From: Liolophura sinensis
Taxonomy: Eukaryota > Mollusca > Polyplacophora > Chitonida > Chitonidae
Reading direction: 5' to 3'
Length of the DNA stretch: 64,000 nt
NCBI RefSeq assembly: GCF_032854445.1
Contig: NC_088303.1
Span: forward strand, 21,087,501 to 21,151,500
Shown piece after piece: positions 1-64,000 of this stretch (position 1 is the first letter of the stretch; every line of letters starts with the position of its first letter). Both the position numbers and the translations under genes were made by a program. The notes under the pieces are model-generated. The model did not search any database. It saw only the letters and a list, made by a program, of their open reading frames with translations, and was not told the origin of the DNA.

Positions 1-427
1 ATTTCACTTTTTAGACGTGTTGAGGTTTTTAAGTCAGGGTCCTGTTTCACAAAGGTATTATAACATTGTATAAATTACCATGGTAACACATGTTAAAGAC
101 TAGCGATTTACAGGTAATTTAGCCTGCAATTGCATTATGGAAAATGGCACAGACAAAAAATTGGCTATTTCACTTTGATCACTTTTCACGAAATTCATTT
201 GAAGTGGTGTAAATTAACCAAAGAAAATCGTCACTTAACATTTTTATAATTTACCGTCTTGGTAAGTTACGCAAATACTCGAAAGTATTTGTTACATTTT
301 TTTTTCTTCTCAGTTCAGTTATTCCGATCTTACCACAATGAATAAGTACACCGAAGCTTTGCCTCGCCTAGACACCGTGCTTAACATATTTATGGTCAAA
401 ATATATTACCCAAATCTGTGCTTGTAA
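1..427. other. Non-coding left edge; one arm of a dispersed foldback-like repeat
   Basis: No credible exon is seen. The sequence at about 36-55 (agggtcctgtttcacaaagg) resembles the ends of repeats near 2964, 27702 and 50054, so this is probably part of a dispersed non-autonomous element. The rest is AT-rich and unremarkable. Confidence 0.4.
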
Positions 428-700
428 ATGATATTTATTTATTTATTTGTCTTATTGGTGTTTTACGCCATACTCAAAAATATTTCACTTACTACCACGA
501 CGGTCAGGATTATGGTAGGAAACCGAGCAGAGATCGGGGGAAATCAACGACCATTCGCTGGTTGCTGACAGGCCTTCCCACATATACGACAGGAGTGAAA
601 ACCAGCATGAGTGGGACTTGAATTTACAGGCAACGGCTGCATTGGTGAAACGCCATTGTGCTGCGCCAGCACGCTAAACACTCGATCACGTAGGTCCCCC
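428..700 (-). repeat. SINE family A copy, near full length, minus orientation
   Basis: The copy begins with the A/T-rich tail (tttatttattt) and the conserved tail-domain word ggtgttttacgcca. It ends near 700 in a decayed tRNA-like head. It is the same family as the copies at 25189 and 54692, but clearly more diverged. It is not a gene, although an ORF runs through it. Confidence 0.8.
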
Positions 701-1116
701 CGCTAGTATACATATATCACTGCTTAGATGACGCCTGTAATCTAGGTTACATTTACTGGTGTCGGAAGACAACGATATTATTAGCGAGAAGATCAAAATG
801 TGGATGAATTGGTGAGGAGTAAGCCAGTGATATTGACTGTGTATATTATAGCGAAACGAAGTAAGAAGCTATTTCTAATTAGTTACGTAGTTGCCGTTTT
901 AACTCTTTACACAAGCATTTTCCAATCAAGACATTTAAAGGGTCAGAGAGATCCTATAACAACTACCAAAAATACAAAGCTAGAAAGACAAATAAAAGAA
1001 ATGAATATGTGAGAATAAAAATTGTGTCATTGTTACAAAAGACTCAAAATTATGAACAATTAAGCTTCAGATATTCTTCTTGGCAATAATATAAATGAGT
1101 ACAAAATTATACGCAC
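701..1116. other. No supported gene; intron or downstream flank of the minus-strand secreted gene
   Basis: A 70-codon plus-strand ORF at 800-1012 has no recognisable domain and starts at a non-ATG codon, so it is not called. If the exon at 1117-1221 is real, this stretch is the first part of its first intron, read on the minus strand. Confidence 0.4.
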
Positions 1117-1221
1117 CTGCTTCTCTGTATTTGAATTTCGGCTATTCCATTGAGCGTTGCTGTTTTTAAAGAAAACTGCAGAGACAAGAACACACAAGAC
1201 AAGTGCTGAAGAATTCTTCAT
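1117..1221 (-). CDS. First coding exon of a secreted protein (signal peptide); gene continues beyond the left edge
   Basis: Read on the minus strand, an ATG at 1221-1219 opens 35 codons that end exactly at a good splice donor (CAG|GTGCGT, phase 0). The peptide starts MKNSSALVLCVLVSAVFF and runs to SNA-QW. It has a short basic start, a hydrophobic core of about 13 residues and a small-X-small site near residues 21-23, the classic secretory signal layout. What follows (Asn/Ser-rich, QWNSRNSNTEK) gives no domain. The rest of the gene would lie at lower coordinates, outside the window, so the product is unknown. The exon is too short for ordinary ORF cut-offs. The call rests on the signal peptide plus donor, both visible but short; RNA data would settle it. 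Confidence 0.5.
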
Positions 1222-1847
1222 CCTGGATTAATAGCGGAGATGTATTGCAAACCTGAGCTCGCTACAGAGAGTCCTGGAGAATGACAGTGCAACTGGGCTA
1301 TGGCAACCTCCGTGTTGTAGCCGTGGAAAAGTGGAAAGGTAAATGAGTACAGAAATAATAATTTGTTTTACTTAAATATGGCGAAACTCCCACCATTTCC
1401 GTCCGAATAATGGCCTGTCCGTGGAGATAGTCAGTTTCTTTTGACAAAGGAAAATGGGTAGCTGAAGTATGTGGTTAGTGAAAAGGGGGAACGATTACAG
1501 ATATTATCAATTACCGTGCTAACTAAAGAGGCTCTTTGCCTTTTGGGCTCATCGAGCACCTGCTAGTTTCTCACAACACGGCTACTTTTAGCACTGACAC
1601 GAGGCTATCGGTGACGTCATAACGCTCCCAGCAGTGACACCGTTATCAGGTAAAGTTTGGACAAAGAAAGTCGGTAGAGGGTTGGAAGGAAAAATGCCTT
1701 GTTAACAAATGCTGAACCGGAAGAAACATTTAAAAAAAAAAGAAAAAATGTATAAACGCTGAGTAAAGACGATGGAGGTGAAAGAGGGTATTCAGTGGCA
1801 GATTGAATTCTTGGAAATGGCTTGGTTTTTGGACTTGTCTTAATAAC

Positions 1848-2348
1848 TTAAGCTTGAACACTACAATGTTCATTTTGATAGCCAGAATTCTTGCACACAA
1901 ATAATTCAGCGAGTTTTCGGCTGTTATGCTCCTGTCGTATGTTGCAGAGGGTGTATATTCCTACACTATATGATGACGGCAATCGAGTTAGCTGAAGGGG
2001 AACAAAACTGTCCACAGTCCCGACACTCATTCATTTAATTTCCGCAAAATAATATTTGTATTTAAAATGTATTGATCCCGATATACAATCGCCTGATACA
2101 TGTGAATCTGACGTTGTGTGAGGCGTGCAGCAGACTGGATGTACTCCAAGATAATTTAGTACACGCTGGTGATCTGTTGCTGGAGGAAAGATGAAACACA
2201 CATCATATGCATACAAAAGATGTTCATTGAGCACTCCTACAATGTTAGAATCAGCAGCAGCGTGACAAAATTTCACTTCCTGCAAATAAACAGATAGAGG
2301 ACCGTGAGGCTGACATGATTCACAAACTGGCTTTACACTGATCCACAA
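1848..2348 (-). CDS. Unrecognised Cys-rich ORF pair, possible exon or gene remnant
   Basis: On the minus strand about 102 codons are open from a possible acceptor (ATCAG| near 2339) to a TGA at 2031-2033. Right after this stop another 60-codon frame continues to 1848. The first part has seven cysteines, including a C-x2-C near its start and an adjacent CC pair, and lacks low-complexity sequence, unlike most chance ORFs here. I do not recognise a family. It may be the 3' end of a second minus-strand gene, a pseudogene broken by one stop, or chance. There is no clear promoter or poly(A) context to decide. Confidence 0.2.
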
Positions 2349-3423
2349 AGAAGGTTAATAGATAACAATAGGTCATAAACTGTTAAATGTTAAACCATAA
2401 ATGAGCAATTTTACAAACTATAGATTGACACGCCACCGCCTATTTTTTGATTGTAAATGCAACGCAAAACTGTTTTGTTATCAGGCTTCTCCTAAGAATG
2501 TGGAGGGATTTTTCTTTGTGAAAATAATTCATTATTTATTTTTAATATACGTCTTTAAAATTGTTGCATGGAAAATGTCCATGGCTTATCTTTCTTTTAT
2601 TTTTAGAACGACATGGCGTCATTAGTAGTGCATGGCATTCATGTTGACAAAAATAGAACAGTGTTTGTGATATCGTTGAGGGTCGGACGAATGAACTAGG
2701 ATCATTTTAAATTTCACGATGTTCCAAAATCCATGGGGAACAAGCCACGGCGTTTGAGCATCGTCGCTTATTCACTCTGCTAATTTTCAGTTTCAGATCA
2801 AAAACTTTTGCATTTTACCTTTAAAGGCGTCCAGATATCCTCTGATTTGTTGAATGCCAAACAAAAGTTGTGCGTCCCATTCATATAAAATAACTTTTAA
2901 CAAGAATTCCAGACAGGATATCAGGGCTAAAGCTTCTGCCAATGGTCTGAAGTAGATCACTACAGGGACCACGTTCACAAAAGTTCATAAATCAGTTTTT
3001 CGTAACTTTTCTCGTAAATCACGTCGCCTCGTGGTGCTCTAGCCTAGACAACGTTTTTAAAGAAACAAAAAAGTTATGAGAACTGTGGCTTACGAAGTTT
3101 TTTGTGGATATGGACCTTTTAACTCTTCTACTGATAAGCTGTAGGATGGAGAGCTAGCGAAATCGGGCAGGTTCCGCGACATTTGGAGTGGGTGATGAAA
3201 TTTGGAGTTGTGACTGTGTTGAAAGCAGACGTTATTACTGATTAGAATGGCAAGACCTTTCTTTTCTATATGTAATGTTTAGCCTAGGTTCAATGTCCAA
3301 ACTGCTGAATTAGGCTCCCAGTTTCGTTAGCTTTCACTCTGTTGTTCTCCCTCCATAAGCATACAATAGGAGGGCAAAAATACTGTATCTAGGTTTTTAG
3401 TGTTGGAAATATCGATAATTTAC
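2349..3423. other. No gene seen; contains a foldback-like dispersed repeat at about 2964-3120
   Basis: The stretch 2964-3120 starts agggaccacgttcacaaaag and ends with a near-inverted version (ttttttgtggatatggacc). Its interior resembles 27585-27703. This looks like a non-autonomous foldback element. The remainder is AT-rich with no exon-like frame that I can support. Confidence 0.4.
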
Positions 3424-3607
3424 ATATTTGATTTATTTGATTGGTGTTTTACGCCGTATTGAAGAATATTTCACGTATACGGCGGCGGCCAGCATTATGG
3501 CGAGAGGAAACAGGAATGAGCCCGGAGGAAAGCCACGACCATCCGCAGGTTACTGACAGACCTTCCCACTTACATCGAGAGTGGAAGCTAACAAGAGCTG
3601 GGCTCTT
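3424..3607 (-). repeat. SINE family A copy, truncated in the head
   Basis: Starts with the tail tttatttgattggtgtttta and carries the core words agcattatggcgag and ccgcaggttactgacagacc. It stops before the tRNA-like head, so it is a 5'-truncated copy in minus orientation. Confidence 0.8.
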
Positions 3608-4680
3608 CATTGATGAGAGACATTGATGCTGTATTGTAATAGCATTTAATTTACCAACACATTACCTTTTTAAATCAGTCCACAAGGACCAGACCTCGAA
3701 GATGGCGTTAAAATATTTCATACTATAGTGGGCTTTATGAACCACACCGACAGTAGTGAGGAACTCTCACGTCACATGACCTTTTTGCCTGATGTTCACC
3801 AGAAGGAAGGAAAAAAAGAGTTATTCCAACATTCAGTGTCGTGATAAGAGTTGGATAAACTTCCTGTGACGTCAAAGTTCCTAACCTCTGATAGTATGGT
3901 CCGTAAAGCCCACCTTAGAGGTCAAATGTTTGAGCGCCTTAAACTCTCTTCACAAAAAAAAAAACAAAACAAAAAAAACAAATAAATAAATGAAAGTATA
4001 TTTATGCATAGTTTTAGGTGGTCTACTTAGTAATGCCTATACTTCAATTTTTAAAATTCTTTTCCTTTAAAGCACACTTGAGAATGCTCTGTCCGCGAAC
4101 AGATTCGCAGTATTATACTGACTCCTTATATATATGTTTAGAGCTTATTTAAAATGTTAGGGCCACACTTTTAGCTCTAGTCGGTCGCATGTGTAGGCTA
4201 CACTTTCTCAGCCATAATCTAACAGCGGACATTCCTCGCCATAATGAAACATTAATTATCAGTATATTGTCCCACGGATTTTATTTGTTTCATGATCGTT
4301 TTGTTGTTATATTGTAATTTGTCCTCTATACAAGGGCTTTCGTGTTCTAGTCGCGGAATAAAACTTGCTCTATATAGAAAGTGTGTGCATGCAAATCCGC
4401 TACATGCCTACATTGTCAAGATAATTCACCAATGTATACTTACACACAGGCAGTCGTTTTGTGAAATAGTGTTATTTCTCACTTGTTTTTCAACACAATG
4501 CTTTGAAATAACGTAGGTGAATACTTAAAACGAAAAATCTCACATTTTTTAAAATGTTTTTTCTATAGTTTTAAAGATATTAGTCAAAGAATATCGAAGC
4601 TTTCCAATACTGTGGGACTTTTGAAAGTCTTTACTTTCAATAATCACTCCATCTAGGATGAATATTAAAAAAATATTGGC
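3608..4680. other. No gene seen between SINE fragments
   Basis: AT-rich sequence with an A-rich stretch near 3954-3990. ORFs here are short, and I see no splice-bounded coding segment or structured repeat. Confidence 0.35.
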
Positions 4681-4777
4681 CGTGGTCATGGGTTTTCCCC
4701 GGGTGCCTCCCACCATAATGCTGGCCGCCGTCGTATAAGTGAAATATTCTTGAGTACGGCGTAAAACACCAAACACC
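4681..4777 (+). repeat. SINE family A, 3' fragment
   Basis: Carries the family tail block (cctcccaccataatgctggc, then gtgaaatattcttgagtacg and ggcgtaaaacacc). Head and middle are absent. Confidence 0.8.
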
Positions 4778-5589
4778 GGACGGTACATATAAATGTATAT
4801 AACCCTATATATAAGTATTTCAAATCATTAAAGTTGGTTTTCACGCAACAATTAAAACACACATTGCTAATTTTAAAATTTGATCGTTTATTCGCTGCGA
4901 AGGTAATGTTCACAGGCCTACATGTATGTACGGACCTGTCGTGTTTAAAGTGGGTTTATGTCGACCTGGCCGCCCAAGTCCGATTTCAGTGAACACCTGA
5001 TGGCCTGTACGATGAGCAGTGAATTAAGATCATAATATTTTGTACAGAAAGTTTCTCAAGTTCTAATTGGTAAGAACCATGTGATGAAAACTCAAGTAAA
5101 GACAATGTATGAAACACTATGACGTACAAAAAAAAAGTTTAGCAGACTTATCTCCCATGTTTTGACCAAGCACATAGATCTACATAGGCCAAAGTATAAT
5201 TCAGTACTTTTGAATACTTAATTAAATTGTGATACACAAGTGTAATTTACATGGATCGTGTTGTGAAAACATTGTGTCACTGCTGCCACGTCATAATACT
5301 TAGACCGAAATAATTCGACTACTTTAGGTAAATTTTCAGTCACTAATCTGATAATTATAGGTCTAATTGTCAGTAAATCCTTACACAATCTAAACCCATA
5401 TTTAGTATTGACACAATGGCTTTAATTAAATGCTTTGTGTTACTACAATGGCTATGATTAATTACCTAACCCTGGCTGAAGTAATTTCTTTGTGAGCAAC
5501 CGTACATCGAAAAGCACGGGGTATAGACCCCCCACCCCTTGACAACCTCGGGACAGCACAGGTGCGCGACCGGTTTGAAGGTTGAGTCT

Positions 5590-5640
5590 ACCCCATTTAT
5601 AGCCTCAATATGATGCGTCTAAGTTTTATCCAATCAGAAT
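5590..5640 (+). promoter_or_regulatory. Candidate promoter of the ARF-like gene (TATA-like word and CCAAT box)
   Basis: A TTTATAG word at about 5596-5602 and a CCAATCAG box at 5630-5637 lie 200-240 bp upstream of the ATG at 5835. The stretch between is less AT-rich than its surroundings and fits a 5' UTR. The TATA-like word is upstream of the CCAAT box, the reverse of the usual order, so at most one is likely to be functional. Confidence 0.25.
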
Positions 5641-5834
5641 GTCTCTTTCTCAATTAGCGGGGATTTCTTGGCAGTTCAGCGACGACAGACCGACAGACTG
5701 CTGAACAACTTGGTAACTTGATACTGCAAAGGCGATTGCTGTTCAGACTTAGCCGACTTGATTCAGTTCTGACAACATGTGAATGATGGGTTTTAAAGTT
5801 CAAAATGTAAATCGCCAGTTTGAAGAAGGTTATC

Positions 5835-8800
5835 ATGGGGAACATTTGGTCACGCCTATTTCGTCATCGCGAGGTTCGCATCGTCTTGGTCGGTAAGTTC
5901 AATCAAACTCACAGTTACGTGTGTGTTTTGTTGTTGTTGTTGCAGAGTCAAAGTGTCGCACTTGAGAAGAAATGCAGAGAAGAAATGTCTATTTGTACAT
6001 ATTGGGATGTACATGTACCTAAGACTGTCACCACTAAATGCATCCAACAATCCCCCCACCCCTCTGCTCTCCCTTGAGTTTTCCTCCTGTGTTATAGGTA
6101 CACTTAGTTACACAGGAGATACAGGGCCTAACCCTGATACAGTTGTCTGATTTGTGACAGCCAATGTAACCTCCATCATTTTCCGTTATATTTCACTTGG
6201 TGACAACATAGCTACATTGTTTGCCAGATGGCTTGTTAAATTTAGACTGAGTTTCCAGTGCTTTGTGCTTGGGCTCAACAGAGCACCAGCATTTTACATA
6301 TTTGCCGACTGCAATGTTAGAACGACAAGTTCATGACAATATGTAGGTCTTAATGTTTAATGTAAAAATGATGTTTACAATGAATGGAATTCATATTATC
6401 TCTCTGTAAAACAAAACAATAAGTGTTTTCAATACCAATAGTCTGTTGGCAAATACTGCATTTAATACTGTTTCGGAGTTCTTTCACATGTAAAGCATGC
6501 TCTTGCCTTTGTTTTAGATTTAAAACCAGTGTTATGAATTTGTATACAGTTTTCTCATTCACCTTCATAGCTGTTCTGAGAACTGAACACATGTGTTACT
6601 GGCTCTGAACATGATCTGACTCATTTTCACTTTCTGTATAGCACTCTTTTGAACCTAATGTTGCCTTTTTTCATTAAGTTGTGAAATTGACCTATCAGAA
6701 TGAATTTTGTCTAAAAGACTGCTTATAATCATGACAGTTACACAAAGCCTTACATGTTCATCTATATTATGGAAAACTATAAATGTACATGCAGGTTTAC
6801 TTCACCTTAGGTAAAACCTTGTGTTAATAAAAGTATGGTAAAGACAAGTAAGAAGGGTTATGTGAAATATTGCTAAACCATTTCGCTTTCTGTTTTTGAG
6901 ATATTTATTCAGCATTGTACATTCAGAAGCCTGTTGATGCACAAACATGGATTCTTTTCTCTGCTGGCCTTTATATTATTCCATCCATGAAAAACAGACA
7001 AAGTGTTCACCATGGTCACAGGGACCAAGCTGGTAGTTACGAACAATTACAATGTATGTAATTGAGTGTAATAGCAAACTGTCAATCTTCCCATGTGGTG
7101 GACTGAAGAAAATACAGCCAGTTCAAGTTATGATGTCACATGGCAGTAAGGTATAGAATTTTTATGAATAAGACAGCTCCTAAATGTATAGTTTATCCCC
7201 TTAAGAACAAAGTTTCCTCATAGTATGCTGTTCAAGCTGCATTTATTGTTTATATTTTCTCTTACATTGTTACAAGCCGTTGGTCTACTGTGTTGTTTAT
7301 TTTACCAGTCTACAATGATGACAATGGTCTGACTGTCTGTATTGAATGAGATGCATGTATGTATAATCAGTCAGCTTGAATTTACACAAGCTACAGTGGA
7401 CTTGTGTCTTATTTTACTGCGGGTATTCAAATGTTGTTTATATCATAGCTGTTCAAATGTGCTTGTACAAGATACGTGTACCATACGGTGTCTTTTAGTT
7501 TTTACTAGGCAGTCCAAATAATATGGTCAATTGCTTTAAATTTCTCCTTAAAAAGTTAATTCTTTGAGGCACGTAAATGTCATAAAATATTACCTTCGAA
7601 AAGTACATTTTTCCAGCTGGATTTGTCATATTTAATTACCTTCCAAAGAAAGCTCATAACATGTTTTAAATAACAGTAGAACTCACAGTAACAGGCAAAA
7701 TGTACAAATTAATCTCAGGCAAAATGAAGGTCATTTGTTGTAAGTACATACAGTAACATTTGATTTTTTATCCATATTTCTGAAACAACTGAATCTAAAT
7801 CTAGGCAAAACTATATTTGTTGGGGTGGTCAAATTCAAACATACTCAAAAACTGTGGTTTTATCAGCCCTCACAGAATAGGGCTCTCGGAGTATGCTTGA
7901 ATAAACATCTACTTAAGTCTCATGAAGATTTTGAAGAATTACCATATATAAATAAACAGCACTACATTAATGTTTTTCGAGCTTGTAGAATTTTTTTTGT
8001 TAGAAGGGTGTTGCAATATGCCTCTTTTTATGTCAGTCAAAGTGTTAATAGACACATGTACATGCACATGTACATGTAGGCAGTGGAAATTGCCCCCCTT
8101 GTGAAGAAATGTACATGTAGCTTTGTTATGTGCTGTGATTTTCACTCAGAATACCATCCCCCGTTGTTTGGGATCTAGCTTACTCTTGATACAGAGCAGC
8201 TGATAGTGGAGATGGGAGTTTTGGGTTGTTCTGCTTACATGTACATATAAATATTCTTTATGCTGAAAGCTATATATGGTGGAGATAACGCGACAAGAAT
8301 ACTTCAGCTCTATACTTGTTCTCTTGAAACTATGAGTGTGGATCAGCAGTGAATAATTCATTGTACTTGTAGGTGTGTCTACGTGTATCTCACACCACAG
8401 TCAGTATATTAAAGGTTGATTCTGTTTACCCTTGCTTTTGGTTAAAATCAGTATTTATTTTCTCATGGAAATAGTGTTTCTGACATAAATTTCATGAAGA
8501 GCTAAATTTACATGAGGACAACTTTACATATACATCGCCGCTTCAGGTGGATTTAGCAGAATTTGAAATCAGACTGTCTAGTTTCCAATTTTCTCCTATT
8601 TTCCCTTTCTCTTCCATATTAATTTTAACAGAATAGGTCGCGTCAGCGACATTGAGACACCCTCTGGCTAAACTATCGCCCTGCATGTACTTTTGATACA
8701 ACATTTATATTAGCTTTCTCTATTGGAATTTTTTTCATGTTTTTTGTTTTTCATTCCTAGAAAACCAGGGTAGAGATAGCTGGTTGATCCTACTGATGGG

Positions 8801-11800
8801 TAGTACATATCCATGTTGAGGAGGATGAAGAAAGTATGATGAGCCAAGTGTGCATGTGTAAAGTGTAGATTAGACACAGCTGGATCTGCTCTGCTCTCTT
8901 CACAGTTTGGTGATCAGCCAAACTTAGCAGTAATATCACCCTGGTTTATCATGGAGACTTAGCACAGAAATAGCACAGGTACATAAACATGATGCTAGTC
9001 TACATTCACTGCTTAGCATTTACTGCATTACAAGCTTACCAACAGGCAGTTTGTTTGAACTGGAATTTTCCAGAATTCCCCAATGTCCATAGGCTTGTAC
9101 ATGTATCACATGTATGCCGTATTTGACCGAAAACTTGGCTCTATAAAAGACATAATTCTTCGTTCTTGAAGTTTTAAACAGTATTTGAAACATTCAGAGA
9201 CATCTATAGAGAGTAGGGAAATAAATCTGACAATTGTATTAATTAGAGGAGAGGAAAATGTAAATAACAATCAAATACCATTGAAAAGTACCTCAAGTTG
9301 ATAAATTATAAATAAAGTTGGCGCCAACATCAACTGTGGGTGACAGCCTAAGAACTAGTCCTGAAGTCTTCTGTGTTAGCAGGAGAATTGCTGTCGGAAA
9401 CTGCCGAAGTGCAGTTTGTACATTTCCGGTAGAACTCTTCTTCCCAGAAGGTAGCAAACAGTACAGTTCGTTTTCCGCTTGCCAATCGGGAAACTGGAAT
9501 GTTGGACGTAGGTTACGAGTTTACATGAACAAGCCGTCAGTTTTAAAGACTCATTGGATGAGAGGCAACACACCCCCAGCATAAATTACAGGGTGTTAAA
9601 GACGGAGGACGAGATGGACTCAGCGATTTATGCCAGCTTTGCCATTTTCAGGCTTTACATGTATGGCGAGGAAAAGTGGCAAAATTATGCAGCAGGCACC
9701 ACCAGATAGAAAAAAAATTGCTCTTTTCAGCCTATAGTGTCATGTTTTAAGTTTTCTTCTCCTTTAAGCTTGCATCTTTTATGGCACAAATAAATCATTT
9801 CAGTGTCATTTTCATAATGCATGTAATTGTGTGCATAAATTTCACCAAAAAAAGTGCTTTAGAGGTTGAAAAGGTTGAAGATTTACAGTGTACTTGTATT
9901 AGACATTGGACTTGACATACAGACAATGTTCGATATTCCAAGCTCTCCATAGTGATGATCTTGACAAAGAGGTCAGCCATTGTAAAACAAGGTTCTTAAA
10001 ACTGGATAAAGTCATTTATGCTTCTGAAATTATGAATATTTGCATGATTCAAAGTCATCTTTGTGATGACCTAGGCTCAATTTGATGTGATCAGTTTCAG
10101 TTTTTGGGTGTTAAAAATGAGTGAATGATAAAACAGTTTGACCCCTGGAAAGGTACAGTTGTGTTAATTGTGATATTCTGGTCTTTGTTAGTCTGAAAAT
10201 TAATAGCTGATACAAAGTCAGAATTACTGTAGCATTAAGAAAACAGTGTTTTTATAGCGTACAGCTTTGACATGTTGAGGACAGGACAATCAACTTGAAT
10301 TATAATGGTACAGGTATGTGTTTCTGAAAGCTATTAGCTAGGAAGAAGAAAACATATGTCAGGTCTATATCCTGTAGTACCGCTGAGAAGGTTGAGGTTA
10401 AAAACCTAACTTAAGAGTAACTCTGAAGAAGGAAGACGTCATTGTGAATGAATGTACATGTATTTTCCAGGCTTTATTTTGCCATGCTTTATTTTGCTGT
10501 CACAGGAGAGTGAGAGTAGTATGTAGTGGCAAAATAAAGCTTATGAAATATTGAATTAAGTTTTTACTTTTGCCGAGTGGCACTTCTGCTTGTATAGGTA
10601 CTGAAAGCTCCTGTTGGATAGGCTGTTGCATTTACAGGGAAGTGCAATATTGGACCACACTGAAGTCTTTGTTGTTTCTGTACTACTGTATGTGCATACA
10701 TAACAAATAAATTCCTAGTAGATATATGTACAGTGAGGCATTCACTGGGAGGTTTGTCAGCAGGTCAGGAAAGGATGCACGCCTTACACGACGCTAACAG
10801 GTTTTCCTGATGATCAGCCGGTTTTCCTTTAGCTGTATGAACATTTGCTGATGTCATTTGTGGAGAGACAATACAATATTAGCATGCATGACACAGCTGA
10901 GCATTGTCAGTTCAGTTATGTGCATAATGATGAATTCATGTACTAAGAATTGATACATGTACATGCATGGATTCCATTAATTGTACAAAAGTCATGTAGA
11001 CGTCACACCCTGATTATGATAGTTGATTATCAGCCTAGCATATCATATTTACAAGGTCATATTAAGACTGTGACAGCTCTGTGTTGTCTACTGTACTGTC
11101 CTCTGGAGAGACTATTCAATCGGAGTCCTATGCGGATTATGTCCGTATGGGTCAGTAGTGAAACAGAGAAATTTGGAAAGGTGCTTTTTTGTACACATAC
11201 AGGTTGGGGTGGGTGGGGAGGAGAGGAGTTGGACTTAAACCTTCCTAGTGCAATAATAATATGATGGCAAGGTAAATGTTTTAGCATCCTCTTGTCTGTC
11301 CATAAATCATTGAGTGCAGGCTCGGGTAATTTCACAATCACACGATCCACACAGTAGATATTGTGAATCCTGTCCAGTTTCATTGTCGGACACTTTGTTT
11401 ATACTACGTCATACTACTTCCTGTGAAGGGAGACTGTTATATACCTCCGGAAGCAGGAGAGTCAGACGATAGCTCAAGCGAGCACGTGTTGACATCGTGG
11501 TGAAATTTGTCTTGTATAGTCCGGAATAAAAGTAGTATTGGATAGTTAAAGAACAGTGTTTATTGAAGTAATTTAGCGGAGTATCACTGGTAGCAGTACA
11601 GCGTGAAATGGCAACTAATTACAAACAGCCTCCACGGTTTGACGACCAGACAGCCTTCGAGACGTGGACAAACGAAGTAGAAATATGGCGTCGGGTAACA
11701 GATTTACCAGCCGAAAAACAAGCCCTGGCACTTTCACTATCTTTATCAGGAAGGGCCCGAGAAACAGCTATGGAACTGCCTGCTGACGAATTAGCCTCAA

Positions 11801-14800
11801 GAGGTGGTATGGACATTTTGTTGACAAAATTAAAAACTGTATTTCAGAAAGAGATTAAAGACGCATCATACGAAGCCTACTCCAAATTTGACACTTACCG
11901 AAAATCTACCGATCAGTCAATGACAGAATACATAATTGGATTTGAACAATGTTACAATAAAGCCAGAAAGTTTGAAATGACTTTGCCAGATGCGGTTCTC
12001 GCCTTCAAGCTGTTAGACAGTGCAAACCTGTCTCACCAAGAACGACAACTTGCGCTTACAGCTGCTACAGACTTAACATTTGATGCAATGAAAGGGTCCT
12101 TAAAACGAATTTTTGGTAATGGCTCAAATTCAGACACCCGTTTTGAAGGAATTCAAGTTAAAACTGAGAGTGCTTTTTACACACAGAGAACCCCCAAGCA
12201 AAATAAACAAGCATTTAACTCCACTCAAGACATAAGGACCCAAGAACCATTAAAAGGAACTAACCCCTTGAACAGATTTGGAAAGCGTTCTCGGTGTGCA
12301 ATCTGTCAAAGTACTTACCACTGGGCCAAAGACTGCCCTCATAGAATACAGGGAAATGTTAATATAACGGAGATTCAACCAGAAGACACAGAAAGTTGTA
12401 ACATTACACTTTTTGCTAAAGAGAACGGACAGGAATGTGAGTTTGAAGTTTTTATGGCTGAAGCAAGCTCAGCTGCTGTAATTGATACCGCATGTACAAG
12501 AACAGTGTGTGGTGCTACATGGCTTGAGGATTATATATCAAAACTTGAAAATCAGCAGAAAATTATACAAACTGAAAACAGTGTGAAAAAATTTAAGTTT
12601 GGGGATGGAAATGTAGTGCAGTCAACAAAATGTGTAACTATTCCAGCAAAGATTGGACGGACATGCTGTAGTATAAAAACTGAAGTTGTAGATGCTAACA
12701 TTCCTCTTCTTTTGAGCAAGGCTTCTCTGAAAAAAGCTGGAGCAATTCTGGACTTAGAAAATGACAAAGCTATAATGTTTAATGAACCTGTCACACTTAA
12801 CTTCACTTCAAGTGGGCATTATTGTATTGATATTCTAGACCAAAAATGTGTGGAAGATGATGAGTTGAACAGTCTGGATGAAGTGTTGTCTGTTTTGGAT
12901 ATCTCAAAAATGTGTAAACAAGAACAACAAAAAACATTAGCCAAAATACACAAGCAATTTGGCCACGCATCAACTCATCGGATGTCCTGTTTATTAAAAG
13001 GTGCTGGACAAAATGTTAATGTTTTTTCGGGAAACTTACAGGAATTGGTAGAAAACTGTGACATTTGTAAAAAACACAAAAAACCCAGGCCCAAACCAGC
13101 TGTTAGCCTGCCTCTGGCCACATCATTTAATGAAACAGTAGCCATGGATCTTCATGAATTACAACCAGGTGTTTGGTACTTGCACATCATTGATCTCTTT
13201 ACAAGATTTAGTGCAGGATGTATTGTTAAAACAAAACAAGCTTCAGAAATCACAGCAAGATTTATTCAACACTGGATAGGCATACATGGGGCTCCTCAAA
13301 AAGTTTTCACAGATAATGGTGGGGAATTCAACAATGCTGAATTCAGAGACATGGCGGAAAATTTCAACATTCAGGTTCTCACTACAGCAGCATACTCTCC
13401 ATGGAGTAATGGCATAGTTGAACGACATAACCAAACGCTTACGAGCACATTATTGAAAATTAGAGCAGATAACAACATTGACTGGGAAACAGGACTTAGC
13501 TGGGCCTTGATGGCGAAAAACTCCATGCATAATGAACAAGGTTTTAGTCCACATCAGCTAGTTTTCGGTAAAAGCCCCAATCTGCCGTCTGTTATAAGTG
13601 ACATGCCTCCAGCATTGGAGGGTACTTCAATGAGCTCTGTTGTGGGAAAACATATCACTGCGCTGCACGCTGCACGTAAAGCGTATGCTGAATCGGAATG
13701 TTCTGAAAAAATTCGTCGAGCACTGCGGAAAAAGGCGCCCTCATCCACAGAGAAATTTTGCACTGGGGATATGGTTTACTACAAGCGCATAGACAGCCCT
13801 GAATGGAAAGGACCAGGGGTTGTGATTGGTCAGGACGGTGCTGTGACATTTGTGCGACATGGAGGTACATGTATCCGTGTTCATCACTCAAGACTACAAA
13901 AAATTACACGTCAAGCAGAGATTGAAGAGGATCTTGAATTAAAGGGGTTTCAGTCTGAACAAGGTTCTGTCAGTGTGGAAAAAAATTCGAAAAATATTTT
14001 GGAAGATAACTATGAAACCTCTGATGATGATTATGGTCCAGAAGCAGGCAGTGACAAATATGCTTTGCATCAACAACAGACTCTGCTCAGCAATATTAAG
14101 ATTGGCCAGGAGGTAAAATTCATGCAGAATGGAATTTCTCATACAGCACAAATCCTTAGTAGGGCAGGGAAGGTCACTGGTAAATATGTGCACTGGTACA
14201 ACGTTCAATTCTCTGAGCCAGGCGACAAAGCCGGCAAACAAGGATCTGTGAATTTGAGCAAAGTGGATATTCTTGAAGTTCGAAATGTTGAAAGTTTAAG
14301 TGGTTCTTCTCATGATAATGTGTTTAACATTGAGGATGTTTCTTTTGATAAAGCTAAGCTGGAGGAGCTGGAAAGTTGGAAAAGAAATGAAGTGTATGTG
14401 GAAGTGAAAGATGAGGGACAGCGTTGTGTGTCGACGAAGTGGATATGTACTCTGAAAGAAAAAGCGGAAGGGATACAGCCGAAAGCACGCCTTGTGGCAA
14501 GAGGTTTTGAGGAACTTGACAAAGACCTGCCAAAAGATTCACCAACGTGTTCTTCAGAGTCACTGCGCTTGATAATAGCAATGTTTGCTCAAAATAAGTG
14601 GCAGCCGTTTTCCATGGATATCAAGACAGCATTCTTACAAGGGTCTCCTCTTTCTAGAGAACTGTATGTACGACCGCCATTGGAAGCAAATGCCGGTGGA
14701 ACTGTTTGGAAGCTAAAAAAATGTGTGTATGGCCTGGCTGATGCCTCTTTGTACTGGTATACACGTGTGAAGCAGGTTATGAAGGAGTGCGGTGGTCAGA

Positions 14801-17800
14801 TGTCCACTGTCGACCCAGCTGTGTTTTTTTGGCCAGACAATATTGGTGGTGTGAAAGGTGTATTGGCCTGCCATGTGGATGACTTTATTCTAGGAGGCAA
14901 CTCGGATTTCATGCAAACGGTAGTGCCTGCCATACGGTCAGAATTGTGTGTGGGCCGGGAACAAAGCTCTTCATTTCGATACCTGGGGATGGAGCTCTTA
15001 CAGTTCCGTCCTGGGGAACTCTACCTGCACCAGGAAGAGTATGCCAAAACCATACATCCTATGATTCTTACTTGGGCCAGAAGACAACAAACTGATTCAC
15101 CTTTATCAGAAGAAGAAACCAACATCTACCGTTCCAAAGTGGGCCAAATACTCTGGTTAGCTCGCCAAAGCAGGCCAGATTTGATGTTTGACTCGTCAAC
15201 ATTGGCTGCAGGGGTAAAAAATGCAACAGTGCAAAATGTTGTTGAACTTAACAAAGTCATCAGGAAAATGCAAGCTGAACGTGTTGTTCTAAAATTTCAG
15301 CATTTAGGCAATACAGAGTTACAACAGCTTGTGGTATTCAGTGATTCCTCCTTAGGAAACCTTTCAGATGGAGCAACTCAAGGTGGTCACCTCATTGTGC
15401 TAATGGGGGCTGAAGGAAAATTTTCACCAATTCATTGGCAGTCAAAACGGATAAGGCGTGTTGTAAGGAGCACCTTGGCTGCTGAAACGCTTGCTCTGAC
15501 AGAAGGCATCGACAATTGTTTATTTTTGGCTAATCTCTATGCCGAGATTACTGGAGGAAAAATTGGAGCTCAGTCGATACCCATTGTTTGTGTAACAGAT
15601 TGTCATTCGTTGCTCGATGCAATTCGTTCAACGAAACATGTTGCAGAGAAACGGTTGCGCTTGGAAGTGAGTTATGTTCGGGAACTGGTGGCTGAAAAGC
15701 GTATCTCCAAGATTTTGTGGTCTGCTACAAAGCAGCAGCTTGCAAATTGCCTTACTAAGAGAGGTGCTTCTGGAAATGTTTTGTTACAGGCAATCAGCAG
15801 CGGAGTCTGGAATTTATAAGCTGTCCAAAGAACAATATCTGTTATCTTATTACTAATTTTGTTTGGCTAAATTAGAAAAAAAAAAAAAAACAGTTTGTTC
15901 AAAATTATCTTTATTTTATAACTGAAAGAGGGGAAATTGTGAATCCTGTCCAGTTTCATTGTCGGACACTTTGTTTATACTACGTCATACTACTTCCTGT
16001 GAAGGGAGACTGTTATATACCTCCGGAAGCAGGAGAGTCAGACGATAGCTCAAGCGAGCACGTGTTGACATCGTGGTGAAATTTGTCTTGTATAGTCCGG
16101 AATAAAAGTAGTATTGGATAGTTAAAGAACAGTGTTTATTGAAGTAATTTAGCGGAGTATCAGATATATGTATGCGGAGGTGTAATTCGTAGACGTGTAA
16201 ACACGTTGTGTAACAAAGACAGTCAGGCCACATATACATACTGAGTCCATCCTGTTAACATGTTAATGTAAACATCTGTGCCACTCACATGACTTGCATC
16301 TCTTCAGTTGTAGGCCTACATATTATGATTTAGTAATTTATTAAATCTTAATTCATTTATTTATTTATTTGATTGGTGTTTTATCCCATACTGGAGAATA
16401 TTTCTCTTATATGAAGGTGGCCAGCGTTATTGTGCGAGGAATCCGGGCAGAGATATGCGGGATCAAATCTTAAACCTCTACATCTACTTTTGTAATAAAA
16501 TCTGGTGTGTCCACAACCATATTCAGTGCAGTTTGATGTGCATTCATTGGATTTAGTTGAGTATGCAATTGGAAAACATTATTCATAAGATTTTGAAGAC
16601 TAAAATGTACTGTTCAGGTGGGGTCAGAATGTTTAATATTTTGAGTTTTTCATAATGATGACTTAACAAAAATTGAGGTCCTCCAATATGATATTAAAGG
16701 TGTAAAATTTTATAAATTTTATTGTAAAACAATCATTAAGAAGGAAGTGGATAATATATAATATACATGAAACCATCACATATCTGAATATTTACATGAT
16801 AGGTTATCTTTGAGATGACTTGGGCTCAATTTGAGATCATGATTTTTATTTTGAGCTCTTCGAAACGAATGAATGAGCAAACATTGTGACCCTTTCATAG
16901 TGGCATATGAGTATGGACGTTAACTTCACAGAAATGATAAACCGATCAGACCAGTTAACATTCCCTCTAATATGCCAACACATGTAAAACCTATGCATGT
17001 CTTCGAATTTGTTGAGGATTTAGGGCATAAACCTGGAGAAGTTGACATTTATGAACTGTATAATAGAAACGTAGGAAATTGTATTGGTGAGTAAGTGAAA
17101 TGAAGATTGAAAGTGGCATACAGGCATACCACTAGCATACCACTAGCAGGCTATGGTCTGGCTACAGCCTAGGTTACCTTCAGGGAAGTTTCAGCTTGGA
17201 GGCTTAGTGCTCTGTATCTCCCTGCATGGTTTGTACATGTAGTTACATCATACATGAACATGAATAATGATTTTATAGTGTGATTCAATGATGATCGGTG
17301 ATTGCTGCTATAAGGTAGCAGATGTGTATGGTCCAGAATTTAACTGTGCATGTACATGTATCTGCTGTTGGACATCAATCATGTTTATGGAGCTGTAAAC
17401 TCCTGTGTTAATTACTACGTTATTTATGCTGCTGTTTGCCCAGTTCTTCAGCGTGTGTTGTGTTGATGGATAGCACACATGACAGGCCTCAAGTTTAATA
17501 GACAACTCAGCCACTGTTGGTTCATGGGAGCATGTAATTGTGATACAGATACTGAAATGACTGTAACAGTTGCTTCCTGACATCATGTATGTATGTATGT
17601 AAAACGGCGAGGGGTGAAAGTGTACATCTAGATGCACATGTGTTTATTTGTTTGATTGGCCAAGTATGGAATTTGCGCCAGAAATCTAGTGCATCTGGAC
17701 ATGCTTTACTAACTTCATACATCTAGCTCATCTCATGACCATATAGGTATGTACCCCAGCAGGAAAAGTTCACAAACCAAGCTTTGTCAACTCATGTCTA

Positions 17801-20800
17801 TCCTATTGTTTAGTATACATTTAATGCACGAGTTATCCGCTTTTTTTAAGATGAGAAAGCGTGCACCAGTTAACCCTCTGTTAACAAGAATCCACTTTGG
17901 TACAAGTTTTGAATCAAGAAGTGCAACTGACATCTGCCATGTTTCATGCACAAAACTCACTGTGAGTTCAAGTCCTGCTCATGCTGGCTTCCTCTCTGGC
18001 TGTAAGTGGGAAGGTCCGTCAGCAACCTGCGGATGGTCATGGGTTTCCCCAGGCTCTGCCTGCTTTCCTCCCACCATAATGCTGGCCGCCATTGTATAAG
18101 TGAAATATTCTTGAGTACGGCGTAAAACACTAATCAAATAAATAAATAAATATTCAGTGAGAAAGATATGGCTGAAATATTGTTGATGTGGTGTTAAGCT
18201 ATTTTTAATCATCCATTCTAGTGTTGAGCTTTAACTACATGTGCATTTGTTCAGTGATATACGTAACCTACCACTGACTAAAATGCAAAGCAAACACAGG
18301 CTGTTGAAGTTGAGGGAGACTGTCATGCTCTCCTATACCACCTAACTGTAACTCCAAAACAAATAACCAAAATGGTTTTGAATGCAAAATGGTCATGTGT
18401 GATGGCTTTCTCTGGGTTTGGCATTCACCCTGCATGTACCCCATATATGTACATCTATTTTTCAAATCATTATTTTCAGCAATGCCACTTTTTGGAGGTA
18501 TAGAATTCCATTAGGTGATCAGATTATTAACAGAAAATTCAATATTATGTTTTGTGGAAGCTAGTTCTGTTTGGTTTTGGTGTGAGGACGAGCAATCAGT
18601 AATCATTTAAAGACAATAAATAGAGAAATCAAGAACACAAATTTGATCACACGAGTCAGAATTGTTACAACCAGGTTGTCCTTAGCTGTCCTGTACAAAG
18701 TACAGTATTAGCTTTATGTTGAACCTGAGCATCGACAGCGGCGTATTGTGTAGTAAAATCAAAGTTAAACTAAATGTTAGGGGTGGTATCTCAAAGAGTA
18801 TCGCATATATTAAGGTGGATTTTTACATACATATAAAGCATAGTGGCATTACGGTGATGTTTCATCACTGATACTCTGTGCACATATTACTTACCGTAAA
18901 TATTCAGATTCACGATATCAGTACTTTATGTATTGAGCTGAAGTTTTGCATTCATGTGAGTGTCTCCCACAGGTGAGCTCTTCGGTAGCCTTGCTACCAA
19001 ATCTAAGTTCTTCCACACATTTGTTATTCACAATTCAACCTTTTTTTGAGGTCAGCAACAATTTATTGCTTTCAGCCATCAAGAGCATGCCAAGAAGGGG
19101 TGTCAGATGGGAAATTGGGCATTTGGGATCCATTCATTAGAACAAAAGTATCTTTCATGACTCTTGACACACCCTGATGGCTCAGTTGATGGAGCGTTCG
19201 CTTCGGGGATGATGGACATAGGGGCAATCCTGGGTCAGGTCACACCTAAGACCTCAAAAGAGGAAGTTGTAGCTTCCTCGCTTGGTTTTCAGCATTAAGC
19301 ATGTTAAGTGGATATTGCAAAGACTGATTGACACGTATCAGTATAATGGCCCGGGTGGGCGGCTTACTTGCCTTCAGTAAGTCGTTTCATTGAAGCAGCA
19401 CTGGATAAAAGAATGGTGGAAATCCGTCCTTGATGAAGGAGGCATATTACTCACTCACTCACTCACTCACTCATTCAATCACTCACCCTTCTTCTGTGTT
19501 TTGTAGGTCTTGATGATGCTGGAAAGACGACATTATTGTACAAGTTAAAACTAGGAGATATCAGTCACCTTGGCAGTCACATCATCCCAACTATTGGTAA
19601 TATCGCAAAACGGAGTCTGGTTTTCTGTGCTTTCTTTTTTCAAGAGCTGCTCCATGTACATTATAGCAAGTTCTGTTCTGTTAATATTTTGCAGTGGGTA
19701 ATAGGCCTTTCATTGTAGCTTTTGCATTTTTGGTATTCTGTATGCAACATTACATATATTTTAAAAAATAAATTAATAATTAGTACTGTAGAGAAATAAG
19801 CAAAAATGTTTGCATTATTGGACATCTTCAGGATGTGACTCTTGAATAATCTGTATAACCATGATTCATAAATTATGTGATGTTTGGGAGTGTGGCATCG
19901 GATGTCAAGCTGTTGCAGGAATTTGTATTTAAAAAAAACTGGTGCTTGTTTTACGATACATGTACTTACTTAGCATGATAGAGATACACGAAACCAGCTA
20001 TTATCAGTGAACAGCTTTGCTAATTATAGAAACAGAAGTGCAGTTTGGACTTTTTTCTGTTACTTTAACATGGGATAGATAATTGTGCAGGGATAAAAAA
20101 AAACTGGACATCCTGTTCAAACACATTGGAATTTGTTGTTTCCTGTTACATTTCTGGCTAACTTCTTGTGTGACACACACAAATTTCTGTGAAGTACATG
20201 TAGATTTAAAACACAAAAGTAAAACAAATAAAGTCAAATAAATAAATCAAATAAATCAGTTGTACATGTATTCATTTTTTATTGTTGTGAGGAAGTGATG
20301 AACGGGCAGCTATTGTACATTACCGGTCGGTGGAACGGGATGTGTAGTTAGGACGTCATGGTGATTCGTTATACATGTACAAGGATCGCAAATGTATTCA
20401 GCTGTACAATGAACTTATCTCCTTCTTTCTCATGGTTAGACTTTCTGTTTGTTATACTTTCAGGGTTCAATGTGGAAAGTTTTGCCCACAGGGACCTACA
20501 GATAACAGCCTGGGACATTGGCAGCCGGGACAAAATGGTGAGACATGTAACTACATAGAACACACACAAAATGGGATTTTCTTAATATACTAACATGTAA
20601 TGTACATGAACACGGCAGGAAGAGTGTCAGTTTGTTCTTTTTTGTTGGCATTTGCACGTACATGTGCACAAGTGTTTAAAATAGCTACAGAATGTCACTG
20701 GCCATTTGGACCAGTTTTCATTATACATAAAGGACTACTGGAGAAATATTTGATAGGACTATTCTACCATTTATTTTCGTCCTAATTGATGGCACGTAGT

Positions 20801-23106
20801 GAGAGTCGTATATTTTTATGATCATTTATGTATAAATGTAGGTACAGGGATCAAAATGTTTTCTCATTCACTCATTTTTTAAGAGCTCGAAATGAAAATG
20901 ATCACCTCAAATTGAGCACAGGTTATTATACATTCACTTAGATTCACGCAAATCTTCACAATTTCAGACTCATAAATGATTGGTTATTCTACTTTATCCA
21001 CCTCAACGTTATTTGAAAATGTTTTTAAGTTGAACCTAACACATTTCGTACCTTTTAATCATATGGGAGAACCTCAGGTTTGGCAAAGTCATCACTGTGG
21101 TGAGATAGCAGATATTTTGACCTCTGAGGTAATGTCAGAGGCAAATTAGTTAAATGTTGATAAATTTCAGATTGATCAGACCAGTGATTGTTTGGCATTA
21201 CCAAATTCCACTTGTCTGTATTAAATTTATTTATTTGATTGGTGTTTAATGCCGTCCTCAAGAATATTTCACTTTAATATATGATGGCGGCAAGCATTAT
21301 GGTGAGAGGAAATCGGACAGAGCTTGTGGGAAACCCATGACTGTCTGCAGATTGCTTGCAAACCTTCCCATGCAAGGCGGTAGAGGAAGCCAGAGGCACT
21401 CTATCCACGGAGGCCTCACCTTTGTTAGATATTTACACATGTACATGTATACCTGTAGAGTAGTATGTTGTGATGTTGCCTGTATTTTATTATTAACACT
21501 TTTGAAACTGACGTTGTTTAGCTTGTCAAATGTTAATCTTGACAAAGGTTATTTCACTATGTTTTTTTGATTTTGCTTGCCAGCGCGCTCTGTTCCGACA
21601 TTACTACAAAGGGGCTGATGCTGTTGTCGTGGTGATTGACAGCAGTGACAGAGAAAGGCTGGATGAGCTCAACTTTGATGTGATCAAACCTGCCATCCAA
21701 TCAGAAGAGCTGGAGACAGCCACGCTGCTTTTTCTGGCCAATAAACAGGATTTGTCCCAGGCTATGTCTGTTGAGGAAATCACAGAGAAACTAAACTTGA
21801 AATCCATCGTACACAACTGGAGTAAGGCTCTATACTTCTACTATATGTACCATAGGCTTTTGAACAAAATTCTGTTATGCTCTCTCTATTTATCTATTTG
21901 ATTAAATTTTTAGGCTGTACTCAGGATTACTTCATTTATACAGTGGCTGCCAGCATTACGGTGGGAGGAAACCCACGACCATCTGCAGTTGTCGGCAGGC
22001 CTTCTCAAGAAAAAGCGGAACCAGAGAGGTTCCGCTATGCAAGATCAACTGGCACCTAAGTTACAGACACTAACAGGAGTTCAACACAGAGGAACGGAAT
22101 AAATTTATTTCACAGTACACATAAAAGAAGGGTCAGCTCCTAAAATAACTCCCTGCATATCTGAGTTGTTATTGGGGGACTTGTTTTGAGACATATCTGT
22201 GAGTTCAAGTCCAGCACATGCTGGCTTTCTCTTCGGACGTACATGGGAAGGTCTGTCAACAACCAGCAGATGGTCCTGGGTTTCCCCGGGGCTCTGCCTG
22301 GCTTCCTCCCACTATAATGCTGGATGCTGTTGTATTAGTGAAATATTCTTGAGTACGGTGTAAAACACCAATCAAATAAATAAAAAAATAATTTTGAGAC
22401 AAGATAGGTGTAATTGACGAAACAACAACATAAGCTACATGGTTTTCATGGATATTGCCTGAAAACCAGTGAACACGGTTTGCAGCAATGCTTATTGCTA
22501 TTTCCTGATGTTGCGTCAAGGAAGGAAGTCACATGCATTTGTTTTCAAAACAATGAAATACTCTTATAAGGAAAATCACTGATTGGTCGAAAAATCCAGT
22601 GCCATAATTATACAGGAACGAACATAGTTTTAACCAGAATTTGAAATCAGGCTGTCTCATTTCCAGTTTTCTCCCCCTTAGCTAAACCTATGGCACCCAG
22701 TCTCATTGACTGTCGAAACAGTAAGCTACTGAATGCCTTCACATATGCAGTCAAGCAAGGCAGCCAGATGTGTAATCTTCCAGCCTGAAAATCAGCATGT
22801 ACAACTGGAATAAGATGATCATTTGTTTCCCTTGATTAACATTTAATGTTGTGCTTTGTTTTCACAGGTGTGTTCCCAATAAGTGCCCTGAAGGGTACAG
22901 GGGTCAGTGAAGCTTTGGATTGGTTGGCCTGCCAATTGGGGTCACTGCAAGCGAAGAAGGCAGTAGTGGCCCCTGTGAGGGAATCTCCTGTGTTGGAGGC
23001 AGCAAGCTCTGATGAAACAGACAGAACACCTCAGAGGAAGGACTACTGTAACCGGGCATACACTGCCATCAAATGTCTGTTTAAGACCTCACGAACTGAA
23101 TCATAA
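5835..23106 (+). CDS. ARF/ARL-family small GTPase, five exons, divergent switch II
   Basis: Exons: 5835-5892, 19507-19596, 20464-20537, 21584-21821 and 22868-23106 (stop TAA). All introns are GT-AG and the joined frame is 699 nt, giving 232 residues. ARF-type proteins are GTP switches on membranes. Visible features: N-terminal MGNIWSRLF with Gly2 for N-myristoylation; P-loop GLDDAGKT at 20-27; switch I Thr in IPTIG (Thr48) preceded by about four extra residues relative to ARF1; WDIGSRDK at 66-73; NKQD at 127-130; G5 motif SAL at 159-161. ARF1 has Gly70-Gln71 in switch II; here they are Ser70-Arg71, so the catalytic Gln is missing. The ARF fold ends near 175 and is followed by a polar tail of about 57 residues of unknown role. 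Intron 1 is 13.6 kb and hosts a copia element in the same orientation. I cannot assign a specific ARL number. Confidence 0.9.
5893..11361 (+). other. First part of intron 1 of the ARF-like gene
   Basis: No second gene is supported here. The stretch holds repeated acatgt/catgta words (for example 8053-8079) and decayed dispersed repeats. One at about 9975-10150 recurs at 16775-16905 and, inverted, at 20850-21010. Another at about 8560-8690 resembles 22630-22730. Short ORFs near 9318-9584 and 10950-11383 occur on both strands without domains and are treated as chance. Confidence 0.5.
11362..11586 (+). repeat. 5' LTR of the copia element
   Basis: 225 bp, beginning TGTGAATCC and ending GAGTATCA. 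It contains a TATATA word at 11438-11443 and an AATAAA at 11525-11530, consistent with promoter and polyadenylation roles. Confidence 0.95.
11588..11596 (+). other. Primer-binding site, initiator-tRNA-Met type
   Basis: One base after the 5' LTR comes TGGTAGCAG, which fits the complement of the 3' end of eukaryotic initiator tRNA-Met. The match is short (9 nt), so the tRNA identity is likely but not certain. Confidence 0.65.
11608..15819 (+). CDS. Copia Gag-Pol polyprotein, intact, 1403 residues
   Basis: A single uninterrupted frame encodes all retrotransposition functions. Residues 1 to about 210 are a copia-type Gag region, followed by a CCHC zinc knuckle starting CAICQSTYHWAKDC (230-243). 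The aspartic protease site is DTA at 293-295, where DSG or DTG is usual. The integrase has an HHCC finger from His448, then the core Asp in VAMDLHE, the second Asp in FTDNGGEF and a Glu in GIVERHNQ. The reverse transcriptase has SMDIKTAF (Asp1004) and HVDD (1089-1092) in place of the usual YVDD. RNase H begins at VFSDSS (Asp1246) and carries the AAET motif. No frameshift separates gag from pol. The ATG is 22 bp after the LTR end. It probably belongs to one of the animal copia clades, which I cannot fix without a tree. Confidence 0.96.
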   Translation: MATNYKQPPRFDDQTAFETWTNEVEIWRRVTDLPAEKQALALSLSLSGRARETAMELPADELASRGGMDILLTKLKTVFQKEIKDASYEAYSKFDTYRKSTDQSMTEYIIGFEQCYNKARKFEMTLPDAVLAFKLLDSANLSHQERQLALTAATDLTFDAMKGSLKRIFGNGSNSDTRFEGIQVKTESAFYTQRTPKQNKQAFNSTQDIRTQEPLKGTNPLNRFGKRSRCAICQSTYHWAKDCPHRIQGNVNITEIQPEDTESCNITLFAKENGQECEFEVFMAEASSAAVIDTACTRTVCGATWLEDYISKLENQQKIIQTENSVKKFKFGDGNVVQSTKCVTIPAKIGRTCCSIKTEVVDANIPLLLSKASLKKAGAILDLENDKAIMFNEPVTLNFTSSGHYCIDILDQKCVEDDELNSLDEVLSVLDISKMCKQEQQKTLAKIHKQFGHASTHRMSCLLKGAGQNVNVFSGNLQELVENCDICKKHKKPRPKPAVSLPLATSFNETVAMDLHELQPGVWYLHIIDLFTRFSAGCIVKTKQASEITARFIQHWIGIHGAPQKVFTDNGGEFNNAEFRDMAENFNIQVLTTAAYSPWSNGIVERHNQTLTSTLLKIRADNNIDWETGLSWALMAKNSMHNEQGFSPHQLVFGKSPNLPSVISDMPPALEGTSMSSVVGKHITALHAARKAYAESECSEKIRRALRKKAPSSTEKFCTGDMVYYKRIDSPEWKGPGVVIGQDGAVTFVRHGGTCIRVHHSRLQKITRQAEIEEDLELKGFQSEQGSVSVEKNSKNILEDNYETSDDDYGPEAGSDKYALHQQQTLLSNIKIGQEVKFMQNGISHTAQILSRAGKVTGKYVHWYNVQFSEPGDKAGKQGSVNLSKVDILEVRNVESLSGSSHDNVFNIEDVSFDKAKLEELESWKRNEVYVEVKDEGQRCVSTKWICTLKEKAEGIQPKARLVARGFEELDKDLPKDSPTCSSESLRLIIAMFAQNKWQPFSMDIKTAFLQGSPLSRELYVRPPLEANAGGTVWKLKKCVYGLADASLYWYTRVKQVMKECGGQMSTVDPAVFFWPDNIGGVKGVLACHVDDFILGGNSDFMQTVVPAIRSELCVGREQSSSFRYLGMELLQFRPGELYLHQEEYAKTIHPMILTWARRQQTDSPLSEEETNIYRSKVGQILWLARQSRPDLMFDSSTLAAGVKNATVQNVVELNKVIRKMQAERVVLKFQHLGNTELQQLVVFSDSSLGNLSDGATQGGHLIVLMGAEGKFSPIHWQSKRIRRVVRSTLAAETLALTEGIDNCLFLANLYAEITGGKIGAQSIPIVCVTDCHSLLDAIRSTKHVAEKRLRLEVSYVRELVAEKRISKILWSATKQQLANCLTKRGASGNVLLQAISSGVWNL
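15924..15936 (+). other. Polypurine tract before the 3' LTR
   Basis: GAAAGAGGGGAAA lies one base upstream of the 3' LTR start at 15938, the expected place for plus-strand DNA priming. Confidence 0.8.
15938..16162 (+). repeat. 3' LTR of the copia element
   Basis: 225 bp, matching the 5' LTR base for base by eye. It is followed directly by the GATAT target duplication. Confidence 0.95.
16353..16465 (-). repeat. SINE family A, 3' fragment
   Basis: Tail (tttatttatttgattggtgt) and the first part of the core in minus orientation; truncated before the head and well diverged. Confidence 0.7.
16466..17957. other. Intron 1 of the ARF-like gene, no further gene
   Basis: Contains a second copy (about 16775-16905) of the dispersed repeat seen at 9975. 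Minus-strand ORFs at 17308-17722 have no domain, and the sequence has acatgta and tgtatgta simple words, so they are not called. Confidence 0.45.
17958..18151 (+). repeat. SINE family A, head partly missing
   Basis: Starts near the B-box-like word gagttcaagtcctgct and runs through the core and tail to aaataaataaata. The A-box part of the head is absent. Confidence 0.85.
19168..19487 (+). repeat. SINE family C copy, full length, with ACTC tail
   Basis: The tRNA-like head has an A-box word gatggctcagttgatggagc, then a body with cgtatcagtataatggcc and gcagcactggataaaag, and ends in an (actc)n tail at about 19450-19487. The same family occurs at 42883 and, inverted and truncated, at 41670. It lies just upstream of exon 2 (19507) of the ARF-like gene, so its tail approaches the splice acceptor. 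Confidence 0.8.
20850..21010 (-). repeat. Dispersed repeat, inverted copy of the element at 9975 and 16775
   Basis: The reverse complement shares words such as gctcaattt, gagctct and gaatgag with the two plus-strand copies. No tRNA-like head or terminal repeat is obvious. It lies in intron 3 of the ARF-like gene. Confidence 0.5.
21222..21400 (-). repeat. SINE family A, truncated copy in intron 3
   Basis: Tail, gattggtgtttaatgccg and agcattatggtgagaggaaa are present in minus orientation; the head is missing. Confidence 0.8.
21885..22010 (-). repeat. SINE family A, truncated copy in intron 4
   Basis: Diverged tail and core (ccagcattacggtgggagga) in minus orientation, starting about 60 bp after the exon 4 donor. 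Confidence 0.75.
22196..22389 (+). repeat. SINE family A, truncated copy in intron 4
   Basis: Runs from gagttcaagtccagcaca to the A/T tail in plus orientation. With the minus copy at 21885 it makes an inverted pair about 190 bp apart within the same intron. Confidence 0.85.
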
Positions 23107-23348
23107 GATCACTGAAACATGTCAGTAGCCAGGTCTGTACACCAGTAGAAATTTCATCTACATGGGTACATGTAACGTCACACAAAATCTCAACTACGTT
23201 GTAGAACTTTATTTTTCATATGTTTGATATTGTACATATTTCACAGATACAGTTTAACTGGATCATTCAGTTACATTTTATAGCAGACACTTTTATGTAA
23301 GATGGTACCATAACCATTGCTATAGAAATACATATTCAGCATCATAAT

Positions 23349-23409
<61 letters not shown>

Positions 23410-24766
23410 TAGGCATTATCCTGGGTTATTATGATATACATGTGTGTGTGCCTTTAGTAATTATGAAGCTTTGAAAGTATTGGGCTATGCGAATGCTGAA
23501 AAGCGGCATGAATTATGTCCCTTTTCCGGCATTAATTGATAGCATCAAATTCAAAGAGCTACCAGCAATTTAAGGGTTGGGGTTTGCATGTGAATTAGGG
23601 CCCTTGGATGCTATTGTTTGTATTGGTTCAGAAGACATGTACTTGTGTATCATTGTGGGGCCTTGGGGACAGTATGCAGTTGATGACATTTCTGTGGCAT
23701 TTGAGGAGTCTAACTTTTGTTGAATTATTTGAAAACCGTTTGTTTTGCACCAATGTTGTGTGCATATCTGCCAGTCACATGTGGGAAAGTTTGTCAGAAC
23801 TTGGCAAAGTTCAGTTGTTTACCACAGGCACTCAGCAAGGTGTAATAAAGTTACAGTCATCGTACAAGGGGAGGTATCTTTAGGCAATGTGGGAAAAGGC
23901 CTTCACTGCCAAGTAGTGAAAACAGAGAGGAAAAAATGACTGTCTATCATGTCGATTTACATTCATAATTATGTATCATAGAAGGCGATTTATTGAAACA
24001 GTGTTGCTGACCCGAAACATTACTATTCATGCATATTAAATCAATAGTTTCCTATGCTGGAACTCTTAACAGGTAGAATTACGTAACTTGACTCCCTTGA
24101 ACCAGTAAAAAGGTTTATTTATTAATATTCACACAATAGGCTTACACGGTGCTTGACTGTATCTGTCAAAGGAAGTGGTGCTTGTAGTGTATGTCATTTA
24201 CATGGGTGACAGTGAGCATAGTAGACCCTGAAGATGATGTGGCATTCTTCTGTGAGACATCAAATAAATCGCAAATGTCATGAATAATAGATAATTTTAT
24301 GTTTGTCGGAATACACCTTAATTATTATTACTTTATTACTGAATATTTAAGTCTAGTTATATATTGTCTTATAGGGCAATTAGATTTGTCTAGGTTGGTC
24401 TTGTCTGACTCCTTGGTCTAAGGGGTCATTCTCTCTGTAAATAGATTACATACCCTTAACTGGTAAGCAGTAGTAATAGAATCCAGGTTTATCAGTTACC
24501 TGAAAGGCTGAGATTGCCATCAGGCTTTACCTAGGTGACTGATTGAATACCTCAGCTGAGGTATTATTCAGTATTGAAGGCGAAAACTCAAATTAAATTC
24601 ATAAATCTGAGTGGCTCAGATGGTTAAAGCTCTGACTTGCTTCGATCAGCAGGCCTTAGATCAATGAGGTCACGGGCTTGAATCCAGCTCTTGGAGATTT
24701 GTTAATCAAATACTGTTGTAAACAATTACATCTGTGGGTTGTCAAGGATTTTCCACATCTGGGAGA
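23107..24766. other. 3' flank of the ARF-like gene, with an (AT)n tract and a tRNA-like SINE head
   Basis: An AATAAA at 23844-23849 could end the transcript about 740 bp after the stop codon, but alternatives exist downstream. An (AT)n microsatellite lies at 23352-23408. A tRNA-like head (tggctcagatggttaaagct, then cttgaatccagct) at about 24612-24700 marks another SINE. No further exon is seen. Confidence 0.4.
23352..23408. repeat. (AT)n dinucleotide microsatellite
   Basis: About 28 uninterrupted AT units in the 3' flank of the ARF-like gene. Confidence 0.98.
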
Positions 24767-24992
24767 ATGTTCTATCCACATCTGTCAAAATGTTCTATCC
24801 ACACCTGTCAGAATGTTCTATCCACACCTGTCTGAATGTTCTGTCCACACCTGTCAGAATGTTCTGTCCACACCTGTCAGAATGTTCTGTCCACACCTGT
24901 CAGAATGTTCTATTCACACCTGTCAGATTGTTCTATTCACACCTGTCAGAATGTTCTATTCACACCTGTCAGATTGTTCTATCCACATCAGA
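24767..24992 (+). repeat. 23-bp minisatellite, about 10 copies
   Basis: The unit begins atgttctatccacacctgtc with only a few substitutions. Because 23 is not a multiple of three and the unit lacks stops on this strand, all three plus frames are open; this is not coding. Confidence 0.95.
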
Positions 24993-25188
24993 ATTTTTGC
25001 TGTGTATATGAAACATTAATATTAATATGTCAGGCGCTTTCTGCATATGTTCCAGAACCCAAGGGAAATAACATAATATTGAATTTATTGAAATTATTCT
25101 CACCCTAAGAGAAACACTTCACTGTGTATATAAACATGTGATGAAATTTGCTAATTGTCAATACTTTAACATACTTCCTTCATTTTTA

Positions 25189-25445
25189 TTTATTTATTTA
25201 TTTATTTATTTGATAGGTGTTTTACGCCATACTCAAGAATATTTCACTTATATGACTGCGGCCAGCATGATGGTGGGATGAAACCGGGCAGAGCCCGGGG
25301 GAAACCCAGGACCATCTGCAGGTTGCTGACAGACCTTCCCACATACGGCTGGAGAGAAAGCCAGCATGAGCTGGACTTGAACTTACAGCGACTGCATTGG
25401 TGAGGGACTCCTGGGTCATTATGCTGCGCTAGCACGCTAACCAGC
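25189..25445 (-). repeat. SINE family A, full length with 13-bp target duplication
   Basis: Complete copy in minus orientation from the (ttta)n tail to the tRNA-like head (reverse of gttagcgtgctagcgcag). It is flanked by tccttcattttta at 25176-25188 and 25446-25458. The intact flanking repeats show an insertion by target-primed reverse transcription and a fairly recent age. Confidence 0.93.
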
Positions 25446-25458
25446 TCCTTCATTTTTA

Positions 25459-28400
25459 AATTGTTGATCAAAAGTGCCGGTCTCCAAATGTAATGGTGGG
25501 TGAGAAAATGTCTTGTTGTTTTCCAAGTGTATGTCTTGTAATTTATAATAGGTATAAATGAGTTCTCCTACTTGTCCAATGCTTGACACAAATAGCACAT
25601 TACTATTAAGGCATAAACAGCTCATGATCATTTAATATGATCATCTGTGTTTATCTTACATGTCTTTTTCTTAACCTTTCTTCGTTTTCGACATCTATAT
25701 AATACATATACATAAAAGAAAAAAAAATGAATGCAGTTTGCAAAATCAAATGGAATGCCAATAACTGATAATCAAAAAGCATTATCTGGTTTTTGATTGG
25801 TTCAAATTTGTCATAAAGTGGTGAAGGGTAAATGATATTACATGTATGTCTGTTTGTGGCATTGATTGATTTTATAATATACTGGTAATTAATGTGTCAT
25901 TATCCATTCCTTAATGACTTTATTTCTTTATACATATACATGTATGCACTGTATGTAAGTCAGATAAAAGCTAAAGAACACGACCCACAAGCTAGAACAC
26001 AATCCACAAGCTAGAGCACAACCCTAGGTTAAGCCCCAGTGTCAAGACAAGCAAACTGTTTGTGGAGAGAAGTGCCGGTACATACATTGTATGCAATCTA
26101 TCCATTACCAAATAGTTTGACTCTAGGATATTTGATGTATGGTTTCAAGAGATTGAGGTGCTATCTGCAAGCTAGTATTGAATTTGACTTGTTGATAGTG
26201 TCTGTTGTCACCGTTCTCCACTTCAACACCATTCATCAGAAACTAACAATACAAGACACGTGCAGCACTAGACTGTAGGTGGTGCATTGGTTATATCAGC
26301 TCTCATTTCATATCTTTTTTCGACATTTTTGACCAAAAAAAGATAAGTTTTGTGAAAGAAGAATATTTTTGTTATTGTACAATAATAGCAAAAAAAAATA
26401 AATAATATTTTTCACAAAATTCTCCAGAATGATCCTTTAAGTCTGATGAATAAAATATGTCTGGAATAAACACAGCTTTGTAACAATTTGTAATATTCAC
26501 TTGCATTTAGTAGTGAACTTACACCATAATTTTTGCTTGTATCTTCTAATACAAATAATTGGACTACATATACCATATATTTATGTTTCATATTTAGGCA
26601 CCTTTAGGGCTGACATGATATTTGTGGAGTTTTGATATTACAGCCGTGCATGTAACGCACGTAAATCATTTTACATTTGTTACATGAATCTGTAAATGTT
26701 GTTACATTATGTATGTGTACCTACACCTAATGAGATATTAAAATGCTTTTCGTGTTGTATCTCATTGCAGTGTGAAACACATACCCTAATTCCTTTTTGC
26801 ATATAATATTTTCAGTGCAGTTTATGAACTGTTTTTAGTGACCAAACTACATTGTTGTGATTGGCCAGTTTCAGGGCTTCACAAAGAGTACACTTTTATC
26901 AGTCTACACAGAATGATGCTTTCAGAATATGCTTGAATAAACACCTTGCAAACAAGTGAAAAGGTTGAAGAATTACAGTATGTAAGGTATACAAGCACGT
27001 GCAATGTCAAAGAAGAAAACAAAGTGTTCTGCTGTGATTTGGTCCTTTTGTGAACCGGCAGCTTGTCCTCGAGTCTGCTATTAATCTTTAGCCTTTTGTA
27101 CATCATAATGACTGTTTGCATTTTGTTTTAGAAGCGTTTAAGCTATGTATATATATGTAATATATATAACAGGTCATGCCGAGTGGCTGAGACACTTGTC
27201 TATCAATTGTTAGGATGCACAAAATGCTGTGAGTTCAATTCCGAACTTGAGCGGAGAATTTGTTGATTTCCAAGCAGTCACTGTTCATGGGACGTGATTG
27301 ACAACAGGCAGTCAACAACTCTTGTGTGGCCATTTGCAGAGCCTTCTGTTCAGTGAAGACCACCACTGCTTTCACCATGCTCACAAAGCTTTGTGTACCT
27401 CAATTCCTCAACTTTTTCACATACAAAAGAAACTTTTGGTGCGATTTATGCACCTTTCCAATTTGATATTGGAGCATTATTTGGGTTGGCCAGCTGCTAG
27501 TAAAAAGTGTAATTTTATTAGTTTGCACAGAATAATTGCCTGACAAAAAAGACCATGCAAACATGCAAAAAGGTTGAAGAATTACAGTATCAGTGTTTCG
27601 TAACTTTTCTCGTGAATGACGTAGTCTTATGGCACTATAACTCATACAACATTTATTACGAAAAATGTAGCAGGAACAAGACGTTTTGTGAAAGTGGCCC
27701 CACTTTTCTCACAAATACCACTGTGCTGACCGTGTAAATATATGTATGTTACATATAGGAAAGTTCTCAGTTGTGTTTTTTTCCACTCTTAATGCTTTAA
27801 TACTGCCTTCATGTACGTGTTGAATTCTTCAGTGTGGCTAGAAACAATTAAATATACTTTTGTCCATGGTAATGTTTTTTTATTTTTATTTTTCTGTCTC
27901 TCAAAGACCAGTTCATGTTGGTTTTTTCTCTTGAAATTTCAGTAGAAAGAAATTCTTTGACATTAAAAACGAAGTGTTTGTAAGGATACTTTATAAAACA
28001 CCCCATGCATGGACAGGATGGTTTCTTCTTGGTTTACCATTATCTGATGAAACAATAAAGAGTAATTAAATTTAAAAAGTAAAACTTAGATGAACTTATA
28101 AATTTATTCAAATGGCTCAGGATTGTTGCTCATTTACTTTGTTACAATTCTTTAGAAATCATGTGTTTTTCATATTGTTGTTAGTTTTGTGCATGTGGAT
28201 ACCTGTATGTCAGCTCCTAGATTGGGATTATCAATTATGTATGATCTATAGCTGGTAGCACAGGCTCAGAATTGTTAGTACTGTATATATGTTAATAGCA
28301 GAGAAGTTTTCATACATACTACTTTTGTAGGCTCTATACTGTTAGAAAATAAAGTTTTTTGTTGATGCTCAGGTTGCTGTCATGAAATGTTATTTTATAA

Positions 28401-28689
28401 AGAGTTTTGTACATACTTACTGTAACAGTATTAAGTTGTTTGAGAGCCCACATAGGCTGGGTGTTCTAAAGTATTGTACAGTACTCAGACCATGCAGTTT
28501 TGGCCAATGAATTTGCTGAAATGTGAGTAGGGCCTACCACACAGAGTATTGCAGACAGTCATTTGTAAGTTGTGTGTTGTTTCAACGAGTAGTGTTTATA
28601 GCTAGATTAAGTATATAAGCCATTCTCTTACTGATATTTTGCTTCAAGAAAATGCACTGAAGAAAGATCTACATTAGCTTATCACAGCT
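25459..28689. other. Intergenic between the ARF-like gene and ZMYND12 (convergent genes)
   Basis: No exon is supported. Repeat traces: a tRNA-like head at about 27173-27265 (gagtggctgagacacttgtc, then gagttcaattccgaac), and a dispersed element at 26870-26990 and 27500-27590 sharing aaggttgaagaattacagta. A fragment at 27585-27703 is related to 2990-3115. The ARF-like gene points right and ZMYND12 left, so transcripts converge here. Confidence 0.45.
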
Positions 28690-29035
28690 TTGGTGGCCTA
28701 ATGCTCTTAGAGCATCTGTGTCGAAGTCAGGAGACCCAAGATCAAACCCAGGTTGGGTCATACCATGAACTTTAAAAATGGTACTTGTTGCTGCCCGTTG
28801 TCGTACTCTGCATTGTAAAGTTTTAGCAGGGAAACATGACTGGTTGGCCTGGTGTCATGTGTGGTGTCTTTGGCACGATAAACAGTGGCTGCAGCACTTT
28901 GGTGGCATTGACTTGTCCTACCACAAGGAGACACAGTATACTGCTACATGTATGCACACCTAATGACTCCTCATCATTTTACAACTAAAACATTGTTAAT
29001 TACAATATGTACGATGTAAAACGCCAAGCATACAT
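28690..29035 (+). repeat. SINE family B copy, near full length
   Basis: A tRNA-like head (tggtggcctaatgctcttag and gatcaaacccaggttggg) is followed by a body shared with 60930-61105 and 61560-61865: ggtacttgttgctgcc, gggaaacatgactggttggc and taatgactcctc. Head, body order and recurrence support a tRNA-derived SINE distinct from family A. A decayed head-only fragment occurs at about 29245-29330. Confidence 0.7.
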
Positions 29036-29411
29036 ACATAGATTGGCTTGTCCACTCACAATTCTTTTGGGGCATTCACACACACGACTACACTGTAATT
29101 ACAGGTTCAATGAAGACACTGTTTTCAGCGAGGAGCAAACAGAATGGTTTGGTTTTGAATAATACAGACAAAATCCCTATAAAGTTGTCTTTTCCTTAAT
29201 TAAATTCTTTTATTGTCTGGCTGACCCCAGTTTACTCAAGCACAAATTGGGTGCTTGCTGGCTGATTTGGCTAAAAGACCTGATATCAAACCCGAGTTGA
29301 GTGATATCAAAGAAAATAGTACTTTTGTAATTTACAGTGTGTGATATGTACATGTATATATATTTTTAATGCTAGAACAGCCCCTTCATATGTCATAACT
29401 TATGTCATACC

Positions 29412-29575
29412 TGAGGCCTCCGTGGCCGAGAGGGTTAGCATGCCAGCACAGTGCAATGACCCAAGAGCCTGTATGTGGGAAGGTTTGTACGTGTGTTTTC
29501 CCCAGGCTCTACTGGGTTTCCTCCGACCATAGTAAATATTCTTGAGTACAGCATAAAACACAAATCAAATAAATA
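29412..29575 (+). repeat. SINE family A copy with internal deletion
   Basis: Begins with the head (gcctccgtggccgagagggt), loses about 60 bp around the B box, and ends in the tail caaatcaaataaata. It lies just beyond the ZMYND12 3' end. Confidence 0.85.
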
Positions 29576-29702
29576 TGTCGTACCCTCATGCTCAGGGGTA
29601 TGACTTAGGCTATGATTCCAGTTCAATGATCATCATAATGGTGCTTGAAAAAATTGATTTCTGTTTGGACATAAACACATTGTGTTGATAACTTGTGTGG
29701 CC

Positions 29703-29708
29703 TTTATT
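29703..29708 (-). terminator. Poly(A) signal of ZMYND12
   Basis: AATAAA on the minus strand lies about 207 bp after the ZMYND12 stop codon, giving a 3' UTR of roughly 230 bp. It is the first such hexamer I see downstream. Confidence 0.55.
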
Positions 29709-29914
29709 TCTCTATCACAAGTACATGGACATGTAACAAACAAAACGATGAATGAAAGTGTAAGATATCACAGACACAGCTTCTCGTCAGTGGACAACTA
29801 GTGCATGTGCACTTTGACAGTTCAACTGTACTGAGAAGGAAAGACTGGGACTCTGGAATACACAAGAAAGGCTGTGAAGTTTCATTGGGAAATCATTGCT
29901 TTTAGCTTACTGTC

Positions 29915-32900
29915 CTATAAGTACACCTTCTCACAAATTTTCATGAATTCTATGATAGAACGTGATAATTCCTCATCAGGGTTTCCCTCGCTGACCACAA
30001 CCGCTCTTCTCCCGTACTCCTTGGCCTGAAACCACAAAATTACAAGACTGATTACCTAATGTGATCAACAAGTGTCACTATTTGATCTTCTAACATGGTG
30101 AAGTTACCACCTCCTTTGTGATGATGTGGAATTTAAGTTCAGACCATTCCAGCAAACATTTCCAAGGATGAATGATGTCATATACATGCAATACAGAAGA
30201 TGTTTGGGTACAACCAATCATGAATGATGTCATATAATACAGAAGATGCTTGGGTAGAACCAATCATGAATGCTGTCAAATAATACAGAAGATGTCTGGG
30301 TACAACCAATCATGAATGCTGTCACATAATACAGAAGATGTTTGGGTACAACCAATCATGAATGATGTCATATAATACAGAAGATGTTTGGGTACAACCA
30401 ATCATGAATGATGTCATATAATACAGAAGATGTCTGGGTACAACCAATCATGAATGCTGTCACATAATACAGAAGATGTCTGGGTACAACCAATCATGAA
30501 TGCTGTCACATAATACAGAAGATGTCTGGGTACAACCAATCATGAATGATGTCATATAATACAGAAGATGCTTGGGTAGAACCAATCATGAATGATGTCA
30601 TATAATACAGAAGATGTCTGGGTACAACCAATCATGAATGCTGTCACATAATACAGAAGATGTCTGGGTACAACCAATCATGAATGCTGCCATATATATG
30701 TAATACAGAAGATGTTTGGGTACAACCAATCATGAAAGATGTCATATAATACAGAAAATGTTCGGGTACAACCAATCATGAAAGCTGTCATATATATGTA
30801 ATACAGAAGATGTTTGGGTACAACCAATCATGAATGCTGTCACATAATACAGAAGATGTCTGGGTACAACCAATCATGAATGATGTCATATAATACAGAA
30901 GATGTCTGGGTACAACCAATCATGAATGCTGCCATATATATGTAATACAGAAGATATTTGGGTACAACCAATCATGAATAATGTCATATACATGTTATAC
31001 AGAAGATGTCTGGGTACAACCAATCATGGATGCTGTCATACACATGTACATGTTATACAGAAGAAGTCTGGGTACAACCGATCCTGAATGGTGTCACACG
31101 ATACAGAAGATGTCTGGGTACAATCAATCATGAAGAATGTCATGTACATGTAATACAGAAGATGTCTGGGTACAACCAATCATGGATGCTGTCATACACA
31201 TGTACATGTTATACAGAAGAAGTCTGGGTACAACCGATCCTGAATGGTGTCACACGATACAGAAGATGTCTGGGTACAATCAATCATGAAGGATGTCATG
31301 TACATGTCATACAGAAGATGTCTGGGTACAATCAATCATGAAGAATGTCATGTACATGTAATACAGAAGATGTCTGGGTACAATCAATCATGAAGGATGT
31401 CATGTACATGTCATACAGAAGATGTCTGGGTACAATCAATCACAAAGGATGTCATGTACATGTAATACAGAAGATGTCTGGGTACAATCAATCATGAAGG
31501 ATGCCATGTACATGTCATACAGAAGATGTTTGAGAGCAATCAATCATGAATCATACAATCATTTAGAATAATGGGACATACAATTTGTCCCTGGAGAAAG
31601 CTCTATCAGAAAACACATGAATATCTGTACTAGAATCAAGACATTTAATTATGAATTATACAATTTCCCATTCACAGTTGATATTCTAGAATCATAATCT
31701 ATCAAGGCACTGGTATACCAATCACGTTGGTAGTAATGCTATTTTGTGTGGCCTTGCACGAAGTTCAGTGAAGATCATTTGCCTCGGCCTTACACTGACA
31801 TATAAAACTGGTCACATCTGACCAGCTCTGCCAGCTTTTCTCTCACCATAATGCTGGCCGGTGTCATGTAAGTGAAATAATCTTGAGTATGGGGTAAAAT
31901 ACCAATCAAATAAATAAATAAATAAATAAATAAATCAAACAACTGGATCAAGATACAGATTTCAGAGGGGTGAAGCAGGCATTTGCAGGAATCCAATTGG
32001 CAGAAGGAATACTATAGAGCCACCTGTGCTGATGTGACTTACCTTATCTAGATCGTAGAGCACATAATACAACATGGCCAGAGAATAGGCAATCCTGGCC
32101 ATGTCCTCAGGCTTGCGGTTAGGCTGATGCTCCCTCATGTCAAATACTGCATTTAAAACCTGGATAGCTTCTGCCTCCTGGGCCTCATCTACAACATGTT
32201 ACTTGTGAATTACAGGTAGATGGTCGTAACTTTCAGTCCATACATGTATAACCAAACAATACATTGTCACAGAGTCTAAGTTTGTATTCATGTACATGTA
32301 GTTACTGTTTACAGTTAGAGAGTCAGTTCTGCCACAGCCGATTAAATCATATACCAGTGAGATCACCGGTTCAAATCTGGCCGTTGCTAGTTTGGCTACT
32401 TATTAAAATCAGGAGATTTGATTGACTTGTCTGGTACCTGGTGAGCTTCAGCCATTTCCTCCAACTATAAACCTGACTAATGTCATATATCGAAGTGAAA
32501 AATTCTTGAACACAGCAGATGGAACATCAATCAATAAAATAAATGTTTGCAAAAACAACTGTACAGAGCCATTGTTGTACACACAAGTGCAGATCTATAC
32601 TGTACACACATCAGTGCTGTTGCTGTAACATATCAGTGCCACTGCTGTACACACATAAGTGTCATGGCTGTACAATCATTAGTGCCATTAATACTGTACA
32701 CACATCACTCTCATTTCTGTACAACATTAGTGTTGTTGCTGTACACACCACAGTGCTGTTGCTGCACACACATCAGTATCCTTGCTGTACACACATCAGC
32801 ATTCTTGCTGTACACATATCAATGTCATTGCTGTGCACATATAAGTGCCGTTGCTGTACATGCTTTATTGTAGGTAATGTACGCACATCGGTGCAGATCC

Positions 32901-35900
32901 AGCCAGCACTCAAATCATTGCAAATGAAGTATGCACACAGGTGAGGATTCAGCATGTATAATATAAATGCTGATTCAGCACCCACAAGACTGTGAGTGTT
33001 GGATACAGGGTATTGCTGTGACTCTTTCAAAAAAATATTTTTGTAAAAACATCAAATGAAGTTCTGCATGTGTGATGTTTACAAATTGCCAACCTTCAAC
33101 TGGCCTATTTTGATCTTTGGAAGTCATACTTAACTTTTTTTCATATGTCATTTGATTATTTCTCCAAACAAAAAAATTCCTGTATCCAACAGTGAGTTGA
33201 GTAAAGATCCATACACAATATGAGTAATAAAAATAACAAAGCAATTTTTACCATAAAAAAAAAATCAGTGTGTCAGATTAGACAGCTTGATGCTAGATTA
33301 TTCTGTAAAACTTGGCATAGGTGATAATTACCCAGCTGATCTTCCTCCTCTTGTTTACTGTCTGTAATCACAGGTCCCACCCCTACAGGTGTATCAGGTG
33401 TCCTCGTTCTTACCTGGATGATCTTACTCAGGTAATCATACCAAATCTGTGTCACCTACAGAAAATCAAAGGCCATTGTTATACTGATAGCTCTGTAAAC
33501 ATGCAACTGTATCACTCCAGGATTTGCTCCATTTTTTCCACTCACAAAAACACATTCACATCCTTCAGATATTATTAATCATGGGGTATATATGTAAAAT
33601 AACAATGTGACAATTTGAAATCAAATAAACAAGTGATCACACATGCACATCACATGTTTACACTTTAAAACAATTTGTATTAAGAATTCAACTGGTAATA
33701 ATAGAAAATTTAAGGAATTAACTCGGAGAAGATTGAGGTTGACATATCACCCAATATGAAGGTTACTGACACCATATATTCTTGTATCCTGTCACTGAGC
33801 ACATGTAACCATGTAACTACATGTAACAGTACATGTCCTCCGAGGATATGCTGTATTTCGCCTAAGCCTTAGCATTTTTCAAGTGACACATTTTCCTTAA
33901 TTCTGATTGATTCATTCACCTTAGAATGATACCTAAGAGTTTTAGAAGTTTCAAGTTGATATATTTCTTATCACAAAAAGTTAAGTTTGGCAGGAAAAGT
34001 GTCATTTTAAACTTTTGGTGAAAAACAGTATTCTGAATTATAAAGACTCACTTGTCTGTAGAGTGAATCAGCAATATCCATCTTTCCTTGCCTGAAGAAG
34101 ACATTGGCCATGTGGAAGTAACCTCCAGCTGTGCGAATGTCATCTGTTCCAAACTCATCAGAGGCATGGTATATCTAGAAACAGTCATGACATTTACATA
34201 CATACATTAACAGCAATATAGGCCTACTGAGGCTGTATTAAGCTGGACAATACACTTAATGCACAGATACATTACAATACAAAAAAATACATACTAGTAT
34301 GAGTTTCATTGCACTATATTTGAATGTGTTTAAGAGTTCTTATTCTATAATCCTCAACCATTTTGGAATTACATACAAAGACTATCAAAGACTATAAGTT
34401 TCATGTTTTCCTCCCTTTGGTGCATGGGCAAAACGCTCGCCAAATGACATACATTTTACATAGAACAGACAACTCTATTATAAAACAGGAAGATGTTTTT
34501 GCTGACAAAAATGAATGGAGAGATAACACACGCCAAGTGTAACAGAACAACCTCTCATGTTAATTTCATTCCATGATCCTCGGTAAAAGCTATTGTGACA
34601 TCATGACGTCACAGAAAGGTTAAACATATGTAACCAGTATATGGTTTTGCGACTTTGTAGTAACTTACAGATACAGTATTTATTTACGTATTTTACTAGT
34701 TGTTTAATAATGCCATTACTCATGAATTTTCTAACAATATGGCAGTTGAAAGTCCTCTAAATCTGAAGGACATGTATCAGTATATGATACTAGCCAGACA
34801 ATTTGTTCAAGTTCCTGTTATATCCCTCAGCTTAAACCAAACCAGGATTCAAAGTCACTTACATCATCAGCAAGCTGGCGCAGTGCCTCATCATATTCCC
34901 CTTTGGCAGCGTATAACAGGCCCAGATTACGGAATAACTTGGACTTAATGGCATTGGAACTCTCTGGCATTTTGAGAACAGTCCACTGGGCTTGTGCAAG
35001 ATACTCTTCAGCCTGGGGAAGACGACCAAGACCTGCCACAAAACAAACAAGGCAGTCAGAGAATACCAGTAACTCATCTGACTGAGCAGTTTGTGCAGAG
35101 CCCCGTGGATAACCCACAACTATTCACAGGTTGCTGGCATACAGTACTTGCTCTGTCCCCACCACACAGTTTGGTTTTAAGGTGTACTTGTCTACGAGTA
35201 CAGCTACATGTAGTCATGTTGTTTAGCCACACATCTGCTTGAGTTTCTCTTGCACTGCAGAAGGATTTATTTATTTAATTGCTGTTTTAAGCCATACTTA
35301 AGAATATCTCACTTATATGACACTTATATGGCCAATGTGACAGTGGGAGAAAACAAGGAATTCCACAACAAATCCACAGGTGGCAGTCAGACCTTCTCCC
35401 TTATGATTGGAGAGGTAGCCAGCATGAGCTCAGGGCTTGAACTCACCGTGACTGCACTAGCACGCTGAGCGACTCAGCCACGGAGGATCCCATTGCATAA
35501 AGAGGGAAAGGAAATACCCAACCATCACTTCAATCACAATATTTTGCTGATTTTCTTTTCACTTTATATAATCAGTCCTTCTCACTGCAAAAATATCACA
35601 AAGATAAACAACTCATTTACTTGGAACAACCCTGAGGAGCTGTTCTATTCTTCAACCCTAACTTCCAACTTCCATGGAATTTGTTTCACACTCTAAAGTC
35701 TGGATTCATAAATTAAAGTGAGAAGTGTGATGATATATACATGCATACATGTTCAATGGAGACCCGTCAATCGCTCGGCAGCTGCACCTTATTTATTACA
35801 TTATTTAACTGATCCCTGATTTAACTGTCAATCATGTCAATGGTTCCTTTCCCAGCTCATCATGATTAACATTAAAAAGTGTATCAGTTTCTACTGTAAC

Positions 35901-38900
35901 ATTGGAGGGGCCTCCGTGGCTCAGTCGGTTAGCGCGCTAGCGCAGCGTAATGACACAGGAGCCTCTCACCAATGCGGTCGCTGTGAGTTCAAGTCCAGCT
36001 CATGCTGGCTTCCTCTCCAGCTGTACTACTACTGTAACATTGTAGAAATGGCACTATCATCCATTTTTGCCTTACCAATAGCTCACGGTCCTGCTTCACA
36101 CTTGCGCCATCTCACAGTGTAATATTATTTGCCGCCTTCCCGTTGATTCATCAATCATAATGATTAGACCGTGTGTTTTCAACCACAATTATCACCCAAA
36201 GGACTTCCAGCTGACAGGAGAATAAATACTCACCAATACTAGCCTCTCCCAGGATGAGGTAAGAAGGAACAAGCTCTATGCTGGCCAAACCATACACATC
36301 AATGGAGAAGCGAAGAGACTGGAGGGCAGCAGGTAATGCCTGCTCATGTTTCCCTTCAAATAACAACTTCTGGCCAGTTGTTCTCGTCAGCTCAATCAGT
36401 TCAGTCTGGAAGAATATAGCCATTGTCACTTTATAATACTAGTAATTAATTATTTCATCATATTTCCCTCAAAATGAATGAATTAAAATTTTTAATGAAC
36501 GTATAAGTCACTTTAACACATACAAGGATATACATACCTGATAAATCTGCATGTAGACAACATACTAAAAAAGTGACTAATAAGAGCCCTGGGGCATTTA
36601 TCTACAAAGGTAACTCTCCAAAGATTGATATCTATCACCATATTCATCAAATATTCATGTGGAAGGCAAAATTCATCTTTGGCTATCACTGAAATACAGC
36701 TTAATTAAGTACCAAATGTACAAACCTACGGTAAATCTGTAAATCTGTGAATACTGTTAATTATGATGCAAGCTTCATAAAACTATGTGAACTACTTCTC
36801 TACAGCCCATAGTTCTCAGGGAACTTTTCAAAATATTGGTTGCAGAAGCAGAAGGTTAAAAAATTAGGATATCTCATTTGTAGGGACCCTTTGAAATTGT
36901 CATCTGCATTTTTTGATAGGTAATTTCATATTGCGATCGGATAATACAATATATGAAAATTTCTTTCATTCATCTAATGAAAAATTGGCCGATGATTCAA
37001 TACGAACAGAAAAAATATGGGTATAGCAGTTTGAGCCCCAGTTAAAACCAGGAAATATCAATATAACCTGCTTCTGAAGCTGCCTTTCTTGTCGATGATT
37101 TCTTTCTTCCTGGGAGGGAAGAAACAGTGCTGGCTGTCTTAGAGCTGCAAGGCTATCACATATGTTCTCATGGATCCCAACCCAGTCAGCCTTCTGATGT
37201 TCCACACCACTGGAAAGAAAACAAACAGACCAAAACCTAAAATATTAAAATTGTACCTACTGCATTTCCAGGGTGTTTGTAAATAATGTACAACATGTCA
37301 AAGAAGCCAATTCTTATTCCAGTAGATGATTTGGATTAACGGGAAGTCACAGAATGTTATCTGAGCAGACAATCTAATGACAACATTTAATCACATTTGT
37401 CATTTGTAGTTGACTATTGTCATTTGTATTTCTGAATTCGAAACAGGGGCACAACTGGATAAAATGCGACTTTTCAGGATATACAAGGCAGCACAAAATG
37501 AAGTCTTTATAGGTGAATGAGACTGTAATAAAAATCAAAATAAGCAGTTTTAATTCTGACTGATGTCATTATGTGCCTAAAGGTCATATGTGCTTTAATA
37601 TTATGTGTTTTAAGAGGTCACATGCAAAGACATCACCAAGACCACATACCACCTACTATGTCCATGTATGTACATGGGAAAAAGCCATGTACATACCACC
37701 TGCACCACTTCTGGCTAAAACACCATACATGTACATACAGTACACCAAATTCAACTTACAGTTTATCTGGAAAAATTTTCCTTCTCAAACTGAAAGTTTT
37801 TCGGGTGAGGATTGTGTTACATTTTTCCATCATTTTGTGTACATGCATGCAATTTGGAGTTAATTTTTGTCCAGAAATGAACCATTCAAATATGGATAAT
37901 CCATAATTTGCTCAAAATGCTCCTTAGATTTTAGGAGCATTGTGATGTCAAAGCGACCCTGGTTCATTCATCTGACCATCATCTGATGTCTCTAAAACTG
38001 TTACACTTTTGTAAACATGAATGCTGGGCACCACCAATGATGTTGCAGCATTCTAAAAACAGAGACACAAACACTTGGCATATCCCATGCAATGTTACAT
38101 CATGCACATTGGATAGTTGTAAATATTCATCCTAAAAATACTTTTTACCGTTAATCTTATTGGGGACACAATGAAAGAAATCTTAAACAAAAGCCAGCTT
38201 CAATGTGAATACAATACACTACTATAACTTGTTGGAGGTTAAGGTCTAATATGCAATGCTGACTTTTGATTGGAATTGTTAAACCTCAACTTTCTGGGCT
38301 GGTCTTTTTGCACATGATATATTACATCAAAATTTGGCAAAATCCTAAAATCAGTTCTAAACGTTATTAACATAAATCCATTCATATAAAAAATATAATC
38401 TCAGTCTTCAAGATTCAACAGGGAATTGAGAAATAAGCTTATAAGGGTGCTTCATGTGCAACCACAAATATTTGAATCTTGTGCTGTGTACTTCTGTGAT
38501 TTAGCGCGATCAACCAATAGCGTGTCATTACACATCAGTGTCATTACACATCAGTGAAATGACGAAGGTATCTCCTGTGTGATGTACGTTTCTTATGAAC
38601 TGATTTTGCTGCACCCTTAGAAAACTAAATGTGTAGTAATTTATATGGTACTAGTACGACATAATTGTGCTAAAGCTGCTGTCTTCTGGTAATGATGTTG
38701 GTTAGCGTGCTAGCACAGCGTTACGACCCAGAAGCCTCTCACCAATGTGCTCGCTGTGAGTTCAAGTCCAGCTTATGCTGGCTTCCTCTCCGGCCATATG
38801 TGGGAAGGTTTTCCAGCAACCTGCGGATGGTTGTGGGCTTCTCCTGGGCTGTGCCCAGTTTCTTCCAACCATAATGCTGGCTCTCGTCGTATAAGTGAAA

Positions 38901-39235
38901 TATTCTTGAGTTTGGCGTGAAACATCAATCAAATAAGTAAATAAATTCTGGTACTGGTGATGTTTTTCATGAGACAACGACACCTTGTACAAGCCATCGT
39001 CTCAAATTAGTTGATAACTACATATGCTTATGTTATACAGGAAAAGTTTTCTAATGATGAACGATGGCATTTGGACCTTGCAAGCAATGTGTTGTTGTTG
39101 TAAAATTTGGGTATATCTAAACTCATACCAATAATATGTCACTCGGCACTGGAGGCATTGTACAAAAGCAGGCTTCTGACACAATTCACATTTCAACTTG
39201 ATGTCCTTCGGGTTGGCAAGTGGGTTGATCGCCAT
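29915..39235 (-). CDS. ZMYND12: ZMYND12: MYND zinc finger and TPR-like protein, eight exons
   Basis: Exons in order: 39235-39129, 37209-37068, 36405-36234, 35032-34863, 34174-34052, 33455-33332, 32188-32043 and 30025-29915 (TAG). Donors and acceptors are GT-AG, and the phases join to 1095 nt, 364 residues, about the length I recall for the human protein. The MYND finger at 16-53 is split by intron 1: CELC, CLQC, YYC, then His40, His49 and Cys53. Helical TPR-like repeats fill about 84-300, with family words such as LLFEGKHEQALPAALQSLRF, QAEEYLAQAQWTVLK and NLGLLYAAKGEYDEA. ZMYND12 is known as an axonemal sperm-flagellum protein that works with TTC29 in mammals. The X-box in its promoter fits ciliary expression. 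Exon 6 has a second, stronger-looking donor inside it (33413, CAG|GTAAGA); using it would break the frame. Confidence 0.95.
30168..31552 (+). repeat. 46-bp minisatellite, 28 copies, in ZMYND12 intron 7
   Basis: The unit includes tacagaagatgtctgggtac followed by aaccaatcatgaatgctgtc. The basic length is 46 bp; longer units carry an inserted tatatatgta or catgtacatgta block, more often toward the right end. Frames through it give repetitive pseudo-peptides, which are artefacts. Confidence 0.97.
31818..31937 (+). repeat. SINE family A, 3' fragment
   Basis: Core and tail (accataatgctggccggtgt to an (aaat)n tail) in plus orientation, antisense to ZMYND12, inside intron 7 about 100 bp from exon 7. 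Confidence 0.85.
32325..32545 (+). repeat. Diverged SINE with B box and family-A-like tail
   Basis: Carries a B-box-like word (caccggttcaaatctgg) and a tail resembling family A (tttcctccaactataaac, gaagtgaaaaattcttgaac, caatcaataaaataaat). The body differs, so it is either an old copy or a related subfamily. It lies in ZMYND12 intron 6. Confidence 0.55.
32577..32880 (+). repeat. Degenerate tandem array, units about 23-27 bp
   Basis: Roughly a dozen imperfect units built on tgtacacacatcagtgctgt. Two overlapping plus-strand frames are open through it, giving C/H/T-rich pseudo-peptides; it sits in an intron and is not coding. Confidence 0.85.
35265..35487 (-). repeat. SINE family A, old near-full copy in ZMYND12 intron 3
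   Basis: Tail at the left, core (ccagcatgagctcagggctt), then a head ending gactcagccacggaggat. Many substitutions and a local duplication (cacttatatg twice) show age. Confidence 0.8.
35908..36026 (+). repeat. SINE family A head, truncated at the 3' side
   Basis: Best view of the tRNA-like head: A-box word tggctcagtcgg at 35917-35928 and B-box word gagttcaagtcc at 35985-35996. The spacing of nearly 60 nt exceeds that of a normal tRNA gene, so this is a SINE promoter and not a tRNA gene. It sits in ZMYND12 intron 3. Confidence 0.88.
38691..38946 (+). repeat. SINE family A, nearly full, in ZMYND12 intron 1
   Basis: Head from gttagcgtgctagcacag through B box, core and tail. A possible 8-bp target duplication ttctggta lies on both sides (about 38683 and 38947). 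The first bases of the head are missing. Confidence 0.85.
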
Positions 39236-39314
39236 CGTGCTGAAATCAAGCTTCCTGAGCGAGAGACTAACAATCCACTTTATCCTCCGGCCGCCATCGA
39301 TGTTGTTGTTATTC

Positions 39315-39328
39315 GTTACCGTGGAAAC
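39315..39328 (-). promoter_or_regulatory. RFX X-box in the ZMYND12 promoter
   Basis: GTTACCGTGGAAAC matches the RFX consensus GTNRCC/N-N-2/RGNAAC-like pattern: two half-sites with a 2-bp spacer. It lies 80-93 bp upstream of the ATG. RFX factors drive ciliary genes through X-boxes placed at about this distance. The match is visible; function is inference. Confidence 0.6.
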
Positions 39329-40491
39329 AGCGGGCACTAGCTGGCGGCACAAAATGCGGAATTGATTTTCATTCTAATGTAAGTAAACCTTATTCACACA
39401 ATCTTATTACAGGTTCAAAGAAGCATAAATAACCAAAATATTCATTTTTCTTCAACTGTCTGAAATAATTCCCCCAACATCTCGTGATACATGCTTGACC
39501 CGATTGACGTGTTATAAAAGAGGGGAGGTAACAAGGGCCTAGGAACTAGATTACTTCTTTTGAATTTTTTTGCAAAGTTGTCTCCCCTGTAAAGAGAGAT
39601 TCTGGAAAAGCGACAGCGATGCGAATCGCATAAAGCCGTTTCTCTTTCAAATGGTGGGGTTCTAGTTCAGATAGACAAACCGCATTTTGGGTAAAATCTA
39701 AAATCTTGGAGGAAGGCAGGATAAACAGTTAGGCCTTTTGGTGAAATGTTATAGGCCTATATAATTTTGGGGTTTTGAGGCACGAAAGTTAAGTACTATC
39801 CTAGCCAAATAGGCTAGAGTCCTGGAAATGCCCACGTCCGGAAGTTCTGATCTATCAGATAGCTGGGGCAGAATTTTTGGTTCCTAATGTAGGCGTTTAA
39901 ACAAACGCGTTTATCAATCGTCAGTCATGATTTACTTTCAGGGTTATTAATTAATCGCAGACCAATTTCCCAAGCTCAACACAATCAACTAAAAGCGATA
40001 CGTTACAAAGGACTTCGTATGGGGTATGGCAGAGAATCGGCCCAGTACAATAAACTGTGCACCTCCAGAAAGCGAATCTGACTATAGCTCTGTGAGTGAC
40101 AGCTGCTGATACGCTCATAAGACAACTTCTTTTTGCAGTTCTGTTTTACTCTTCTTTTAATGTTATATGACAAGTATGCGAGTTATAATGCTCTAAACAT
40201 GCACCGAAACGATGTATAAATCATTAAATCGAAAAATTGCATCCTACTCCGGTCACAATGAAACTGTAAAGTGGGCAAAATAATTGCTCCACAAACGCAA
40301 TTTCCGAAAAATTCTTGAGCACGCAATTATGCACCAATCAATTAAATAAAGATACAACAATTGTAACTTACAGTCTTATACTTCCGGTATGCATAACATG
40401 TTCATGATAGCTAAAGGACCACATATGATTTCGCTATAGTTTCCACACGTTATGTAATACCATACCCTGATAATTATCCACTCTAATTCTG
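39329..40491. other. Upstream flank of ZMYND12, no gene seen
   Basis: No supported exon on either strand. A short SINE-tail-like remnant (aaaattcttgagcacgcaat) lies near 40308. ZMYND12 and the next exon-like segment (40996, +) point away from each other. Confidence 0.4.
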
Positions 40492-40623
40492 CCAGCATCC
40501 TGTGGATGATCGTGTGTTTCTCTCGAGCTCTGCCCGGTTTCCTCCCCCCATAATGCTGACGCCCGTCGTATAAGTGAAACATTCGTGAGTATGGCGTAAA
40601 ACACCAATCAGATAAATAAATAC
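40492..40623 (+). repeat. SINE family A, 3' half
   Basis: Core from about gccagcatcctgtggatgat through ccccataatgctgacgcc and the tail ataaataaata; head missing. Confidence 0.85.
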
Positions 40624-40995
40624 ATATGCCGATACTTACGTTTTTTTCTTATTGTCGTATACGAATGTCAAATGCTACTGAATTATGAAGCAGAATAAAA
40701 AAAGAATCACATATTTAATACTGGTAGCTTGGAATGAATATGTTTCTGATAATGCGTTACCTTAAAGGATTAGTGTCTAGATTTAGCTTCTGGTCCTAAT
40801 TACAAATATTAAAACCTATTTAAACAGTATGTTAACAGGAGGGCTTTTGAGAAACGTAATAATCACTTCAAATCTACCAAAAACAACAGATATTCTGCCC
40901 GTCTATCTCAGCAGGCCTGTGTAACCTGAGAATTCGTATCGTAACGATGCCATTTTCGAGATGGATTTAATCTACACAGAAGAAAACATACTACC

Positions 40996-41138
40996 ATGTA
41001 TCAGTTTGAACCCATACTGGACGACGTTAAAGTTTCGTTTTATGTCACAGACATCTCTGGTCAGACTTCAGAGTCCGAGTTTTCAGACGTGGAATTTGTT
41101 CTTTATAAAATTTCCGACCACACTGACAACAAGATCTG
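40996..41138 (+). CDS. Exon-like ORF of unknown function
   Basis: From an ATG at 40996 (in-frame TAA upstream at about 40937) 47 codons lead to a strong donor (ATCTG|GTAAGC, phase 2). The peptide begins MYQFEPILDDVKVSFYVTD and is acidic with alternating hydrophobic residues, unlike the low-complexity chance ORFs nearby. I do not recognise the family. No matching next exon is evident downstream, where a tandem array and SINEs follow, so this may be a first exon or a gene fragment. Confidence 0.35.
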
Positions 41139-41216
41139 GTAAGCTACAGCTTTATCCTGCCTTACACTGTACATTTCGCATATTTATTGTAAGATTTAAT
41201 ATTTATTGTTATTTTG

Positions 41217-41415
41217 TTATATTGTCGGGATTCCGCATAGCCAATGCCTATAACGGCATATAGTGGTTATATTGTCGGGATTCCGCATAGCCAATGCCTA
41301 TAACGGCATATGGTGGTTATATTGTCGGGATTCCGCATAGCCAATGCCTATAACGGCATATAGTGGTTATATTGTCGGGATTCCGCATAGCCAATGCCTA
41401 TAACGGCATATAGTC
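41217..41415 (+). repeat. 50-bp tandem repeat, four nearly perfect copies
   Basis: attgtcgggattccgcatag recurs at 41221, 41271, 41321 and 41371, an exact 50-bp period. I see one substitution (tagt/tggt) among the copies, which suggests recent expansion. Confidence 0.97.
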
Positions 41416-41669
41416 GTGTACAATACAAATACATGCACCATGTTGACGTCGGTGTTAGTGCCTGTGCTGTAAATCCACGCTTTTGATTCTTATGTTCTTC
41501 GACGACCAGTTTGTACAACCGTATGCAGAACAGTAAACAATTTCGTGGAGAAATTCAATGTGCTTGTTGTCACCCTTCTAGGTTTTTGAACACTGAAGTA
41601 AACGGCAAAGCTCTGGCGGCTCGTAAAGGTTGGACTTGCATGACGTAATTCAGCGAAGGCTATCGAGTG

Positions 41670-41928
41670 AGTGCTTGGGGTTTAACGTCGTGCTCAACAA
41701 TTTTTTCAGTCATTTGACGACGAAGGAATCCTTAGGGTGTATATAATGTACCTCCTTGTTGCAGGACAGATTCCCACCGCTCTAGTGCTGCTACACTGAG
41801 ACGACTTACCGAAGGTAAGTAAGGTGCCCCGCCCGACCCATTATACTGATACGGGTCATCCAGTAGTTGGATTATCCCCTTCATGCTGAACGCCAAACGA
41901 GGAAATTACAACTTCATCTTTTAAAGTC
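41670..41928 (-). repeat. SINE family C, 5'-truncated, with 15-bp target duplication
   Basis: Inverted relative to the copy at 42883; the tRNA-like head is missing. It is flanked by gaaggctatcgagtg (41655-41669) and gaagactatcgagtg (41929-41943), one mismatch. A 5'-truncated insertion with target duplication is typical of LINE-driven retroposition. Confidence 0.85.
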
Positions 41929-42560
41929 GAAGACTATCGAGTGTTGGTGGATAAAATTCACACAACCAGGCTCATTATCTAGTGATGTTCAGTGCCACAT
42001 TACCTTTCAATACTTCAATACTTTTTTTACACTCAATTTAACAATATATGCAGGGTATCTAATTATGAATAAAAAATAGTAAATCTGGGCACTAATCCTT
42101 TAAGACTTTTGAAACAACTCATAAATTATTTCTTTGTTCTGTTTGATGCTTTCTTTTGTTTAAACATATTTTTTAAAAATATTTGTTGTTGTTGCTTTTT
42201 TAAGACGGAAAGATGGGATTTCAAGGTTACATTTTGTGTCAGGTTCTGATTCTAGTCCATTATTCATTACTCTCTATGTCTTCAGCTACAATAAATGTAT
42301 ATGTATAAATAAATCTCAAACATATATGCACTGTGGAAATGCATGCAACCATCTTTGAGTATTGAACTCCAATGATCGACACAGTGCATACTGCCAGTAA
42401 ACTTAGTTTTGTGTTTTCATTTGTTTGTTTTTTTAAATGTTTTTTGTTGTTTCTTTTATGAAAGGGAAGGATGAGATTCCAAGGTTACGTTTTGTATAAA
42501 TTCACAAACTATGAGAATAAAGCATACAAAGTGTATAACTGGTTGTTAAGTGCATGTCAT

Positions 42561-42663
42561 TTTATTTATTTCATTGGTGTTATACTTCATACTGAAGAAT
42601 ATTTCGCTTATCCGACAGGGGCCAACATTATGGTGGTTGGAAACCTGACAGAACTCCGGGGGT
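42561..42663 (-). repeat. SINE family A, 3' fragment (left arm of an inverted pair)
   Basis: Tail (tttatttatttcattggtgt) and core in minus orientation. A plus-orientation fragment follows at 42702, giving a head-to-head pair. Confidence 0.8.
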
Positions 42664-42701
42664 ATATGAATACATATACTAAGATCAACGACCCTTCTGG
42701 T

Positions 42702-42791
42702 CGTGGGCTTCTCCCTCGCTGTGTCCGGTTTCCTCCCACCATAATGTTGGCCGCAGTGGTATAAGTACGATGTAAAAATAAATAAATAAAT
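42702..42791 (+). repeat. SINE family A, 3' fragment (right arm of an inverted pair)
   Basis: Contains cctcccaccataatgttggc and the A/T tail; part of the usual tail block is deleted. The pair with 42561-42663 could fold into a hairpin. Confidence 0.8.
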
Positions 42792-42882
42792 CACCACCCC
42801 TTCAGATATATATTTGTCAAAGCGGTAGTTGAATATTAACCACATCAACATTTATATATTTGAAAGGATATTTTCTTTATAG

Positions 42883-43241
42883 GACTGGCCCCGATGGCTC
42901 AGTTGGTAGAGCATCCGCTTCGGGGTTACGGTAGATGGTGAGTCCTGGGCTGGGTCAAACCTAAGACCTTAAAAGACAAATTTGTAACTTCCTCAAATTA
43001 CGTTCAGCATGAAGGAGATAGTGCAACGACTGGTTGATCCGTATCAGTATAATGGCTCTGGTCGGGCGGCTTACTTGTCTTCGGTAAGTCGTCTCAGTGA
43101 AGCAGCACTAGATAAAAGAGCGGTGGAAATCCGCCCTGCAAACAAGGAGGCACATTACATGCACGCTAAGGACTCCTTTGTTATCATTGGATTGAAAAAG
43201 GGTACGACGTTAAAACCCTAAGTACTCACTCACTCACTCAC
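42883..43241 (+). repeat. SINE family C, full length
   Basis: tRNA-like head (gatggctcagttggtagagc, a good A box), body words cgtatcagtataatggctc and gcagcactagataaaagagc, and an actcactcac tail. It is the clearest copy of this family in the window. Confidence 0.88.
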
Positions 43242-43991
43242 TTAATAGGATTTATATACAAAAATACACATGAAAGAGGGTATAGATATATTAGCGGATA
43301 ATATTTATGCAAAGACGGTAATTTATTTCGAAGCATATTTCTGTATGTTTATATATATATTATATATATATGTTTATATATGAATATATATTAGTAAAAA
43401 CAAGCATGTCTCTATACAGAACAGATGCCTTTACCAAAATAAAAAAAAATATTCCTATTCAAACATATGTGTAGTACCATTCTGCACTCTTTATATTTAT
43501 AATCCTTTTAAAATAATTATATAAACCTATTTAATGAGTTTCCATAGTTTAAACAGACAATTCAATTATAAATCAAATAACAGGCAACATTACGCAACAC
43601 ATAGTTTTCAGTCTGGAAGCCTTCATCAAAGGAAATCGTGAAACGATAACCGTTTTAACTCATCCTAGGCCACACGTCTTCAGACGCGTTCTTTGTTCAC
43701 TCGTTATCACGCATGTATCTCTCAGACAAAATCGAGTCGATGGTTAAATAATTATATTAACCTTCCATGGTTTACGCATGCAATTCAATTATAAATAAAA
43801 TAACGGGCAATATTAAGCAACCTCCCAGGCCATTATATTTAAAATGATTACTCCTAAGCAAACTATTGGGAGAAATCTATCAGTATTTTAAACTGTCCAA
43901 CAGACGAGCTAATATGCAAATGAGGCGGCTTAGAGCCTGGACCTGCAAAGATTGGGATAAACAATAATTCTGCTATTTTCTTTACTTTCAG
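43242..43991. other. AT-rich stretch upstream of the Crypton remnant
   Basis: Contains (TA)-rich tracts near 43351-43395 and a short duplicated theme (aattcaattataaat at about 43559 and 43784). No gene is seen; the minus-strand ORF at 43863-44102 is an antisense shadow of the remnant. Confidence 0.4.
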
Positions 43992-46040
43992 CTTTTCTTC
44001 CTCCACTAGAAAGGAAGTCAAATGGACAGCGGAATTACTTGAGAGTTGGCAAAGTTCGCGTAGTGAGATCGCGTTGTTTGACCAGTCCATTAGCCCCATC
44101 AAGCCGGCGTTGGAAAATATGGCTAAAGACGAGGTTTGCTACAGCATCGCACAGGGTCTTTGTGAGGCGAAGAAAGTATCTGGCGAAGAGTATCATGGAC
44201 ACTGTATGAACTAGTTATAAATTTGCAGCTCTATCTGGAAATCAATGGGAAAAGTTTCACTCTATTTAGGACTCTGCGTTTCTTCAACTTAATCACGTCA
44301 TGAAGGAACCGTCCGAGGAAGAGGTTACCACAAGAGGCCGTAAAGCTGCGGAAATTACTCTGTTGGAAGAAGAGCGGTTATGGGAACATGTGCTGGGATT
44401 TGATCCTCCACAGAATCTAGTCTATACGGTGCTTTACCTATTCGGATTAAACTTTGCTTTACGTGCCGCTACAGAGCACTGGAATCCGCGATGGACGAAT
44501 ACCCAGTTGCGCTGCTAGTCGCTAGATGATACAAACGGCCGTATATACCTTAGATACATGAAGGATGTTTCTAAAGGGAACTAGAGTGGCTTAAAACACC
44601 GGGATATAAAAAGGAAAGTCGTGTACGCCTATGGAGACTCGACAAACCAAAACGCATGCATCGTGCGGGCCAACCAGATGTACGACAGTCACTGGTGAGT
44701 ATTTAGAGTGGATTGTCGTTTTAATGCATGTATACGAAAGTGTGTGAGAGAACTGGTTAGCACAACACAGACTCTGGATATCCTCATCCACACTATATTT
44801 ACTATGTCCGCTTTCATTTGTCCAAAATCTTCTATAAAAGGGTAGTGACAATATTTACTATGTCCGCTTTCATTTGTCCAAAATCTTCTATAAAAGTGTA
44901 GTGACAATATTTACTATGTCCGCTTTCATTTGTCCAAAATCTTCTATAAAAGCGTAGTGATAATATTTACTATGTCCGCTTTCATTTGTCCAAAATCTTC
45001 TATGAAAGCGTAGTGACAATATTTACTATGTCCGCTTTCATTTGTCCAAAATCTTTTATGAAAGTGTAGTGACAATATTTACTATGTCCGCTTTCATTTG
45101 TCCAAAATCTTCTATAAAAGCGTAGTGACAATATTTACTACGTCCGCCTTCATTTGTCCAAAATCTTCTATAAAAGCGTAGTGGCAATATTTACTATGTC
45201 CGCCTTCATTTGTCCAAAATCTTCTATAAAAGGGTAGTGACAATATTTACTATGTCCGCTTTCATTTGTCCAAAATCTTCTATAAAAGCGTAGTGACAAT
45301 ATTTACTATGTCCGCCTTCATTTGTACAAAATCTTCTATAAAAGCGTAGTGACAATATTTACTATGTCCGCCTTCATTTGTCCAAAATCTTCTATAAAAG
45401 GGTAGTGACAATATTTACTATGTCCGCCTTCATTTGTCCAAAATCTTCTATAAAAGTGTAGTGACAATATTTACTATGTCCGCTTTCATTTGTCGAAAAT
45501 CTTCCATAAACGTGTAGCTGATAAAGTGGTATGGGTTCGAAACATCCGTCAGTAAACCATCTTATCAGTGAAATAATCCTGAGTAGGACGCATTGGTACC
45601 ATGTCAGACTGGGCTGTTAGTTCACTGTCGGGTAATGAGGGCATACAATACTTGAATGAGGCTTACATTTTACAATCAGCCGCGACGCTGTGTATTGTGA
45701 AATAAGCATTCCTTGGCGATTTTGTGTTTTCAGCCCCAAAGAGAGACCAGCCTTCTATCTTCGCTCCCTCGATTGTCCGAAAGGTGAAGTGTGGTTTTCC
45801 TCCCAGCCTATCGGTGTTAAAACTTGGGCGAAAACGGTTGGGCGCTTATGCGAACAGGCAGGCATGAAAGGCTTCCGCTCGAACCACTCGCTGCGTGCTA
45901 CTGCCGCCACCAGACTGTACGAGGCCGATGTGGATGAACATCTCATCACCGACATCACTGGCCATCGAAGTGTGGCAGTGAGGGAATACAAACGAACCAA
46001 CGACGACGATATTCTGTGGCACCTTTATTATTGCTGGTAG
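43992..46040 (+). pseudogene. Decayed Crypton-type tyrosine-recombinase gene with one intron
   Basis: Homology to the recombinase domain of Crypton transposons and their domesticated relatives (DUF3504/ZMYM-type C-termini) is clear. The first segment has KWTAELLESWQ, LFGLNFALRAATEHW (the upstream catalytic Arg region) and YLRYMKDVSK. The second has FRSNHSLRATAATRLYE and ITGHRSVAVREYKR, which supply His-x-x-Arg, His and the Tyr nucleophile. The segments are joined by a GT-AG intron (44695-45733) with consistent phase. Exon 1 is broken by frame changes near 44200 and 44265 and by in-frame TAG at 44516 and 44582; exon 2 is open. It is therefore a remnant, not a working gene. Most of the intron is a 56-bp array. 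Confidence 0.85.
44791..45518 (+). repeat. 56-bp minisatellite, 13 copies, in the intron of the Crypton remnant
   Basis: The unit contains atttactatgtccgctttca followed by tttgtccaaaatcttctata. Copies differ at a few sites (ctttc/ccttc, gggt/gcgt/gtgt). Antisense ORFs across it are artefacts. Confidence 0.97.
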
Positions 46041-46316
46041 AGTTGGTCGCAAAAATCCTGTTCCCGCAAAAATTGTTAAAATTGACGACGGTTAAACTTC
46101 GACTACATGTTTGACTGTAGAACGAAACCTTACTATGCCACATATAACTGTAAATGTTAATGTGAAAAACTGAAATAAATGTGCCCAGTAATAGGGCTGT
46201 ACGTAAACTTTCACGTACATTCTGTTCACCCCATTGTATTGAAATTCAGTACTGCTTTACTTAAAATTTGAGTAATATCTGGAGAATCGTGAATAGGAAT
46301 TTGAAGTGTAGTTGTA

Positions 46317-46425
46317 GTCCATGTTCTAACACCAAGATGACTTTTGTATTGGGTTGATGTCTTACTTGGGCAACAATGACACCCGACCCTGTATGAAAGC
46401 CATCTTGGTGTCAGAACACGGACTA
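46317..46425. repeat. Small inverted repeat (arms about 25 bp)
   Basis: The left arm gtccatgttctaacaccaag pairs with the right arm cttggtgtcagaacacggac, with two mismatches, around a loop of roughly 60 bp. Confidence 0.75.
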
Positions 46426-46518
46426 GTATAGGCCCAGTTGATGACAAAACACACCTGTCGATTCGCAAACAATAATCGGCAGCGCACACAATAACGTGAC
46501 GTCACTACTGACGTTTAA

Positions 46519-46620
46519 ATAAGAGAAACGCCTTGCAAATGATGATTCTTGAAAAACAATCGGCTCCGCGCCTCGCCCATTATTTTTCAAGAATCGTCAT
46601 TTACTCGGCGTTTCTCTACT
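46519..46620. repeat. Palindromic foldback element, about 100 bp
   Basis: Both ends read agagaaacgcc when viewed inward, and the arms continue through gattcttgaaaaa-like sequence to a GC-rich centre (cggctccgcgcctcgccc). This fits a non-autonomous hairpin element. Confidence 0.75.
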
Positions 46621-47493
46621 ACGTAAGACAAACGCATGGGCTAGAAAAATACAGATCCTTTTAAATTGTTCACATCTCGAAAGAGACTAAGCAAGCCTTT
46701 TGTACATCTAGACCAAGACTTAGCAATGTTCTGGCAACAGCACAGTCAGCTCAATAAATAGGTTCATTGTTCATGTCAATAACAAGTTTAGTGATAAAAA
46801 ATACATGTACTGTTAGATTTATTTTAGTACAAAGGAAGGTCTGGTGGAATAGAAATTTGTAGATATCTGACATTAAGAGAAGAATAAATGTGTCGATTCT
46901 ACGTCTGCAGGGTAATAAACAACAGTTTAGGGCCTATCTCAGCTAGGCTGTGTTGTGAATGTCATTTGCTCTTCATTGTTGATTGCGTTATAAGGCCACT
47001 GAAAATTATCCTCTTCATTGAAACCAAATAATTTGATGGTGATTGTAAGTAGGTTAAGATGCATATTTGAACTGCATGGAGAAATGTTTATTTTGCAAGC
47101 TAACTTATTTTCTTAGAACATTGTTTGTCAATTTTTAAATACAGAGAAAATATGTATATATTTTTATATATATACACGCAATATAAATATATGGATACTT
47201 TTAAGAGAACAATAATTTTCAATGATTTTCTTTGAATGTCTTGACTTTTCTGGCCTCTGTTCTGTACGTGGTTTTCCGAGTGTGTGCAATCCCTGTTGTC
47301 CAGGCTGTCTTAATATAGGGACCTGGAAACTCACTCTGAAATTGTGACGTTATAGTATATCCCGCAGTGCAGAAAAGAAAACAATGAGCTCTTCACTGAT
47401 TACATCCGCTGTTTGGACAGGCAGAGCCCCAAGGCGAGGGAAGCCGTTGTAATGGTTTATATTAAGTTTAGTTCCCTCTCAAGAGTCCGTGTA

Positions 47494-47725
47494 TTAACCG
47501 GGACCATCGCATAAAACAGAAATGGGCATGCCAAAGGCGTACAGACCGCTGGGGTAAGCTTTATTATTCCAGGCTAAATTGATATCCGATTGCTCTGTTA
47601 AATTGTTGTTACAGTCCAGGACACAGAATGATCTAATGATTTGCCGTCTTGAAATGACGAGCGTTGTAGGAATTGCCCGCTGTTCAGTTCCGAGGACTAC
47701 AGGTACATGTGCCTCTTGACATATC
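47494..47725 (-). CDS. Unrecognised exon-like ORF
   Basis: The minus-strand frame is open for about 75 codons after a plausible acceptor (CCTGTAG| near 47698) and ends at a stop at the edge of a weak donor. It contains SFCVLDCNNN and GLYAFGMPISVLCDG, three cysteines and ordinary amino-acid composition. I see no named domain. It could be an exon of the minus-strand secreted gene to its right or chance. Confidence 0.2.
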
Positions 47726-47733
47726 ATACTCAC

Positions 47734-49454
47734 AGGCGTACCGTATGATCTTTTCCGGTACCTTATTGAGATCTCACGTACGCAGTTGTTACTCTCCGAT
47801 AAACATAGTTAGCTTAATTCACTGAAGTTTTAATATTTAGGACATGTATAGAACGAAAAACCACAGTTGGTTTCTGCTTGTAAGTATTCTGTATATCGCG
47901 CCTAAGGTAAAAATATAACCAGGTAGCCTGCATATTCCTCGCGTGGGCGTAAAAGTTCAAAAGCTTCAGGTTGTACGCCGAATGTACGCTGTGATTTTAC
48001 CATTTTTTAAAAAAACTTTCATCTCTAATTCACCGTCATCACCCCGGTTGAGGTGACAAGTATGTAACCTTTTTATGACATTGGATGGCTTAGTCCTTAA
48101 GCACCAAGGTCGTTAAGGAAACGGTGAACTGATTTCCTAACGAATAAAATTTATTGGCGCGGCAATCGTAATGTGGCGTAGCAAACCGCAAATCTTTAGC
48201 AAGCAACTGACGAGCCTCTCCGCGAATGTCTTAGAAATATTCACATAATATTAATCAAACATAAGTAGTGTTCAATAAACTTTACAGAGATTACACAAAT
48301 GGGCACACAAGTGTTGCTGACCGCTAAAACTCACCCATATCCTTTCGAACTGCGGCAGCGGGGATTCTGCTCGTTCCCAGCTCAAAGCTAGGTTTGAACC
48401 CCACCTTCGTGTTTCCTTCCTTCACAAATGCATGTGAATAGGACCTGAGCGAATGACTATATCACTAATCGATGATAATTTTAGTTCATATTTTTGTTAC
48501 TTTTTGGGGCAGTGAGTTAAGTTTTTGAAGCTGCACTTTAAAAATGATTTCATAACTAAAATAATAGGATCTAGTGATACTTCACGGCTGTTTAGATATA
48601 ACTATGTATTATTACGTGACTTACACTCAAAACAATCCGTTAGTTTTAACAGAAAGTCTGTTATCAGAGTGATATATTACTTCTCTATAACATAATACCG
48701 TGTCATATTCAACATTTTCAGTCTCATAGAATCTTTATGTTCAATAAACAGAAATTTGTGCTGTGTTTAACAGAATAATCTGCTGCAATAACATAATACA
48801 TTCTAGCATAACTCAGTCAACCGATTTTCTGACAGATTTAACAGGTTATTTTTTTGAGCATACATGAACTTTAAGGCGTTGTAAGAGTATATTCTGTAAT
48901 GATCTTAACGTTACAAAACATAAGGTATCACTGAACCGAAATGTTGAAAAATAAATGTAAATGAAAGCATTCAACTATATTTTTGGCTAAACAGATAATG
49001 TGAGCATAAATGATGTAGCGACGCCAGTACCATTTAAAGAGCCGGAGAAAACTTTGCCCAAAACTAGCTTCATTTATTTTTACAATTTTTATTGTGCAAT
49101 AGAATGCATTTAAACTAGGACAAAATATGGTGGCCTGTTCGTACCACATCTAAGTGATGTGACGTCAAATAATTTTTTTCAAAAGAATCTCCCCTACTTT
49201 TCTTGAACATTTTGAAAATTGCTAAATCGTTAAATAAAGCTAAAAAAGACCTTGTTGCAAAACTACGACTTTTCTCTAGGGATTAAACGCGAGGGCGTCA
49301 CTTTCTTATCGTCAAGTTGCTGAGCGTGTGGTAATTACCACGTTGACGAAGTTCTCGTAAATTTAGGCTGGACGTACCGTAGTTATATGCTATCTAGCGA
49401 AAATGTACCGCAATCCGTAATTCCCACCCTGATTTCGACCTCTAGCCTTCATAT
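47734..49454. other. No gene or structured repeat seen
   Basis: AT-rich sequence. Short ORFs on both strands have no domain or splice context that I can support. Confidence 0.4.
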
Positions 49455-49571
49455 TATTTATTTATTTATGTATGTATTTATTTATTTATTTGGTATTATA
49501 CGCCATACTCAAGAATATTTCACATATACGAAGGTGGCCAGCATTATGGTGGGAGGAAACCGGTCAGAGGG
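49455..49571 (-). repeat. SINE family A, 3' fragment
   Basis: (attt)n tail, then ttatacgccatactcaagaa and agcattatggtgggaggaaa; cut off at about 49571. Confidence 0.85.
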
Positions 49572-49718
49572 GATTTATTGGTTAACTTTGCAATTGCAAT
49601 TGGGTAACTTTAGGTTTGCCACAACTGCTCCAGTAGATACGAACAAACGTCTGTACAATCGCCGCAAATGTCACCCACGTCAAATCTGCAGAGTTGACCG
49701 CCGCACCTTTCGGTTTAG

Positions 49719-49920
49719 CCCACACAACTGTGTTCCAGGTCAAGGCAGAAGCACTAGGGAAGGCCGTTCCCAGATCTCATCTCTAATCCGCTAGCTCACC
49801 TGAATATGTTACTGGCCATCATCGTGTTACCACCTTCTAGTGGGTAATGTGGACAAGTCTTGATTAGAGAGCGAGTTTCCCTAGTGCTTCTGCTTGATAT
49901 GGAGCGCAGTTGTGGTGACG
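49719..49920. repeat. Foldback element with arms of about 60 bp
   Basis: Left arm words cacaactgtgttcc and gcagaagcactagggaa are mirrored by ttccctagtgcttctgc and ggagcgcagttgtgg on the right, with about 70 bp between the arms. Confidence 0.75.
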
Positions 49921-51700
49921 CGTGTGCTGAATTTAAAGGTGGGGATCAACTTTCAACTTTAATTTACAGGGTAACATTTACATCGATGGTACATACGTCA
50001 GTTTAGTATCCGTTCGAGCAGTTACCCCAGCACTATAGATGTATCTTCGAACCAGGGTCACGTTTCACAAAAGATTAGTTCAGTAAATTGCTTAAGTACG
50101 TAGTTTTTTGCCTGGAATGTTTCTGGATAAAATTTAAGTCAAACACTTCATAAACATAGTATTAAGAAGTTTCATGTTACTGGGGCCAAAGCAGAAAGTT
50201 TGTTTACTTAGTATCTCCTGGGAGACCAGTGACAGAATATTTATCAAGTAATCTAAGAGCATGTATAGCAGTTGCGTCACTGTTTATGTATTCTGAAAAA
50301 AAAGAGGATACTTTATAACGTTGTAGCTTTTCGTAGATATATCCCTGGGGATGGTAGTGATGTCTTTGCCATGGATGTATTCCGGAAGGCTTATATTTTA
50401 AATAATTACTGTGTACTGAGCTCTTAAGGTGATGGACACTTGATGAACCTCATACACAGATGCTGCAAAATTGTGCTGCATAAATGGCTTGAATAAAAAA
50501 TGCGGGTGTGACATTTACATAAGAGAACACTTGTTTTTGCAAAATTCCACGGGGAAGGGCTAACCAGTGCTAATGTCGTGAAGTGTAAGTAACTAACTGA
50601 CAGAAAAATAGATTTACCACAGCTCAAACCACTGACTTTATGTCGTTAATGTGTCATCCGGGGGAAGGAATTTGGGAAAATATTGCACTGATTTCATGTC
50701 GAAAATGCATGTACTTTTCTAACTGAGTGTACAAATATCAACCATGACGTGATTCACACAGTTATGAAGTTATCACTGTCGTATTTTTATAGCACTCACT
50801 ATAACTGCGTGACTTAAGGTATTTTTGGAGACTGGGTTTGCCTTGAGTCATGTAATGTTAAATTACAGCATTCCAGCCTCTAGTGAGAAACAAAAAAAAG
50901 GAAAGAAAGTGATGTGCCTGGAAATTGACCCAGAAAAAACAACATTTTGTTCTAAGGAATTGATCAAAATGACAAAAATGAAAACACAGAATCGGTTGTC
51001 CGTGACTTCCTAGCATCTGAAATGGGCTTAGACAAAGAATGAACACAAAACTTACTGACTGGTAATGTACATCGTCTACCTAAATATAATAATCCATGGA
51101 CTCTCCTCTAACAATAACAATGAAACTAGTACATGTCAAGGATAATGATATGAATCTTAAACATACTATTGCTCTTCGTAGAAAGAAAAAGAGCGTTCGA
51201 ACCACCTGAACTAAAGATAGATAGGGTTAGGCTGGGCAATGTAGCATAAAACCTCCGGACATCTCAGGGCAAACAAATCAGGATAAGGGTGGCAGACACA
51301 ACTGTGGCATAGAACCACGGAAAAGCCATACAGGATAAGATACATGTGCTATTATGGGAATCTTTATTGTACATGTATCTTTGATACAGTCATGGTGATT
51401 ATAGAAGAATTTTCCCAACAGCTACCTTCCCCAAGGGAAAACATTTGATATCTTCTCTGAAATTATCTCCCTGCAGGGATCCTGAAAATTACTGCGTAAA
51501 CTACTACCAGTCATTTATGTGTAATACTTGACGAATTCTCGACAAATAATACACTGTCATCTAATTTTGTTTTGGTAGATCTCTGTGTAACACGTTCATA
51601 ACCTGAATGCATTACCCAGTGTTTTAACTGTAGCAGTGCATAAAATGACAAACATTACAATTACCTCCCTTACCTCCTGTGGTAAATATCGGTTTAGAAT
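49921..51700. other. No gene; one foldback-like element at about 50054-50190
   Basis: 50054-50073 (agggtcacgtttcacaaaag) with an opposite end gtttcatgttactggggcc near 50172-50190 resembles elements at 36 and 2964. No exon is supported elsewhere in this stretch. Confidence 0.45.
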
Positions 51701-51714
51701 TGTACAGTGTCATA

Positions 51715-51955
51715 AGCCATATTCCTGGTGGCCAGATATTTCATCCTCGCTTCCTTTGCAGAACACCTGACGAATGCAGAACACCTGACGAATGGAGAAC
51801 ATCTGAGGAATCTTGACCAAATCCCTTACCTAAATATCTATTGACAACTATACACAGTTTCATACGTCACATATGCATATGGTGGGCGGATATTTCATGC
51901 CCACTTCCTCCACAGAGCACCCGATGAACCCTGACCAAATCCCTTACCTTCTGTA
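51715..51955 (+). repeat. Imperfect 120-bp tandem duplication with an internal short repeat
   Basis: gaccaaatcccttacct occurs at about 51818 and 51938, preceded in both by similar gatatttcat and cttcctcagag-like words. Inside the first copy, a short unit (gaacacctgacgaat) is repeated about three times. Confidence 0.65.
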
Positions 51956-52865
51956 TTTTGTAAACCATGTGTGTTATGTATGCCTGTTGAGTAACTGTCT
52001 TGTGATATGTTCAGTAAGTACTTGTAGCTGGTGTTTATGAACCCTAGCTGTGTTGTGTATGACTGCACTTGTACTTGGTGACTATCCTACTTGTATATGT
52101 CTGATAATTTCTGAGTATTATAAACATACTTACAGTAGCACACTCATCAAATACATAATAATCTGTTTTACAATTTTACTCTTTGTATGATAGCTGCGTG
52201 TATGGTGTGCTGGACATACGCATGTGGTTTGTTTACCACTGCACATAAGCCTCATGTGGTATATATGCTGATGACAGTGTATATCTAATGTCATAAGCAT
52301 TCCGTGGTTGTCTCCATCTTCTTTGCATGTTGTCAAGACTAAGATATGAATCCTAGTACAGTGCCTGTATCTATCATGCCTATGCACTCTTAGTAAACAT
52401 TTTATAATGCTGAATTTTATTTATTAGTATGTGGGTTACGCCATTATGACACAGCCGTTATGTCCATCAAGAATTCTACTTTGTGACCATTATGAGTGTG
52501 TAATCTTAACGTATCCCCGTGGGGTCAGTCTATTCAAATCAAAGCCAGGTTTCTTTGAAGGAAGCCCACCACGGTGCCTCTCTTGTTCTTTTTAATTATT
52601 TGCATATACGTTTGTTGTGGAATGTTATGCTGTGAACGACCCTTTTTTTGGGAGTGGCAACGCCAGCTCGTGCTCATTCAAGCATTATTCATTTCACTAT
52701 GGAATACATACATGTTATCTCTCAGCTGTTTGTCACGTGCCTTGTACTGGGCTCTGCATGTGTGTGTCGTTTGCACTGAGTGTGTGCAAAACTATGATAC
52801 TTGATTATTACTCTCTGTTCTCATTTGATATACCTTCCTATTATATGACAAATAATGTCTGACAC
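51956..52865. other. No gene seen; 5' flank of the LINE remnant
   Basis: Overlapping plus-strand ORFs at 52574-52862 are rich in hydrophobic residues and Cys but have no domain or splice signals that persuade me. Confidence 0.35.
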
Positions 52866-55800
52866 GCCCACACCTTACCATTATCAACTGATAGCTCTTT
52901 TAATAGTGTTACGCCTCAATCTGAGCTAGATCTACATCCTTACAGTCCTGATGACCTATTTAATATGTGTTTTAATCCTATCCAGCTCAATAATGTTAAC
53001 GACTTTAATGTAGCCCACTCCTCTTCTTTCTCACAGTCGTCGTTCCTTAAAGAACTTCTTCTCCGTAATTCAGCTGACCAACTATCCTTTTTACACTTTA
53101 ATGCAAGAAGCTTGCGTAAGCACTTTACAGACATTTATGTTTCCTATATGGCCTTAACTATTCTTTTTCTGTTCTTGGCTTCTCTGATTGCTGGCTTTCA
53201 CCTTGTACTAATACTATTTATAAATTTCCCGACTATAACAAATTTTCTCTGCAACGTTGTACGCGAACAGGCTAGGGCCTAGCACTGCTTATATCCTCTC
53301 TCAATGAGTCTTGATCTTTGATTTATCGATGACTCTGCTTGCTGTGAACATATGTTTGTCGAGGTCTTACATGGTGGGAAAATATATCTCCTCGGTTTAG
53401 TCTACTGCCCCCCTGGTACGAATGTTAATGACTTCAAAACTAGGCTACTGTCTATCCTAGAAACATGTCGAAGCGAAGGGAAGAAATGTGTAATTGTGGG
53501 AGATTTCAATATAGATTTGCTAAAATGAGATAATCATCATCCGACAAAATCTTTTTTCGAAGTCTTGACCTCACACTACTTTTTACCCAAATATCGAAAC
53601 CAACCAGGATTCAGTCCCGTTCGGCAAATCTTATAGATACTATTTTTACAAATTTCCACAAAGATTTACTCTCTGGAATTTTACTCTCTGATATAACGGA
53701 CCACTTTCCAATCTTTCATATTATAAAATCAAGCCACACCAAACACCTTGCAAGTAAGCCCATTACATACAGAAAACATATTGATGATGAAATACATAAT
53801 GTTGTTACAGTGGTCCAGGACACCGAGAATTGGAAGCAATATCGAACGTATAGGGACAAGCTAAACAAAACATTTCGCTATGCAAAGAAAAATTACTTTG
53901 AGGAAAATTTTAATAAACATAATAATAATAATAATAATAATATAGAAAAAAAATCACAGAAAATTCTGAACTAACTAATGGGTAGGTACAAAAGTATAAA
54001 TTGCCCTCCTCCTTCAGCATAAATGGCGCTAATGAAGAGGGCGCTGAACACATTGCCCAACAATTCAACAAGTATCAATTCCCACATCCTAATCAATGAC
54101 GGTAGCTTTTTAAATTACCTTTGTGCTTACAAAGTAATTCTAATTTCGCTCCTGTAACACAAACAGATGTTGAAGGTGCCATCCACATTCTTAAACCATC
54201 TGCTCATTCTGGACTTGTTACATCCCTGTCCCATTCGCCCGTATTGCTAATCTTTCATTCTCTTCAGATTTTTTTTCCTGACTGCTTTGAAGCCGCTAAA
54301 GTTACACCTATCTATAAATCCGGTAATTCTGATTTTCTGTCAAATTACCATCCCATCCTTGTTTTACCCTGCTTTAGCAAAATTCTTTGAAAAGTTAATT
54401 ACAAATATGATACTTACGTATATCAACATTAACAATATTTTATACAGGAACAAGTATGGATTCAGATCCAACCACTCTACCTCTTTTGCAGCATGTTTTC
54501 TGTACGGCAAACTGAATTATGCAAAAAACTATAAACAATTTAGATTGTTCTCCTTCCTAGACTTACCCAAGGCCTTTGATACGGTCAATCACACTATACT
54601 CTTTCGAGGGGTGTCCATTGAATGGTAGTGCGCTAACCAACTGGTTAGTAGTATTCTCCATTTTATTTTATTTTATTTTATTTGCAGATGATGTGGCTCA
54701 GTTGGTTAGCGCGCTAGCGCAGCGTAATGACCCAGTAGCTTCTCACCAATGCGTTCGCTGTGAGTTCAAGTCCAGCTCACGCTGGCTTCCTCTCCGGCCG
54801 TACAATTCTCAGTCAGCAACCTGCGGATTGTCGTGGGTTTCCCCCGGGCTGTGCCCGGGATCCTTCCACCATAACACTGGCCGCCGTCGTTGAAGTGAAA
54901 TATTCTTGAGTACGGCATATAACACCAATCAAATAAATAAATCCATAAATTTGCAGATGACACTAGTTATACATGTTCTTCTAATGATGTCACTGCAGCT
55001 ATTAATACGGTGTCAAAACTCCACACTTGGTTTTGTATAAACCATTTGTTCTGGAATGTAAGCAAAGCTAAACTCATGTTAATTCGGCCGGCAACAAAAC
55101 TAAGGCAAACTTTGCTTCCTCAGCTTACTATTCTTGGTGTAAAGAATTGAAAGAGTTTCTAAACTTAAATTTAAAAAAAAAAATTAATAAACTTAATTGG
55201 ATAGACCATGTTAAATATATCTGTTCCGGAGTGTCATGAAACAAAGGGGTACTAAACCATATAAATCATTGTGTAACCAAAGAAAACCCCCCAAAACATT
55301 ACACATCCTTTATTATTCTGTAATTTATCTTTATCTTTCTTATGAAGTCACCATCTGGGTTAATACATTTCCCACCCATTATAATCCTTACAGCTTGCCC
55401 AGAGGCGGGCCATTCGTGCCGTCTCACTTTCTAATCGTCTTCATGACACCTCTCCTTTGTTTCGTGATATGCAAATCCCCCCTCTTTTAGATCTTAATAT
55501 ATTTTCTGTCATATTACTCACGTACAGATTCTTCTATCATCCAGAACAAATCCCATAAGTTTCACTAATTATACATCTTAACAGTCTACAGTCCACAATT
55601 ATGTAACAAGGGGATATTTTTCCGATCTTAATAAGCCTATCTATAAATCTAATCTCTCATAGTATTAAGTGTACGGGTCCCCGGGAATTTAACAAATTGT
55701 CCGTCATCAAAATTTCTCTTTAAATCTAAGCTTAAATCATACTTGGTCAACAATCGAATAACTGCCAGTGACGTACAGTGATGTAGGCCTAAAACACTAT

Positions 55801-55960
55801 TCATAGCACACGTGTTTTTGTTATTTCACAAAATCCCGCTACAACATGTAACTCCTTCGTGTATATGATATTTATGGATGTGTGTTATCTGTGTCTACAA
55901 AGTTGACTTTTCCTTTTTTTTCATTTGTACTGAATTGGTGAATAAACAAATCAAATCAAA
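52866..55960 (+). pseudogene. Decayed non-LTR retrotransposon (jockey/CR1-like LINE)
   Basis: Broken pieces of the LINE ORF2 in order. The endonuclease start has LSFLHFNARSLRKHF near 53084-53130. Its GDFNIDLL motif near 53500 is followed by a stop. A linker has KNYFEENFNKH and an (aat)n run. The reverse transcriptase has AAKVTPIYKSGNSDFLSNYHP, NKYGFRSNHST and DLPKAFDTVNHTIL (to about 54600), then a FADD box. The section normally between the last two is deleted. After an inserted SINE the frame resumes with FADDTS and continues to a C-terminal tail near 55740. Many stops and frame changes show that it is dead. The split between jockey and CR1/L2 types needs a tree. Confidence 0.85.
54692..54948 (+). 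repeat. SINE family A nested in the LINE, with 12-bp target duplication
   Basis: Near-complete SINE from tgtggctcagttggttagcg to the aaataaataaat tail. It is flanked by atttgcagatga at 54680-54691 and 54949-54960. The duplicated target is the F-A-D-D active-site coding sequence of the LINE reverse transcriptase. Confidence 0.95.
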
Positions 55961-57848
55961 CAAACGAAATTTCTGACTCGAGTTTAATAAATGTGACACT
56001 ACAGGGCCAAGATTGGGAGATTCTGTTGGTCCCACAAATGGAACATCGAAAAACACAAAACTATGCCTATACAAAACTATACTATACAAAAAATACAAAA
56101 CTATGAATCAGCGAGATTATTTTTTTTATCTTGTGTCTCTTTACAGAAGCTTGAAGAAACTTAAGGATGTGAAGTAAGTCATTCGTCCTGAGAATAAAGC
56201 GCGATATTTCTGTGCAGAATGACACATACACCTTCGTTACACAAAACATATATCCCTCGCCACACAAAACAGTTCATTTTCGGAACTACACTTACTGACC
56301 AAAAGTCGGGTGAATTTTTTTACATCATCATCTACACAATTTAAACTAAGTAGCAGATAATTGTTTTTAGTTTACGAGTATGATTATCAAAAAGAAGGCT
56401 TTGAGGAGTAGAGCGGAAATCAGTGACGACACGAGTGCGCAGCGTGCATGTTTACAGTACGTATTTGAGAAAGCCAGCTGAAACGCGCCTAAACAAACCA
56501 GACAAAAACATTAAAAGACTTCAATGGCAATATTTTGACGTAGCAATTAGAAATAAAACTGATCACAGAATTTCCAAAGTATCTATAGCTATGCTGTCAA
56601 CATACCTTAGAGGTTTGCCCCCAATGCAGACGACAAAGACGGCCGCGTGTCCAAAATCCAGGTAGCCTTCTAAAAATTGAAATCCCCTTGTACATGTAAT
56701 ATAATAACAAACATGCACAAGCAGTAAGAATTTTTTTCAGTGTAATTTATGCATAAAATTGTTATGAAAATGATGCTAAAATGATCTGATTATGTCATTA
56801 CAGATGTAAGCTTCATAAACTCTGCAGATTATTTCTGTACAACCCATAGTTCTCTCAGAATGTTTCATGATATTGATTGCAGACGCGGGTGAAAAGGTTG
56901 AAGAATTAAGTAATTTTAATATTTAAAATTTCGTTTCTTGCTTATATGTGTTCGGTCAGTTGGAGATTTTTCCGTCAGTTGCCACTCTAACCGCCTCTAT
57001 TATGATTTACGGAATTATATCGTCAACATTCCCTGTAGCTGTGTTTGCATGAACTCTTCAACTGAAGACACACAGGAACTACTAGGGTAAACAATAATTA
57101 CAAAGAACATACAGACAGAAATTTTGGTACTATAATATATCTTGATTAACACTTCTATCTTTTAGAACTGCTATGGAAGACGGATGTGGCTACTCGCTTT
57201 CTCTAGCCGGGCGTTTTAATAATCCGCGTGTCAAGAACTCGAGAAGGCCACAACAGCTAAAACACGCGAAATTGTAACATTTTCTTGTTTTCTCTACTCT
57301 AAAAAACACGAGGGTCGAAAACTCTAGAATAAGGCAGGACAGAAAGGGCAAGTTTTCCGTGAGTTCTTACCTTCTCTTACCCTTAAATCATTCAAGAACA
57401 TTGTATTTATCCGAAGTATCAACAGTCTTTCAAATTCAATGACAGTCATGCAGTTTTAACATGGATGCTTCTCATAGTCATTGTAGAGCAGTTGGGTTTT
57501 GCGTTACTATTCATAATTTATTTTCCAATGTGATGAAGTTATTTTGAAGTTTTGTTGTGGCGTGGACTGAAGAAAATCTGTTATTTCACGCTAGGCGCAA
57601 ATCCCATGACGTCAGTTCGCTTCTGGTGAGCTGCCAAGTGAAAATGTTTACGAAGATAATCCCGCCCCCTCCCAAGAAAAAACACGGCTAATCTTTATTA
57701 GAAGTTACTTATACCATAAAATGTTTTTTTTTTTCATTTTTCACATTTTTTGCCTGAAATACATGCTAACATCTACTCAAATATCATGCCAATTCACATT
57801 CCATGGTGAATTCTTTCTTCTTCAGTTTAAAGCATTCACACCGAGGCT
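55961..57848. other. No supported gene; possible 3' region of the minus-strand PAN gene
   Basis: A plus-strand ORF at 56423-56665 ends at CCAG|GTAGCC but has no recognisable domain. The stretch 56805-56925 is a copy of a dispersed repeat also at 36770-36870. Confidence 0.35.
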
Positions 57849-58078
57849 TCATACATTCTTTTGAGTCCATAATTTCCATCCTGGGGAATTGACAACTGAG
57901 GCCAGCCCACTCTTGTCGCTAAATACACGACATTCGCCAAGGTGAAGGTTAAAGTTGAACATCTCACAGAGTTCGTTTGCATCACACATCCTTGCGCATA
58001 CAGTGGCCGCGTGCACATGCGCTATGAAGATTGGGGTGGCGCGAACTTCCGGATGAACCCACTCCGATGAACTGACCA
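57849..58078 (-). CDS. PAN/Apple-domain exon, probable 3' coding exon
   Basis: After a good acceptor (GGTTTCCAG|TG, phase 1) 75 codons run to TGA at 57849-57851. The peptide has a PAN/Apple pattern: ATVCARMCDANELCEMFNFN, then GECRVFSDKSG and a closing GWKLW, with the conserved Cys spacing. Such domains mediate protein or carbohydrate binding in secreted proteins. Its start phase equals the end phase of the C-type lectin exon at 61936-62115 on the same strand, so the two can be spliced in frame. A GTATGA that overlaps the stop could instead be a donor, leaving open whether this is the last exon. Confidence 0.65.
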
Positions 58079-58161
58079 CTGGAAACCGAAGGAATTGAAA
58101 GTAATCATGAGGTTAGACATTTGTTTGAAATACGTGAAAATAAACCGCCAAATATATTTAA

Positions 58162-58394
58162 TATGGAAGCCGATAGGGACATCCCGCTACCTCGACCTTT
58201 CTAATACAGGGCGAGGCAGCACGGTAAAGAGGCAATGAGGCAGCGAAGCGAGGTAGCAACATGATCTCACTACCTCGCTGCCTCGCATCACTACCTCGCT
58301 GCCTCGATACCTCGTTACCTCGCTTCCTCTTTACCTCGCTGCCTCGCCCTGTACAAAGATCGAGGTAGTGAGGTAGTGTCTATCGGCTTCCATA
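58162..58394. mobile_element. 233-bp palindromic foldback element with 6-bp target duplication
   Basis: The ends are tatggaagccgatag and its exact reverse complement, with arms that stay complementary, imperfectly, almost to the centre. Direct repeats ATTTAA flank it at 58156-58161 and 58395-58400. The interior is made of short alternating words (gaggtag, gaggcag and complements). It has no ORF, so it is a non-autonomous element; I cannot name its superfamily. Confidence 0.85.
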
Positions 58395-58400
58395 ATTTAA

Positions 58401-60925
58401 CTCCATAATACATTGGTGACAGCTAGACTAAAATAAGAAACTGCAGTTAAGGAGAAAAACCACGAGCAGATAGCCGGATAAATCTCACCATTGGGAACGG
58501 TGTATGGAAATAATCAGTCATGGGTAATCTGTTTTTGAGAAGCACACCCTTGCTCGGTAATGCATGTTTATTTAGCTGTCATGGTTTTATTGGCACATTA
58601 TACTCTTTATATGTCATAGAATTTGTATGCTGCATGGATTTTACGGAACCTGAAGCAGATTTGTGACAGTACGTCAGTATTCACATTCGTAACCCGGATG
58701 TGCTGAGAAAGCTCGAGAGAACCGAACCTTTCTTTGAAAACATTATCAGGCTTTGGGTATTTTGAATTTAGAGGCTACTGAACCCATTGATGTGGTTCCT
58801 CCGCCTTGCACTTGCAGGGAATTTGCAACTTCCCCAGCTCTTACTGTTCCTGAGCCCTTAGTTAGAATAAGTGATCGACGCCACTCGTGTTGCAGTTCGT
58901 GCAGTCCAATGTTAGTTGTGGAAGACCACATACCCGAATACGGAGTGCGTGTCCCTATGTGACATGTTGGGAAATTCGTCTGTAACGTGCTCAAAGTTTA
59001 TGATGAGCACTCCGGGTTCCTTTAACCATAAAGCTGAACGGAGTGAAACGTTCTTGAGTATGGCATGAATATAAACGACAATCAAGCAAATAAATCAAAT
59101 TGAAACTGATCATCGTTCAATTCACAATTAGAGGCCTACTCCAACTGATATGTGTATTCTTATGTTACTGTTTAATTTATTTCAAGGGCGTCTGTAAATG
59201 TATTACCATGCTATCACCATTGGCATAGAAGCCTTGTCATATATTTTTTTTTTCGCGCAGCAAGCTTCTAACAAAGGCAGTAATCAAAAAACGCTAGATG
59301 GTCGTAAGCAAAGATTATAGATACAAATATATTAGAAACTAGAACCCATGGGTTTAGAAGGGGTCTGGTTATAGTGCAGCACAATTGCAGGATTGTAAGG
59401 TATTAGCCGCACGATTGTTGGTCCACTGATCTAACGAAGCACTGACGATGCCGCACTGACTAGAGGTATTAAACGGCAGACCAAATGGATCTGTGACTAT
59501 CGGCTGCAAAACATTAGGTTTTAAACGATGCCATTGTTAGATTTTTCAGACCTACATTCATGGCGTGAAGATGAATGACTATGTGTTGTAACGTTGTGGA
59601 TGAAATGATTTTTTTCCTGACTCCGGCGAGGTCAAACCTGTAATAAAAACTCTTAATTTCGGTAAATCGGAGCAGTCCAAAAAATGGGTCTAGAGAGATA
59701 TTGACGGACAGACAGACAGACGGTCATGGAAATACTTATAATTTTGAAGACAGGAAGAGTAAAAAATATTTAACTTATATAACAGCGGACTTGATTTTAT
59801 TATCACAGCTAAACACATATGGACTATAATATACGTACTCAAAAATATTTTCTCTTTGCTGTTTCTCGTTGCTCGAGGAACTTTCGGTTTCGGTTTCGTT
59901 TTCAGGGATGTCTGTTTTTTTTCCGGGACAGCTACATCATCCAACATCATTTAACCCATGTGGATACAAGAAACAAGCAAACAGTAAGAAAACAGGCAAC
60001 AGTCAACCTTTAGATTCATGGTAACTCTTACCTGTGCAATGAAAACTTCCACTATGGAATTCTTGTTGGTAAAATTGTTACGATTTCTGCGTATCATAAA
60101 CTTTCAACGTACAATGGTAATAGATACATACGCATTTTTATATATTCCCGAAGAATTTCTGGTAAAGAAGTAAATCTCCAACGTGATTTCTTTTTTTGAT
60201 GTTTATTATAATTTACAATTATAAAGTTGTATGGTATCAGTAATACATTTGCCTTGGAGCAAAGATACCGCGCAGTGATATAAATTAAAGTAAAAAATAA
60301 TGAGTGCCTCAAACCAAAGGCAATGGAGAACTTGTTTGTTTGTATTTTAGATTGAGAGAAATCTACTATCTTTGAAATTTTATTGGATAAAGTTATGTGT
60401 TTAAGTACGTCTGTACTTGTAACAATCGAATGCAGGATACTGCGGCTCAAATTCGAAATTATAAAGCATGTCATCCTTTATCGAGAATTATCTGAATAGC
60501 GATGTGTGAGGAGATACCGGTTATAGTTGTATTCACTCGCCAGTTGAAGGAGATACCATGCAGTTATCACGTTGGTGATATCAATGGTCTCCCTGCATGA
60601 ACCTTTATCACGTGATTATACAGGTATAGCGTGTGGGTAGCAGCCGCTTGTGGGTCGATGGTCTGGAAAATCCAAGGATCACGCAGGTATCTTGGACTTG
60701 ACTAAATTTACAGACTGTAGTGCACTTCAGTTGTATCATATTTCATCTTTAATTTTTAATTCTTGCTCTCTTTGATTTTCGTAACCGGCATGCAGGTTAT
60801 AGAGATCACGTTGAGATGTAGGGTCAGGATCGACAAGAAGTGCAGACAAATTCTAATAGAAATCCAAAACTTTGGAAGCCCGGTAATACCATCATCGTAT
60901 CATCGTGCCATCGTTCCATCGCCTC
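58401..60925. other. No supported gene; a SINE-tail remnant at about 59008-59098
   Basis: Presumed intron of the lectin/PAN gene if those exons belong together. The remnant holds ttcctttaaccataaagctg and gaaacgttcttgagtatggc, a decayed family A tail. Short ORFs on both strands, including the pair at 58746-58994, are not convincing. Confidence 0.4.
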
Positions 60926-60929
60926 GATT

Positions 60930-61105
60930 AACGCTCAGTACTGAGAGGCTAGAGCAAAGGAAACAGGACAGGTTGACCCGGTGTCAGTATAATGTGACAT
61001 GATGGGTGTCTGGTGACGGTCTTCGGTATGAAAGTTCAGTGGCTCCAGCACTATGGCGGCATGGACTTTGCCGGTCCTGCCACAAGAACACACAGTATAT
61101 GTACA
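60930..61105 (+). repeat. SINE family B, partial copy
   Basis: Shares gtcagtataatgtgac, gtcttcggtatgaaa and the agcactatggcggcatggac block with the copies at 28690 and 61560. Confidence 0.65.
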
Positions 61106-61336
61106 CACTTCAAAGTAAAACACTAGTAGAATGCCGAACACGACCATTAAATACTGTCCAGGAAAAAGGTTTGATTTATATTTTCACAATTTTTCTAACC
61201 CAGTAAATTTCATTCAAAACATAGGATTCTATGGTCGTCTGTTGGGACCCAGGTGATAGACCTATCAGTGACGTCACAGCAATTTTTTGGCTTGAAACAG
61301 TTCGTTTCAACGTCCATTTGTTGAATGAGTTCGTTC

Positions 61337-61400
61337 TTCCCAGGCTCTGGCCATATTTTTCCAACCATAATGTTGAGCGCCGTGGTGTAAGTGAAATACA
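61337..61400 (+). repeat. SINE family A, short tail fragment
   Basis: Contains ccaaccataatgttgagcgc and gtgtaagtgaaatacactt, a diverged tail block. Confidence 0.6.
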
Positions 61401-61559
61401 CTTACGAACCAGTACCTGCTTCCAAGCTCTCACACAAAAACATACTTTCCAAACACACACACACATTGCCCATCCCCTGTGTACAAGCTTACGCAGCATT
61501 TCCAAGAGCTTGTACACCTAAACACACCCATATTTTATAAGCTCATGCATAAAGGAAAT

Positions 61560-61865
61560 GACTTTAAAGATGGTACTTGCTGCTGCCTCGTTTGGAGCTC
61601 AGCCGTGAGGGGTTAGAGCAAGGAAACATGACTGGTTGGCCCGTTGTCAGTATAATGTGACTGGGTGAGGTGTCATGTCTGGTGTCTTCGGTATGATACT
61701 TCAGTGGCGGCAGCGCTTTCACGGCATGGACTCTGTCACAAAAGACACAATATATATACACAGTCCATGTACTGTGTCCATGTACTAATGACTCCTCGTC
61801 GCCATATGATTGGAAAATTGACGCCAAAGCTCAAGCATGCATACGTAGGTCTACATACATACATC
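61560..61865 (+). repeat. SINE family B copy
   Basis: Carries the body words ggtacttgctgctgcc, aggaaacatgactggttggc, gtcttcggtatgatac and taatgactcctcgtcgcc. The tRNA-like head seen at 28690 is missing. Confidence 0.7.
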
Positions 61866-61935
61866 CATAAAGGAGGCGCTGAGAACCCACACGCAAACAC
61901 ACATTAAGCGCGCAATTCTGCGCATCTGCTCGCAC

Positions 61936-62115
61936 CTGTTATCTGGCAGAAGTAGTATAAACTCTCGTCGCACGTGTTCCTCGTCCAGGGAAGGACAGAT
62001 GAGAAAAAGGTGTCCGTGCGGACGCACAGCTCCTCGCCGGTGAAAAGCGAGACGAACGAATCCAGGGTGTAACCGCCCGCTCCAAGCAACCAGTTATTGT
62101 ACGTTAGGGGTGCAC
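61936..62115 (-). CDS. C-type lectin-like domain exon (C-terminal half)
   Basis: Exactly 180 nt between an acceptor (CTCCACAG|GT) and a donor (ATAACAG|GTGCGA), phase 1 on both sides. The 60 residues match the second half of a C-type lectin fold: LTYNNWLLG, EELCVRTD, a Trp before RNTCDES, and closing YYFCQIT. The conserved Cys pair positions are present, but a clear EPN or QPD sugar-specificity motif is not seen in this exon. Earlier exons would lie to the right, beyond the 62-bp array. The exon is GC-richer than its surroundings, supporting coding function. Confidence 0.75.
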
Positions 62116-62221
62116 CTGTGGAGATCTTTCAGGTTTAGGTCAATTTCCTACAGAAATAACATCGACAACCACACCTCAACAACTAAAACTGTACATCTCC
62201 ACAACCATACGTACAATCCTC

Positions 62222-64000
62222 AACAGCTACACCTCTTCACCCTCACAACCACACCATCACAAAGCATCACCACCCTTTACCTCCACAAACACACCTCTTC
62301 ACCCCCACAACCACTCCTTCACAAAGCACAACCATCCCTCACCTCCACAAACACACTTCACCCCCACAACCACACCATCACAAAGCACCATCACTCCTCA
62401 CCTCCACAAACACACTTCTTCACCCCCACAACCACTCCTTCACAAAGCACCACCATCCCTCACCTCCACAAACACACCTCTTCACCCCCACAACCACACC
62501 ATCACAAAGCACCATCACTCCTCACCTCCAAAAACACACCTCTTCACTCCCACAACCACACCATCACAAAGCACCACCATTCCTCACCTCGACAAACACA
62601 CCTCTTCACCCCCACAACCACTCCTTCACAAAGCACCACCACCCTTTACCTCCACAAAACACACCCCTTCACCCCCACAACCACTCCATCACAAAGCACC
62701 ACCACTCCTCACCTCAACAAACACACCTCTTCACCCCACAACCACACCATCACAAAGCACCACCATCCCTCACCTCAACAAACACACCTCTTCACCCCCA
62801 CAACCACACCATCACAAAGCACCGCCATCTCTCACCTCAACAAACACACCTCTTCACCCCCACAACCACACCATCACAAAGCACCACCACTCCTCACCTC
62901 CACAAACACACCTCCTCACCCCCACAACCAATCCTTCACAAAGCACCACCACTCCTCATCTCCACAAACACACCTCTTCACCCCCACAACCACACCATCA
63001 CAAAGCACCGCCATCTCTCACCTCCACAAACACACCTCTTCACCCCCACAACCACTCCTTCACAAAGCACCACCATCCCTCACCTCCACAAACACACCTC
63101 TTCACCCCCACAACCACTCCTTCACAAAGCACCACCATCCCTCACCTCCACAAACACACCTCTTCACCCCCACAACCACACCATCACAAAGCACCATCAC
63201 TCCTCACCTCCACAAACACACTTCTTCACCCCCACAACCACTCCTTCACAAAGCACCACCATCCCTCACCTCCACAAACACACCTCTTCACCCCCACAAC
63301 CACACCATCACAAAGCACCGCCATCTCTCACCTCCACAAACACACCTCTTCACCCCCACAACCACTCCTTCACAAAGCACCACCATCCCTCACCTCCACA
63401 AACACACCTCTTCACCCCCACAACCACACCATCACAAAGCACCATCACTCCTCACCTCCACAAACACACTTCTTCACCCCCACAACCACTCCTTCACAAA
63501 GCACCACCATCCCTCACCTCCACAAACACACCTCTTCACCCCCACAACCACTCCTTCACAAAGCACCACCATCCCTCACCTCCACAAACACACCTCTTCA
63601 CCCCCACAACCACACCATCACAAAGCACCATCACTCCTCACCTCCACAAACACACTTCTTCACCCCCACAACCACTCCTTCACAAAGCACCACCATCCCT
63701 CACCTCCACAAACACACCTCTTCACCCCCACAACCACACCATCACAAAGCACCATCACTCCTCACCTCCACAAACACACCTCTTCACTCCCACAACCACA
63801 CCATCACAAAGCACCACCATTCCTCACCTCAACAAACACACCTTTTCACCCCCACAACCACTCCTTCACAAAGCACCACCACCCTTTACCTCCACAAACA
63901 CACCTCTTCACCCCCACAACCACACCATCACAAAGCACCATCACTCCTCACCTCCACAAACACACCTCTTCACCCCCACAACCACACCATCACAAAGCAC
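62222..64000 (+). repeat. 62-bp minisatellite, about 29 copies, running off the window
   Basis: The unit includes cacctccacaaacacacctc and ttcacccccacaaccacacc with a caaagcac end. The plus strand is almost only C, A and T; G occurs mainly in aaagc. Variant units (ccatcactcct, ccaccatccct, ccgccatctct) recur at 2, 3 and 4-unit spacings, a patchy higher-order order. A decayed lead-in covers 62160-62221. It would lie in an intron of the lectin gene. Confidence 0.97.

Follow-up and report, generated by a model that had tools for sequence, protein, structure and literature searches.

A gene on the forward strand of the Liolophura sinensis window (the whole stretch of 64,000 nucleotides analyzed here) encodes an ARF-family protein in which the switch II residues Gly70 and Gln71 of ARF1 are replaced by Ser and Arg, specified by the codons AGC CGG. 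We consider as evenly balanced the proposal, built on sequence comparison, that this protein is a divergent ARF1-related, ARF-like GTPase, encoded by an apparently functional gene, whose cycling would be atypical in a direction that is left unspecified; several known relatives also cycle abnormally, each by other means.

The gene model comprises five exons (Table 1) which splice to an open coding sequence of 699 nt, encoding 232 residues without internal stop, the four introns having GT...AG borders and matching phases (1, 1, 0, 1). In the protein, these introns fall at Gly20, at Gly50, between residues 74 and 75 and at Ser154. Exon 1 was located by listing all ATGGG frames 5' of exon 2 (13 frames), and in-frame stops are present immediately 5' of its Met-Gly start. 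Exon 3 is bordered by the acceptor ...tttcag/GG and the donor ATG/gtgaga and, following an upstream phase of 1, reads (G)FNVESFAHRDLQITAWDIGSRDKM. The first-pass annotation had proposed a 232-residue product with Ser-Arg embedded in WDIGSRDK and with the GLDDAGKT, NKQD and SAL motifs and Gly2 present, all of which are borne out by the spliced model. The N-terminus (MGNIWSRLF, with a hydrophobic moment of 0.45 for residues 2-13) displays a trait of canonical ARFs, a Met-Gly preceding a short amphipathic helix, here a predicted one, and Gly2 is a candidate N-myristoylation site. At the other end of the protein, residues 181-232 form an extra C-terminal tail with a pI of 9.1. The GC3 of the coding sequence is 0.53, as compared with a GC content of 0.39 for the window, and the GTPase gene is apparently intact and functional.

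Table 1. Exons of the ARF-like GTPase gene, its first intron and the retrotransposon that this intron contains (positions within the window).
Feature	Position	Strand	Content
Exon 1	5835..5892	+	MGNIWSRLFRHREVRIVLV and first base of Gly20; Met-Gly start; donor G/gtaagt
Exon 2	19507..19596	+	P-loop GLDDAGKT; four-residue insert (aligned SHLG); switch I IPTI(G)
Exon 3	20464..20537	+	(G)FNVE...WDIGSRDKM; switch II, with Ser70-Arg71 replacing Gly-Gln
Exon 4	21584..21821	+	RALFRHYY (Phe for Trp78); DSSDRER; ANKQD
Exon 5	22868..23106	+	SAL motif; C-terminal part and extra tail; stop TAA
Intron 1	5893..19506	+	13.6 kb; contains a Ty1/copia-type retrotransposon in sense orientation
Ty1/copia-type LTR retrotransposon	11362-16162	+	Intact-looking; located within intron 1

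The retrotransposon of intron 1 is bounded by a pair of identical LTRs of 225 nt (TG...CA) and flanked on both sides by a GATAT target duplication, features which point to a recent insertion; a single stop-to-stop frame of 1415 codons contains its rve and RVT_2 domains. Other repeated or mobile sequences are found in the window. A tyrosine-recombinase fragment (Phage_integrase, 8.4e-9) at 45660-46037 on the + strand, which perhaps belongs to a mobile element, directly follows a 56-bp tandem array (44795-45517), and a reverse transcriptase fragment (RVT_1, 5.9e-8) is located at 54251-54625 (+). Two further tandem arrays have units of 46 bp (30168-31551) and 62 bp (62229-64000, some 28.6 copies, with three + frames staying open to the end of the window), while the core of a short interspersed repeat occurs in 17 copies (nine + and eight -) with at most 4 mismatches in 23 bases. 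On the - strand, a PAN-domain stretch (3.5e-7) is present at 57855-58112, and open stretches between 34833 and 39373 resemble exons from a gene of the MYND zinc-finger/TPR type, such as ZMYND12. For these stretches, the only Pfam matches were to TPR, below the cut-off, at 34833-35123; the stretch at 36157-36438 had no match and that at 39008-39373 no confident one.

By profile and motifs, the protein is a member of the ARF family. Its sequence without exon 1 matched the Pfam Arf profile with an E-value of 7.9e-48 and 162.7 bits (cut-off 22.3). As a control, 14 well-known prokaryote genomes were scanned with the profile, and 12 of them passed this cut-off as well. Since a bare match to this profile is not specific, the assignment relies on the high score together with the ranking of solved structures, in which ARF1 came first (E ~1e-43) among 278 distinct PDB sequences retrieved at E <= 0.001, followed, within the best 60 of these 278, by ARF3/4/5, ARF6, ARL1 and ARL3. 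Identity to ARF1 amounts to 78 of 159 aligned residues (49%) over the part of ARF1 shown in the PDB match. In a survey of more than 2,000 ARF-family sequences, 160 of which were unclassified, Arl19 and Arl20 have been described as Arf1/6-derived groups lost in vertebrates (PMC8358228). Arl20, which derives from Arf1 and occurs in unicellular holozoans and in invertebrates, has three unique introns and one in common with Arf1 (PMC8358228). The present gene is likewise Arf1-like by similarity and has four coding introns to set beside the three plus one of Arl20 as described, a likeness to be taken as a lead only; by its sequence, it may represent either Arl20 or a duplicate of Arf1.

The ARF domain of TRIM23/ARD1 has a Lys at the position of Gln71. 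This domain is also described as Arf1-derived (PMC8358228), and the ARF domain studied here may be derived from TRIM23. The TRIM part is, however, absent from the gene model, which, with stops just upstream of its Met-Gly start, lends no support to a TRIM23-type gene in which RING, B-box and coiled-coil precede the GTPase.

In two alignments to ARF1, the Ser falls on Gly70 and the Arg on Gln71. The residues had initially been counted as exactly 70 and 71, and this count holds; the agreement with ARF1 numbering is due to two compensating differences, an N-terminus four residues shorter (the P-loop glycine is Gly20 here and Gly24 in ARF1) being offset by a four-residue insert before switch I. 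Likewise, the ARF6 chain 2a5d is matched from its residue 20 onward. The insert, aligned between Ile42 and Val43 of ARF1 with an ambiguous exact placement, lies after the first helix, at the start of switch I. Among 29 functional positions drawn up from the account given in PMC3012027 and from the G motifs, 22 are kept and seven are changed (G70S, Q71R, I74M, W78F, F82Y, E106D and C159S). Those kept include Asp26, Thr48, Gly50, the N-[VI] motif, Trp66, Asp67, Gly69, Arg75, Tyr81, Asp96, Arg99 and ANKQD. The protein thus retains the P-loop Asp, the switch I Thr, the W-D pair, NKQD and the Arf/Arl/Sar salt-bridge residues (with Glu106 as Asp). These features and Gly2 are shared with ARF1, its closest solved relative among the best 60 of 278. 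It is unlike ARF1 in the four substitutions at positions 70, 71, 74 and 78, in an Asp replacing the P-loop Ala27, in the switch I insert and in its two termini. The W78F and I74M changes and the insert add to the switch alterations that the first-pass annotation had pointed out. As the protein has D-I-G-S-R in place of the D-x-G-G-Q motif of canonical ARFs, it is, judged by its sequence, not a canonical ARF.

It has been reported that the backbone NH of Gly70 senses the gamma-phosphate, that Gln71 acts in hydrolysis and that Trp78 forms a hydrogen bond with the backbone oxygen of Gly69 (PMC3012027). With the gamma-phosphate sensed by Gly70 and Gly69 held by Trp78, the changes in switch II affect a single functional unit. 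Between ARF1 positions 24 and 130, 47 residues are shared by two PDB chains of ARF1 and by two ARFs retrieved from sequence collections (L001 and L002, see below); the present protein differs at 13 of them, of which four belong to switch II (70, 71, 74 and 78) and nine lie elsewhere, a descriptive count based on only four references. Because the 13 positions are spread across the domain, nine of them outside the switch II sites, general divergence could explain part of the changes.

Loss of Gln71 is already known in several ARF members, whereas loss of Gly70 is less familiar in the literature surveyed. ARL10, ARL13A/B, ARL15 and ARL16 lack the switch II Gln (PMC12722892), which is replaced by His in Sar1 (PMC3012027) and by Ala in Arl15 (PMC9352346). 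Compared by their published descriptions, these proteins resemble the present one in lacking the Gln and differ from it in that they are described as losing this residue and not the preceding Gly. Arl15 hydrolyzes GTP weakly alone and faster with Smad4, and effector-cum-GAPs have been proposed for Gln-less proteins such as Arl15 and Sar1 (PMC9352346). The same glycine is replaced in ARL3 Gly70Glu, a human disease variant which is stable, matches the wild type in GAP binding and, unlike Q71L, shows no constitutive activity in an RP2 binding test; its authors nonetheless suspect that it cycles fast and yields aberrant ARL3-GTP, and in their AlphaFold 3 model the GDP-bound variant looks like the GTP-bound wild type (PMC12010153). 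This variant differs from the present protein in being a mutation and in having Glu instead of Ser, with no change of Gln71 reported in its description. Constitutive activity is described for ARL3-Q71L, and the dominant alleles of ARL3 are said to favor its GTP-bound form (PMC12010153). In titles and abstract openings, no ARF with Ser-Arg at the switch II site is named, and no ARF naturally lacking the DxxG glycine was found in titles, abstract openings and passages, which is weak evidence of absence.

With its nucleotide-binding motifs kept, the protein would still be expected to bind GDP and GTP, and it could attach to membranes through Gly2 and the N-terminal helix. Its nucleotide state would not be coupled to switch II in the canonical manner, the GTP state may be imperfectly sensed, and the usual stimulation of hydrolysis by ArfGAPs would be abolished or much diminished. 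A point against this reading is that Arl15 (Ala) and Sar1 (His) are published examples of hydrolysis persisting in the absence of the Gln (PMC9352346). Control would be exerted by exchange, abundance or a dedicated partner and not by ordinary ArfGAPs, as in a "pseudoGTPase"-type ARF, and the sequence is at most suggestive of pseudoGTPase class II/III (nucleotide bound, with defective hydrolysis or abnormal cycling). What speaks against atypical cycling is that nine of the 13 changed positions, attributable in part to general divergence, lie outside the four switch II sites and that Ser-Arg is seen in a single genome. A more specific proposal, which we put forward only tentatively, is that of an ARF paralogue with a longer switch I and a joint replacement of the gamma-phosphate-sensing Gly, the catalytic Gln and the supporting Trp of switch II; its membrane recruitment would be decoupled from the GTP/GDP switch, and it may serve as a constitutive platform or a GEF sink.

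The first-pass annotation had suggested that the protein binds GTP, hydrolyzes it poorly and acts as a long-lived switch. The retained nucleotide-binding motifs and the replacement of both switch II residues agree with this suggestion, which now stands as only one of several possibilities. In its strict form, i.e., class II behavior with GTP bound, very poor hydrolysis and a mostly GTP-loaded, long-lived active state, it appears unlikely. The Arg in place of Gln, the constitutive activity of ARL3-Q71L and the dominant ARL3 alleles argue for it, as do in part the aberrant ARL3-GTP suspected by the authors of the G70E study and the GTP-like model of the GDP form (PMC12010153). However, the Gly70 change strikes the gamma-phosphate sensor (PMC3012027), Trp78 is lost too, ARL3-G70E is not constitutively active when assayed by RP2 binding (PMC12010153), and Arl15, as described, hydrolyzes GTP with Smad4. 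Abnormal cycling of unspecified direction, for which the chances seem to us even, is favored over this strictly GTP-locked form.

In Ras, a change of the DxxG glycine (G60A) is reportedly associated with exchange-factor trapping. A GDP-biased form of the protein, in which the Ser at the DxxG glycine would block the switch and GEFs would be titrated, thereby restraining normal ARFs, is rather improbable. The sensing role of the Gly70 NH is consistent with such a block (PMC3012027) and the switch I insert could alter GEF contacts, but Ser is small and preserves the backbone NH, and ARL3-G70E is suspected of the opposite bias (PMC12010153). Less probable again is ordinary cycling through a substitute mechanism like that of Sar1 or Arl15, in which an effector-cum-GAP would supply catalysis. 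Both the faster hydrolysis of Arl15 with Smad4 (PMC9352346) and the His of Sar1 are in line with this analogy, although neither protein is described, in these accounts, as also lacking the glycine.

Several searches covered the window and two sequence collections. A six-frame regular-expression scan of the whole window gave two ARF-type switch II motifs, DKGGR at 51282 (+) and DLGGQ at 4980 (-), neither of them in an ARF-like context or within the GTPase gene. No + frame of introns 2 and 3 contains WDxGG or GGQ, a check that intron-split codons could escape; by these two approaches, no alternative exon 3 encoding GGQ was found. A tblastn search of the window with the 232-residue product (E <= 1) recovered its five exons plus a single weak match at 49540-49635 (E 0.22), and no second ARF copy. 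A-to-I editing restoring Gly-Gln was rejected by reasoning only, as it could convert AGC into a Gly codon and could not convert CGG into a Gln codon. In viral_contigs, pattern searches with the product (2 stretches) and with ARF1 (6 stretches) gave no relatives, and a nucleotide-level pattern encoding WDIGSRDKM, limited to AGY serine codons, had 0 matches; in genome_contigs, the product pattern search (113 stretches) gave no relative. A three-row alignment search retrieved one relative in 58 stretches of viral_contigs (L001) and one in 90 stretches of genome_contigs (L002), both with GGQ and W78. L001 (5001-5465) is an ARF open in one frame on a 58 kb IMG/VR viral contig, while L002 (1777-2327) is an ARF gene with an apparent intron on a contig labeled as a Gammaproteobacteria MAG, probably a eukaryotic contamination. 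Because these collections are viral and prokaryotic, absence from them says nothing on animals.

An artefact or a dying gene, be it an assembly error, a polymorphism or a pseudogene, is very improbable: AGC CGG is just two transitions from GGC CAG and comes from one genome, but all five exons have an intact frame and intact splice sites, the product is 49% identical to ARF1, and W78F, a further switch II change, lies in exon 4, ~1.1 kb away.

If confined to one species, this divergent ARF1-related GTPase would represent a modest lineage-specific paralogue. If conserved, it would add a member lacking the DxxG glycine to the atypical ARLs and would provide a natural test of whether an ARF keeps its function without the gamma-phosphate sensor and the catalytic Gln.
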